Below are positions 1 through 64,000 of a stretch of DNA of 64,000 nucleotides, piece after piece; positions within the stretch are counted from its first letter, which is position 1, and each line of letters opens with the position of its first letter. The notes beneath the pieces were generated by a model. It was not told where the DNA came from and ran no database searches. It saw only the letters and a list, made by a program, of their open reading frames with translations. The stretch spans positions 5,125,096-5,189,095 of the forward strand of contig NC_087080.1 in assembly GCF_026151205.1 (NCBI RefSeq), read 5' to 3'. Position numbers and translations under genes: made by a program. This DNA comes from Bolinopsis microptera (Eukaryota > Ctenophora > Tentaculata > Lobata > Bolinopsidae).

Positions 1-2606
1 GTATTTACATTATAAGCCCGGTACTTATCTGGTTATCCAACCAAAACTCAGATATCACTGAGTTTAAAGACTTCCCATCTGTGCCAATAATTATTACTGA
101 CAAGAATTTCATCACATTATTGTATGGGGCGGATGAGTTTAGAAATTAAAGGAGGCCATATCAGCAGAGGAAGTTGTTATGAGTTAGATAATTAATGTGT
201 TGAATATCTGCACTAACTCTCTGGGGTTCCTTTACCTGCCATGATTCGACGTTATAGGTCTTAATAATGTGTCAAGCAAATTATAGTTAGAAAAGTACTG
301 ACGCTCTATGGAAGTGGAACACTTTGAACATGGCCTATTATGTCGAATAATTTATTCATTTTTCTATACGGAACAGCTTTGCTGACCTAATTTTAGGCGG
401 GGGACGTACAGCACCTACGTACTGTGAGAATGAGGTATTATCCAAAATAACCTTTTAAGTCGAAATTTTGGTTTAACTCTTCTACAGCACAACTGGCTAA
501 ATAAAGCGAAAGGAAAGGATTAATGAATTCCAGGAAATGACATATTGCACATGTGGTCCATACCATCCTTTGCCTCAAATTATCTTTATAAAAGTTGCGT
601 TCTAAGTATCAAGGCCGAGGATACTTTTCATTAATTAAAGCATACGGCAATAAAAACTGAAATCTTTAGTAAGAAGATTAATACTTGATGTTGTCGGATA
701 CAAGTTGATTAATAAAGGGCTGAACCCTCCCTAATCCATAATACCAGAGTCTGTGTTACCAAGACGACATGAGTAATGAATTTATACGTCTGAAAGAAAA
801 TTTATAAAAAAACATGCCAACTTTAGATACTTAGATAGTATATGTTTTGAAGATAGCGAGGTCCAAAGAACATTAGCATGGCTCATGGTGTATAGAGGAC
901 GGAAAATTGTAGTTTAAAATTTTTGCAAACATCTTGAAACGATGAAGATCAATATTTAAGGGCCAGCCCAGGAGTTTGTTTCATTACTCAGGACAGACAC
1001 AGACTTTCTAACTGAAACATGCAATCTAATCAATCGGATAAATATTATTACTAATGAGATCATGTTTGTCAATAAGCCCAATCCCCAACATCAACAGTGC
1101 TTTAAATACCAGAATATAAAGTTAAAATTAGCAACATATTTGCAGAGAATGTGAAGAATAACACGTGAATTCCGCTTAGATAAAAACAAAAAACAAGTAA
1201 CTACTCTCGTACTTGAAGCGTCTACGGACCACAGTGTAAAACTACACAAGCACAAAAGAGAAGGCTACATACAATAGAGCGGCCGGTCTCCCCACTACAA
1301 ATGAAGCGTTGCCTGGGCAATTAGTTGTCATGACAACCGGCCCCCCATATAATGAAACACATACACTCCCAGTAAAGTATGCCTTGCTTTATCCCATCAT
1401 ATGCAATAATGGGAGAGCAGGTGAGGTCATTAACTTTAAGCTATTAGCGAATCAGTTCAGGGGTGAAAAACACCATTCGTTAGGCTGGGTAATTATGTTA
1501 TAAGATAAGGTTTAAACTTATATTCTAGAATACACCAGGGTGCACAGCTGTTTACCTCCAGATATTTGTCTTCAAACGTTCAACCCTACTATAAGTTCCC
1601 TGAATTCGATGTATGAGACCTGACCTTAACTCTGCACCTTACGATATCCCAAACATACTTACATCATACTACACCTACAGAACCATATTTTACAGAACAA
1701 CATGGTTACATGGAACGTTTCACCCCTATACTCTGATGACGATATAAGAGACCTGCCCGGCTGACCCTATCTCTGTACCTTGTATAACCCAGTAGTTAAC
1801 ACCTTATACTAAACCAGAAGCACCCTGCAACTTATACTGAAAACAGCTGTTCGTATTAAACCCTAGTGCATCTTAAGTGTTAACCCAGCACCTAACGCTT
1901 GTTGAAAGAGTTGGTCTCCCAAAACAAACCCATACTGCTAACATCTGCCTTATATTATCACAGAACTTAAAGCCTAAATCAAAATGTTTAACCTCCGCAA
2001 CGGTGGTAAAAATAGTGAACAAAATGTCGAGGGCTGCAATCCGTTTAGCGTACATTAATAAGAAAAGTTTTGCAGGAGATTTCGAAAATTTCAAATTAAA
2101 TCGTATACGTCATACAACGCAGAATTTAGGACGGAACAAACAACCACAGCAAAAAATCTTCGACACACAAAAGCTGATGTAAAATAAACAAGAAGCTTAG
2201 AAACAATACAACAGTTGTTCACTGCAAGTGAAGCGCGATCCAACTGCATTTTATGATGCTAAAAAGTATAAAATTTGGCATGTAAAGTCCAAAAGTTCAA
2301 AGTTCGTTTGATAGAGTCTGCTTGTTGAACTCTGGGCCGATGAATAAGATGTGTTGCTGTGTTTGTTGCTATGTGAAGCCTCCGATTGGTAGGTCAATAG
2401 GTGATTCAAGCTGAGCGGAATCGTGTATGTTTTCATGTTTGAGGTTAGCATGTATGCATGTATTCATAATTTTTATCGCGAATATTGAATGTATTTGTTT
2501 CGAATTATTGGCATAGCTTCAAAACAAAAAGAAAACGCTGAGAAACATCCTTTGAATTTCCCACAATAAACGCCAACTTTTATTCAAGCTTAAGTGAGAA
2601 ATAACT
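1..2606. other. AT-rich stretch, no gene seen
   Basis: Only short ORFs without codon bias or splice-bounded coil segments. If the coiled-coil gene continues, this is intron or 3' flank. The serine-rich minus ORF at 2251-2451 ends in a hydrophobic tail and has no supporting context. Confidence 0.5.
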
Positions 2607-2608
2607 TA

Positions 2609-3484
2609 CCTTACTCGGGAATATTATAGCGGGTTAATTTATGACTGGGAAAATTAATAACCGGGAAAAATATGGCGGAATTTCCCAAAACCCGCCAAAT
2701 TATCCCGGTCATGTATTTACCGGTGGCCGACCTTTCAAGTTTTTTTTCAGAGGTCAACAATTTTTCAACCGAAATTTCTGTTTTTGTTACTTGTTAAAGA
2801 AGTTATTTCAATTTACAGTTACTGATATTACTCATAAATAGAAAAAAAGACACGTCTAGTATTTGAAGGAAAATAAATCTATAGCAATAATAAGTCAAAT
2901 CTTCATTAAAGCGTATTCTCATTCTCAGTATCGCTAATGTCCCCTCCATTATCATTATTGATATCCCCCTGCTGCTGACCGTCAAATTCGAAGTTGTATT
3001 GTTGTCTTAACAAGACTTTCATTTTGTCCGCTAATGGGGCTACTGCTCTGAAGGTCAGCCGGAGCTTAATTTCCTGCCCACCGCTTGGTATTGGGGAACG
3101 TCTTGGCTTTGCATCTTCAACTGCTCCAGTAATCAATCCACCGTGGACCATGAAATAGTGGCACAGTTTACTCACTTCATGGGCAAGAAAAGTGAGAATC
3201 ACGGTCCACCCTGAAATCTGATTTCTATAACCAAATTGTGATTTTTATAACGAAATTATGGTAGCAACCGCCAATAAAGTTACAGCCCTCCATCCACTGC
3301 TTCAAAAGTCTTCTCTAGCACATATGAGACTTCAGGTAAAATATGATGATCACCACCCCCTTGGAACCCCATAATCTGAGTCGGCGGGTTTTTTTATGAC
3401 TGGTAAAATTTTTGACCGGGAAAAATATGGCGGAATCTTCCAAAACCCACCACTTTATCCCGGTTATAATAATCCCGAGTAAGG
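2609..3484. mobile_element. DNA transposon with terminal inverted repeats
   Basis: The ends read CCTTACTCGGGA and its inverse TCCCGAGTAAGG, each flanked by TA, a possible target-site duplication as in Tc1/mariner-like elements. The repeats extend inward about 100 bp and contain imperfect palindromes around ACCGGGAAAAATATGGCGG. Between them lies a 98-codon minus ORF (2906-3202) with an acidic tail (DGQQQGDINNDNGG) that I do not recognise; no transposase motif is visible. Probably a non-autonomous element inside or just beyond the large gene. Confidence 0.7.
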
Positions 3485-3880
3485 TAGTTAATAGTTATGG
3501 ACAATTTTGATGATTTAATATGCACGGACTGTATTATGTGATGATAATATTATATTAATACTTATCATATTAATACTTAAAAGTTGGATGATTTAATGGT
3601 TGCTTGTGAGATAAATTGTGAGCATAATCACGACAGGGCTGGCTAAGACCAATGGGCTAAATGTATTCAAGATACCTTAGTGCCACTTCCATAGTACGTT
3701 AAACGTACGTTAACCGTGAGTTAGATAATAGTTTAATGTTTATTAACCGTATGTCAAGGGTCTGTATAAAGACACTTTATACGTTAAGGGTCTGTTTAAA
3801 TGGTTGGCTAAAAATAAATTAACTGAAAATCAAAACTAAATAAAATTGCTGGCAACTCAATAGTTTAAAAAGGCTCTAAC

Positions 3881-3964
3881 CTGATACTGAGTCTCCTTAA
3901 ATCTCTGAGACATTTCGTCCAGTTCCAGAGAAAGCTGCTCGACATCGCCCTTCAGTGATTCTCC
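3881..3964 (-). CDS. coiled-coil gene exon e55 (most 3' visible)
   Basis: 28 codons (four heptads), GESLKGDVEQ to FKETQYQ, phase 0 to 0, donor GTTAGA. No stop codon: the C-terminus lies further left and probably outside the window, beyond the transposon at 2609-3484. Confidence 0.82.
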
Positions 3965-6900
3965 CTGACAAGGTAACTGTCAGATTACAGAATTCTATAA
4001 GTATAGGTATTAGGTAAGTAACATTTACGTCACCGGATCGATTTGGAAAGCTATAAATATAGTGTTCTTCTGCTGCAACTCAGCCGATGTGGCCTCGCTG
4101 TCCTACTATGGAATTTTATTTATCGTATTTATCAGCCCCTCACGAGAATTTGTAATAGATATCTGAACTGTTATTAACCTTGTTCTCTAATATCTTGCGT
4201 TGTTGGCTGAGTTCTGATATTGCCAGAGATTTTCCTTCCAGCTCTTTCTGTGCTTCTTCCAACTCTTTGGTGCACTTCTCCAGAGTGATAGTCAACTGTA
4301 AGAGTTCGAATCGTCAAAAATATTTCCATTTTTGTTTAAAAAACAAAATGTTTGAGATAAGGATTATATGACCAAAGATGGACGAATTATCAAAAAATTT
4401 GATCAGACGGTTTGAAATGTATAAATACCTTGTCATTCTGGAGTGCGAGTTCATCTCCTGAAGAAGAGGAAGCTTCCAAGTTGGCTTTTGTTTCTTGGAG
4501 TAATTGTTCAGCGTTCGCTAGCGTAGCTGTTTTTACAGCCAAACTTTCTTTCAGAGTACTAACCTGGATAGCAAACTAATCAACAAATGTTCTGAGACTA
4601 GGGTTATAAAACACGTGACCAGTCAAACAGAGAAATGGTTAGATATCTCAAATCTTAGGTTCTTTAATTCTACAGTACTTGTTGTACGATTTGTTATCTA
4701 ACAATTATTGACCTGTTATCTACTATTATTAATTTTGTTTGGCACTTTAAAGTCTAATCATACAAATCCATCCAATTATTTGTGAAATCTAATTATAACC
4801 TCCTCCCACACCTACCGAGTTCTCCAGGTCGGCCATATTGTGCTGGAACTTCTCCACCAACTGTTGAGCTATCTGTTTCTCCTCGTGGAGATGTCGGAGT
4901 TGTTCACTCTGCTGGGTCAGCATCAAATTCTGGTCCTCCATCTGGTGGACACAAACAGATTTACAGAAATGTGTATTATTTGGATCTGGTGAAACCAAAA
5001 TGAAACAATATAACGATGTTTCATGGAATTTTGGAATAGCTAATGTTTTGAGTGAATCGCAATAACCAATAATAATTAAGTAAGCGAACCTGCTTTTTTG
5101 CATCACTCTTAACCTTCTCCAGGTCCTTAATTTCATCACACTGCTTGTCTAAAGACGAAGTAAGGATTTCACATTTCGCTTTCAAAGAAACTTTAGGATC
5201 CTGAAGCAGTGCCCGGGTTCGTTTGTCAGCGTGGAGGAGAAATTCTGTGCAACTCAACAAATCGGTTCCTACAGAGGGGAGATGTCATGTTATTATAATG
5301 CGTCACTAGCATGGTGTTCACTGCTCGCAACAATTTGATTTATTGTTTATTGTGCCACACAAACGAAATCTGACAGAGTTGATTAACTCTCATCCTCCAA
5401 TAAACACTTTCCCCAGCTCCGCAGAACTGGTAGAACAAGTTCCTCAGAATAGTGGGATATCATCCACTCAGTCGCTCAGTTTCGAGCGAACAGCTCAGGT
5501 TTCAATTTTAATCGATCCATCCAGTCAGTGATGATAGCGTGAAACAAATTAAGCGGAAGGTGTTCTAGGTGGTCGGGAAGGTGTTGTCGGTGGCTGGGAA
5601 GACTGCGCCAATATACGCAGGTTCTACAAGGTGTCCTCCATATAGACCCAATAAAGATTTATAATAATATAACTTTAAGTACCAAAACAATATTACACAT
5701 CATCTACAAACCTAATTCCTCCAGGGCAAACTGAGATTGCTTTAAAAGATCCTGAGTTGACCTACTCTCGTCTGTAATCGTTGTTAACTTCTCTTCAAAA
5801 GATACTATCTCTGACTCGTATCTTTCTATCAGATCTTCACTTGATTCAAGCTGAGTCGCTACGGAATAAAACAGTTATTGAGAAAAGTTCTAGTATGGGA
5901 TTTTTAAACAATTATTGTTGAATTTGGCAAATTTTCGCAAAACGTACAGCATAGCAAACACACATTGCTCAACAATGGAATGTTTGCAATTTGACTCACT
6001 GGTGGTCTCCAGGTGAGCCCTGAGGTTCTGTAAATCCCCAGTATTCTGCTCCTGCTCCTGTTCCAACATCTCTATCTCTTTTTTAGCTGTCTCGTGAGCT
6101 AACTGTAGCGAGGAGTTCTCCTCGTTCAGACACGTGTTTAGGCGTTTTAACTCATCTGTTGTGTCGTCTAGCTTGTGGATCTAAAGATACAAATATTATT
6201 TTAGCTTTATTCACATTTAGTTGTTTTCACGTGTTTTTATTTTTGCCCCATTTTCGGATTTTGTAGGATCCCGTAATACCGAAGTAGTTTAGCTTTAATA
6301 CTGAAGTATAGCGAGAGTTCCCATTCATCCCGCTAGCTTCACTGCCTCTTAATCAATAATATAATCAAATGTTGAAGTTATATAGACTATAGACAACAAA
6401 TTCCACAAGAATTATAACTTTCAAATTGATGTTGATCAATTGATCAATTTCTGAAAGGTAAATCGAGAGGGGAATAAGTTTGTTTAATCAATTTCTCTGT
6501 GATGACAGCTTCATCAGAATATCTCAAATTATCTGTGATTTCTCATGACAGATTCATTAGAAATTCTCAAATTTATTATTATGTATATATAGCATTGTTG
6601 ATAGTATGTCAATAAAATTCAAAATTGATTGAGGACTAATACGATATTGACAAACATTTTGTGCATTGAGACATCATTATAGACATTTAAAAAATGTAAT
6701 CATATTATTAATTAAATATCTGGCACATTGCGTCATTGCTGACGTTTTAGAATTATTATTAGAATTTCTCAAATTAATTATTAAATATTGTCGGTAGTAT
6801 TTAACAGGGAAATCATTAAAATTCAAAATCGACGGATGGCAAATATAATAAAGTGACAAACATTATGTGCATAATAATAAAAGTTTTAAAAGTTGAAATA

Positions 6901-9900
6901 TAGCATTTATTAAATATCTTAAACACATTTTTAACGTTTTAGGTACCTGATCTTGGCAGTCACTGTACTTTGCCGCCGCATCATCCACCATCTTGTTTAG
7001 GTGTGTTATCTGTATCTGTTGTCTGGCTATCAGATCTTCTCCTTCCTTAACCTTATTGTCGGCTGTTTCCAGAGCAAACTGAACGGTTAGGATTTTTGTT
7101 AGGTATTTTGTTGTATTATTACCAGCAGTTTTGAGTTTTATCAATTTTGATTAAATGATAAGAGATAGTTTTATCAGTATTGATTAACTGATAACATATT
7201 GTCCACACCCATCCTAAAAAGAATATATCATCAAATATTTGCAGACTTCATTAGAGTTGTGAAGATAGATAAACGGCACGCCTACTAGCAGTGACGCTTG
7301 GATATTATATAATATAATCCACATTATCATATGTCAAAGAACTTTATCATTATATAATAACATGTGCCCGACCCGCCGTTCCAATCTATTAGGTCCACAG
7401 GTAGAGAATCTAATGGTGGGCGTCAAGGCTTTGACCGTTATCAATGGTCCCACGAGATCCCATGATTGTATTTGCAACGTCAGAACAGCCATTTAAACCC
7501 GGTATTATCCTAGTTCTAGTTCAGTACCTTAGTTGTGCTGAGCTCCGTGGAAATGGTCTCATATTCTTGTTTGAGGTCGTCAGCTCCACAGAGGGCGTTA
7601 CTCAGCTTCTGTTGAACACTACTAAGCTGAAAAAATCGGGAAATCAGAATTTAAATCATTGTCATATCAGAAATCAGAATAATAACCCCATTTTAACACC
7701 TGTAAGTGACCCCTATAATCTAAATTACCTGTCTGACCCACTATCCCTATAAGGAAAAAAGAACTCTCTTACCACACCATTCTAATAACAGATAATGCTG
7801 AAACTCACCTCTTGCTCCTTGAACTTGATGCTCCTCTCAATCTCGGCAGCGTGGAGCTGTCCCTGGTGTATCTGTTCCTCACGTGACGCAATGTCTTGTG
7901 CCAGGTGCTCACACCTCACCCTCAGCTCATCTACCTCTAACTCAGCGGAGGCTCGCTGCTCTTTCAGTCTGTCGATCTGAAGTATAACAGTGAAACATCA
8001 TGTTACAAGAATTTATAGATAATTGGAGCCACACCTTAATAACCTCCAAACTTCAACACCCAAGATTGTGTTGGTGAAACGGTAATTAGCATGTTAAATG
8101 AGTTAAAAACAAAGCATGCTTAGCATTTCAAATATGTACAGAGTACACAAAGATTACTGTATGAAAAGTAAACTCACATCCTTCTTAGCAACCACCAACT
8201 CCAGCTCTAGTGTCCTTTGTTCCTCCTTCAAGCTGGTGTTATTGTTCAACAGGATAGAGTTCTCCTCCTCTATAGAGCTCTTGTCTGCTAGTAATGCTTC
8301 GTAAAGCTTTCGGCTGTGCGTCACCTGGCCAGAGATTAATGTAATATCATAATGTCATTTCATGCTGAAATGTAATTTCTCATCCAATTTGACCATTGAT
8401 CCCTTTATACCGAAAACTACCCTCCATTCTCCAATAAGACAAAACATAACATTCCAAGAATATCTAAAGATAAATTCTTACCGACACCGAAAGATCCTCT
8501 ATTTGATCACCGAGAGAAGCTATTTCTTTGAGGTGGCTGTCAATTTGAGTATCTTTGTCCTTTAGGCAGTCTGTCAAGTCCTCGCACGTACGTTGAGATT
8601 TGGACAGTCTCTCACTTATATCCTGGCAGGATGTTAGTCGGGCTATAAAAGAAGTGGTTCGAGGGAATATTTATAAACTGCCGAGAGCCAATGTGAGGTA
8701 AAGCGAAGTTAGCGAACCAACCGTTAAAGTTTCCAACAAACATAACCATTAACCGATGATTTGATTTAGAATAATTTGTTCCATTGAAAAACAAAGTTCT
8801 GAGAACTTAAAATTATTCATTTAAGAGTACCTCATGCAGCTCCTTGAGGTTGCCTAGTCTAGCCTCTAGGTCACGATTATCAGTCTGAGCAGCATTTAAA
8901 CCTTTCTGGATGGCGCTCAGCGTACTCTCCAGAGCTAAATTCTAAAAGGGTATAATAAGTTGGTTATAACCAGCTTTCTATAAATAGAAAGCTATTTTAG
9001 AACAAAATCCTCCTGTTTAAAATGACTAAAACAATATGATGAACCAACAGATGAGAATCAAGTCACGTGATAAGATAGGATAAGAGCATCTCACCCTCTC
9101 CACCATTTCGTTAAGAGCATCTTTCCCGGTCTGGACCTCTATCTCAAGCTGTTGGTTCTGTTCTGATTTGGCATTTGCCGAACCTGTGAGAAAGAAATGT
9201 GAATGAAAGTAGGGCCAACTACTTTTCCAACGAACTACAAGTACATACGAACATAGAATTAGAGGAACTGTTGTCTATAAGAACGGACTTATCGACCCCT
9301 AGATGGGATAAAGACCTCATAGCGTACTTGATTAGCTACTCCAGTATTAATAAAGTCTAGACAGAGAACTTCTCTGAGAAGACAGAGAACCTACGACCTA
9401 CGTTCCAAAAGCTGACAAACTATCTTGTGCTCTAGAGAACTCAGTGTGCAGTCTGGTGACCTCCTCTGAGAAGACAGAGAACCTAGAACCTACTTTCCAA
9501 AAGCTGACAACCTACCTTGTGCTCTAGAGAACTCAGTGTGCAGTCTGGTGACCTCCTCTGAGAAGACAGAGAACCTAGAACCTACTTTCCAAAAGCTGAA
9601 AACCTATCTTATGCTCTAGAGAACTCAGTGTGCAGTCTGGTGACCTCCTCTGAGAAGACAGAGAACCTAGAACCTACTTTCCAAAAGCTGACAACCTACC
9701 TTGTGCTCTAGAGAACACAGTGTGAAGTCTGGTGACCTCCTCTGAGAAGACAGAGAACCTAGAACCTACTTTCCAAAAGCTGAAAACCTACCTTGTGCTC
9801 TAGAGAACTCAGTGTGAAGTCTGGTAACCTCCTCTGATAGCACCGCATTCTTCTGTTCAAACTCTGTCACCTTGTCACCCAGTGACTCTATTGTATATGT

Positions 9901-12900
9901 GCTCTGAAGTAGTTTTCAGTCAGAATATAATTAATTAAATAACTCAATAGCCAAATTTATTAATTAATTAATTAGAATTAAGAAATAACATATTTAGTTA
10001 GATCATACCTCCACGTTCTTTCTCTCAAGCGTGCGAACTGCATTGGTTTTCGCGTCGAGTTCCGAATTGGAGTGCTTCAATTTTACCGACAATGATTCCA
10101 CCTGTGAGTCTAAACCCTTGTTTGTGCCCTGAAAATTGTTGACATAAGGAAACTGCTATCAATTTCTAAGAAAGACGTTTGAAAAGAAGTAAAGTTAGAA
10201 GGAAGAAGGGAACACAGTGTTGTACATACTCGGGATTCAGCAAGTCTTTGTTCTGCAGCTGTCAGTGTCTCTGATACTTGAGTCAGTTTCACTTCTGCTA
10301 TCGACAAATCACCTGGAGATGGTATGTTTTTACAACGCGAACGGAGAGAAAAGCTATGCAAAAATTATCTGCAACTGCTTTCTGTCGAGGTGGCAGTTGA
10401 CCGAAAATTTTTTTCTGCGAATTTCACCGAAACCAAAAAATAAAAATAACTTTGCGGAGTAGTGGTAACAAGCGAATTAGACTCACCGGATATTTTCATG
10501 AGAGAAGTGTCTTTGTTCTTCAACAAGTCCCTTAACTCCTCATTTGTGCTTGTCAGTTCAAGAACCTTAAATTGAAAATCATGAACGCTTGATTTTATAA
10601 TAATAAATTGTCAAAATCGTCGTTTTTGGCTACTACTACATACTATACGAGTTGCTTACAATAATGAACGGCAAATGCGTAAACGTTTTGGCACGAATCA
10701 AACAAACCTGATTATTCAGTCGCGCGCATTTCTCTTCGAGATCAGAGATAAGTTCTTTTTGAGATTTCAGCGTTTTGTCCTGTTCACATGCCCGGCTATT
10801 CAAGGTATTGTAAGTTTCTTTGATACCTGTAAAATGGACATTAAAATACCAATTAATACAGTTAAAACTTAAAACTACCTGCCATTTTTATTCCGGTTAA
10901 AGACTGAATTTACTCATTATATTATTTACTCATTATATTATTGTGAGACATTTCTGAGGAAGCTGTGGCGAGCAGCAAGTATGTCCGGTGTCAAGTGTCG
11001 ACTAACACTCTATTGACTGTCATAAACCCGAACTATCTGCATGACATCGTGAGCTGCAAATTAAATGATCCTGCAGATTTGGGAGTTACTTTTAGTTGGC
11101 AGGCTGGTAGTTATAATATGAGAAGTGAGCTAGAGTGCTTTGAAAAGTGACAGCCATGAACAGTAATAAGTAGATATTAGTTACACCTAATCATTTTGAA
11201 AGGTGTCACATGGACCAATAAGTAACTGTCACAATTCAGATGTATTATTGCTGTCACTAAAAATAGAAACCAATTTTCCCATATTTGAAAAAGTTCAAAT
11301 CTGACATCGACTTCTCATTCTTACTCCGATTCTTACGTCAATCGAGCTTAAAGTATCTAAATCTATTTGATTAAAATCTTCCTTATTTTCAGTAGCATAT
11401 GCAAAACTATTTAAATTACAAGTTCGAATTAGCCATCAGCATCATCGCCAATTATTGCGATTGTTACGTCAATCGAGCTTAAAGTATCTAGAAATGTTCT
11501 GTATATATAATATAATTACAATCTTAAATATCCCACAATTTTCAGTTGTAGCATAAGCAAAACTATAAGTAAAAACTAAAAGTTTGAATTGGCCATCAGC
11601 ATCATTTTTGATCCAGTGGCGTAACGTTGCCTGTTGGCGCTCTCAAACGGCGGGGGCCATTCGTTACGCCATGACTGCCTTGATCAAAACGCTCTTGAAA
11701 CTTGCGTAGTTTTCCGAAAATTTTTAAATCCCGCAGAAGTAAATACCAGATTAAACCTTTGAAGTCTCCACTTTAAAATATACTGGTTTAGAATACAGAA
11801 AGTTTAAATGGTTAAATAACAGCCCAACCCTCTAAAATTCAGTACTACGAACCTAAAAGCCACGCATTGTGGGGGGAGAGTAAGTGGTGTTCAAATTATA
11901 ATATATCACAGTCGAATCAAGACGGTGGTACAATACCATGTCGTAACCATGTCGTAACCATATAATAACCATGTCGTAACCATGTCGTAACCATGTCGTA
12001 ACCATGTCGTAACCATGTAATAACCATGTAATAACCATGTCGTAACCATGTCGTAACCATGTAATAACCATGTAATAACCATGTAATAACCATGACGTAA
12101 TAACCATGTCGTAACCATGTCGTAACCATGTCGTAACCATGTCGTAACCATGCCATAACCATGTCGTAACCATGTCGTAACCATGTCGTAACCATGTCAG
12201 ACAGGCAGGCGCAATAATAATAATTTACGGATTGTAACTGAGCCTTTGTTCAATTTGTATGCAAAATTTACGAGTTTTAAAGTTCAAAATGTATGGTACT
12301 GACGTAAAAATTTGATTATTATACGAACCCTAAAATTTTGGAGCACCGTATTTTAGTGCTAAACCTACATTTCTTCGGGATCATACAATGCAATATCATA
12401 TTATTTTGTTACGGTTATTAAACTAATTTGTCTAGGATTACCTAATCATTAAACATGTTGAATTATCCTTCATTCCATAACCGAATCTCCAACAAACCAG
12501 ATCGAGCTGTTTATCACAATTTCCGAATAGTCTACGATTACCTAATCACTAAACATGTTGAATTATCCTTCATGCCATAACCGAATCTCCAACAAACCAG
12601 ATCGAGCTGTTTAAACCGATTTTATAACTATTTGATGAACTTTTGACACAAAATCCGAATAGTCACTGAATTGTTTCAACTAAAACGAATTTTAAGAAGA
12701 ATTGATAAGACAAAAGTTAATTGATTGGATAATTATTTGATAATCTCCAAACCTGAAAGTAGAGCCTCCAGTTCGGTGATCCTTCCTTTCTTCGAAACAA
12801 GGTCCTCCAGTGATCTCTTTAAGTCTAACGAGGTTCTGTTAACTGTGTCATCCAGCGTCCTGTTTGTGAACGATCAATTTACTAACTAATAATAGATAAT

Positions 12901-15900
12901 TAGATCATGCGTACAAATCTGTTACCCCCGAAGATACAAATATTCCGTTGATACATTTTTTCAATTTCAAAATATTGGTAACCAAACAGTGCACGTACAA
13001 AACAGTGCACGTGCGAGATGGTGCACGTGCAAAGTTCCAGTACTAACCGGATGGTAGCCATATGGTCAGTTAGCTCCTTGTTCAGTTTCCTGTTTACTTT
13101 GTCCAACTCATCGTAATCAGACTCCAGCTCCTTGTACTCCTCCAACAGGTCACCTTTTTCCCGCTCACATTTAGTGACCGTGTGTTCCATCTGGGACAGT
13201 AACTACTGTTATTATCTTCATTGCACAAATCATCACAAATCTGTTCAACTGCCAAATCATAATCTGCTAGAAAAATATTCCGACCTCACAGCCCTGTCCT
13301 ATCAATTTTCACGGTGGAGTGGTTGTTTTTAACTGGAATGTTTAAATATTTATCAATGACACAATCTAAGATGTTCACCTCGAGTTTGGACCGTTCCAGC
13401 TCCTTCTGCTGCTGGCTCAGAGCCATTAGAGCGTCCTGATACTTCCTCTTCAAGGAGTCGTAGTCAGCTCCTAATGTCGTCAGATTACGGGATCTCTTTA
13501 ACTCCTGAGCAAACGGAGGGGTTAATTTGTCTATCCCAGCTGCATCGACAGTTTTATTACTTTATAAGTAGCCATGAAAAATGAGCTATAATAGGTGGAT
13601 TAGATTTCGTGATGAATCGAATCAGTATACTTCATTTGGGCGTGGGCTTTAAATAGGTGAGGAATTATGTTACAACGATGTCATGGTTTATTCCTAAAAT
13701 AGAACGCAAAACGCTTAATTTCGCAACTCTTTGTAAAGTAATCTCTTTATCCAGTCAACCATTCGGTATACGATCTTTGCAGGAGATTTGACAAATTCTG
13801 TACAAAGATTGCAAATTTGAACTAGAAAATTTGTAGGTACAATTACGCAGCAATGTTACAACATCTAGGTGAATGGAACCAGGATATGGTTGTGCAGGAT
13901 ACTAACCCTGCCGATTGTGGTTCTGAGAGGGGGTCCACCATTAAATACTACCCAGCCGACATAATATTTTAAGTGCGGAGAATAATAGCTTAGTTAACGA
14001 TTCCTGCTTACGTTAGCTGGTTAATTTTAATTTTTTAGATGTCTCGTCAAATTCATTTTAACTTTAACTTAGAATTATGATTATAATTTTTATGGACCAT
14101 TTAGTTGATACCTTGGCTTTTTGTAAAATGCGTTGAGAAATTTAAAAAATATTGAATCCAGTAAACCAAAATTCTCTTGCTCTTAATATGCTTTTAAAAT
14201 TTGATATTTATAAATAAATCGATCGCTTCAAAGAGTTTTGTAGGTATTCTGCTTGAGTGCCACCTTGCAATTTGTGCAATATCTACTAGTGCTATCCGCC
14301 ATAGTTAACAGATATTCCGTGTTGCAATACGAATGAAATTAAATATTAATGAACATATTCGATTAGAAGGATAAAAAAGAAATCTTGGATGGTCAACGTG
14401 CAAAAATTAATTATTTAAAAATTTGAAAGCTGCAAAAAAATTGCAAAACAAGAAAGTCTGAGGATATATTTTGTTGTGAAAAATCGATGCCGACCAGCTA
14501 AGTCAAAGTAATTAGGTACTGTCATATCAAACAAATCCCAGGGTGGCCTGAACAAGATTTTTAAAATTTTGTTAAAATAGAAAACAATACAATTTTCCAA
14601 CATGTTAATAGTTAAGATTCGTGTATATAGCGGGAAAAGATCGAATATTTACGAAACGTGTTTCTGTGCGATCTCGGAAACTTCTTATTAAAACTTAAAT
14701 ATAGGTGCCCAGATTTCTATGTTTTAAACTATAAGAATACTTGTGATGATGGTATCTCTAAAACAAACAGCATACAACATACTACATACCTCATGAATCA
14801 TCCCCCTCATAACACTTACCATCATCCTCCACTATACACTCTGATTTCTCCGGCATCCTCCCCTAGGACTGCCATACCCCAGAGGCAGGCAAAGCATCCA
14901 AATGCTATCCTCTTGTGGGCCACCCAGGCGCAGCCAGCCTCTCTAAAAAAAATACTGCCTACCTCTTCCAAGCTGTTCTTCATTTGCTCCTTATACTCCA
15001 TTAAATCCTTTTGAAGGGCTCGTGTGTCAGCATCTCTTCTTTCCTGTGTCTCCTTCATATCACTGTTGGGAGATTGGAATGTCAAATATTTATTTGAATA
15101 ATTATTTTTAATATTCAAATAAATTTTATTGAATTACCATTTACCTCACCAGATTTATATCAAAATAGGAATTTTATTTTTAAGTGGCAAAACAAACAAG
15201 AAATATAAGCATAAAAGTTAACCTGATCTGATGAAGGGAGTTAGCCAGCTTGTACTCGGCTGATTTGAGTTCGTCACGTGTCAGGGAGAGTTGGGATGTA
15301 GCCCCACTGACTTCCCGGGTCAGCTCCTCAACCTTAGTATCACTCAACTCCAACTAAGACAGGAGGGGGTCAGGTATAACCACACTAGGCAGGTGTTTTA
15401 TAGTCTTGTCAGATGGGATACACCCCAGACAAAATGAATTACATGTACACAACAATAGTACTAGCCAATGAATCATCCACCCAACCTATTCGCAAAAATT
15501 AAGATCACCTTCTTCATCAGAATCTCTATGTCCCGATTTTTATCATTTAATGCGGACTCCAATCTCATGACACAGCTCTCGTTGTCGATCTGTATCTTGT
15601 TCAGAGCTAGTTCTTTGGTCGTGATGGTGTCCTTGTGTGACACCAGGTCTGATTCCAGTGAGAGGATGTCCTCGTTTCGAGATTTTGCCTGAGAGTTAGA
15701 CAAAGATTCATAAACTGTCTAGGTATTTAGATTTTATGTAAAATGCGCTTGAATTTTATTTGCATTTTTTCAAATAGGTTTAGGAACACATAGTGTCATA
15801 ATATGTAACTACCTAATCATGAAGAATATGGAACCAGCACAACTATTTAAATATTACAGTCTATAACCTTATAACCTGCTGCTGATGTCACTAACTGTTA

Positions 15901-18900
15901 GTCTCCCCACAACTATCACAGCCTCCCCACAACTATCGCAACCTCCCCACAACTATCACAACCTCCCCACAACTATCACAGCCTCCCAACAACTATCACA
16001 GCCTCCCAACAACTATCACAGCCTCCCCACAACTATCGCAGCCTCCCCACAACTATCACAGCCTCTCCACAACTATCACAGCCTCCCCACAACTATCACA
16101 ACCTCCCCACAACTATCACAGCCTCCCCACAACTATCACAGCCTCCCCACAACTATCACAACCTCCCCACAACTATCACAGCCTCCCCACAACTATCACA
16201 GCCTCCCCACAACTATCACAACCTCCCCACAACTATCACAGCCTCCCCACAACTATCACAGCCTACCCACAACTATCGCAGCCTCCCCACAACTATCACA
16301 ACCTCTCCACAACTATCGCAGCCTCCCCACAACTATCGCAGCCTCCCCACAACTATCACAACCTCCCCACAACTATCACAGCCTCCCAACAACTATCACA
16401 GCCTCCCCACAACTATCACAGCCTCCCCACAACTATCACAACCTCTCCACAACTATCACAACCTCCCCACAACTATCACAGCCTCCCCACAACTATCACA
16501 GCCTACCCACAACTATCACAGCCTCCCCACAACTATCACAGCCTCCCCACAACTATCACAGCCTACCCACAACTATCACAGCCTCCCCACAACTATCACA
16601 GCCTCCCCACAACTATTACAGCCTCCCCATAACTATCACAACCTCCCCACAACTATCACAGTCTCCCCACAACTATCACAGCCTCCCCACAACTATCACA
16701 GTCTCCCCACAACTATCACAGCCTCTCCACAACTATCACAGCCTCCCCATAACTATCACAACCTCCCCACAACTATCACAGTCTCCCCACAACTATCACA
16801 GCCTCCCCACAACTATCACAGCCTCCCCACAACTATTACAGCCTCCCCATAACTATCACAACCTCCCCACAACTATCACAGTCTCCCCACAACTATCACA
16901 GCCTCCCCACAACTATCACAGTCTCCCCACAACTATCACAGCCTCTCCACAACTATCACAGCCTCCCCACAACTATCACAGCCTCCCCACGACTATCACA
17001 GCCTCCCCACAACTATCACAGCCTCCCCACAACTATCACAGTCTCCCCACAACTATCACAGCCTCCCCACAACTATCACAGCCTCCCCACAACTATCACA
17101 GCCTCCCCACAACTATCGCAGCCTCGTATTATATTGATTATGAAATATGTATGGGGCGGTGCTATATTTAAAGAGTTTGACCATTTAGCTATGCTCGACC
17201 CCTGGGTTCCCTCGATCACAGGTAGACTTCCATTAGTAAGCTGCCGGTATCAAGACAACAAATCTACAATCTTTACCAAATCAACAAGCTTTACCGGGAG
17301 CAGCCTTTTGCACGGACAAACCAATCAGAGACAACTTTTATGGTCACGTGACCAATAGTGCGACCATTAAACCAGCTACGCAGTGGTCGCACATTTAACG
17401 TTTGAGACGTTCAAAATTAAACAGAGAGCACACTGGCCTTGACCCCGGATGAGCAGAGTTTCCACTTTCCGGTGTGCTGGCTAGTGGCTAGCAGGTAATT
17501 AGCAGGTAATTAACAGGTTATTAACAGGCAATTAGCAGGTAATTAGCATGTAATTAGCATGTAATTAACAGGTAATTAGCAGGTAATTAACAGGTAATTA
17601 ACAGTTAATTAACAGTTAATTGGCAGGTAACTACAGTGGGTAGCAGGTAATTACCGGGAGGAACTTTAATGGTGAGTCATGCTGGAGTTGTCACTTTGTC
17701 ACTAAATGATTAAAACAATTGTACTTCATGTGCAGATTTGTAGGGATATTAATCGCAGAGCACCGTCTTTCCAATTTTATAATTTATTGAAGTTGTACTT
17801 GCGTTGTGCAAGAAGCATTTTCAGTTTACAACCATGTCAATTTCTACAGTGGTTTTCTACAATAGTTTTTCACCATTTTATTTTAATTCTAAACTGCCCA
17901 GGGAATGGTTTGTACTTAATAAGAACCTAAGAACCTAAATTTGTGATAAATCTGCTTGATAAACCTTTACAAATCTTGGCCATTACTAATTTTATTCCAT
18001 GAAAGTACAACGCGTTAACTTTTATTAAAACACCTTGGTCAAACTTAAATTATACTGTTAGTGATCCTTTGTGCAAAAGTATAAATAGTATACTGACTTT
18101 GTTAATTGAAGCCATGTCATATTTCAAGATGGCCCACTTAGTGAGGTGCGGTTGGGAATAGTTTCTGTGATGAGAAATCTAAACTCTAAAGTAAGTGATG
18201 ATCTAAGTCAGAGACAAAAATATGGTCCCGATTGCAATGTCTGCAACATCTGCAACAGTCAAAGGTGTTTCTTTAAAAAATGCTCGCCTCAATATATTGC
18301 TCAATAATAAGTGGATATAACTGACCAGATTTTCGAATCTGAAAGCTATTTTCAGATAAGAGAATGTGGTTTTGAATAGGTGTTAGCGATTCAGTTTTCT
18401 TCCTGGTTAGACAGAATAAGGAGGGATATAATTAGGGACAATTCACACATTGCGTAAACCAAGCTGTGGAGTTGGGGAGGGGGTTTGAAAACGGTGATGC
18501 AAATGTAATTTCTACACAATAGCAAAGTGAACTGTGGCTTACCGAGTTGATGTGGAGAGGTTGTGTAAAATAGCCAAAATAGCCGGTGTAATATCAAATA
18601 TGTAAACGAGCTGATATGGAGATATAGCCAGCGTAATATCAAATATGTGAACGATCCCTAATTAGATCTCTCTAAAAAGCAGCACTTGCCCAATGAGAGT
18701 TAACTCTGGCTTCACAAACTTACTCTGGGCCAGGGACATGGTTGGGAGTAGTAGCTATAGGATCCAGAGTAAGGGGTATACATACCACGTGACTGGAGCT
18801 TACTATCTGAGTATCACGTGACAAAAGGGAGGTCTCTGTAAGCAAACTGTGGACTGGATGTTCCCCAGCTATGTGGACTGGATGTCTAGTTCCCCAGGTA

Positions 18901-21900
18901 TTTGATATCGGTAGGACGCGTCAGTTGCATCGAAAACGAGGGCTTCGGGCTTGTTAAAGGGCGCAGGGTTCTTGTGTTACATCTATTGCCTTGTTACATG
19001 AAAGTCGTGAGTTCTATTAGTTTTTTCACGTCCATCGAACGTATAAATCGGACGTTTTTTCGTTAAAAAAAGGCTCAATTTTGGAAAATGCCCCCCTCCC
19101 GGATAGCAGGTCTGCGCGGGTGGTCATTTCGCCTCTGCATTCACGTTTCTAACTAAATTTTTCTTGTAAGGTAGAAAACTTTACTTCCCTTGCCATTTTA
19201 CATGACGTGGGTAGGATATAGCTTGTCACGTCGAGACCAAATTTTATATCAAAATAATAGAATATCATATTATGTTGATAGTTGGACATTTCCTACAAAT
19301 TAAGTGCCAAACTTATTTTATTTATTAAGATATAGGCCAGCTAGTCACCTGACAGTTCAAATAAGTTATTTTATAAGGAACCGTTAATTGAATATCTCGA
19401 CGAACTGCGTAAGCAACTGCTGATATAACAAACCAATTTTTATTTTTTAAATCAAGGGACAGCTTAAATATTCTACCAAATTTCCCCCTGGGATCATAAC
19501 AAATTATTTGATCTGACCACATTATCAGAGTGACAAGCTTGTAATTAACTATTGGGGAGTAAAAAGGGGGGGGGGGGGGGAGATAGGGGGGTAACAAACA
19601 TTCAGGACAAACATCAGGGTAAAGGTTTCAAATCGAGAGACTGTGTGTCAATGTCTAAGATAAATTATAACGGAAACCATTCTACAATACAAGCAAGCAG
19701 TGCATCTTAACAATAACTGCAAGGCTTGCACCAAAACAAGATATTGTGTGGAATTAAGGGCCCCGAAGCTTTATTTTCTCTTCCAATCACAACACGGAAA
19801 AACATCACGTGACCAGTAACCCACCAATCAGAGATCAGACCGTAGTCACGTGGCTGGAACATTAGCCAATGGGTACCCAGGGCACGTGATCCCCCAGCAA
19901 TTATAACCTTCATTACGGGTCGAGTACATCCTATACCCCTCTATTTGGGCGGTAATTGCCAGCTGCGTTTTGTCTCCATGGCAACCGAATATACCCATAT
20001 GGGCGGTTGCTAGGGACATAATGTAAGAGTGTATATTTAAGTGGGACTGTAGCTCTTTATCATCTCTTTGTTCACACGAGAATACGCAGTTTACCGGGCA
20101 ATGCAATTAGGCAGCTTCATTAACAAATAACGTAGAGTCAGCCTACTGGGACAATTACTGTAGCGACAGTCTTCTAGAATAATCCTTGTGGGCAAGGTAT
20201 TTTAATCAGCTGATGTCAATCAGAATAATGGTTATAGGAGTAATCTAAAGTTAGAAGCTATGAAGATTGAAGAAACAAGAGGAAATTGGTTATACGAACA
20301 CAGAACCCAGGAAACACAGTACTAACCTTACTTTCCAGCAAGCCAATGTTTTCCTCAAACTTCTGAGTCTTGGATTCCAAACTCTCAATAAGATAATCTT
20401 TTTGAGTTAACGTCTGTCTCAAAGCTGAAAGTATCGAAAACGTCAAATAGAGAGAATCCAAGATCAACTCAATACTTAGCTCATGTCCCTGACCTTGTAT
20501 ACCCAATAAATATGTTAGGAATGTCTTGAACAATCCTAGCAGGTTCCTAACCATCCAAAAATCATTACCCATTACATTACTCACCCCCTAGCTCGCGTTG
20601 TGCTTCCAGCATCTTATTCTGGGTCGTCTCCAAAGAGGCAGCCGATCTTTTGTTCTCTTCCTGGATATCACTGCATCTCTGTTGGGAGAGTGATATTGCT
20701 TCTTCAAGAGAGTGGATCGTCTTGCTATCTGCTGCCATCTGGAGTTGGTAAGTGGATGAATATTATTATCACGTGATTCAGCTCAGTCACTGAGAATCGT
20801 CCCATGGATTTTAGTTGATCTACAAAAACTTTCAATAAATCAAAAATTATCTCGAGGTGAACTGTATTATACCTTGTCATTGCTATCAGTGATGGTGTGT
20901 TTGGATGACTTTAGCTGTTTATTAAGTTCGTCCAAACGAGTTGTTAACTTCTCACTTTCTGATAGACTTTCTATCAACTGGCGCTCCTGGAAGTAAGCAG
21001 ATTCGATTAAGAATCGTGACAAGGAAATTCGCCGCTAAATTTTTTCCCGATCCATGACTCGTGCCGAAGGCAGAAAAGAGTCAAGGACAAGGGTTAGCGA
21101 TCGAGGTTTTTTTTTGTATATGGTAGCTTTGCGACCGTGCCTGCGAGCGTGCGAGCGTGCGTGCGTGCGTACGTGCCTGCGAGCACTGTTATCGCCCACG
21201 TGACTACCTGCGCAAAGTTATTTTGCGTGATAATCTGAATTATATAATTGTTGGCGCGCGGCACTGAACCAACCAAGTACATTATTAATTTCATCATGTA
21301 CGTATCCCACTAGGCACTAATTGATAGCATATTATTATTATTTTGAGTTAGTATTACTATGTTGCACAGATCCGTGTCAGGTTGCATAAACAATAAACAT
21401 ATGGTTACATAGAAATATACACGATTTTCAAATTCAATATAGAATTATATTAACTGGGCGGCGCTCGGCAGTCGGCATGTCACTTCGCCATATTTGCATG
21501 TTTATATAAACAGTAAAGACTGGGCCGTCCCCAGGTTGTATGGAATATGATAAATACGCCATCACGGATCGGGAAATTGAGCGGCCATCCACAAAAGAAA
21601 AGCGGCCGCATTTCTTGTTATGCTTTGAAAAATTTAAACAACCTTAAGTTTTTAAAGACACTCCTGAACAAATTTGTCAGATTTTATGGTGGTGTTTAAT
21701 TTTTTTGGTTTGAGTCGAGGATTTTAAACGTATTTCAAAGCTTTTCTCATTCTATACGTGACTAGTTTAAACTGCCTACGTGACTACTTTAAGCTGGTTA
21801 GGCTGCTTAGTTTAGCGTGGGAAAGGAAATGTATTTGCAAGGAAGTAGGCTTTCTACAATAAATATGTTCCTGAGCAATTTACGATATAATTTGCAGCAT

Positions 21901-24900
21901 ATTGCAAAAATCAAGGTGTCAACGTCAAAAACCGATAGCAGTGTACGTGTTACCACAATCCTCAAATTGAAATGGATAGTGAACATTTTGAAGAGTTTTA
22001 CGAACCCTTATTAGGGATCGGTATTAAGGAACGCTGCAATCTCTCAATAGTCCTATGTTTACAGTATGTACACTACAATGTATTAATGTATATTGTAGAG
22101 TAGATGTACTCAAGGGGTATCATAAGAAGATCTTTTGGCAACGCCCCTCCTCATTTAACCCTGGATCACGTTTCCGGTTTCCGATCATTCGGCTGAATCG
22201 ACCAAAGAACGCTACAATCTCTAACACCCACAAAATTACAAAATAACCCTACCTTAGAATAAAGCGAGGAGGTGACAGTCTCGAGTTGAGATTTCAGGGA
22301 TTTGTTGTCCTCGTCCATCTTCTCCAGTGTCAAGCTACTCTCCTTCTGTTTACTGGACAATGTGTAGTTCTCACTTTCTCTACTGGCCAACTGACCAGTT
22401 AGTTCTTCTATCTGGGATCCTGTGAGATAGGAGGTAGAGTTAGCAGTTAATGAAACTTGGTGACCTCCGGTTTTTTAAGTGTTAACCTTCATCCTCGACA
22501 CAAAACAAGCGTTTTATTTTTATAAAACTCAGTTTAAAATAAGTCAAATTACCTAACAGACCAATAACATGATATATTAACCATCAACCTCTTTCATAAT
22601 AAACCAATTATGGGCAATTATGTACCTAATTTAGAGTTGGACTTCTCCAGTCGCTCGATGGTCATCTCGCCGTGTTTCACCTCCATAAGCCGGGTTTCAT
22701 TCTGCTGTTTGGCTAGGGCCAGCTCTTCGTGCAAATAGTTTGTTAACTGCTTCTGTTGTGCAACCTGTCCCGGTATGTTGTTATTAGATTATTTAACATT
22801 CAATTGATTAACTAATTAAGCCATTATTGATTAGTGAATTAATTTTGTGTCTAAACTCTAATGTCTAAACTTTAAGCAATATTCATGTTGCAGAAGGTAT
22901 TAATATTATTATGACCGTTAGATTGTTGAAATAGCTAAGATGTGTTTTCGACGTATATATTCTCTCCGTTAAGTCTCATTTTATGATTCTACAGGAAATT
23001 TTGATTTTGGGCGTTCACAATTTACGTGATCGTAGATTTGTCTGAATTTAATTCGAGCGCAAGATGGCAGAAATTGTGTTCTATAGGCAGTATAATTTAG
23101 CCGGTAATGAAACCTGTGCTAGCCACCTTTAGTTTTAGTCGCCTATAAAATTCTCAATCCTTCTTTCATCTTAGCAAATAATATGCTCTGTTCGTGACGG
23201 TTATATTCCAAGAAGTTAATTCTCCAGTGGTCTATTGACGCAGGCAAGATCGGTCACAACGCAACGGAACCATCCGAAATGCAGCCACTTTTTAGGAATC
23301 GATACATGGTTTTCAAATGACATCATGATAAAATATTAATAGTCCCAAGAATCAAGGCAATTCGGTCTCTTCGAGAGCTTGTCTAGTGAAAGTCGAAATC
23401 TGAAACGGCCATCGTAACTGAGAATTTCTTACATCTTGGGTGGTCCATCTGCCATCACAGATAACCGGTTGTATAACCCAACCGGTCTGTCAGATTACTC
23501 ATGATTGAAGCTTGAAGAATGCCTACTTTTTATAATTATAAAGAACCAACCTCGTGGGAAAATAACCTAAAAGCAGCAAGTTTGTCTTTGATGACAAGCA
23601 AATATGACAAGGTAATAACAAACCCTTAACTTATAAACGCATTGAGAAAAATATTAATATTTATCGCGTTAAATTTCTATCATTATACTAAATACTTATA
23701 GCTAAGCCAGTACCAAGGTGTATGCAAAGTATCGGCAAAGGGAGTAGCTGGGAATAGGCAGTTACTTAAGAACGCTTTGCTTGATAATTTAAAACCTTTC
23801 CCAAAGTTTCAAGTTCATTGTTCAAAATTTGGCTGAGTTATGACCATTTCAAAATTCATCGGATACGTGATTAGTGAATTATCTGTCAACCAATCTGATC
23901 AAACTTAGAATGCAGTTTGCAAAGTATTAATAGTTTTTATACGTTGATTTTAAAACTAATCGAGTAATATTCCCGTAGTCATTTTGATTTACCAGTAAAT
24001 TGACTTTGGCTAGACGTAACACCAATTTCTTCGTAAAAGTTAGTCTGAATTTAACGAGGAAGATGGCGAAGATTGCTGACTTTATGCAGTAAAATTTTCA
24101 GCCGGTAAGAAACGCTGTGCTGCTCCTTGTGATTTAGTCGCCTTAAAATCTCATCTCTTTAGATCTTAGAAAAGGTTGTTCGCTGACGGTTAAGTCCAAG
24201 ATGTATTTCGTGCCAATTTGACGCTGTAACATCAGGTCACAACACAACGGAGTTTACCTCCGAAATGCAGTTCGACTTTTGGAATCGAAAGGGTTTAATG
24301 AATCATGATAATATCAAAGCCCCAGCAAGGCAATTCGGTCATCTTTGAAATTGCTGTTCTATAAAAGTGAACAGTCTCATTTTATGAAGAAAATAGTGAA
24401 AAATAGGGAGTGTCACGCCACGCCCACTATAATTGGGTGTGGCTTACAAAACTTTCAGGAAATCTAAGTTTGACCCATATCTATAATCTCTGAAATTTTG
24501 GTGCAATTTGAAGACGAATTACGTGAGTTATTAAAAGGTTGCGTGTGGGTAGTCACTTTTGGGCCACCCTGTATATAACTTATATAACAAATTATATGCT
24601 CCTTTAAACCTGTGCTGACTCGCCTCTCAGACATAAATAGAATGAAGATAATTTAACGGTTATTTAGTATTTATAAGTGGAAGTTGTAAATAACTTTGAA
24701 ATTAAACTTAAACCTGGCGCAGAATAAACTGTTTAGTTTACAGTGCAGTTATTGAGTTAAATTTATTTAAAGATTTGACTCAAGAATTCACTCGACGTAG
24801 ATTAACCGGCACCGTATTTTTAGAAACAATGTCACGTATTATTTCTAATTCTGGAAATAGGCTTGTGGTCATTCTTGGGCTTTAGATTTCGTACGGTGAA

Positions 24901-27900
24901 ATATCAGTTGCCAAAATCGCGCGGCTCATCAAAAAATTCTCAAAATAACGTGTACTCCTTCACAAAGTAAACCTCATCCCAGGTGTATCTGGATACGGGA
25001 GAGTAGGATCTAGTCTTGTTGGGGGAGGAAGACGCCCTGTGGGTCGGAGAACTGAGGTTAGAACCCGAGCTCATCTAGTCATCTGTTATTATATACAGTA
25101 CTCTGATTTGCTTGGCTAAAGATTCGATATATGATAAATATTGTTGCTTTGAGAAGATATTATCATGCGTAAAAAACATTTTATGAGAAAATTATCAAGT
25201 GAAAACGAACAAATTGTCACACGAAAGATGGAAATATTCAAACTGCAGAATCAGAGTTTAGATGTTTATGAAACGCATATCAAATCAGCTTAAATTTATT
25301 TTCTTAAGTAAATCAGAGTAAAAGCTCTTTAAAACAAAATCCATTTGGAAGTCAAGCAACAACCTAGTACAATAAATATGCGGTTACAAAGTTACAAAGT
25401 ACACAGAAAGTCTCAAAAGTATCAAGAAGGAATTTCCAAAATGCAAAGTTTTGTGGCAAAGAAAATGCTCTTAACGATGAGCACAAAAACGTGAGTGTCA
25501 GATGTATGAATATACACAGTAAACTATGTACATGAAAACACAAGTCCCTACTGCAACTGTCTACATGCTTTACCAGCACTCAGCCTCTTCCACACACCCC
25601 TCGCCTCTCAGCCTTTGATTGCACGATAAGCGCTGACTGTGGAAGAGGCGCCAAGAGTTAATAGCATGCCACCTAGCTGCAGCACAACATGTCATGACAC
25701 GTGCTGTATCACGTGGACAGAGACCTTGGATCTGATTGGAGAATAAAACAGGGACTAAGCTCACTGATTGGACAGAAGGGAGAGATCTGTTACAATTGGA
25801 GGATGGCGAGGAGGGAGAATTTGAAATCGAGGAGGTGATTTGTACACCTGACACTACCGATAGCAAGAAAGGATTATAACTGAGAGTGAGAGGTAAGGGA
25901 GTCAGTTCAAATGTGACTCAGTCTCAGTGAGCATGTGGCCTCGGAGTGTAGGGTCATTTGTGACATGTAACTGTCACGCTGCTAATTTTATCATGTTCTT
26001 TTACCTTGACTCTTTCTTACCAGGTGGTGGTTGCTGGTTACACACTACACAGCATAATTTTCGGTTAGAAATTTATCTTAACGCGGCTAAAGATGTAGCT
26101 ATGTTTTTTTTTCTGGCTATAACAACGTTATATGATACCTTAATCAGGCAGGTTTCAAGAAATTAAAGAATTTCTTGAAGAATCTGAAGTATAACTATTC
26201 AGTACTCATGAAATATTGAAGTAATCTGTCACGCACCTGTTCCTTAATTATAATACAATTCTTATCCAAAGTCTCAGCATCCTGTAAAATCTCTGACTTT
26301 TCCTGCTCCAGACCAGATATCTGAAAAGAATATTTTTAGGAAGCACTGCAACAATGAAAATAATGAATACCACAGTCTCACAGTCTGCATTCTCAGAATT
26401 CAGGCGAGATGGCTGTTGAAATTGTGGTGTTTTAGAGGAACAATGTGGTTGAGAGAGTATAAAGATATAAAAAGACGGTATGAACTATGAATACAAGGGA
26501 TACGTTTAAAGTAACTTAAATAACGTCACAATTAATAATCTCTTCAACTTTTATTACTTTTGCTATTTGCTCACTACACGCTATTAATATGTATTTGCCC
26601 TATTATTGAACAGGACCAATAATTTGAAGCTTGCTGATCTACCTGATCTTTTAGAGCGGATACATTGTGTTCCTGCGCTGCTATCTCACCCCTCAACCCA
26701 TCACACTGCTCCTGGTAGGACCTCATTGCGGTGATAGCTTGGTCCCTCTGTCCCAGAACCTCCTCCACCTGAATTTGTTACATTCAAGGAGCGTGTAATA
26801 CTAACCACATTCCATAGTCCACATTCCAGATAAGCAATTATAATTTAATTTAAGCCACCTTATTGAGCAAGGAAAGCTAAAATTTGACAATAATAAAATA
26901 TCTACAATCTGATAATACTCGTTAAAAGAAATGATTCGTGTGAAAGTAGACGAGGGAATATTCGACCCTTTCTCTATTGACCTCTTATCAACGATTAGAC
27001 AAAGGGATGTCTAATGTTGGGTGCATGGCCAGTTCGAAATCTTCTTCTAGTTATTTTTATATTGCGTATAGTTAACTTAGTGAACGTATAGTTAACTTAG
27101 TTAACGTATACGTTACTTAGTTAACTTAGGGAACTGGGATAACCTACCTCCTTGTTGAGCTGCTCTATTTGAACTGCCTTGTTTTCTCCTTTTTCTGCTA
27201 AACTCTCGATAGTCTTCAGGTGTGTGTTCGATACCTGGGCACCATTGTGCAATATCAGTAAATAACAGTTTAACGAATTAAACGATCGCAAGTGTTTTAA
27301 TCGATCGAGGAAAAGGTGTGGTTGGTACTCGTAAAAGAGTGGTATTCGTTATAAACATCAAAAGCACATCAAATGTTGATCAAATTACCTCGTTCAGCTT
27401 GTCAATCCTATAGTCTCTGGTCTGTATATCCTCGTTCAGCAACTTCACCTCGCTCTGGACCTCATCCAACCTGCTCAGCAGCTCCTTGTTCTGCTGATCC
27501 AGAGATGAGATCTCCCCCATCTTCTCTCTGATCTCGCTCTCCAGAGAGTGAGCGTCTTCTTCAGCTTCATGCCGAGTTTGATCTAGGTTTGACTTGTACC
27601 GCTCTAGTTTTGTCTGGAAAGACGGGGAACTTTACTTTGGGGACACGTTTTTTTTTAAGTGTGGTGAAAATGACTTTGAGTGCCATGACACTTTTGACAG
27701 TGAAAGTGATATGACTAGTAACTAGAAAGTGTTGCACAGATATGCCTTCAATCTTAACTGCCCCTGTAAGGAAAATCCATTACTTAGTTAATATGTTATA
27801 ATATAGTACCAAGGCAGTGCCAGTTTTCAGCATTTTGGACTATAATGTTGAAAACGCCCATAAAAAACTGAATTTTGCGACTTTTCTGTTCAAAATTCAG

Positions 27901-30900
27901 ATTATGTCTCAGAATTATTCAAAGAATATTTGGATTTTGGTAGGAATACTTGAACTGTGCTCAAAATAAGCAAACAGTCATTTGTTTGGTAAAATTTCTA
28001 GTTTTGTTGAAGGGGTTGTACAAGGCCCATACTTTTGATCAGCTTGTGAATGAACTGTAACAACTTTCAAGAAACGTTGGTCTGTAATAATGTAACCTAG
28101 GAAAAACCTATTGTGTGCCTGTATTCAGTAAAAATTCACTCACAAAATTACAATTGATTTTTTTACATTGCAGTAGCTAGACAGCAACAAATTAGAACGT
28201 TTTTCAATCATACTGTCGAGATTAAGTCTGCTCAACAGCATTCTGTTCGAAAATCAAATTAAGAGTGTGTCAGTTTTCAGTAAAAAGTCATTTTTAGGTC
28301 AAATTCATCACGATTAAAAATTCAAAAGAAATGACTCTTTGCTGAATATCGGCACTATACAATTGATGTTTGACAGCATAAGCAGGTTTATCAAGATGAT
28401 TCTTTACAAAATCTAACGATATTGTGTGTTCTAATTCAGCAAAAAGTCATTTTATAAACAATATTTCTAGCTTAAAATCTTCATAGAAATGACTTTTTGC
28501 TGATTATTGGCACGATAAATTAGATCTCTGACAACAATATCATGTTCATCATGGAAATTTGGTACATACTATTGATGTTTGAAGTTGATTGTGCCAGTTT
28601 TAAGTTAGTTATAGCAGGTTATCACAACACTGCTTACAAAGCACAAATTTTATGTGATTTACCATTGGTATATGCCTAGAAAAAGAAGTCATTTTAAGCT
28701 GAATAATGGCACACAGTGCAACAAAATTGTGCCACATTAAACAAAAAAGGCACACCGCTCCCTCAAACAATATTTTGAACTAAAAAGAGTGCCATTTAGC
28801 AGTAAGAATGACTATTTCTGTCAAATAAGTCACTTATTACTGATTTTCAGGACACATATGCTGGTTCAAATTATCAGGATATAAGTAAACTAAGATTCGT
28901 ATCTGCAACATAAACAATTCGGTGGTTTGAGATGATTAATAATGCTGATATTGACTTACAATAGTTGGTAATTCCCAGGTTGACTGCAGCAGTCACTACA
29001 GCTGATTAGTGGCACTCTAATATTATTATCTGTTTTTGACCCCTTTATGAACACATTAATTTTCGAAATAGATGCTTAAACTAACAATAGTACACCCATG
29101 GATCAAGAAATAGACAATTTTTGTCTTTTTACATCATTTATCTATATGACTGATATGCTGAATTTTGGCACTCGGGACATAATTGAGTGTAAGCAGTACA
29201 GAGTTCAAGCCTTCTTTTAACTGATTAATGGCACCTTCAATCTAAAAGTCAATATGGTGACTGAACAAGAGAACTGAAATTTCGATACTTATTTCATCAA
29301 TTAGAAAAAATTAAATTTCATGCTGATACATGTGTGACTTTTTGCTGATGGCTCGCACATAGACATGTAAGAATAAGTTTAAAGACACAACCAATCATTG
29401 TCTTATCCAGAAAAAAACACAGTTATGCCTTGATCTTTTTAATATTTTGACAAGAACCATCAATAGAGCAGTCGTATTCAGATATAAAAATGACTTTTTA
29501 CTGACTTCTGTCACTTACTGGAATTGCTAATAATGACTAAAATGCTGAAAACAGTTACTCACTCCAATCTACTAGTGTAATGTGAACAATATTTGAGCAA
29601 AATATGGCGAAATCAATGGAATTAGTCAATTGGAGGTTAAATTGGTTTGCTGATTTTTGGCACTCAGTTTAATTGCTCATAAGTCATATTCTGCTTGAGC
29701 CTGGCACTTCGTTTTTTCAAATCACAACTGCTGAATATTTTTACTTCATCTTATGTACAAATTTATGGTTGCACTTTAAAAAGTATTGCGACTTTTTCCT
29801 CATTTTGTGCACTCTACTTTGAAAAAGGTGAAATCAGCAACTCACCACACTTAAAAAAAACGTGTCCTCGGGCACAGTGAACATCAGCTTTAAGAAAAAA
29901 TAATAAAAGTGTTTAATTATCGCCATCATTATTTCAAACCGTTGGCCTTGACACGAACAACTAAAAGCGTACTTTAAAAATGGTATACAAAAGTTTCAAA
30001 CCTGAAGATCGTGAATCTTCTCAACATTCCACGCATTCTTCTCTAACTCCTGGTCGTGTCTTTGTGTGATGACCCTGTTGTCAGACTTACCCTCCTCAAC
30101 CTTCTCCCTCAGGTCCGTGATATCTTTACCCTAGTACAGATAAGATGGTGGTAAGACTGTGCATGAGCTGGTATTTTGCCACAGCAGATTCATTTTGATC
30201 ATTACAAATTCAATAACTTAACCAGGTATCCGGCTGAATCCAGCCGGATTATTTTACAATTGTAATTCCGTCTTTATTGGGGATGCGTTGGAGATTTGTC
30301 TTGCATTCAACCCTAAAATTCAATAATATCACGTGACTCACCTTATCAAGAATCTCCTCCTCAAGTTTTGAGTTGAGTTTCCCACACTTTTCGTTGGTAT
30401 CACGCAATGCTTCCAGCAGATTACTGAGCTCTCGTTTATCGTCTTCACTTCTCGATATCATTGATTTCTGTGATAGTATCTCCTCCTTTAACCTGAACAT
30501 TTTGTCAGCTGTTGAGAGCAACGAAACATTATTTACAAACAGTCGCTATAACGAAACACACAAAAATAACACAACATGATGAGTTTTGATGCAACATGAT
30601 GAGTTTTGATGGAACATGATGAGTTTTGATGGAACATGATGAGTTTTGATGGAACATGATGAGTTTTGATGGAACATGATGAGTTTTGATGGAACATGAT
30701 GAGATTTTGACAACTTGTTTTTACCACCAGTAGGAACTCTACCTGTGCGAATCTTCCTGGCACTCTGCCAGTGTTCTCTGGGTATTGTTCAGTGTTTCCA
30801 CCTTGTTCTGATAATCCTCGTTCAGTTTTCTCATTGTTTGTTGGTTGTTAACTAGTTCTGTGTTCAGACTTTGTAGCTGTGAGCTGCAAAAACATGGTCC

Positions 30901-33900
30901 TCAAAAATTAATATATTTGTTTGCTTGTTGGTATTTTTTTCCGAAAACCTGTCCCAAAATATCAATATTATTGGTCACTGTAATAGTGCAACAACTCTAA
31001 ATCGTTGCACTTGAGTGTAAAGTACTAGTGTTTTTACAGGTCGAATGTCTATAATTGACTAAAAGACTACTGAACCTATTAGCTAACCTGAAGTCTTTGC
31101 AATTGCTTACAGCAGTTTCATAATCTGAATTCCTTCGATCTAGCTCATTTTCCACCTGAAGAATAGAATAGCATATCGCGTTTTACTGTAGATAGTAGAC
31201 ATCGAACTCAATCTTTCATTTTTAGTTTGTTCAAGAATATAACAATAGCGATGTTTAAAAAATCTACCCAACGAGGATCTAAATAAGCTATATTATACAG
31301 GAACCAGAAAGAACTTTAAATTCGTTTAAAATTCCTGAATGCAGGGAAATCCTAATAAAGTAAGGTCATATATAAGCTTCGGCAAGGTGGAGCTGACAGT
31401 ATCCTTTCAAATCCAGTAATTTCTAACCTCCGATATTTTCTTGCTCAAATCTGTTTTTGTAAGTTCCAAATCTCGCACAATTTTGTTTTTTGCAGACAGT
31501 TTATCTTCCAGCTCCTGTATTACCTCTGATTGTGCTCCTGCCTGAGAATTATTAAATATTGTTTAATCCATAAAACGTCAATTTATTCGATTATACATAA
31601 GAAATATCATAAATTAAGGATATTTTCGATCTTAACAATTTATATTCTGACGCAAATCGAAGATTTTAACCGAACAGTTTGATCACATGCAGTCGGTGAC
31701 GCGTTCTGCTAATTCGAGCGAATTAAAGAGATGTTCTAAAGAAAACCAGAATATTCCCGAAATATCAAAGATCGAGACAAGACGTATGTTCAATCAAACT
31801 AATTCTGTCAACTTTTGGAACGTGAAGTGTAGTCAAGTATCTCAAACGAAAAAGATCGCAAAAGATATTGCTATAATTAATTTTATTGTTGATCGTAGAT
31901 CAAGGCGATTGCATCACGATGACGGCAATGTAGGCTATTTCTAATAAAAAGCTATCAAATTGTAAAACTATTATTTCTTTGTGATTATTAAACTGCAAAT
32001 CAACATTTGAATCAATCATGCTAACTACTATCACCATGCCAGCCAGCCTCAACAACTCTTCACCTCTTTTAGCTGCGCAACCTGCCTCTCAATAACACCT
32101 CTACTCTCCTGCGCCTCACTCCTCATTCTCTCCACAATCGCACCAAGCTCGTCGCGCGCGCTCAGCGCCTCATGTTTCTGCTCCAACAGGTGGTCTATCT
32201 GCACGGTCATTTGTTCGTTCAAATCATCAACCTGTTGCTCCTTCACAGCGTACAAACCCTGCAGCTTCTCGATCTGATCCGACAACATTGTCTCAACCTC
32301 TCGGTGTCGTTCCTGAGCGCTCACCAGCGTCTCACTTATCTCCCGCTGTCTTGTTTTAGAGTCAGACAGTTCACCCTCCAGCATGGTTAGGCGGCGGTGC
32401 AAGTGCTCTATTTCACGTATCTTGTGGTCTAGTTCTGTGTTAAAGGAGGCTACGTCTTTGTGGTGTTTTTCTGATTGTTCTGCTAGGTAGGCTTGGGATT
32501 CTTTGAGGGTAAAAGTAACGTTGTCAAGGTTTTTTCTCGCATTGTTCAGCTGTGTTTCTATACTCTTAAGTTCTCGCTTCAACTTTGCTAATTCCCTTTC
32601 ATGGGATTCTTCTTCCCCCGCTAAAGTCAGTTCACCTTTCTTCACCATCTCCTTCAACGTCTCGATCTCTAGTCTCAATTCCTTTTCCTGTCTCTCCAAT
32701 TCCATCATTCTCTCCTTACCTTGAGCTACTTTCCCTGTCAGTTCCATCAGTTCCGTCTCCAAACCAGCCACCTTATCACCGTTACTCCGCCTCATCTCCG
32801 ACATCTCAGCTCTCTTTTTATCCAGCTCCTGGTGAGCCACCTCGCACTGTCGAGTTGATTTCTCAATCTGTTGAACATACTCGTCAATAACTTTATTCAT
32901 CTCCACGATCTCCCCACTGTATCCATCTGATTTCCGCACCTCCTGCTGATACTGCAGTTTGATCTGGTTCATTTCATCTCTTATCTTGAAAATTTCGTCG
33001 TCGTGATCAAGTTTAGCGGACTTTATCCGAGTTTGAAGAGATTTAAGCTCGTCCTCAATCCCCTCAATCTGCCCTTCATATCTTGTGATGGTATCTCCAG
33101 CGGAGTTTAACTCGGAGTCCTTATATCCGATATCCTCCCTAAGATGCAGTACGGCGGTGTCCCTGATCTCAATGTCCTTGTTAAGTCTCTCAATAGTCTC
33201 CTGGTGTAGACTGACATCGTCCGCTAGCATATCACACTCTCGTCTACTTTCCTCTATCTGTAGCTTTAAACTCTCGTTGTCAGCAAGTAAATTCTGACTC
33301 TGCGCCACGTTTCGGATCAGATCCTCCTTTGTCTTTTCCAGATCGAGTAACATATTGTTCAGGGCTGTTTCCTTGGTTTGGTTGGAGTTCTTGTTTTCGT
33401 TTAGTTCTGATTTCAGGTGAAGGATCTGTGTCTCTTGGGTGGAAATCAAGTCATCTTTTCGTGCTTCAGTTTTTCGCAAATCTTCGGTTTCTTGCCGGGA
33501 GTCAGAGAGACGGTCTTGCAGTCGAGAAAACTGGGTTTTATAGCGTGAACAATGAACAATGAACACGTTGAAAAATTCATTTAATAAGGAACCCGAAAGA
33601 AAACATACGAATGATTGGTCCTAAACATTCCAGACTTACCCAGCCCTGAATGTTTAATAACTTACGTCGCTGGATAGCCTCTTGTTATCTGCCTGTAGAG
33701 TGCTGTTCTTGCTCTCAAGTTCGTGGAGAGAGTTGGTGGCTACCTTCTGCTGTCTTCTAGCTGCTGATAGATGTTCTTCTGATACTCTTAGTGACTCCTG
33801 AAACGATGATTTATATCTTATTTTGAGTGAATACCTACGTCCTAAAAGTACAATAACTTTTAGAAATGTGCAGCAACTGTTTTATAAAACAAAGTTTGAT

Positions 33901-36900
33901 TCACGAAGTTTCTTTAATAGAGTTGCATACTTGGGAGCGAGCAAGCTGTTCACCGAGGGAACGAAGTTTCTCCGAGGTTGACGTTTTGTCTTGCTTCAGT
34001 ATGCTGACCTTCAAAAAACGGAGGAATTAATTTCAAACTTTTGTTTAAAAGCGGACATTCAAGATAGGGAAAATAAAATACCGTTTTTAATCCACTATTG
34101 GAGTTGAAAAATTATTGTTAAAGCACTGAAGGATGGAGCTTACCTCGAGGTCAGTGTTTTGTTTATCCTCCTGTAGTTTTGACTGTAGAACTGACAAGCT
34201 CTTCTGGTGTTGCACAAGCTCTCGGTTCAAACACTGCACTCGTCCTTCTTCCTCCAGCAACTGATCTTCCTTTGCTTGACACTGTACAAACAGAAAGTTA
34301 TTATTTACCGTGAAGTGTCCAGGTCGAACATTCAAGGTTAACAGTAGAATAATGCTACGTAAACGTACAATCAGGAATTCTTAAGAATTTCAAAAATGGT
34401 TTCCCAGCAAATAAGCACGGGATTGTACCTCTCTGAGAGCGATGTTGTATTTGTTGTTGAGTGCTGCTAACTCAGTCTGGCACCGAGCCAGCACCCCTTC
34501 TTGTCGGTGGACTTGGTCGGTTTTTGTCGTGTCGAGGTCTGAGAGCTCGTATTGGAGTCTAGACAGTTGAGCTTCCAGACCTGATATCTGTGATGGAGTT
34601 GATAAATGGTTAACAGGCAGATGGTATATTTGTTAAGGTATTCTGGAGACACTAGAACAGTAATAATTTGAATTGATCACACCCTGTGACAAAAATAGAA
34701 AAAGTAGAAGCTCAACCAACTACAAATAATTTGGCTGTACCTTCTGAAGCTGCTGTTGGTGTTGCTGCCTAAGGTTTTCTATCGTACCGTCCCTTGTTTT
34801 GAGCTGAGATTCGAATGCATCGCGTTGACATCGAACAGCGAACAGCTGCAGAAAAATTCTAAATAGCCTGTGCCATGCTCTCGGGCGCTGGAAATTAAAC
34901 TTTTCAAAAGCACGATTTAAAGTAATTGTGCTCTGATATGAGTTATCAGTAAGCAGTGAAATGAAGTAAATATAAGGGGTGAATTTGAACCAACTTCATT
35001 TGAACTGCGAGTTTCTTTCTCCTGAATCTCAGCTAACTTAAGAGCAAATGCCTTGTTCTCTTCCTTCAGACTGATAATCATGCCCTCCTTGATGGAGTCC
35101 TCCACCCTGAGCTCATCTTCACGAGTCTTGTATCGCTCCAGGTCTATTGCTTTCTGTGTTACCTGTTTGAAATTGTCTGAAACTTGCTTTATCGTATTTA
35201 TCTGAAGTTCGCGCGTGATGAAAATTAGTAATTTAATGCGCGCGAATTATGAAAGCAAGAACGATCACCATTTTGTTTTAGTATAAAGTTTACGCGCGCT
35301 ACATATTTATTCGCTGATAGTTTTGTATGCAGAAGGACTTTCGACAAATCTGTTCCAAATAAAAAGTTCGAAAATCGAGTGTTTTTGTGAATAACTTAGA
35401 ATATATTTTTGATTTTCACAAAATCTGAATGACAGATTTTCTTCAAAGTTTCCAGATAGTTAGATGGCTATATAACAGATAATGAGTGAGAGTTTGGGAG
35501 AATTTCTATATGCCAAAATGGAGATATGACTTCAAACACAAGAAAATATCTCCAAATTGGCGGTTTCTAGCGGAACACAGGCATATATTTAGAGATCTGA
35601 ATGATAGATTTTCTTTAAACTTACCAGATAGTTGTATGGCTATCAGACGGATAATCTGTGCGATTTTGGGCGAGTTTCTATGTGCCAAACTTGAGATATG
35701 ACTTCAAACACAAGAAAATATCTCCAAATTGGCGGTTTCTAGCGGAACACAGGTATATATTTAGAGATCTGAATGATAAATTTTCTTTAAACTTTCCAGA
35801 TAGTTGTATGGCTATCAGACGGATAATCTGTGCGATTTTGGGCGAGTTTCTATGTGCCAAACTTGAGATATGACTTCAAACACAAGAAAATATCTCCAAA
35901 TTGGCGGTTTCTAGCGGAACACAGGCATATATTTAGAGATCTGAATGATAGATTTTCTTTAAACTTTCCAGATAGTTGTATGGCTATCAGACAGATAATC
36001 TGTGCGATTTTGGGCGAGTTTCTATGTGCCAAACTTGAGATATGACTTGGCGGTTTCTAGCAGAACACAGGTATATATTTAGAAATATGATGGATACATT
36101 TTCTTTAAACTGGAAAGTTTAAAGAAATTCTATCATTCAGATCTCGAAATATATGCCTGCGTTCCGCTAGAAGGCTCCAATTTGAGATATTTTCTTGTGT
36201 TTAAAGTCATATCTTAAGTTTGGCACATAGAAATTCGCCCAAACTCGCTCAGATTATCCGTCTTATAGCCATGTAACTATCTGGAAAGTTTAAAGAAATT
36301 CTATCATTCAGATCTCGAAATATATGCCTGCGTTCCGCTAGAACGCGCCAATTTGAGATATTTTCTTGTGTTTGAAGTCATATCTTAAGTTTGGCACATA
36401 GAAATTCGCCCAAACTCGCTCAGATTATCCGTCTTATAGCCATGTAACTATCTGGAAAGTTTAAAGAAATTCTATCATTCAGATCTCGAAATATATGCCT
36501 GCGTTCCGCTAGAACGCGCCAATTTGAGATATTTTCTTGTGTTTGAAGTCATATCTTAAGTTTGGCACATAGAAATTCGCCCAAACTCGCTCAGATTATC
36601 CGTCTTATAGCCATGTAACTATCTGGAAAGTTTAAAGAAATTCTATCATTCAGATCTCGAGATAATCGACTTTCGTCAAATATCGTTCCGCGGAACATAC
36701 GGAACGGAAAGTCCAACTCTTTGTATGTTTATCTGTGTATATGTACAGGTTCATGAGGATTTTCGACAAAATTGTTCCATTTTGCGGGTACGCTTTCCAG
36801 TAACTGTGCCTTCCTTCAAAAATCAAAATCTTAATCTTATCGCTTGAAAAATAGAACCTGACGCAAGGGCTTCAATTGCAGTCATTTCGCGTTTATCAAG

Positions 36901-39900
36901 CCACTACCTTGCTTAAGAATAACAAATTCGGATTACAAAAAGTTTGGTTAACATCATTTCGAAATTTTGAACACTTTTTTACTGATTATGGATCGGGGAT
37001 ATTTAGAATTAGCAGATCCGGTCTTAATCTTGTTTCAAGCAACAGATGTAGTAGAAGTTTAACTAAAATCAAGAATATCCAGAAGTCTTTTCTCCCGGAG
37101 TTGAAATTAAATTAGAAGGATTTAAGAAATATATGATTTCTAAAAGTATTACAAATGATTGCTTTTTTTGGAATGGTTCTAATGAAGTTTTAGTAAGAAT
37201 TGAGGGAGCCAGTTATGTCAATAATAAAGAAAAACATAATGATTATCTTTGGTTTCATCCTTATGTGGTAAAGAAGCGTTTTCTAAATCTTTATTCCACT
37301 GGGAAGTTTGATTAGGTTTTCAAAATAGGATGATGTTTTGATACATTTAAAATTATTTGTATTAGATAAATAATTAATGTTGGTGGAGAAATATTTATGA
37401 TATATTTTTTCACATAGTGCGATGATATTTTGTAGACATGTGTGGTGCTTTCATTATTATTTTACTTTACTTTACTAATTACTTTACTTTAGTCAATTTA
37501 TGTCAACTTTTTTAAAAGATGGTTATGCAACTTCGGTTATATTAATTGCAGTTCCACTATTTTTGTTAATCACACTGATTAGATGGGATGGTAAACGAAT
37601 CACACTGCTGAGTTACTTATCACACCCCTGATCATCTTCATTTGTACTGTCCACGTGACTATGAGAAATCAACTGTCTTCTCAACATGATCCTGGATTAT
37701 AAGCCCAAATCTTCAATCCTACTGAAGCTCATGTCACGGGTTTACTACTAGACTGAGTACGGGAACCGGTCACGAGGGCGGAGAACACAAGGGCGGTACT
37801 TTTTAAAAGGGCGGACACGAGGGCGAATCACATGAATCACTTTAACATTGACGAACGGGTTTTTGATTTTCTCAACAGTCTGATTAAGGTTAAACTTAGC
37901 TCGAAGAATTGGATCTACTCACTTGTAAATTTGAAACAAAACATAGTGATGTGACAAATAATCACCCAGATTTTAACGCGCCAAAAATTGAGAGATTTTC
38001 CTTAAATATCTCAGCCAACTCAGCAGCAGATTTTGGGGTTTGGTAACGTGCTTAGACCAATCAAACACTGCGTAGATCTTCATCTGACAAACCTGGCCTT
38101 CAAAATATCGCAGTCGCTGACGCTACGGTTATCTGGGTTTAGATCAGGGGTAGTACGTACCAAAACGGGTATTCTCTTTGGGTAGACGAATTTCACTGAA
38201 GTGTGTTCACTCAATTTCGAACCATCAATCCTTTCGGTTAAAACGACCATCATTTGGACGGTTTTTGTTTCGCCTTCGTGTCCACACTAAAATGAATCAT
38301 GTTATTCGCCCTCGTGTCCTCCGCCCTTTTAGGAAAGTCCTTGTTTCCTATGCCCTAGTGTCATATACCCGTTGAGCACAATCAAACAATTTGAAACATT
38401 TGATAAAAGAGAATTTATCTGTACCTGACACTTCTGCCACCAGTGTATTCCTAAAAATATGTCTGGATTGTGGAATGTGGATAGCAGTGCCGGGTAGAAT
38501 TGAAGTACTAGGCGTAGGTCATGCAGGCTTTGTTCAACCAAGCCACATTCCTTTAAGCGTCACATACAGCTAATAACCGCTAATGCTTTTTAATTAAACA
38601 ATCGAATTAAATGAACGGCTAAATTAAACCATATATTTAAGATACCATTTTTATACTGGGGATTCATGTGTTGCTCAATGCTCTCACACAATTATGTATA
38701 ATCAGATTTTAAGACATACAGGGGAATTAATGATTGAGTTCTATTATAGTTGATCTAAAGAAGGCGTGATGACGAGGAATATGATTGCCTCTAAACCGTA
38801 CAATAGAAGGTAGACACAGACTTTAACTTGGACGGCGAACGGCGCATTAAACCTGTTTACCTGTTTTCTTTTGCGATCACTTGAGGAACAAAATCTCTGC
38901 AGCTACTCCTATGACGATTTCTCATAAATACTCTAACTTTACAGAGTACGGTATCAAGAATGATGCTGAACGTTTGGTTTGGGCGGGATGGCTCATGCTT
39001 ATACTCCTTGTTTCTGTCTTGGGTAACACAACTATTCTTGTTGCTTCCATCAAGTATAAAGCCTTCAAGCTTCACGGAGTAATTGTAACATTTATTCAAC
39101 ACATCGCTGTAAATGACCTGCAAATAACGATAGCAATGGTCTTCACACAGATAATTAACTTGTTGACCAACAAAAGAATCTTCAGCAGCAAATTGTGCTA
39201 CGTAAGGGCCAACCACAGTCCCTTTTGTAATTCAGTAAGTTTGTTTATGGTTTGCGGGATGACGGTCAGCAAATACCTTCTGATAAAGTTCCCATTAAGA
39301 ACAAGATATTGGACAAGAAAACAAGCCCAACAGCTCTGTGCTTGTCTCTGGATATTATCACTTGCCAGTCCAATCTTATCACTTGCTGTGGATCCGATGG
39401 ACGTCTACTGGGATAGTAGACTTTACACCTGTTTCAACGCCTTCTCATCTCAAATCTGGAAAATACTACTCCCAATAACAGTTGTAATTTTAGCGTTCAC
39501 ACCGGGCATCGTGACCGTTGGAACCTCCGTCATGCTGGTGAGACATTTATTTTATGCAAGAAAAATAGCAAAACGTATAGGAGCCAATGTTCCTTGTCGA
39601 GGGATTGTGACGGTGCTTCTTACCGCCACTGTGTACATCATGTCATTTCTACCCATTTCACTTTACTTGGTTATTCACTCAAGTTTGAAGGACGAGCATG
39701 TTTCTACCTACCTCTTCCGAGTAGGGGATACCTCTAAATATTTTAACGTCGTGGCAAACATCTTCATCTACACCTTCTCGGTAGCCAGTTTCAGGGCATT
39801 TCTCATAGACAAGGTCAAGATGGTAAAATCATCCGTGTACCAGACTGCTTCTGACGCTGTCAGTGATAGACGGGCAACGTTTAAACTTCGGCAGACTGAG

Positions 39901-42900
39901 ACTGAACTCATCTGATCACGTGACAGTTCTGAGTTCACTGTTTTACTGATTTTAAAGTAATTTCGATGGGACATATTTGATCGATGAGTAAAATTTTTCT
40001 ATTATTAATTCTTATGAAAATAACCATTAACCAGGTTACTATTTAGAAACGGCGTTGTTGTGTCAAATGACGCTCAAAAACCTAAAGAATTGTTCAAACA
40101 TATACACATACAGAAATAAACAATATTCTGGAAGTGATGGTTTGGGTCAAAGTGCTCACCTCTTCGTTCAAAAAGTTGTTTTGTAGTTTCAAATGTTGTG
40201 CCTCTTCGCTTTTAGTTTTCTCTTCGCTGTTGTATTGCGTTTCTTTTTCCTAATAACACGATCGTTATTTATTCTTTAAAGTCTATTAAATATTCGATTA
40301 AAAGTAAATGATAGTATTCATTGACTATTAGAGTAAGAAAGCTGTTAGATTATTATATCCAAATTCCAAGAATCTTATCGCAAATCACTAACTAAACAAG
40401 GACAACTGGTTAGTGTGTTTTGGCGAAACAACATAAATCAGATCTAGTTCTGGAACAATCCCGCGTTGTCACGTGACTCTGATCCAAACTGCCACAAAAA
40501 GTCTCACGACATAAGAAGTTGATAGATTTTTAACACAAGCACACATAATTTAGCATGCATTAGCAGCTCTGTCTGTCTGCCAGTTCCAAGTAACTATCAA
40601 CAGCAATAAAATTACAACAATTCACCGAGGATAACGATTCAGTTTTGAGGATAAAAACTATAAGGATCTTCAGTCAAGCAGTTGACTTTATTAAAGATGA
40701 CGTTATTAAAGATGATCTCATGTTACCGTTATTAGACTTCAACTACATGGACATTTAGAACAAATTGGTAGGTAAATGGAGGTTATAAAGCAAGTCAGTG
40801 ACATTGAATCGTTCTCGACTAGACATTTTTTAATAAATTCGACTGTTTGCAACCGTCTGTTGTTTATGACGCTTCCGACGTCCGATCGTTCTTTGGCACT
40901 AAACCATAAAAAGGAAACATATTGTATCAATTTCTCAAGCAGACCTAAATTCGGAAAAAAAATGGGACTTTTAAACGAAACCAAAACAAGAAATGTAGCG
41001 AAAGATACATTGGCAACGCCTAGGGATAAAACTTGTCTAAAAACTAATATATCTCCACACAAACTACTTCTCCCTCTGCCAAGCATGCTTGCCAGACATC
41101 AGCAGTCACGTGACCATCACCAACCAATTAGAACGAGGGGAGCAGTTGATCGACCAATAAGCAGCAAGCAGTGAAGACTGAAGAGGATTGACCAATAAAA
41201 GGTGAGGTGGAGACATGTACTATAGAGTTCTAGTAAGCAGGCTGTTGATCTGCAGAGATCAGTCACGCTCTGGGTGGTAGAAGACCGGAACAGCTTCTCC
41301 AATTACACGTCAATTACAAATGTTTCATCTGACACGTGCAGTAATTACATAGTGCACGCACGTGGAGCGAATTTAATGCACGTGCGGTGATCACAACTAG
41401 ATACTATCAGTGTGATCTGTCTCAGTGCTGTCAGATGAATGATTGCTTGATGTTTGGAGTTTTTATCCCACTCATTGTCTACCTATTATTTTACTTGTGG
41501 CAATAATGATTATTGGCCTTAATTGTTAAAGTTCAATTAAGCTCGAGGCAGACCACTGGACGGATAGGATCACAAGTCAATATTTGCAGCCCTGCCCAAC
41601 GTTATTAGTTGATAGATACAATAGCCCAACGTGACTATATCAAAGGATCGGTTATCAAGTTTAGTCTGAATCTGAGAGGACTTCAGCCTCTCAAGGAAAA
41701 AAATCTGCCAGAGCTAGAATGTTGAACTCACTATTTGTATCTTGAGCTTTTCGATGTATCTATTTGCCTCTGATAACTGTATCTCTGTGTCAGATATCCT
41801 GTCCTCCGATGTTCTTATCAACTCACACGCCTGATGGATTATGTTCGTAATGAGTGGGAGTTACCTGGAACTACAGATAACAGATAAAATTAAGATAACA
41901 GCTTAATCTTCAAAATATTCATTGTTTAACTTCCGAAATCAAATACAAATATTCACCTTTTCAACGAGGGTGGTCACTGTTGCTGAAGGATGAGTGCTGG
42001 GTAACGCCCGAGCCAAATCGTTCTCACATTTTTGTAGCATGCTTTGCACGTGCGAGTAGCGCGTCTCCGCTTCACTTATCTCAGTTTCAAGATCTCGGGT
42101 ACTACGCTGGTACTTCTTCAGCTGGAGGGATTATTAGATAGGTTTCAAATGGTCAGTTTTACGAAAAGCTTTTTAATGAACAAAGCTAAAATAGCGTAAC
42201 AGCCGGCTGATATCGAAGGCTGAACATATAAAATTATCCATAAGATTATTTCTAAAAACTTGTTAGTGAGTCTAAAATATAATTACGTAATAGTCTCACT
42301 TTGAGTAAATTTATAATTTCTTTTATTTTCTTACACCACTTAGACATTATAATTAAAACAATTTGAGGCCACTCACAACTTAGGCCCGACAATACCTAGT
42401 TAACCGAAACCGGACGACGCCTCTGGTGTCCCCCTGGCCCTCCCTGTAACACCGAGTGGGTAAATGTCATTACATATTATTATCCTAAAACAACGTACAG
42501 AAAATTAATTTACATTGTTGAATCTTTGAAAATTTGGCTCTACCCCACTCGATTTGATTATTCTGAACATTTTAATGCCCAAGATGAGCGCTTAATTCCC
42601 ATCAGAAGTTGAGATATCTTGAAATAAGTGTTTGATTACATCCTGGGAATAGAGCTTTTCCAAATCATATTGCGACAAATTGAATAAGTATGTCTTTAAA
42701 CCAATTTTAAACATACCCACTGTATAACACATTTTAACTGATGGTGGTAGAGTGTTGTAAATTTTGGGTTTAATAACTCTGAAAGTTCTTTGCCCAGCAT
42801 GGAACTTGCACGAGGAACAATAAGTTTGAAAGAGTGCTACATGATAGATAAACGAAAACGTTTCTGCTATTGTCCATGTACTCATGAAATGTGTACATGT

Positions 42901-45900
42901 AGATTGATTTACACGACAGATTCCAGTACATGGTATGCTAGACCAAGTTGTCCGCTGCCGCCAATATACCTTAGATACTAAACCAGGTAATATGATTACC
43001 ACTGATGATCCAACTGTTTGGGTAGCAGATGATGAGATGAAACCATCTGTTTCAGTAATAAACAAATGGATATATTGTTTCGAGCTAAGCTGTCGACACA
43101 AAACTCCTCAAGGGAGTTTCCAGTTTAATTAAATAGTGGTCGTATTTAAAATTAGGACCTTCTGTCAAATAAGAAATTATAAAATCATAAGGTCACTATT
43201 TTTATTTTCCAAAATTATCTTAATTCCTTGATTATTGTATCTCAATTTACCCAGTACACTATATTACCTGAATTTCAAGATCATGATAATCAATACTTTT
43301 GCTCTCTGGTCTCTGTACTTTAGATAGCAAATCATCCCGTTCTGCTGCAACTGTAACAAATCTCTTTTCTTGAGCAGACAACTGTGGAATCAGGTTTCAA
43401 GTTCAATGAAAATGTACAATTGTATACAATGTACAATTATATACATGATAAGAGTGATACCTGAAAAGATTACGAAGAAAAGATATAAACAAATTATAAA
43501 AGCGCTAATGCTCAGTTAAAAGCCCCTTTTTAAGAAATACAGTTAATAAACTAAGTTTCTAAACATTTATGAGATTGCGCACTGTGAATACAGATATGCA
43601 GCTTACGTCTACAGAGGGCATATCTGCATGCTTGATATTCAGCTAGACCCTCAGACATATTTCAAAAACCAACCTTCTCCTTGAAAATGTTAACCTCGTC
43701 CTCAGAAGCAGCAAGTCTAGTTTTTAGTCTGTCTATTTCACCTCTTCCTTCAGTGGTGCTGGTCATCTCTCTCTGGTACAGATCAGCTCGTTGTTGGGAT
43801 ATCTGGCAGGAGGAGGAGGAGTTTAATTATATCTGGAGACTGGGGGCATTTGTTTAAAACATTTAGGTGATTACGAAAAGTTGATTTCCATGTGTAAATC
43901 GTCTTCAGTTAAATTATATGTTCAGTAACAAAAGTTATCGTATCAGTTATAACGGTCATGGTTAAAAGAAACTTGATATGCGAATACGAGATAGGTGGCT
44001 CTGGGTTATCATAACTTGTAGGTTACTTATTTTGTAACTGTGACAGACTCTGTAACAACATGTAGGACCTACATGTTGTAGGTGCGGTGATACTTTGTAA
44101 ATATTGCGATTCCGCACCTGCTCAAAACTTGCTTCGAATGAAAAAAAGGCGGGATGACGATAAATTTTATATGCCATTATTTTAACGGCATGGCATTGTA
44201 TGATATTTTAAATCATTACAGTTTTAAACATTTTACAGTCGTTAGCACTGATTCAGCTGATTTGTCGCTCAAACCCTGAATTACTATTCGTTACCCACAC
44301 TCCTGCACAGAAAACAAAAATCTCATCTGCTCTACTCTAAACCTGGTAATTTGTACCACAAGTTTGAGTGTATTTTAGTCTGTTGGGGTAAAATTTCAAA
44401 CCAGCCCCCTGATCCTAGGTTCGAATTTGCCGCTACTCCAGGTTTTAGAGGCAATGTACTCCTCTCCCCATTGGGTGTTATTACCCACGTGACTTAAATA
44501 CCGCCCCGTAATTGGTCCCCTACTCGAGCTAACTATCACATCATTGGTTGGAGCAGGGATAGTGTATTACATGGTGGGGTACAGGTGGCGTTGTGACAGT
44601 TATAGGTCGCAAAGTTGGTCACGTGGACTAGTCACGTGGGCGCTGAAGTCACGTGCACAAGTCAGGTGGGTGCTATAGTTACGACTAATACATTCGACCG
44701 TTAGAGAGGGAGGTGGAATGATTGTAATGTAATGACAATGTGTTGTTTAACGCTGATTGAAGTAATTATGTTATCTAATTATTGACCCATGCACCCTGGA
44801 GACATGGCATTAGAGGTTAGGGCAGCCAACAATGTGATCGCTATTGGAGATCAGCGGTCTAGAAAGTTCAGCTATAATAACACAGATGCTACTTTAGATG
44901 ACAGGTATCAAATCAAGGTAAAGTTTTTTCTCGACTGTTTCCTTTTTGAGTTAGCACTGACTATTATATGCCTAAACACAGCAGATTAACCGATGGCTAT
45001 GCCTTTTTAGTACATCATGATTTGACTCATGAAATCAGGTAAACTTTATAAAAAAGTTCTTGAGACAATCAATTAAAAGAAATCAAGTTTTAACCTGCAT
45101 GTCTGTAGCAACTTGAGCTTCTTTTAACTGTCCCTGTAGATTAGCTATACACTCCTGTAGCTCTGATATCTGAAAATACGAGGATTAAAATTTACCATTA
45201 AGAGTATTGCTTATTAATTGAGGTTGGCAATGGAACTGCGTTTCTCCCTTTTCGCTGAGCTTCCCTATTGTGCCACAATCCATATATCTATATGGATTTA
45301 CGGTAACTAAGCGGCCAGGTAGCGCAGTTGGTTAATCATCGGCTTTGTAATCGTGAGGTTGCGAGTTCGAATCCAACTGCCTGCCTAGTCGTGGGGTGAG
45401 CGTCGTTGACGCTCTGCTAAGGATCCCGAGTGGTCTATGTAGCCCCACGGTTCACTCAACCGAATGCTCGAGAAATCGGGTGTGAGGGTTAAATGAGGAG
45501 CTGTGCTTGATCAACACAGCGAAGCTTCGGGCGAAGAAAGTGTGGCATAGTGCCTTAACCGTCGCTGGCCTTAGGAACGATCCTTCGGCTTCCTGTAAAG
45601 CTCTTCCTTGAAAGTGCTGGTTTACATTGTAATGCAGGTAATGCCGAAGTAAAATAACAAAGGTGGTCGACTCATTCGATGGCCTTGTTGCGTCGCAACG
45701 AATCCTCATAAGATAAGATAAGATAAGAACTCGGTAATCTGCCGATGCACATCGGCAGATTATTTACGGAATAATATCTTGGAGACGTCATCCGGTATCC
45801 CGCTTGACGCTTGTGACATATCGCATTATGTGTCCGATATCCACTGACATTGTTTTGTACGGTGCCTATTTAAATATTTAGTATCAGAATGAGAGCAACC

Positions 45901-48900
45901 ATAGCTCAGACAAATATTATCTTAAAATTGATTAAGAATATTCCTGGAATAAACTCGAAGTTTCTAATATTTTTAAGAGGGCATGAAGTTGTGGTTACAA
46001 CTGAGATTGAGTAAGTGCATACTGCATAGACACCATTCTGAGCGGTGTAGGGATGGGGGTAAAATTTATTATTATAAAATGTATTATTATATTATTATAT
46101 TGAGAGTTGCGCTCGATGAAAACATCAGAGTTTGCTGATTTAGAGCTGAAGAAGTTCGGATCTGTACGGGTTTTGGTGTGGAAACGTGTCGTGTTGGATT
46201 GAGGGCGCTAGAATTTGGATTATGGTTCGAGTTGGGTATCTTAGTTTGGGCTACTATCGTGTCTTAGCATTAGTAGAATATTGTAGTAATAGTAGGAAGC
46301 TTCCTCTTTTAGTTATCTTTATTTTAGTGTTTATCTTTATGTAGTAATAAGTTTGCCATGTATAAGTGTCGAAATCTTTAATGACTGATTTTCACTTCTC
46401 TTAACAATTTACAAGTAGGATGCCTCACTCGCTATCTTTAGGATATAACTTGCGTTAAGAAGGACTCTACAGTCTGAGCTCATATTATATGATCGTTTTG
46501 GATCAATTTTCATTGAAATGAATGAAGTTCCACAAAAATATTGCAGGATTTTTGGTTTTGTGGCCAGATCCTCGAATGGCTCATGAAAATAGTACACTAC
46601 AAAAAGAGATTAGATCTATAGTGAGTGAGCTATTATAGCCCGAATATTTAATTAGTCGAGGTCCTGATCCCCTCTTTATTAGCGGTACAGCCACATTATT
46701 TTCAGTACAGATTTTACTGCAGCACAGTCGGGACGCAACCCCCATGCAATCATGTCATTTTCAGAGCTATAACGAGAACTGCCATAATTTGGTGAGTCAC
46801 GGCTTCTGTTCATCTTATGTTGTACTAATAGTTTTAATACTTTCAACACTACTATATAACAAATAATTTTAGGCATGGCTACCGATGAGTAATCCGTTGG
46901 AGTAAAGTCTGCCGGTGTCCTGGGTGTGATGGATCTGAGTTAGATGGCAGGTTGTGGAGGTGGTAATCGTTTCTTCCTATCGCCCTGGTAGTCTTGTACT
47001 GCCAGGGCTCCTGCGGTCTGGTACGAGGTTAGTTTAATTGTTAGAGATCTAGTGATGTTTGAAATTTGTTAACTCCTTTTAGCTACTTCTCCCTTAGATA
47101 AGTATTGCATTCTTTCTCTGCTATACAGTTCTTTACGATAACTCTGTTCATTATAATTCAAATTTTCTCACTCAGAACTATAAATCTCTGGCCTATTGAC
47201 TGTTTCAGATCCAGATTGCTAGGGTTTATAACGGTGCCACTGAAACATCCTGCTGTTGATCTCTTATCCGGATCACCCAGTCTCCTCCCGATCCTCCCAC
47301 ACTTCACAACAAGATGCCAACACTGCCCGCCAACTTCCTCGCCCTACTGCAAAACTTATCTCTTGAAGTAAAGCAACACATGCATACCCTCCTCACTGAG
47401 AGTATCCTGGACAGTCTGAAAGAGGAAAAGCTTGCTTCAAAAATTGAACGGTTAGATGAAAAGAAGAAGGAAAAGAAAACGAAGAAGGAAACTACTGTTC
47501 AAAATGTCTCGTATAGCCCACATGCGCTCATAGAGCACGTTCCAGTCCTCCCTGGAATGGATGAAAATCTATTCCAGAAAATCACAGAAGAATTAGATTC
47601 AATGAATCTTGAAGGCAAATCTAAAAAAGTCCACACCCTATGGCTAAGCCCTTCATCAGAAGACTACTGCTTTGGTAACATAGTTAACAAGCCACATCCC
47701 ATCAACAACTTCCCTAGCATCTTTAAGTTGATGGGACTTATTAATGACCTCCCCTCCACCACCAACAACATGGATGCTTGCCTTGTTACTAGGTACGACA
47801 CTCAGCAAGCTAAGTTAAGCCTCCATAAAGACGATGAAGACCTAATAATATCACAGTCCAGCTCCATTTGCACTTACTCAATAGGGGCTCCACGGTCACT
47901 TGAGTTTGTACTGGATACAACCCAAGTAGAACAACGCACAACTAGGGCCTCTAGGTCAAGGTCAGCCCAAGAGTTGATTAACGCAGACTTCACCCTCCCT
48001 GCCACCAATGGCACACTGAACATCATGAAGCCTGGTGCACAGCAAGTCATGAGGCACAGGATTGCCCCAGGAGTTGCACCTTCTGACGATGAAACTTGTT
48101 GGAGGTATAGTCTCTCCTTCAGAAAGTTAACTACACCTTCCTCTTCCTCTTCCCCTTCATCTCCTATTCTTCCCTCTCCTACATCCGACAGTCCTAATAA
48201 AGTATCCCCAAAAGCCCCCATCACAGACTCTCAAAAACACCAGAAGTCTATCATTCTCATTGCTGGTGACTCCTTTGCTGCTCGATTGGACGCTGATCGC
48301 CTCAGTAGAGGTAAAGAAACTGTCACCAACATAGCTAAGGGTGGGCTTAAGATCTCAGCTATACAGAAATCTATTGAGGCCTTTCATACAAAGAACCCTC
48401 TTGTGCAGGTAAAGAAACTGTTCTTAAGCTTCGGTGCCAACGACATCCGGTACTGTACCCAGGGTGTCAATCATCTCAAGACCCCTGTGAGTGACCTTAT
48501 GAAGACAGCAAAAAAACTTTATCCAAATGCACGTGTTTTTGTACAAGCTATTCCACCAGTCCACCCCAACGGACAAGAGAAAATCCCTGGTAATGTTTGT
48601 GCTATGAATAATTTGATCTTTGATCGCTGCTCTAGGCATAAACTGTTTTACCTTGATGTTTTTTGGGCATTCTTAGACCGCTATGGAAACAGAAACGAGA
48701 GATTATTTCCTAAGTGTGACAATAGGGGCTTTTATGATATTCATCCCAGCCCCAAGGCTGGGATGCCAGTGTTGGCAAAGTTCTATCTCAGAATCATACA
48801 CTCAAAGTGGTTTAATCCAATGGGATACTGATGTGGTAATCCAATTCAATATTTCAATTTTTCATTGTCTGCATCAGTATCCTATTGGATCTGATCATTT

Positions 48901-51900
48901 GGATGTTATTTATATATTGTATTGAAACGAAGTGATAGCATAATGTATGTTACTTCATATTATAGCACAATACCTAACAAAACACAACGGCGAGACACAA
49001 TCCTGTTAATAATATACTTAAAAGTTCCATGGGAATATCGACTCAACAACACCGTGTTGCAACTGGTATGTTTTCTAGGTATGTTATCATCAGTAAAAGT
49101 AATAGAGGTAACGGGGAAAATTTGTTGTCCTGTCTTCTGTCTCGTCATATGTTATGTGCTCTATTGGGTATATTTTATTTTTATGTTATTTTGTATATAT
49201 TTTCTTTGACTATCGATGCTAATATACTCCCTAGTGCTCCCTTCCAACCTAAAATACACTCTGTACCATGTTTGAGGTCATCCATAAATCTTTACTTTAT
49301 GGTAATATTTTGTACCATTTTTCTCAGACACTTTAAACTTGTGTACAGGGGGGAGAGGGGCATTGGGACAGCCTTAGCTGCAATTTCTGTAAAATTGCTA
49401 TCGACCACAAAAACCGAACTGTCACCTACCATGTCACCAAAACAGACTGTTAAGTTACTTTTTAATATTACCAGCAGCTGGCTTGGGGTCATGTCTAGGT
49501 GTGGTCTGGTTTTTCTATCTCTCCTTAATATTTCCCTGATAGTAATTTGTAATTGTTCCTTACTGAACCCTGGACCAAATTTATCCGTTGTTTACAATAA
49601 TGTCCATGGTTTCCTAAATACCCGCGATCTAGCATCAGGAACACCACCACTAAATATGACCAAGATACATGAATTCCATGGTTATATCTACAAACATAAG
49701 CCTCACATCATTATTCTAAACGAGACATGGCTGAAAAATTCCATTCTCAGTAATGAGGTGCTCCCCGACAAATACAAAGTATTTAGGCTTGATCGATCCT
49801 TAAGATCGCATCCAGTGGATGCAACCCAGCCCAAGAAATTCAGAAAAAACGGTGGTGGTGTTCTGATTGCCCATAGAACAGACATTGATATCTCGAGTCT
49901 AAAGTTCTCAAAGGTTAGTGTTCAAGCTGAATTATTATCAGTCATAATTAAGACTCAGTGTGGAAGAAACTTTTGCATATCTACATTCTATAGAGTAGGA
50001 ACTCTTGGCTTAGATAATTTTGAATCTTTCAAGAAACATTTTGTTACGTTAGCATCTGCCAGAAAGTTGCAAAGACACATTCTGGTAGGGGACTTTAATT
50101 TAGCTTCGATTTCCTGGCCAGATGGTCAGTCATCTTGCCAGCTACATTCCAGCTTTGTAAATTTTCTCACTGATGACCTCGGACATACACAACTTATTAG
50201 CTCCCCTACTCACAAGTCAGGCAACACCTTAGATCTTGTGTTCACTAACATTCAGAACCTTATTAAGAATGTTAAAGTTTTAGATCAAAACGAAATGTGT
50301 ATGTCCGACCACTTTTGTATCACATTTGACATTGATGTTAAGACCAAGTATATTAAGCAGCCTAAAAGAAAGATCTTTAATTATAGTAAAGGTGATTTTA
50401 GGGGCCTGAATTCTGAGTTATTTAGCATCGATTGGGATAGTATATTTGAGTGTAATGATCCTTATCTTGCCTGGAGTCGATTCAGAGGAGTTCTTGATGC
50501 AGCCTGTGACCGATGGATCCCTAAAAAGACCATTAAGTCTCAGTTCCAGCCCCCATGGTATGACTCCGAATGTGATCGTCTCCTACGAAATAAGGAGAAA
50601 TGGAGAATAAGGCATAAAGGGAGCAACTCTGAGTCTCATAAACAAAAGTTTCGTGCATTTCGAACAAAATTTAAAAATATGATGGACGAAAGAATGAGAC
50701 TCAGTGTTGAGGATGACTCCGATGATGCTCTTATCTCCAAGAAATTCTGGACCTACGTTAAATCTAAATCAAAGTCAACCAGGATCCCTGAAACTGTTAA
50801 ATATCATAATCGCTTTCGAAACAATCCATCTGATCAAGCTGCCCTTTTTAACGAATATTTTTATGAGCAGTTTTCTCAAGAGAGCGATTATGGCATTGAC
50901 ATTGATTTTCGTGATGATTGTTTTTCCAGTCTTGTGTTTAGTAAAGAAGATGTTCTGTTGATTCTTAAAAAGTTAAATCCTAACAAGGCCCCTGGCCCTG
51001 ATGGGATTCATGGGAAAGTCCTCAAAAACTGTGCCCAAAGCCTTGCATACCCACTTAGTGTTTTATTTAACCTGTCTTTCTCAAGCGGATGCATACCCCC
51101 TGATTGGAAGCTGGCACTTGTAGTACCAGTACACAAAAAGGGCGATAAGTCCTCGGTTGAGAACTACAGGCCTATCTCGTTAACATCTCTTGTAATGAAA
51201 GTCTTTGAAAGGTGCATAAAGACTGCATTATACGCTGCATGTTCTGATCTGTTGGATGACCGACAACACGGTTTTGTTAATGAACGTTCATGCACAACCC
51301 AAATGATACCTTTCACGGACAATCTTGCACTTGCACTGAACAACAGGTCCAGGACTGATATAATATATTTTGATTTTGCGAAAGCTTTTGATAGCGTTTC
51401 GCATGACCTCATTTTAAGTAAATTAAAGAATATTTTTAATGTCGATGGACTAATGCTTAAATTTATCAAGTCCTATCTTGAGGGGCGACAACAACAAGTA
51501 GTGATAGGAGGCCAAACGTCTTCCTCTCTACCAGTTCGGTCTGGTGTCCCTCAAGGTTCTATACTTGGCCCTCTATTGTTTGTAATATTTATAAATGACA
51601 TGTTCTCCTGTGTCTCTGAAGGCACCAATATCGCCCTTTATGCAGATGACACTAAAATTTGGAGGGAGATTCTTGGTTACCCTGACCATCACATAATCCA
51701 AAACGACATCAATAGATTGTATGATTGGTCAGTGAGAAATCGAATGAAGTTCCACCCACAAAAGTGCAAAGCCCTCTCTGTGTCCCTGCAAAGAAACGTG
51801 CTGGATAACTTGCCATTCAATACCTTCTTCTATAAACTTTCTGGAAGTGATATTGACTTTGTGCCCTCTCAGTCAGATTTAGGAGTCGCAATAAACTCCA

Positions 51901-54900
51901 GGTTTAATTGGGGTGCACAATGTAAAGCGCTTGTTTCCAAAGCTACCTCCAGACTTGGACTACTTAAGAGAACATGTCATTTCACTACTGATAAAAGGCA
52001 GAAAAGATCGTTCTATTTGGCGTTAATTAGGTCTATATTTGAACATTGTTCTGTCATATGGTCCCCTCAATCTGCAACTCATCTTCAACAGTTTGTTGCT
52101 ATCCAAAAGAGGGCTATTAAATGGATCAATGGTGAACCCTACTCCAGTTATAATGACGATAAACTTGCTACAGAGCAAAAGAAGCTAAATATTCTCCCTG
52201 TCATGCAGAAGTGTATTTATAACGATCTTATGACCTTCTATAAAATAGTGAATAGCATAATCCCAGTTTCGCTTCCTACTTATATAGTCCTATGCCGTCC
52301 AGAGGGCACCCGATACACTAGGCACAATGCTCAAATAATTGATAGGTCGGATACTTCAACTTACATGAGTACCACTGTGCCCTGCTCGGATGCCTTCCGA
52401 AATAGCTTCTTTCATAGATCTATGCTAAAATGGAATAGTCTACCAGTATGTATCCGGCAGTCAGAGCGGATTTCTACTTTTAAGGCCAATCTGATCAAGT
52501 ACCTCTGGGCTGCCGATACAGTCTGGCCAGACTAGTCTCAGAAATGTGTTTTTGTTGGTTACAATTCTGTCCGTCCAATTTCCTATCTGCTTGTCCTTCT
52601 TTTTCTTCTATCAGTTGTGACGGAATTGTAATGAACAAAATCCATATATAATTATTTATGATATGTTTGATTTCTTGTTATTGTATGTCATTCAAATTTG
52701 GTAGACGGCCCCAACGTTAATGTGGCTTTTGCTATGTGTTGGTTCAGCCGAATTAATTATTATGTAATCAAGTTTATTTTTCTCTTTTAGTTAGTTGTCA
52801 CCCGGCCAAACATTAAGCAACTTATATTGCAGCACCATTTTTCAATTAGAATATTAAAATATGTCATTGTAATTTTGCATGGCTGAAATGTAACGCTTGA
52901 TTTGTATATATAATAATTAATTGAATTTTCAAATAAAAAATGTTGTTCAGATCCCAAGATATCATAAACATAAAAATATATTTATATTTCAGTGAAATTC
53001 GTCATATTGAAATGTTGAAATTTTAGAAATAGGCTATTAAATGCAAATGTGATAATGAACAACATGTTCAGTGATTTAAAACACAAACAGAACATGCAGA
53101 AAACATACATTTTTAAGTAATTCAAATGAATTATCATAACTGAACAGTTGATTCAAACATATAATTGCATAGTAAATATGTGCAGAGATGATGTCATGAA
53201 AATGAATCTCAGTCGATTATGCCTTACTTTTTCTACATATTGTCAAGTTACCACCCTGACTGCAGTATCTCAAAAGTAACCCACAAGTCCACAAGAAAAT
53301 ATGCCACAATTTGTGCTGGCTTCTGTCCCTGGATGCTTGAAGGTGTACTGGATAAGCGGTCCGTTTCAGATGATTTCAAAATGATAATCTTCTCTGAATG
53401 TTTTCGACCAGGACAGTCCAAAGCTGCAATTATGATATCTAAATACCGTCGCGACATCTTTTGTAACTTTTTATCAATACAGACGTTCTCAAGTGTAACT
53501 AATAATAATTTTACATCGTCTCTATTAGGTTCATTCTTATAAAAGTGTATAGTAATAGTTCGACAATCACAAACATTGACATTACGCGATCTTCTGTAGT
53601 ACCTTCATTGATGTCTGTGCAATAAATCGTTACCTCTCATTTTGTCAAAAAGATGTCTTGCTTTTGTTTTTATTAATCGTTTTTTTCTGCGAGAGCTGAC
53701 TAATCTCACTGTATCTATTATCGAATATCGATTGATCGCAGGTCGGTGACTGATATTTTTGACAGGCTTGATATGGAGTCAAAAACGTCTTTTCCGTTCA
53801 GAACAAAATCATACTATACTTTGAAAGATAAATTTTTGTCCAGTTCTTTTTGACAAGTCAAATTTAGCAGTATAGCTTCAAGGATGAAGGAACACATCAA
53901 TATAAGCAATAAGCTCCTCCCTGCCTCCCAGTTTTTATAACAGATCTATCTGATCCGTCTCCAGTTTGTTGATATCTGACATGCGGTAGAGATGAATTAT
54001 TGTAAGGAGCTAAAACTAGAACCAGTTCGTCATACGTCTTTCTCCCCATTTTTTGAGAATAAACCAGCACCCGTCAAATAAGCCTGACAACTTATAACCT
54101 CTGTTAATTTTGCTTCTCCAACGAACTTTTACATAAATCTTTAAGCCACTCCACTTCAAACACAACAGCTAGCTTATTCATCTCTCTGAACATGGCATCC
54201 TCAATCTCATCAACTTTTACCAACTGTCTATCCTCGAGTACATCTAAAAACAGAGTCACAGCTTCAGGTGAGAAATCTTCCATGTCAATCTCATCGAACT
54301 TCATTTCATCTATGAGATATCTAAACATGCCACTGTTAGTCTTTCTTTTGGGACAATTAAAGGATCCCCATTTGTAATCTTGATGACGATAGTTTTGTCT
54401 TCCAAGCTGAGTTCTGGGATGTTGCCAACTTAAATGTTTAACATAAGTTAAAACAAACTGATATACGTTACAAAACTGACAAAACTATAATTATTGAAAA
54501 CAGCTTAAAAGAATCTAAAAATGAAGGCATCGGAACAACTTCTTCACTACTCACACACACACACGAGTAACAGTGCAGCATAGATAATACTGAACTTCAG
54601 AATGAGATTGAGGAGAATGGCCAACTATCGAAGTAGATTAAATTCAAAATGCAGGAAGAAATCACGTTATAAAGGTTAATTATGAATTCAGTTAATGAAT
54701 CTGATTTCTATCCTAAGAATAAGATATCATAATCGATAAAGTGATCGAAAAATGTATAACAGCTATCTTTTTGTTGAACAACTTATGTAATTTCGATTAT
54801 GTTATATTCACATTTTATAACAGATTCTATAATCACATCTTATTCCCTGCCGTTTTCTGACAAATGTGCTTAAAGACCATTTTTGAAATTCTGAATTCTT

Positions 54901-57900
54901 TAACCCTAATTTATTTTTTGGGGCAAGAACTATCCCTGAAAATCATCAGATAATATTAAAACCAATCGCCAGCCCCCTTTTGGAACCACCTAAAATGCCA
55001 AAATTTGTCAAAAAAATGCTTAAAAACCTCGGATTTTAAACATTTAAGTGGTCTTTAAGGACTTTTGTCAGAAAACGGCAGTTCTGGTTTAATGCATCAA
55101 TATGTCAATACAGGAATGAGGTAACCTTCTTACTACCTCGTCAAGTTATTCAGTTATACACATAGATATAATATGTGAAGGCGAACCGGTCACAAGGGCG
55201 AAAGTCACGAGGACGTAGGTCACGAGGGCGGAAGTCACAAGGGCGAAGTACCCAACCTTTTAGGAAACTTCCGCCGTTGGGTCCTTCGTCCTCGTGACAT
55301 CCGCCCTCGTGTCCTATACCATGTGAATTTGTTTGCAATAAAGTCACAATTACTAGGTTTACATGAGAGATCTTTTTACGAGGTATGTATTGTCTTATTG
55401 TCCCATTTTTCCATCTTGGAATTTTGCCAAGCCTCATGGAGTTGCTAATTCTACTTTTTAAGGCACACTAACCTTATCAGCTGATAATCATTGATTATTA
55501 ATGTAAATATTGTTAATTATGAATTGTCCCTGTTATTCGTTTGTTTGCTTTAGCAAACTCTCTGATCACGTAATTGTTCACATAATAAATAAAATTTCAC
55601 TTTATAGTTGGAACTTTCACTAAGATGACATATAATTTGCTAGAGCTGAATCAGCTTATACTCTAGTTCACAACACTAACAACGCTTCAGAAATTGTTAT
55701 TTTAGTGGACATGGTTATGCCGTTAGGATTCTAGTCTATAACCAAAGAGCATACTGTATACAATATTACCTCCGTATATAATATTACCTCCGCACTCCGC
55801 AGCCTTAAGGCTGTGTCACAACTCGATGTCTAATATGTATGAACATTGAACAATTGGTTTACGCCACCTTGTTTATACCATATTGACGCCATTTTTCCTG
55901 ACTTAACATTGAGTGAAAGTACAATCGTCTATTTGAAACAGGGACAAAAGAAAATCACGATTATTTAGTCCAAAAATCGCGGCGGAAATCTCGAAAATCG
56001 CGGCGACAGATAATGTATTTGCAGAGCAAAGTTAAATTTCATATATTCGTTAACTAGCTTGTTAGTCTAGTTAGATTAGCTATAAATACTGAGCAGAGCT
56101 TGCTTTTAGATCAGCCCTTCCAGACGATCTCGAAAGTTCCTCCCAGCTCGCCAGAACGGAACTCGATGTTCCACTTCGAATATGTACTCATATACATAAT
56201 ATTATTAGTTAACTTTTGTCAATACTTTACCATACTACACGTAATCAAACAAATAAACCCTGTTTACAATGAGATAACATCACGTGTTTTGATAACAAAG
56301 CTAGAGACTAAGGGGTATGGAGCACACTGCTTTTCATGTGTTTTTTTACCATGAGTTCCTTTTCACAAATTGTACTACTAGTCTTAACTATAATTCTAAA
56401 GATTATCTTTTGGGGGACCAAGGGCTTATCTTCCGAGTATAAAGCAGACACTCCTGAATTTTAAAGTAAAATAGGCCCCTAACGAAAGTTTACCGTACAC
56501 AACGAATCCAAGGCCCTGGACGTAGCTAATATTTTTGAAAGATTAGACAGATTACTTTAACCACGAGTATATAACGAAACTGCGAACGAATTAATTAAAA
56601 ACCTTCCCTATAACGAACCTAAGCCACAAGATAAGTTTTTTAATTCGTTTTAACTTCATTCGATAAACAAAAACGTTGAATGTATTAAGTGGACCAAAGA
56701 GAACTTTGCTCTATGCAATTTATAAACTAAAAATTACAGCAGATCTGAGAATTCTAGTCGACCTCCAATGTAATCATAATAAACTATATTATAAATAGAA
56801 TTAAATGAGTAGTTTCACCTGTATATCATGGGAAATCACGTAATTTACTTTTAAGGCACATCCCAACCCATCATGGGTTTACTACTACTTCAACTATCAT
56901 TACTGGTTAGGGATTCGGACTACAAATAACAATATGTCATGATACAGAATTCGTGATAATCAAACTAATTACAATTAACAATCAACACAAATCACTTTTT
57001 ACATATCCACATACCTGTGATAAAGACTGCTGCTTTGACTTTTTCTCCATGTTCAGCCTCATCTCCGACTCTTCATTGGCATCGTTAAGGTTCTGTATCT
57101 CATCCGCGGCGTGGGTCACTTTGTCGTGAAGCACCTTGCGCGCGTCGTGTATCGCGTAAACTTCCGTGTCGCTCAGGATCGGGTAATCTTCCACTCTGAT
57201 CTTGATGTTATCAGTTCGTGTGTGGAGTTTTAGAAAGTTTTACCGATAACATTTTAAACATATTTCAGTTATTCGATACTCATTAACAGTAAGAACTCTA
57301 TTCTGTGCAGCAGTTGTGACTGCCAAATTTCTGGTGACAATCTACGTTATAAATAGGGTGAAGATTGTAATTTTATCGATTGATGATTTGCTGCCAATAA
57401 CAGGCCCTAGAATTGGATTTTTTAAAAACTGCATATCATAGACTCCCTCCAAAGTAAAAGTGTATAACTATAATAGAGGCCTTACTGTAACGGTATATAA
57501 AGCTGTACGAGAATTATTAAAAGTGTATCATGGTTCTCTGAACAAGACGATTCAATCTGATTTAGCCAACCTCACGATTTATGTGTTCGTTGACGGGTGT
57601 TACCACAAGAGAATAGAGACTTCTCACTGTAGCTTGCATTCCTTCGACATCACTCACATGCGATATGTTGACGTTCTGAAGATATAAAGGTCTTAAATTA
57701 CCATAAATTGCCATCTAAAAATATTCAAAAAAAGTCAAATGTTTGATGTTTATAAACATCAAACATTTGACTTTTTTAACGTATAAATACGTATTTTATA
57801 ATGTATTCATCCGCTTAATAATATGATACGATCTACTTTCCATCAGAAATTTGGCAATTGAGAAGGATTTTATTTGAAAATAATCTAAGACTAACATTTT

Positions 57901-58012
57901 TGTTAGATAGTTGAAATTCCAGATCATGTACAGTGGTTGAGGCCTCCCTCTCTAAAGCAGATATGGTGGTCCGTAGCCTTCTGTTTTCCTCCATCAGATC
58001 AACATTTTCGTA
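3881..58012 (-). CDS. giant coiled-coil protein gene, 55 visible exons, both ends open
   Basis: Seen: 55 minus-strand segments bounded by AG acceptors and GT donors, each open in a frame rich in E, K, Q and L with heptad spacing. Phases match at every junction and the sum is 8,244 nt, exactly 2,748 codons. Exon order runs from 57896-58012 (e1) to 3881-3964 (e55). There is no signal peptide, membrane segment or globular domain in the visible part; a less coil-like stretch lies near residues 40-60 (ILSDTEVYAIHD) and a Pro/Thr-rich break near residue 250. Known: long coiled coils of this size occur in centrosomal, ciliary rootlet, Golgi-tether and myosin-like proteins. Inference: a structural or tethering rod. 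I could not assign a family. Introns host a GPCR gene, LINE, SINE and satellites. No ATG or stop exon was found. Individual exons follow. Confidence 0.85.
4034..4102 (-). CDS. coiled-coil gene exon e54 (uncertain)
   Basis: 23 codons, DSEATSAELQ to FQIDP, phase 0 to 0. The donor GTGACG is poor and the second half (NTIFIAFQIDP) is not coil-like. Skipping it would keep the frame. Confidence 0.5.
4179..4295 (-). CDS. coiled-coil gene exon e53
   Basis: 39 codons, LTITLEKCTK to RKILENK, phase 0 to 0. Acceptor CTTACAG, donor GTTAAT. Confidence 0.85.
4429..4563 (-). CDS. coiled-coil gene exon e52
   Basis: 45 codons, VSTLKESLAV to LALQNDK, with a short SSSSGDE break. Phase 0 to 0. Acceptor CTATCCAG, donor GTATTT. 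Confidence 0.84.
4816..4941 (-). CDS. coiled-coil gene exon e51
   Basis: 42 codons, MEDQNLMLTQ to MADLENS, phase 0 to 0. Acceptor CCACCAG, donor GTAGGT. Confidence 0.85.
5090..5268 (-). CDS. coiled-coil gene exon e50
   Basis: Phase 1 to 0: completes Gly, then TDLLSCTEFL to KSDAKKQ. Acceptor CTCTGTAG, donor GTTCGC (weak). The first half (FLLHADKRTRALLQDPKVS) is less regular coil. Confidence 0.85.
5712..5858 (-). CDS. coiled-coil gene exon e49
   Basis: Phase 1 to 1: completes Thr, then QLESSEDLIE to FALEEL with a trailing G. Acceptor TTCCGTAG, donor GTTTGT. Confidence 0.85.
6000..6180 (-). CDS. coiled-coil gene exon e48
   Basis: 60 codons plus A, phase 0 to 1: IHKLDDTTDE to RAHLETT, then A joins CG (Thr). 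Acceptor TCTTTAG, donor GTGAGT. Confidence 0.86.
6548..6875. repeat. diverged intronic duplication of about 120 bp
   Basis: Segments 6548-6672 and 6755-6875 share the order ATTCTCAAATT..., AAATTCAAAAT, then GACAAACATT and TGTGCAT. An AT-rich intron repeat with no coding potential. Confidence 0.5.
6947..7078 (-). CDS. coiled-coil gene exon e47
   Basis: 44 codons, FALETADNKV to SDCQDQ, phase 0 to 0. Acceptor CGTTCAG, donor GTACCT. Confidence 0.85.
7528..7626 (-). CDS. coiled-coil gene exon e46
   Basis: 33 codons, LSSVQQKLSN to TELSTTK, phase 0 to 0. Acceptor TTTTTCAG, donor GTACTG. Confidence 0.84.
7809..7976 (-). CDS. coiled-coil gene exon e45
   Basis: 56 codons (eight heptads), IDRLKEQRAS to IKFKEQE, phase 0 to 0. 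Acceptor ACTTCAG, donor GTGAGT. Confidence 0.87.
8178..8324 (-). CDS. coiled-coil gene exon e44
   Basis: 49 codons (seven heptads), VTHSRKLYEA to VVAKKD, phase 0 to 0. Acceptor TGGCCAG, donor GTGAGT. Confidence 0.86.
8482..8622 (-). CDS. coiled-coil gene exon e43
   Basis: 47 codons, DISERLSKSQ to EDLSVS. The acceptor TGCCAG, preceded by a CTAAC branch-like motif, was chosen because the upstream TATAG site breaks the phase with e42. Donor GTAAGA. Confidence 0.83.
8831..8941 (-). CDS. coiled-coil gene exon e42
   Basis: 37 codons, NLALESTLSA to LKELHE, phase 0 to 0. Acceptor CCTTTTAG, donor GTACTC (weak). Confidence 0.84.
9095..9183 (-). CDS. coiled-coil gene exon e41
   Basis: Phase 1 to 0: completes Gly, then SANAKSEQNQ to NEMVER. 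Acceptor CTCACAG, donor GTGAGA. Confidence 0.85.
9516..9557 (-). CDS. candidate alternative 42-bp mini-exon (copy C)
   Basis: As copy A, with both splice sites intact (TTCTCAG acceptor, CAAG/GTAGGT donor) and phase 1 to 1. It would add EEVTRLHTEFSRAQ. The two other copies, 9608-9649 and 9424-9465, have donor AT in place of GT and look unusable as exons. Confidence 0.4.
9700..9741 (-). CDS. candidate alternative 42-bp mini-exon (copy A)
   Basis: Copy of the 3' end of e40 with its own acceptor (TCTGTCTTCTCAG) and donor (CAAG before GTAGGT). It is symmetric phase 1 to 1, so inclusion between e40 and e41 would add 14 residues (EEVTRLHTVFSRAQ), exactly two heptads, in frame. Whether it is spliced in cannot be read from DNA. 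Confidence 0.4.
9792..9903 (-). CDS. coiled-coil gene exon e40, parent of the 92-bp array
   Basis: 37 codons plus G, phase 0 to 1: STYTIESLGD to EFSRAQ, then Gly with e41. Acceptor TTCAG, donor GTAGGT. The last 42 bp of this exon and about 50 bp of its downstream intron are repeated four more times in the intron (9424-9783). Confidence 0.85.
10009..10128 (-). CDS. coiled-coil gene exon e39
   Basis: 40 codons, GTNKGLDSQV to LERKNVE, phase 0 to 0. Acceptor ATTTTCAG, donor GTATGA. An alternative acceptor (TCACAG before GTG GAA) 27 bp further in would also keep frame, dropping 9 residues. Confidence 0.82.
10230..10312 (-). CDS. coiled-coil gene exon e38
   Basis: Phase 1 to 0: completes Gly, then DLSIAEVKLT to QRLAESR. 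Acceptor ATCTCCAG, donor GTATGT. Confidence 0.84.
10487..10565 (-). CDS. coiled-coil gene exon e37
   Basis: 26 codons plus G, phase 0 to 1: VLELTSTNEE to SLMKIS, then Gly with the next exon. Acceptor AATTTAAG, donor GTGAGT. Confidence 0.83.
10708..10826 (-). CDS. coiled-coil gene exon e36
   Basis: Phase 1 to 0: completes Gly, then IKETYNTLNS to CARLNNQ. Acceptor TTTTACAG, donor GTTTGT (weak). Confidence 0.82.
11935..12197. repeat. 11-bp minisatellite (CCATGTCGTAA)
   Basis: About 24 units of CCATGTCGTAA, with a CCATGTAATAA variant in blocks. Because 11 is not a multiple of 3, all three minus frames stay open as MVTTWLRHGYD repeats; these are not genes. Confidence 0.95.
12431..12620. repeat. 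100-bp tandem duplication
   Basis: TCTAGGATTACCTAATCATT at 12431 recurs as TCTACGATTACCTAATCACT at 12531, and the copies run on to ATCGAGCTGTTTA with very few changes. A recent duplication in the intron. Confidence 0.85.
12753..12859 (-). CDS. coiled-coil gene exon e35
   Basis: Phase 2 to 1: completes Arg, then TLDDTVNRTS to LEALLS with a trailing G. Acceptor ACAAACAG, donor GTTTGG (weak). Confidence 0.82.
13048..13190 (-). CDS. coiled-coil gene exon e34
   Basis: 47 codons plus CG, phase 0 to 2: MEHTVTKCER to DHMATI, then CG joins G (Arg). Acceptor GTCCCAG, donor GTTAGT. Confidence 0.85.
13379..13504 (-). CDS. coiled-coil gene exon e33
   Basis: 42 codons (six heptads), ELKRSRNLTT to ERSKLE, phase 0 to 0. 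Acceptor TTGCTCAG, donor GTGAAC. Confidence 0.86.
14795..14958 (+). mobile_element. LINE 3' UTR fragment with A-tail
   Basis: From about CATCATCC through GGCATCCTCCC, GCAAAGCATCC and GGCCACCCAGGCGCAGCC to an A8 run. It matches, in order, the 3' UTR of the truncated LINE at 61112-61749 (other strand). Inserted antisense to the coiled-coil gene, just inside the intron after e32. Confidence 0.75.
14963..15062 (-). CDS. coiled-coil gene exon e32
   Basis: Phase 2 to 0: completes Ser, then DMKETQERRD to KNSLEE. Donor GTAGGC is followed only a few bases later by the T-run of an inserted LINE 3' end. Confidence 0.86.
15223..15353 (-). CDS. coiled-coil gene exon e31
   Basis: 43 codons plus AG, phase 0 to 2: LELSDTKVEE to LANSLHQI, then AG joins T (Ser). 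Acceptor GTCTTAG, donor GTTAAC. Confidence 0.85.
15509..15688 (-). CDS. coiled-coil gene exon e30
   Basis: 60 codons, AKSRNEDILS to IEILMKK, phase 0 to 0. Acceptor ACTCTCAG, donor GTGATC. Confidence 0.87.
15892..17125. repeat. 20-bp minisatellite (CCTCCCCACAACTATCACAG), about 61 units
   Basis: Near-perfect 20-bp units with a few recurrent variants (ACCTCC, GTCTCC, CCAT, ATTACA). The order of variants at 16601-16740 recurs at 16821-16960, a 220-bp (11-unit) higher-order shift. The 428-codon plus ORF is a by-product: 60 nt gives a 20-residue period. Confidence 0.97.
17318..17362. promoter_or_regulatory. CCAAT box and TCACGTGAC E-box cluster
   Basis: CCAATCAG, then TCACGTGAC directly abutting CCAAT, in about 45 bp. 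Known: NF-Y binds CCAAT and USF/MITF/TFE-type bHLH-Zip factors bind TCACGTGA. Function here is inferred only. Confidence 0.3.
17490..17635. repeat. 11-bp minisatellite (CAGGTAATTAA/G)
   Basis: About 13 imperfect units of CAGGTAATTAG or CAGGTAATTAA, with CATG and CAGTT variants. Confidence 0.85.
19795..19890. promoter_or_regulatory. E-box/CCAAT cluster
   Basis: TCACGTGAC, CCAATCAG, TCACGTGG, GCCAATGG and GCACGTGAT within 95 bp of intron. The densest mix of both motifs in the window; possibly an intronic enhancer or promoter. Confidence 0.35.
20327..20424 (-). CDS. coiled-coil gene exon e29
   Basis: Phase 1 to 0: completes Ala, then LRQTLTQKDY to GLLESK. Acceptor CTTTCAG, donor GTTAGT. A 4.6-kb minisatellite-bearing intron follows. 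Confidence 0.85.
20585..20738 (-). CDS. coiled-coil gene exon e28
   Basis: 51 codons plus G, phase 0 to 1: MAADSKTIHS to EAQRELG, then G joins CT (Ala). Acceptor ACTCCAG, donor GTGAGT. The leading Met is internal, not a start. Confidence 0.85.
20873..20986 (-). CDS. coiled-coil gene exon e27
   Basis: 38 codons, ERQLIESLSE to ITDSNDK, phase 0 to 0. Acceptor CTTCCAG, donor GTATAA. Confidence 0.85.
20987..22252 (-). other. intron e26-e27
   Basis: Contains a GTGC-rich simple repeat at about 21135-21185 (GCGTGCGTGCGTACGTGC) and otherwise unremarkable AT-rich sequence. Confidence 0.6.
22253..22419 (-). CDS. coiled-coil gene exon e26
   Basis: Phase 1 to 0: completes Gly, then SQIEELTGQL to VTSSLYSK. 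Acceptor TCTCACAG, donor GTAGGG. Confidence 0.86.
22626..22764 (-). CDS. coiled-coil gene exon e25
   Basis: 46 codons plus G, phase 0 to 1: VAQQKQLTNY to KSNSKL, then G joins GA of the next exon (Gly). Acceptor GGGACAG, donor GTACAT. Confidence 0.85.
23005..24360. repeat. pair of diverged 360-bp dispersed repeats
   Basis: 23005-23375 and 24000-24360 share collinear landmarks: GTCTGAATTTAA, AAGATGGC, GCCGGTAA, TTTAGTCGCC, GACGGTTA, GGTCACAAC.CAACGGA, CCGAAATGCAG and AAGGCAATTCGGTC. Same orientation, about 70% alike by eye. Likely an old SINE or MITE family; no tRNA boxes seen. Confidence 0.6.
25690..25805. promoter_or_regulatory. E-box/CCAAT cluster
   Basis: ACACGTGC and TCACGTGG followed by three ATTGG (inverse CCAAT) within about 110 bp of intron. 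Inferred regulatory only. Confidence 0.3.
26237..26320 (-). CDS. coiled-coil gene exon e24
   Basis: 28 codons (four heptads), ISGLEQEKSE to CIIIKEQ. Acceptor CTTTTCAG, donor GTGCGT. Confidence 0.84.
26643..26768 (-). CDS. coiled-coil gene exon e23
   Basis: 42 codons, VEEVLGQRDQ to SALKDQ, phase 0 to 0. Acceptor AATTCAG, donor GTAGAT. Confidence 0.86.
27148..27234 (-). CDS. coiled-coil gene exon e22
   Basis: 29 codons, VSNTHLKTIE to EQLNKE, phase 0 to 0. Acceptor TGCCCAG, donor GTAGGT. Confidence 0.85.
27389..27613 (-). CDS. coiled-coil gene exon e21
   Basis: 75 codons, the second longest exon: TKLERYKSNL to RIDKLNE, phase 0 to 0. Acceptor TTTCCAG, donor GTAATT. Confidence 0.88.
27614..30001 (-). 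other. intron e20-e21 with recurring degenerate motif
   Basis: A motif near TGACTTTTTGCTGATTNTTGGCAC recurs every 60-150 bp in decayed form from about 27690 to 29660 (for example near 28340, 28500, 29160, 29340, 29500, 29650). No coding potential. Possibly an ancient satellite. Confidence 0.5.
30002..30130 (-). CDS. coiled-coil gene exon e20
   Basis: 43 codons, GKDITDLREK to EKIHDLQ, phase 0 to 0. Acceptor TACTAG, donor GTTTGA (weak). Confidence 0.82.
30342..30492 (-). CDS. coiled-coil gene exon e19
   Basis: Phase 2 to 0: completes Arg, then LKEEILSQKS to EEEILDK. An acceptor 16 bp upstream (CAACAG) would create an AGC TGA stop, so the TTCAG site was chosen. A CTGAC branch-like motif lies between the two AGs. 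Confidence 0.82.
30573..30710. repeat. 20-bp minisatellite (AACATGATGAGTTTTGATGG)
   Basis: Seven consecutive units, nearly identical, in the short intron between e18 and e19. Short minus ORFs here (HQNSSCSIKT repeats) come from the repeat. Confidence 0.93.
30743..30883 (-). CDS. coiled-coil gene exon e18
   Basis: Phase 2 to 2: completes Ser, then SQLQSLNTEL to CQEDSH with a trailing AG. Acceptor TTTTGCAG, donor GTAGAG. Confidence 0.83.
31088..31155 (-). CDS. coiled-coil gene exon e17
   Basis: 22 codons plus AG, phase 0 to 2: VENELDRRNS to NCKDF, then AG joins C of the next exon to give Ser. Donor GTTAGC. Confidence 0.82.
31428..31541 (-). CDS. coiled-coil gene exon e16
   Basis: 38 codons, AGAQSEVIQE to LSKKISE, phase 0 to 0. 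Acceptor TTCTCAG, donor GTTAGA. Confidence 0.85.
32064..33530 (-). CDS. coiled-coil gene exon e15, the 1,467-bp large exon
   Basis: 489 codons (residues 586-1074 of the visible protein), FSRLQDRLSD to ERQVAQLKE, phase 0 to 0. Acceptor AACCCAG, donor GTGAAG. It is an uninterrupted heptad rod with many E/K/Q/R residues and almost no proline. It is over six times the length of the next longest exon, while the exons around it average about 40 codons. That suggests local intron loss or a once-retroposed segment. This is the best piece for a homology search to identify the family. Confidence 0.93.
33666..33797 (-). CDS. coiled-coil gene exon e14
   Basis: 44 codons, ESLRVSEEHL to NKRLSSD, phase 0 to 0. 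Acceptor GTTTCAG, donor GTAAGT (near consensus). Confidence 0.88.
33931..34008 (-). CDS. coiled-coil gene exon e13
   Basis: 26 codons, VSILKQDKTS to EQLARSQ, phase 0 to 0. Acceptor TTTTGAAG, donor GTATGC. Confidence 0.83.
34144..34281 (-). CDS. coiled-coil gene exon e12
   Basis: 46 codons, CQAKEDQLLE to KQNTDLE, phase 0 to 0. Acceptor TGTACAG, donor GTAAGC. Confidence 0.87.
34429..34587 (-). CDS. coiled-coil gene exon e11
   Basis: 53 codons, ISGLEAQLSR to NIALRE, phase 0 to 0. Acceptor CATCACAG, donor GTACAA. Confidence 0.85.
34741..34845 (-). CDS. coiled-coil gene exon e10
   Basis: 35 codons, LFAVRCQRDA to QQQLQK, phase 0 to 0. Acceptor TTCTGCAG, donor GTACAG. Confidence 0.85.
34995..35162 (-). 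CDS. coiled-coil gene exon e9
   Basis: 56 codons, VTQKAIDLER to ETRSSNE. Acceptor CAAACAG is good; donor GAA before GTTGGT is weak, though the frame and the next exon support it. Confidence 0.8.
35470..36660. repeat. 172-bp satellite in opposed orientations
   Basis: About 3.3 direct units (period 172: TTGGCGGTTTCTAGCGGAAC recurs at 35559, 35731 and 35903), then from about 36106 about three units of the same sequence inverted (period 171; CTGGAAAGTTTAAAG at 36110, 36281, 36452, 36623). The two halves form a hairpin with arms of roughly 550 bp. The 71- and 60-codon ORFs on both strands are repeat artefacts. Confidence 0.9.
37130..37500 (+). mobile_element. retroelement 3' end with TTTAC tail, copy 1
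   Basis: An ORF end (MISKSITNDC to LYSTGKFD, 37133-37315), then a 3' UTR ending in repeated TTTAC/ACTTT. From about 37250 it matches 60575-60830 (GGTTYCATCCTTATGTG, CTTTATTCCACTGG, AATTAATGTTGGTGG, CACATAGTGCGATGATATTTTG). A short simple-repeat tail fits a 5'-truncated non-LTR element; the family is not identified. Confidence 0.6.
37752..38377. mobile_element. foldback (TIR) element, about 625 bp
   Basis: The left end (GGTCACGAGGGCGGAGAAC..., AAAAGGGCGGACACGAGGGC) is inverted at the right end (GCCCTCGTGTCCTCCGCCCTTTT). The imperfect terminal repeats of about 85 bp are themselves made of a short GTCACGAGGGCG subrepeat. A smaller relative lies at 55176-55322. Confidence 0.7.
38911..39915 (+). 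CDS. class A (rhodopsin-like) GPCR, single exon, nested antisense in an intron
   Basis: Seen (from the first ATG, 334 aa; numbering below counts 10 extra codons of open frame upstream): seven hydrophobic segments; NFT glycosylation site near residue 19; TM1 GN (48-49); TM2 ND (D79); TM3 Cys106 and ECL2 Cys184 for the usual disulphide; TM3 end SKY (130-132) instead of DRY; TM6 FLP (256-258); TM7 NIFIY (293-297) instead of NPxxY; basic loop ARKIAKRIG before TM6. Known: these are class A landmarks, and Arg of DRY is normally central to G-protein activation. Inferred: a functional or atypically signalling receptor, ligand unknown. It lies inside the e8-e9 intron of the coiled-coil gene on the opposite strand. 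Intronless GPCRs often arise by retroposition. Confidence 0.85.
   Translation: MTISHKYSNFTEYGIKNDAERLVWAGWLMLILLVSVLGNTTILVASIKYKAFKLHGVIVTFIQHIAVNDLQITIAMVFTQIINLLTNKRIFSSKLCYVRANHSPFCNSVSLFMVCGMTVSKYLLIKFPLRTRYWTRKQAQQLCACLWILSLASPILSLAVDPMDVYWDSRLYTCFNAFSSQIWKILLPITVVILAFTPGIVTVGTSVMLVRHLFYARKIAKRIGANVPCRGIVTVLLTATVYIMSFLPISLYLVIHSSLKDEHVSTYLFRVGDTSKYFNVVANIFIYTFSVASFRAFLIDKVKMVKSSVYQTASDAVSDRRATFKLRQTETELI
40160..40249 (-). CDS. coiled-coil gene exon e8
   Basis: 30 codons, EKETQYNSEE to NNFLNEE, phase 0 to 0. Donor GTGAGC opens the 5-kb intron that houses the GPCR gene on the other strand. Confidence 0.85.
41100..41200. promoter_or_regulatory. E-box/CCAAT cluster
   Basis: TCACGTGAC followed by CCAATTAG, CCAATAAG and CCAATAAA within 100 bp of intron. 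Three more CACGTG sites follow by 41380. Confidence 0.35.
41732..41830 (-). CDS. coiled-coil gene exon e7
   Basis: 33 codons, ACELIRTSED to KLKIQI, phase 0 to 0. Acceptor CATCAG, donor GTGAGT. Confidence 0.85.
41957..42121 (-). CDS. coiled-coil gene exon e6
   Basis: 55 codons, LKKYQRSTRD to TTLVEK. The coil is interrupted near its end by ALPSTHPSATVTT, the clearest Pro/Thr-rich break in the visible protein. Donor GTGAAT. Confidence 0.85.
42420..42800 (-). mobile_element. truncated LINE, C-terminal reverse-transcriptase tail
   Basis: The frame from about 42790 down to 42592 reads RTFRVIKPKIYNTLPPSVKM, then FKIGLKTYLF. This is the usual C-terminal signature of CR1/jockey-type ORF2 (Fr..a..WN.LP...r...s...FK..lk.yL). 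About 170 bp of 3' UTR follows. Upstream of 42800 the match is lost. 5'-truncated and inactive. Confidence 0.7.
43268..43381 (-). CDS. coiled-coil gene exon e5
   Basis: 38 codons, LSAQEKRFVT to YHDLEIQ, phase 0 to 0. Acceptor TCCACAG, donor GTAATA. Confidence 0.85.
43674..43802 (-). CDS. coiled-coil gene exon e4
   Basis: 43 codons, ISQQRADLYQ to NIFKEK, phase 0 to 0. Acceptor CTGCCAG, donor GTTGGT. Confidence 0.85.
44480..44660. promoter_or_regulatory. E-box/CCAAT cluster with four CACGTG
   Basis: CCACGTGAC, two ATTGG, then three CACGTG sites in 35 bp (TCACGTGG, TCACGTGG, TCACGTGC). Intron e3-e4. Confidence 0.35.
45095..45169 (-). CDS. coiled-coil gene exon e3
   Basis: 25 codons, ISELQECIAN to VATDMQ, phase 0 to 0. 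Acceptor TTTTCAG, donor GTTAAA. It follows the 11.8-kb intron that carries the LINE. Confidence 0.8.
45311..45727 (+). mobile_element. tRNA-derived SINE
   Basis: The head carries a perfect A box (TAGCGCAGTTGG) and B box (GAGTTCGAATCC) spaced as in tRNA, with a TGT (Thr-like) anticodon-position triplet. The acceptor and anticodon stems pair poorly, so it is not a working tRNA. A body of about 330 bp ends in an AAGAT pentanucleotide tail (ATAAGATAAGATAAGATAAG). Known: this layout is a SINE transcribed by RNA polymerase III. Confidence 0.85.
47314..48831 (+). CDS. LINE ORF1: AlkB-like 2OG-Fe(II) dioxygenase plus SGNH hydrolase
   Basis: 505 aa. Residues 32-60: charged helix (KKKEKKTKKE), possibly nucleic-acid binding. 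Residues about 105-271: AlkB-type fold, with the YD...LSLHKDDED motif giving H171 and D173, SIGAPRSLEF strand, MKPGAQQVMRHRI giving H248, and RYSLSFR giving R264 and R270, i.e. the complete HxD...H...RxxxxxR set. Residues 272-308: Ser/Pro linker. Residues 311-505: SGNH hydrolase with GDS (S320), GAND (N376) and DIH (D475, H477). Known: AlkB enzymes oxidatively demethylate nucleic acids; CR1-clade ORF1 proteins can carry an esterase domain. Inferred: an RNA-associated ORF1 able to remove methyl groups from its own RNA or cDNA. Whether AlkB in a LINE ORF1 has been described I cannot check. Confidence 0.8.
   Translation: MPTLPANFLALLQNLSLEVKQHMHTLLTESILDSLKEEKLASKIERLDEKKKEKKTKKETTVQNVSYSPHALIEHVPVLPGMDENLFQKITEELDSMNLEGKSKKVHTLWLSPSSEDYCFGNIVNKPHPINNFPSIFKLMGLINDLPSTTNNMDACLVTRYDTQQAKLSLHKDDEDLIISQSSSICTYSIGAPRSLEFVLDTTQVEQRTTRASRSRSAQELINADFTLPATNGTLNIMKPGAQQVMRHRIAPGVAPSDDETCWRYSLSFRKLTTPSSSSSPSSPILPSPTSDSPNKVSPKAPITDSQKHQKSIILIAGDSFAARLDADRLSRGKETVTNIAKGGLKISAIQKSIEAFHTKNPLVQVKKLFLSFGANDIRYCTQGVNHLKTPVSDLMKTAKKLYPNARVFVQAIPPVHPNGQEKIPGNVCAMNNLIFDRCSRHKLFYLDVFWAFLDRYGNRNERLFPKCDNRGFYDIHPSPKAGMPVLAKFYLRIIHSKWFNPMGY
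49029..52535 (+). CDS. LINE ORF2: APE endonuclease and reverse transcriptase
   Basis: 1168 codons open. Residues 1-180 are hydrophobic (segments near 42-62, 86-99 and 158-175) and end in LLNPGP; the true start may be internal (M135 or M155). Endonuclease about 185-432: N191, NETW (E232), GDFN (D355), SDH (426-428). RT about 640-900: APGPDG, YRPISLTS, DFAKAFD (D782), GVPQGSILGPLLF, YADD (871-874). The C-terminal domain has WNSLPVCIR then FKANLIKYLW. Known: this order defines APE-type LINEs of the CR1/jockey group; there is no RNase H. No stop or frameshift is seen. Confidence 0.93.
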   Translation: MGISTQQHRVATGMFSRYVIISKSNRGNGENLLSCLLSRHMLCALLGIFYFYVILYIFSLTIDANILPSAPFQPKIHSVPCLRSSINLYFMVIFCTIFLRHFKLVYRGERGIGTALAAISVKLLSTTKTELSPTMSPKQTVKLLFNITSSWLGVMSRCGLVFLSLLNISLIVICNCSLLNPGPNLSVVYNNVHGFLNTRDLASGTPPLNMTKIHEFHGYIYKHKPHIIILNETWLKNSILSNEVLPDKYKVFRLDRSLRSHPVDATQPKKFRKNGGGVLIAHRTDIDISSLKFSKVSVQAELLSVIIKTQCGRNFCISTFYRVGTLGLDNFESFKKHFVTLASARKLQRHILVGDFNLASISWPDGQSSCQLHSSFVNFLTDDLGHTQLISSPTHKSGNTLDLVFTNIQNLIKNVKVLDQNEMCMSDHFCITFDIDVKTKYIKQPKRKIFNYSKGDFRGLNSELFSIDWDSIFECNDPYLAWSRFRGVLDAACDRWIPKKTIKSQFQPPWYDSECDRLLRNKEKWRIRHKGSNSESHKQKFRAFRTKFKNMMDERMRLSVEDDSDDALISKKFWTYVKSKSKSTRIPETVKYHNRFRNNPSDQAALFNEYFYEQFSQESDYGIDIDFRDDCFSSLVFSKEDVLLILKKLNPNKAPGPDGIHGKVLKNCAQSLAYPLSVLFNLSFSSGCIPPDWKLALVVPVHKKGDKSSVENYRPISLTSLVMKVFERCIKTALYAACSDLLDDRQHGFVNERSCTTQMIPFTDNLALALNNRSRTDIIYFDFAKAFDSVSHDLILSKLKNIFNVDGLMLKFIKSYLEGRQQQVVIGGQTSSSLPVRSGVPQGSILGPLLFVIFINDMFSCVSEGTNIALYADDTKIWREILGYPDHHIIQNDINRLYDWSVRNRMKFHPQKCKALSVSLQRNVLDNLPFNTFFYKLSGSDIDFVPSQSDLGVAINSRFNWGAQCKALVSKATSRLGLLKRTCHFTTDKRQKRSFYLALIRSIFEHCSVIWSPQSATHLQQFVAIQKRAIKWINGEPYSSYNDDKLATEQKKLNILPVMQKCIYNDLMTFYKIVNSIIPVSLPTYIVLCRPEGTRYTRHNAQIIDRSDTSTYMSTTVPCSDAFRNSFFHRSMLKWNSLPVCIRQSERISTFKANLIKYLWAADTVWPD
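53248..53593 (-). CDS. unrecognised 115-codon terminal exon or ORF
   Basis: Open from an acceptor-like CTACAG at 53594 to TAA at 53248. Reads RNVNVCDCRTITIHFYKN at its start, then MSRRYLDIIIAALDCPG and ends WVTFEILQSGW. The composition is protein-like rather than repetitive, but I do not recognise it. It lies downstream of the BTB remnant on the same strand, so both could be parts of one degraded gene. Confidence 0.3.
54104..54425 (-). pseudogene. BTB/POZ domain copy with frameshift
   Basis: The frame from about 54425 reads PELSLEDKTIVIKITNGD, then PKERL. After a one-base shift near 54333 it continues SGMFRYLIDEMKF, FSPEAVTLFLDVLE and MNKLAVVFEVEWLKDLC to a stop. This matches the BTB order (strand, K..L..S..F, acidic strand, Spe....l...l, A..f....L...C). 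Known: BTB domains mediate dimerisation and Cul3 recruitment. No Met fits well. Retrocopy or dead exon. Confidence 0.5.
55176..55322. mobile_element. miniature foldback element
   Basis: GAACCGGTCACAAGGGCG, followed by GTCACGAGG/GGTCACGAGGGCGG repeats, then the inverse (CCTCGTGACATCCGCCCTCG). Same motif family as 37752-38377 but only about 147 bp. An internal AACCTTTTAGGAAA matches the larger copy's right arm (CTTTTAGGAAAG). Confidence 0.65.
57015..57200 (-). CDS. coiled-coil gene exon e2
   Basis: 62 codons ending KQQSLSQ at donor GTATGT. The 5' edge (AAG before ATC AGA GTG) keeps frame with e1, but its pyrimidine tract is poor, so this boundary is the least certain in the gene. Contains VEDYPILSDTEVYAIHD, the least coil-like visible segment. 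Confidence 0.7.
57728..57777. repeat. perfect 50-bp palindrome
   Basis: AAAAAAGTCAAATGTTTGAT is followed by its exact inverse with no spacer, centred on GTTTA/TAAAC. Cruciform-prone. Lies in the intron between e1 and e2. Confidence 0.95.
57896..58012 (-). CDS. coiled-coil gene exon e1 (most 5' visible)
   Basis: 39 codons, phase 0 to 0. Acceptor TTTCAG before TAC GAA AAT; donor GTTAGT after LSNKN. Begins YENVDLMEEN. It holds no plausible start codon context, so at least one more 5' exon is expected upstream. Confidence 0.75.
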
Positions 58013-58316
58013 CTGAAATAAATCAAGGTTAACAATATGGCGACATTTATAGTATCATTACATATCTGTGCAAAAGTGAAACAGATGTTACATTTAAAGT
58101 TTTGGAAAACTTCGACTTCGAGGGTAGGGCTACAATTTCAAGTTGAATTAATATATCAATGTAATTATAACTGGTTAGGTACATTAGTTGTGTATCTTTC
58201 GGGAGTACTTGTGTCCGTTGGGAGAAAACTGTACTTGGCTGCCATCACATATTCTGAATCTAGAAGCATTTCAAGTGAGATATTTCCATAGTACTTTATA
58301 GATTGATGTAAACTTT

Positions 58317-58373
58317 CAAGTACTTGATTAGTTTACATCACATTAGTGTGATGTAAACTAATCAAATACTTGC
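58317..58373. repeat. hairpin with 24-bp arms
   Basis: TTGATTAGTTTACATCACA, spacer TTAG, then the exact inverse, extended by CAAGTAC/ATACTTG with one mismatch. Just upstream of e1. Confidence 0.93.
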
Positions 58374-58758
58374 AACTAAAAGCTGAATTCAAAATATTTT
58401 TGATACTACTTAATATCGTTAAATCTTGCACTCTTCAGAATGAAGGTGATGAAGCAGTAAAGAATCCAAATAGTAATTAAAAACCATGTTTAAATCAATA
58501 GGTATTTTATCTAAGAACCACAATGTTACACATCTTATCTCAAAACAAATTCAATTTTAGTACAGTAAGAATAAATTGTACACTAGTAAGATACAAAACC
58601 CAAATAATTTGATACATGCTCTAACTCAATAATATAGCAGAAACCAAATAATAATATTCAACAAACATTCATGTAACTAAGGCCTAGGTACAGTATCCAT
58701 GACCATCCCAAATCTCAAACTTTTGTCAAATCAGCAAGAGATAATATGCAAACAGAAT

Positions 58759-59292
58759 CTAATTATTTGACATCGCCTTGAGATCTTCATCCTCAGGATT
58801 TGCTGGCAATTCAAACACAGTGCCTTCATTTCCCATGAAACCATTATTCTTTATACCTCGAAGAAACTCCATGTATTCACCAGGTAAATTATTCTCCATT
58901 GCTCCCTTCAGAATAATACTATGATACACTCCACTGGGTACAGGATCCATATCCAGCCCTTTTACCAAATGATACGTTAAAACAGAAAGTTTCTTCGATT
59001 CTGGAGTTATAACTTCTTTGTTTTCCAGTCGCTGGTAAACATACGGGACTCCTTCTTGTTTGTCAAGAGATGGAAGATGTTTTACATCAATTTCCATACA
59101 ACTCCCCAGACATGTGATCCTTTTTGAGGTTTAATAGTTGCACTTGCTCCACCCCATCCTTAGAAAAATTCCCAAAACTGAGCTTGTAGTCATCCAACCG
59201 AGCAATAGATACTTTCTTAGCAGATGGATTGTTTATGTGAATTCGTTCGGAAAACAAATTGCTTCCATATCCAAAATAAAGAAAAGTACCTA
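58759..59292 (-). pseudogene. gamma-glutamylcyclotransferase (GGCT) intronless copy, frameshifted
   Basis: Seen in order: FLYFGYGSNLFSERIH (the YGSN loop of the family), NPSAKKVSIARLDDYKLSFG, WGGASATIKPQKGSHVWGVV, IDVKHLPSLDKQEGV (keeps the conserved acidic residue of the QEG motif), VYQRLENKEVITPE, and a C-terminus to a stop at 58759. The reading frame changes twice by one base, near 59150 and 59098. Known: GGCT converts gamma-glutamyl amino acids to 5-oxoproline in the cytosol. The continuous, intron-free sequence suggests a processed copy, although no A-tail is seen. Alternatively it is a real gene with two single-base assembly errors. Confidence 0.75.
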
Positions 59293-59549
59293 CACCAGTT
59301 ATTGTAGGTCGACATATTATCCAGCTTTTTGCCTAAATAGATAATTAACCATATTAATATTTTAAAGTTTTTAAAATGAATAGGGGGACCCCAAGTTCCA
59401 ACCAATGTAGCTGAGACACCTCACAGCAAGTAGACCAAAGTGGCTCTTGTTTACAGTGGAAAGTGCATCAACACTTCGTCCGTAAAATTTTACGCGGTAT
59501 AAAAACTACATTAATTATCTTACTATATATAAAGCGAGACGATATATAT

Positions 59550-60190
59550 ATATCATGTTCAGATTTTGGTGATAATGGATGTAAAGGTACTTCAACCGAA
59601 TTAACAATCCAACCGTGTGTATGACGTGTCCCAGTAGCCAATCATAATATATGTATTTCTATCGGTGACACATTTGGATGGCGGTTAGATGAGTACACTA
59701 CTCTCACAAGCATCTCGAGTCTCTCGGTGATCCTGCCTCCACACCACACTCAGTCTGGACTCCCTTCCGGCCGACCGAACTATTTTCCTAATATCTCCTA
59801 ATATAACTTTGATCGAACAAGCCTAAATTCATGATGCACTATAAACTTGATTTGAGACAGAAATTTTAGACTATTTATCTGCTTACGTGTAATTCCAAAC
59901 TCTTATCAGTTACCATGTCTTTTATCTAATTTTTATCAGCAGATTTATAAATCTGCTGTTCATTTGTAGTTATTACCTTGCTAGTTATGAGTAAATTTTT
60001 GCCTTCCATCAATTGAGTGCAGCTTTCAGTTTCAAAATTTTCAGTTTATTCAGATTTTTCGTTTTCGATATTGCAAATTTTTAATAAATCATGTTCAGAT
60101 TATGGTGATAATGGATGTAAAGGTACTTCAACCGAATTAACAATCCAACCGTGTGTATGACGTGTCCCCGTAGCCAATCATAAGCAACCG
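59550..60190. repeat. direct repeat pair, about 105 bp each
   Basis: 59550-59655 and 60085-60190 share ATCATGTTCAGATT, GATAATGGATGTAAAGGTAC, CCAACCGTGTGTATGACGTG and AGCCAATCATAA with only a few differences. About 430 bp of AT-rich sequence lies between. Confidence 0.85.
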
Positions 60191-60564
60191 CTTTCTTTTA
60201 TTGTGTAGAAGTCCAGCCATGAAATATATATATATCCGTACCATTTTACTGACACCACGACATCAACTTTAACACGACTTTCCGCAAAAACCGTAAAAGA
60301 TATACAACTTAAACTTTTTTGACTGGTTCAGATGCTCTAACATCTAATGGTCTTCAAATCAGGATGAAAAAATAAAAAATTGACCAAGGAATAATAATTT
60401 TAGTGCCCAAAATGTGGACCCCCAAGTGGTGTCAAAAACACGAATTAAATAGGTAATAATTATTTTAGTCTCTTGAGTCTTGACACCACTTTAGACGGGT
60501 TCCAGCTAGTCTATAAATATACATAACAAATCTAGGAGACCTCAAGGCTCGTTTTCTCCAAGAT

Positions 60565-60830
60565 GCTAAACGATCTTTGGTTCCATCCTTATGTGACAAA
60601 AAAACCTTTTATAAATCTTTATTCCACTGGAAAGTTTTTAAAATAGGATAATGTTTTTGATAAAATTGTTTTTAAATATTGTATTTGATAAATAATTAAT
60701 GTTGGTGGGGAAATATGTCATATGTATTATATATTTTTTCACATAGTGCGATGATATTTTGTAGACATGTGTGATGATGTGATGTCATAAATTTGACTTT
60801 ACTTTACTTTACTTTGCTAGGCTGTTTTTT
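60565..60830 (+). mobile_element. retroelement 3' end with TTTAC tail, copy 2
   Basis: Matches 37250-37495 in order and ends ACTTTACTTTACTTTACTTTG. The ORF part is frame-broken here (ACAAAAAAACC in place of GTAAAGAAGCG). Confidence 0.6.
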
Positions 60831-60884
60831 CTGATTCCCTGGCCCAGTGCAATAAGTGTTGTAGGTTTACAACCTGCCAGGACG

Positions 60885-63440
60885 CGCGCCGAGTTGGACT
60901 CTGTCCAATATATGGAACAGATATTTTACGAGTATCACCCGTTAAAATAAGTGTGCTTCATATATGTACATATAATTGATAATAGCATGTCAATGTTATT
61001 ATGTTAAATTTTTCATTCTTATATTAACGGAATTTGAAATTGTAAATTAAGTTTTTTAAGGAATTATTTTGTTTGTATCACGTCGTGACCCCCACGGTCC
61101 TTTCACTATGATTTTTTTTTTTTTTTTTTTAAAGAGAGGCTGGGCCTGGTTGGCCCACGAGAGGATAGCATATGGATGCTTTGCCTACCTCTGGGCTATG
61201 GCAGTCCTGTGGGAGGATGCCAGTGGAATCAAGATGTGTAATCACGGATGATGGTGAGTGTTGTGGGGTGTGTTATAGATAAACGGTTAAGTGGTGGTTG
61301 AGTGTGGAAGAGAGGGGCGAAACAAGACGGCGTTAAAGTAGTCGCTATGTTACACCTGTCTGGTCCAACTCCTCCGGCACCACTAAGCGTTTAGTGTGGT
61401 TTGTAAAGTTGACAATGGTGGAGATGTGTTGGTTGTCGAATATGTCATTGACAGAGAGGTAGTAGTCCCGGAAATATTGACCTCTTATTTGGGCAATAGC
61501 CGGGCACTGTCCGAGAAAGTGTGAGACAGTCTCCTCTCCGTCGCCGCATTTAGGACAAGCACTTGTGTCTGATTTGTGAATGGTGTGTAGGTGTTTGTTG
61601 AGGCCACAATGTCCCGTGATGAGGTGCACTGCAGTTTCACTATGATGTAGAGTTTCTAAGATACAGCTGGGGAGCCGCGCAATCGTCATACAACGTATGA
61701 CAAAATAAAATGTATAGTAACCTTGGAGTTGACATACGTTGCATGCCACTTTTTGATACGCAACATGTTAATTGACGATGTCAATTTATCTCAGCTCGGC
61801 GCGGCACTTGCTCTAACCAGAGCCCTCTCGCTTGCAGTAGCGCGCGACCGCCGAAACAAGCGCGTCACGCAGTACGCGTACGCGTACATACACATGGCTA
61901 TATGAAGCGCGGCACAGTAGCGCATCTCGCCGATACAGACAGTATAAATGATAAAGGCATCGCGCTACAACATAATTGAGTGCGCGGCGCAGCAAGTAAC
62001 GCATCGCGCTACAATATTTTCATTAAGCCTGTCGTTTCTACAATACAAGGGGAGCGGCGGATCATACAACGTATGACAATGCATTAGGTAATACTAATGG
62101 TCAATGATATAAATGAAATAACAATTAAATGGTTTCAATTTTATGAAGCAAACTAGCTACAAACAACAAACGGCTCTCAGCCTGTTATTCCGCCATATTT
62201 TCATTAATTGACGATGTTGGATGTCAATATTTCATCTCAGCTCGGCGAGGCCCAGTAGCGCCGTGCATCGTGCTACAATATTTTCATTAAGCCTGGGTCT
62301 TCTCGATCCCAGCACCCAGGTATAATTTATGTATTATGAACGCAAAAGCCTGAGGTTCCCAGGGAACATAACAATAAACAAGCAAGCTCAAATCTGCAAT
62401 ACAAGCTAAGCCTCAAAAAAATATTCCAGACAATTAATATTATTAAAATTTCGCCTAAGGATCTCAGGGCCGGGCTTCGATGACTAGAGAAGCAGAAAAA
62501 ATCGAATTACTGAATATCAACTATCCTTTTACTCATACTGCTTTCGGTTATAATTGACGATGTCAATTCATGGCAGCTCGGCGCGGCACAGTAGCGCATT
62601 TCGCCGATCTGTCGCTGTGAGAAGCCTCATTAAGTGCGCGGCGCGGCACAGTAACGCATCGCGCTACAATGCTTTCGGCCACTTTCGATAAAAATGAATA
62701 ACTTCCTGGCTAACTTCCTATGTTCACATATTAGCCATGTGTCTACACGTACTGCGTGACGCGCTTGTTTCACGGTCGCGCGCTACTGCAAGCGAGAGGG
62801 CTCTGGTTAGAGCAACTTAAAATGTAAAAAGGACAGCTCATATATATTTAACTTTAACCCCTACACCCAAATTAAAATAATCTACTCCAACTCCAACTTA
62901 AATTTTTAGGTTTATACATTATAACCTATCAAAATGCGCGCCGAGTTGGACTCGTCGACGGTCTTGAATATTCGAAACAAATATTTTACGAGTATATATC
63001 GCTTGTAGCGCGATGCGTTACTGTGCCGCGCCGCGCACTCAATGAGGCTTCTCACAGCGACATTGATCGGCGAGATGCGCTACTGTACCGCGCCGAGCTG
63101 CCATGAATTGACATCGTCAATTAAATATATCGCCTTACCTGTTAGTGTTAAACTTAAATTTAATATTTTAAGTCTATTTTATGTCTTACTGGGCCGCGCT
63201 CAGCCTGTCATTCCGCCTAATCTCTGTTTATGAACATAATAGCCTGAGGTCCCCAGGTAATTTTAAGTCTAACAACCAAATCAAGGTCAAAAGAAAATTG
63301 CGGCACGTGCGGAATCGCGATTTTTCCCATTTTCCGCGACAAATTTGTTAATGTTAAGTGAGATTTGGAACAATGAGAACATTAACGGGTGATACTCGTA
63401 AAATATTTGTTCCATATATTAGGACCGTCTCTTGCCTAGT
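60885..63440. mobile_element. CpG-rich inverted-repeat complex
   Basis: An outer inverted pair: 60900-60946 (ATATATGGAACA.ATATTTTACGAG, then TATCACCCGTTAA) and 63382-63435. An inner inverted pair: 62553-62680 and 62990-63122 (TTGACGATGTCAATTCATGG, GGCGCGGCACAGTAGCGCAT). A further pair: 61810-61880 and 62748-62815. Copies of GCGCGGCACAGTAGCGCAT occur about six times. Likely nested foldback or MITE elements; no transposase visible. Confidence 0.65.
61112..61749 (-). mobile_element. 5'-truncated LINE: zinc-knuckle end of ORF2, 3' UTR and poly(A)
   Basis: The frame ending at 61345 reads LITGHCGLNKHLHTIH, then CPKCGDGEETVSHFLGQCP. This is the CCHC-like region found at the C-terminus of RNase-H-bearing LINE ORF2 proteins. 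A 3' UTR of about 210 bp follows, then a T-run at 61112-61131 (poly(A) on the minus strand). A different family from the intact LINE. Its 3' UTR recurs at 14795-14958. Confidence 0.75.
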
Positions 63441-64000
63441 TTGGCATGTCGCGGCGCCGCGATTTTTGGCCTAAATACACCCCGGCGAACGCCGCGGGCT
63501 TCATATTGCTGCGCGTGTTAAAACAAATTTTCGGCATAAATTTGTCAGGAGATCGACTGTAATTCCGTTTACGAACCTTTTAAAGATATTTGACAGTGCC
63601 GATTCTATCCCTTAAAGGATTTTCAATAGTGCCGAGGAAAAATAAAACATCAAATTCATTCATCTGAATATTAGTAAAGGTTATAATGATTATATCAAAT
63701 CAAGATTTCAAACGCGTACAATCATTAACTCTAATCAAGTATTGTCAACTGTGATTAAAGATCATAGCAAAGTATGCTATCCTATATGTAAGCTACAATG
63801 AGGAAGAAACAGCATTATACAACAGTATTACAATAATAAATATATGGATAATACCAAAATGTAACTATTACTGCTAATAAATACAGTTTAAAGATAAACT
63901 TATCAAATTTAAAATTGACACGAAACTAATACGCGGTTTATATTAGAATGCAACACAAACACTAAACACATCAAATAGAAACAAAAAAAGATATCTCGCA

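Follow-up and report, generated by a model that had tools for sequence, protein, structure and literature searches.

The window analysed here, a 64,000-nucleotide stretch of contig NC_087080.1 (positions 5,125,096 to 5,189,095) of the ctenophore Bolinopsis microptera, carries on its forward strand a complete LINE of about 6.1 kb (46830..52940), hereafter type A, whose ends, taken from those shared among its copies, are good to a few bases. A 5′ untranslated region (46830..47313), beginning where the match among copies starts, leads to ORF1 (47314..48831), a single frame of 505 codons running unbroken from the ATG at 47314 to the stop at 48831. A spacer of 197 bp (48832..49028) separates the ORF1 stop from the start of ORF2 (49029..52535), an open frame of 1168 aa with an APE endonuclease domain (residues 191-428, 49599..50312; PF03372 and PF14529 above cut-off) and a reverse transcriptase (RT) domain (residues 702-918, 51132..51782; PF00078, E 5.2e-30). 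Both the unbroken ORF1 and the intact APE/RT ORF2 downstream of it had been described in a sequence-only reading of this DNA, and both stand. The 3′ untranslated region (52536..52940) ends with an AATAAA at 52932 and an A-tail.

ORF1 is composed of several parts, delimited by the open frame, conservation and an AlphaFold model. The model predicts a long N-terminal helix with a lysine-rich end (residues 17-52, 47362..47469), possibly a coiled coil, followed by an AlkB-type 2OG-Fe(II) oxygenase domain recognised by profiles and fold (residues 67-274, 47512..48135), a Ser/Pro-rich linker predicted to be disordered (48136..48234; pLDDT below 50 at residues 278-295 and 302-306) and an SGNH/GDSL esterase domain (residues 308-500, 48235..48813).

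Type A is a multi-copy APE-type LINE of B. microptera and shows the hallmarks of such elements, with dispersed copies, common ends, truncated copies and an A-rich 3′ tail. Indeed, the match starts at window positions 46820-46833 in 19 of 29 other ORF1 loci of the genome, and in eight of ten copies whose 3′ flanks were fetched it ends at 52938-52942, by the AATAAA, the other two giving no match. The A-tail varies in length among these eight copies and is very short or absent in two (L040 and L045). Target-site duplications were not evident in eight copies: the longest flank words in common measured 5-8 bp, not above those of cross-copy pairs, which averaged 6.3 and reached 9.

Elsewhere in the window, a sequence composed of a tRNA-like head (GGCCAGGTAGCGCAGTTGGTT...GCGAGTTCGAATC) and a tail of GATAA repeats lies upstream of the LINE (45311-45730) and looks like a tRNA-derived SINE; ARAGORN found no tRNA over the window. 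A 428-codon frame at 15885-17171 is a tandem repeat (SQPPHNYHSLPTTI-like), that is, a minisatellite, and at 57728-57777 two 25-bp arms form a perfect inverted repeat with nothing between them. Finally, a 344-codon frame at 38881-39915 has several hydrophobic stretches and resembles a 7TM receptor, with no significant Pfam family.

The sequence-only reading had proposed that ORF1 fuses an AlkB-type demethylase to an SGNH esterase. Searched alone, the window protein gave no AlkB match in Pfam and no significant match among PDB sequences (the best, at 0.19, being the zebrafish LINE esterase), and reached E. coli AlkB in NCBIfam under the cut-off (E 0.0019). We therefore turned to relatives. A search of 5.8 billion proteins, with 7992 candidates scored, returned 121 relatives of ORF1, 120 of which were listed. 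A precomputed PF13532 (AlkB) label is carried by 79 of these 120 and absent in 41, and rescanning ten of the labelled proteins placed all ten above cut-off. A profile built from 103 proteins (A1: the window protein and 102 of the 120 listed relatives) matched the solved structures of human ALKBH3 (1.5e-16), ALKBH2 (best 1.4e-12) and E. coli AlkB (3.8e-4), and in this alignment the AlkB residues of the window protein fall on the motifs of ALKBH3. The significant AlkB profile match was thus obtained through relatives and not from the window protein by itself. The AlphaFold model of ORF1 contains an AlkB fold, with ABH2 at E ~1e-11 and 18% identity and ALKBH5 lower, at E ~4e-9 and 12%. Together with the placement on the ALKBH3 motifs, this fold bears indirectly on whether the residues come together in an active site, a condition set with the earlier proposal. 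By profile and by fold, the nearest solved structures are ALKBH3 and ALKBH2.

The five residues named beforehand as the iron and 2-oxoglutarate set are in the order and places proposed. When the window protein is aligned to the 120 listed relatives (type A rows) and rows having a letter at the position are counted, their conservation is 96-100%. Of the iron ligands, H171 is kept in 115/116 rows, D173 in 116/116 and H248 (48055..48057) in 120/121; the acidic residue two past the Asp, E175, which completes the H171-K-D173-D-E175 segment (47824..47838), is found in 113/116. In the R264-x5-R270 motif (48103..48123) the 2-oxoglutarate arginines are kept in 116/121 and 121/121 rows, respectively. 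Profile, fold, conservation and selection (see below) together led us to reject a chance match to AlkB, and the assignment of this domain as an ALKBH2/3-type AlkB dioxygenase is confirmed by sequence comparison and structural modelling, on the strength of the relatives rather than of the window protein on its own. The domain is a putative demethylase, and any substrate named for it below is likewise putative.

The esterase part was recovered directly: the only Pfam profiles matching the window ORF1 are GDSL/SGNH ones (PF13472, best E 1e-9), with neither an RRM nor a zinc knuckle found in the same Pfam scan. With an SGNH domain above the profile cut-off in ORF1, ahead of an APE/RT ORF2, type A has a type IV (esterase) ORF1. 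Profile A1 also matched a bacterial sialate esterase (4.4e-11) and the zebrafish LINE esterase 4c1b (2e-9). As for the SGNH residues read earlier from the sequence, S320 (119/119), N376 (118/118) and H477 (107/109) held up well, and D475 is the weakest of the set (90/110). This Asp sits two residues ahead of the His (DIH, or DxH), unlike the Asp-x-x-His arrangement of ZfL2-1, described with D279 and H282, the Asp three before the His (PMC3905857). By analogy with the proposal made for ZfL2-1, the probable substrates of the domain are lipid or acetyl esters.

A search of the B. microptera genome with ORF1 gave 88 matches, 20 of them near full length with 94-100% protein identity (about 95-99% DNA identity over about 3.5 kb), the remainder being fragments and more distant families (37-51%). 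The frame is open in 19 of the 20 near-full copies, and none of the ten functional residues that were checked varies among these 19. Pooled over the open copies, pN/pS is 0.28 for AlkB, 0.145 for SGNH and 0.23 overall, values that the choice of open copies biases downwards. ORF1 has thus been under purifying selection. A decayed one-off capture was rejected on the basis of these matches, their number and near-full length, their open frames and the low pN/pS. Nor is the AlkB domain confined to one copy, a concern raised with the original proposal, since both the genome copies and the relatives retain it.

The fusion also recurs next to ORF2, a check proposed with the earlier reading. An ORF2 match lies 3′ of ORF1 in at least 16 of the 20 near-full copies (40 candidates scored). 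The distance from the last sense codon of ORF1 to ORF2 is 200 bp in the window; in 14 other near-full copies it is 197-206 bp, which makes 15/20 with this spacing; one further copy has a partial ORF2 match 659 bp beyond ORF1, and in the other four the DNA match extends more than 1 kb into ORF2. Relatives of ORF1 and ORF2 were also found on contigs of equal size (≥5 kb) in five pairs versus a mean of 0.6 with shifted lengths, a suggestive result superseded by the ORF2 matches beside ORF1 copies. In Mnemiopsis leidyi, the gene model P0149 (ACHWQZ_G001079, ‘hypothetical protein’) joins a type A AlkB/SGNH ORF1 to its ORF2 RT, the core of which is 76% identical to that of the window. No relative of ORF1 was confirmed in IMG/VR, prokaryote contigs or phages. 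Three proteins filed under bacterial MAGs (P0073, Gammaproteobacteria; P0191, Cytophagales; P0321, Saccharospirillaceae) resemble pieces of ctenophore-type elements and are perhaps contamination.

AlkB domains are not restricted to type A in this genome. A PF13532 search gave at least 151 matches (150 of 587 candidates scored); all 150 tallied are above cut-off and 132 lie in open frames of at least 400 aa. As all 20 near-full type A copies are missing from this list, the true number of AlkB domains must be larger. We fetched and inspected 20 of these places. In type B (L032, L034, L035, L051), ORF1 consists of AlkB and an SGNH-like domain; an RT lies downstream in L032, L034 and L035, with APE matched below cut-off only. 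Type C (L036) has the same pair of domains followed by a frame with APE, above cut-off, and RT. In type D (L053, L058, L059 and the cut L056), a PHD-like finger precedes AlkB and the SGNH-like domain in the first frame. The RT frames L061 and L062 follow ORF1, with APE above cut-off in L062 and none in L061. The finger matches PF00628 below cut-off (E 5e-4 to 7e-3), and the relative P0253 carries a precomputed PF16866. L053, L058, L059 and P0253 may represent a chromatin reader fused to two enzymes. With a type D ORF1 as query, the whole genome yielded 76 matches; five are full length (95-100% identity) and a few are badly decayed. The Mnemiopsis models P0296 and P0324 resemble type D. Type E (L033, L057) again combines AlkB and an SGNH-like domain; in L033 an RT frame of a different kind follows, and since APE is not matched there the label ‘LINE’ is less sure for it.

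In type H (L031, L039, L052, L054, L055, L060), an SGNH-like domain is followed by a proline/alanine-rich stretch and AlkB, the domains being split over two frames in L055 and L060 having been fetched without its SGNH part. One of these loci, L031/L063 (G000:C10:16871500-16886300), is a single frame of 3388 aa that runs from the SGNH-like and AlkB domains, their order reversed with respect to the LINEs, through DUF6570 and Helitron_like_N to a PIF1 helicase; with Rep (PF14214, 3.2e-19) and helicase (PF05970, 3.5e-22) in one frame, we assign it to the Helitrons. A GDSL match was found in eight of the nine first frames of types B to E and H that were scanned (none in L059). Every one of these matches (E 7e-3 to 7.5e-6) falls short of the Pfam cut-off, so that the SGNH call in these types is based on motif and position. 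A precomputed PF13472 is carried by several type D relatives. Two further places resemble host genes, ALKBH3 in the case of L037 and ALKBH2 in that of L038; the sequence fetched there (7.5 and 4.5 kb, respectively) contains no RT frame. At L050, an ALKBH3-like frame with the host-type R-x-N (L050:955-1842) and a separate SGNH-like frame about 700 bp on (2554-3300) could be a host gene or a further element type. Altogether, the AlkB and SGNH-like pairing recurs across several RT-bearing element types and a Helitron frame in one genome.

The RT cores of types A to E are 23-39% identical between types, indicating separate lineages. For the AlkB domains, we built a tree from 24 of 27 rows, all short and divergent sequences. 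Types A, B, E and H each occupy one side of a branch, and types C and D do not. The Helitron AlkB groups with type A (support 88/84), and a LINE-only clade excluding it is disfavoured, a mild result (p-AU 0.032); all AlkBs of transposable elements (TEs) are set apart from host ALKBH2/3 with weak support (56/76). A more regular difference lies in the host motif R-x-N-L-T-F-R, whose Asn is Ser in 119/121 type A rows: R-x-S is present in 21/21 aligned TE rows versus R-x-N in the three host-like rows. This Ser, position 266 of the window protein and next to a 2-oxoglutarate Arg, is common to the TE AlkBs. Among 97 type B to D relatives, six gave no readable motif set; in the other 91, Ser is found in 90 and the Glu of HxDxE in 83, the search having allowed E, D, N or Q at the latter position. 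The distal His is kept in 23 of the 24 aligned TE and host rows (Gln in P0124), an alignment that required HxD and R-x5-R and is thus no test of those two motifs. Each TE type has one or more members with Y-x-[YF], as in host ALKBH2/3-like proteins; it is absent in the type A relatives P0075, P0111 and P0124. These sequence relationships fit a single capture of AlkB followed by exchange between element classes.

Several known systems resemble type A in part. The type IV ORF1 of CR1/L2 LINEs, such as zebrafish ZfL2-1 (PMC3905857, PMC4120745), likewise has an N-terminal helical part, no RRM and an SGNH domain ahead of an APE/RT ORF2; type A differs in having an AlkB dioxygenase N-terminal to the esterase, and the main texts of these two papers contain no mention of AlkB or oxygenase. 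In the orchid Phalaenopsis, a Ty3/Gypsy retrotransposon also bears an AlkB (PMC9289625). However, this is an LTR element of a plant, with AlkB of m6A type in a separate extra ORF, and the open text mentions no esterase. The AlkB of plant RNA viruses (PMC544882) has the same HxD/H/RxxxxxR residues in a replicating RNA-based element and was proposed to shield the RNA genome against methylating compounds, but it is part of replicase polyproteins rather than of a LINE or Helitron, again with no esterase partner in the text available. LTR and Penelope-like elements of bdelloid rotifers with a GDSL ORF3 (PMC5408684) provide a precedent for one kind of enzyme ORF across unrelated retroelement classes of one genome; there the enzyme is GDSL or a DEDDy exonuclease, and AlkB does not occur in the accessible text. 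The cellular ALKBH3 and ALKBH2, the nearest solved relatives, with homologues L037 and L038 in the same genome, are free-standing genes with R-x-N-L-T-F-R where the TE versions have R-x-S. Among the matches listed in open-licence full text, none described an AlkB domain in the ORF1 of a LINE or in a Helitron. As far as these sources go, type A is a LINE with the known esterase-type ORF1 plus an AlkB domain, which neither of two main papers on such ORF1s mentions.

The recurring pairing of AlkB and esterase suggests that the elements bearing it mend their own genetic material or clear it of marks. Single strands are where N1-methyl-A and N3-methyl-C mainly form, and both block polymerases, including reverse transcriptase. 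Enzymes of the ALKBH3 kind reverse these lesions in RNA and ssDNA, and in ALKBH2/3 the acidic residue at the second position past the iron-ligand Asp contacts the N1/N3-methylated bases. The corresponding acidic residue of HxDxE in TE AlkBs is presumably of this ALKBH2/3 type. LINEs copy an RNA template and Helitrons move through single-stranded DNA, so that the two have a single-stranded intermediate in common but no shared RNA template; this speaks for single-strand repair rather than removal of an mRNA mark. Repair of N1/N3-methyl lesions in the single-stranded transposition intermediate is accordingly the role we consider most likely, a reading that may prove right or wrong in about equal measure; we rank it ahead because the domain is nearest to ALKBH2/3 in profile and fold, keeps the Glu of HxDxE, shares Y-x-[YF] with the host proteins in some members of each type, has a low pN/pS and recurs, with an SGNH-like partner, in types B to E and a Helitron frame. 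ORF1p would multimerise via its N-terminal helix and coat the element RNA, and the AlkB domain would oxidatively strip lesions of the N1-methyl-A and N3-methyl-C type from the single-stranded RNA template or the cDNA. Base pairing would be restored, reverse transcriptase would not be stopped and full-length copies would result; the Helitron AlkB would render the same service to a single-stranded DNA intermediate. The SGNH domain would act on lipid or acetyl esters, perhaps in a membrane-associated assembly, as put forward for ZfL2-1. Several points count against repair. The Ser in place of Asn near the 2-oxoglutarate Arg may mean that chemistry or substrate differ from those of the host enzymes, and the genome already possesses ALKBH2-like (L038) and ALKBH3-like (L037) genes. 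To these can be added the offset and less conserved Asp of the type A SGNH domain, the listed relatives lacking a precomputed AlkB label and the target-site duplications that were not evident.

Other roles have to be weighed against this one. AlkB might instead wipe regulatory m6A or m1A, with which the host would mark element RNA for destabilisation or silencing. Presence in many elements would suit escape from one common host defence, and the orchid Ty3/Gypsy AlkB, active as a demethylase in vitro, was presented as an m6A RNA demethylase (PMC9289625). Nevertheless, ALKBH2/3 come closest in sequence and fold, with ALKBH5 lower by fold, and we therefore place such erasure of RNA marks second; the acidic residue of HxDxE, taken to be of ALKBH2/3 type, and the copying of Helitrons, which does not pass through RNA, also weigh against it, so that it seems possible, if rather unlikely. 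Should AlkB act at the DNA level, removing 6mA or 5mC derivatives from copies or targets, it could relieve silencing or aid integration, and in type D the PHD-like finger ahead of AlkB could bring the domain to chromatin; the AlkB of a DNA transposon, the Helitron, is also in line with this. Yet no PHD match was obtained in the scanned ORF1s of types A, B, C and E, and ALKBH2/3-type enzymes work on N1/N3 lesions; we hold this role to be improbable.

It is also conceivable that catalysis is unimportant and that the AlkB fold is there to bind nucleic acid, standing in for the RRM or zinc knuckles lacking in esterase-type ORF1s. The Pfam scan of the window ORF1 is compatible with this, and esterase ORF1s in RepBase were described as having no structured RNA-binding domain (PMC3905857). 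However, a mere binding module fits poorly with the near-complete conservation of the five iron and 2-oxoglutarate residues in type A, with the distal His kept throughout the TE and host rows save P0124 and with the low pN/pS, and we regard it as quite improbable.

Returning to repair of single-stranded intermediates, a bolder version of it, which we hold to be doubtful, is that AlkB and SGNH form a mobile two-enzyme kit shared by ctenophore TEs and swapped between LINEs (class I) and Helitrons (class II). The kit would be kept because N1/N3 base methylation, either chemical or due to a hypothetical host defence alkylating foreign or single-stranded nucleic acid, hits single-stranded intermediates in these animals.

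If repair or demethylation of nucleic acid is indeed the role of these domains, methylated or alkylated bases would limit transposition in an animal. That AlkB is accompanied by an SGNH-like domain both in RT-bearing elements and in a Helitron of one ctenophore points to a common selective pressure on otherwise dissimilar elements; genes may also have been exchanged across element classes. Moreover, proteins named ‘alkylated DNA repair’, ‘hypothetical’ or ‘uncharacterized’ in ctenophores and metagenomes may be explained by such elements.
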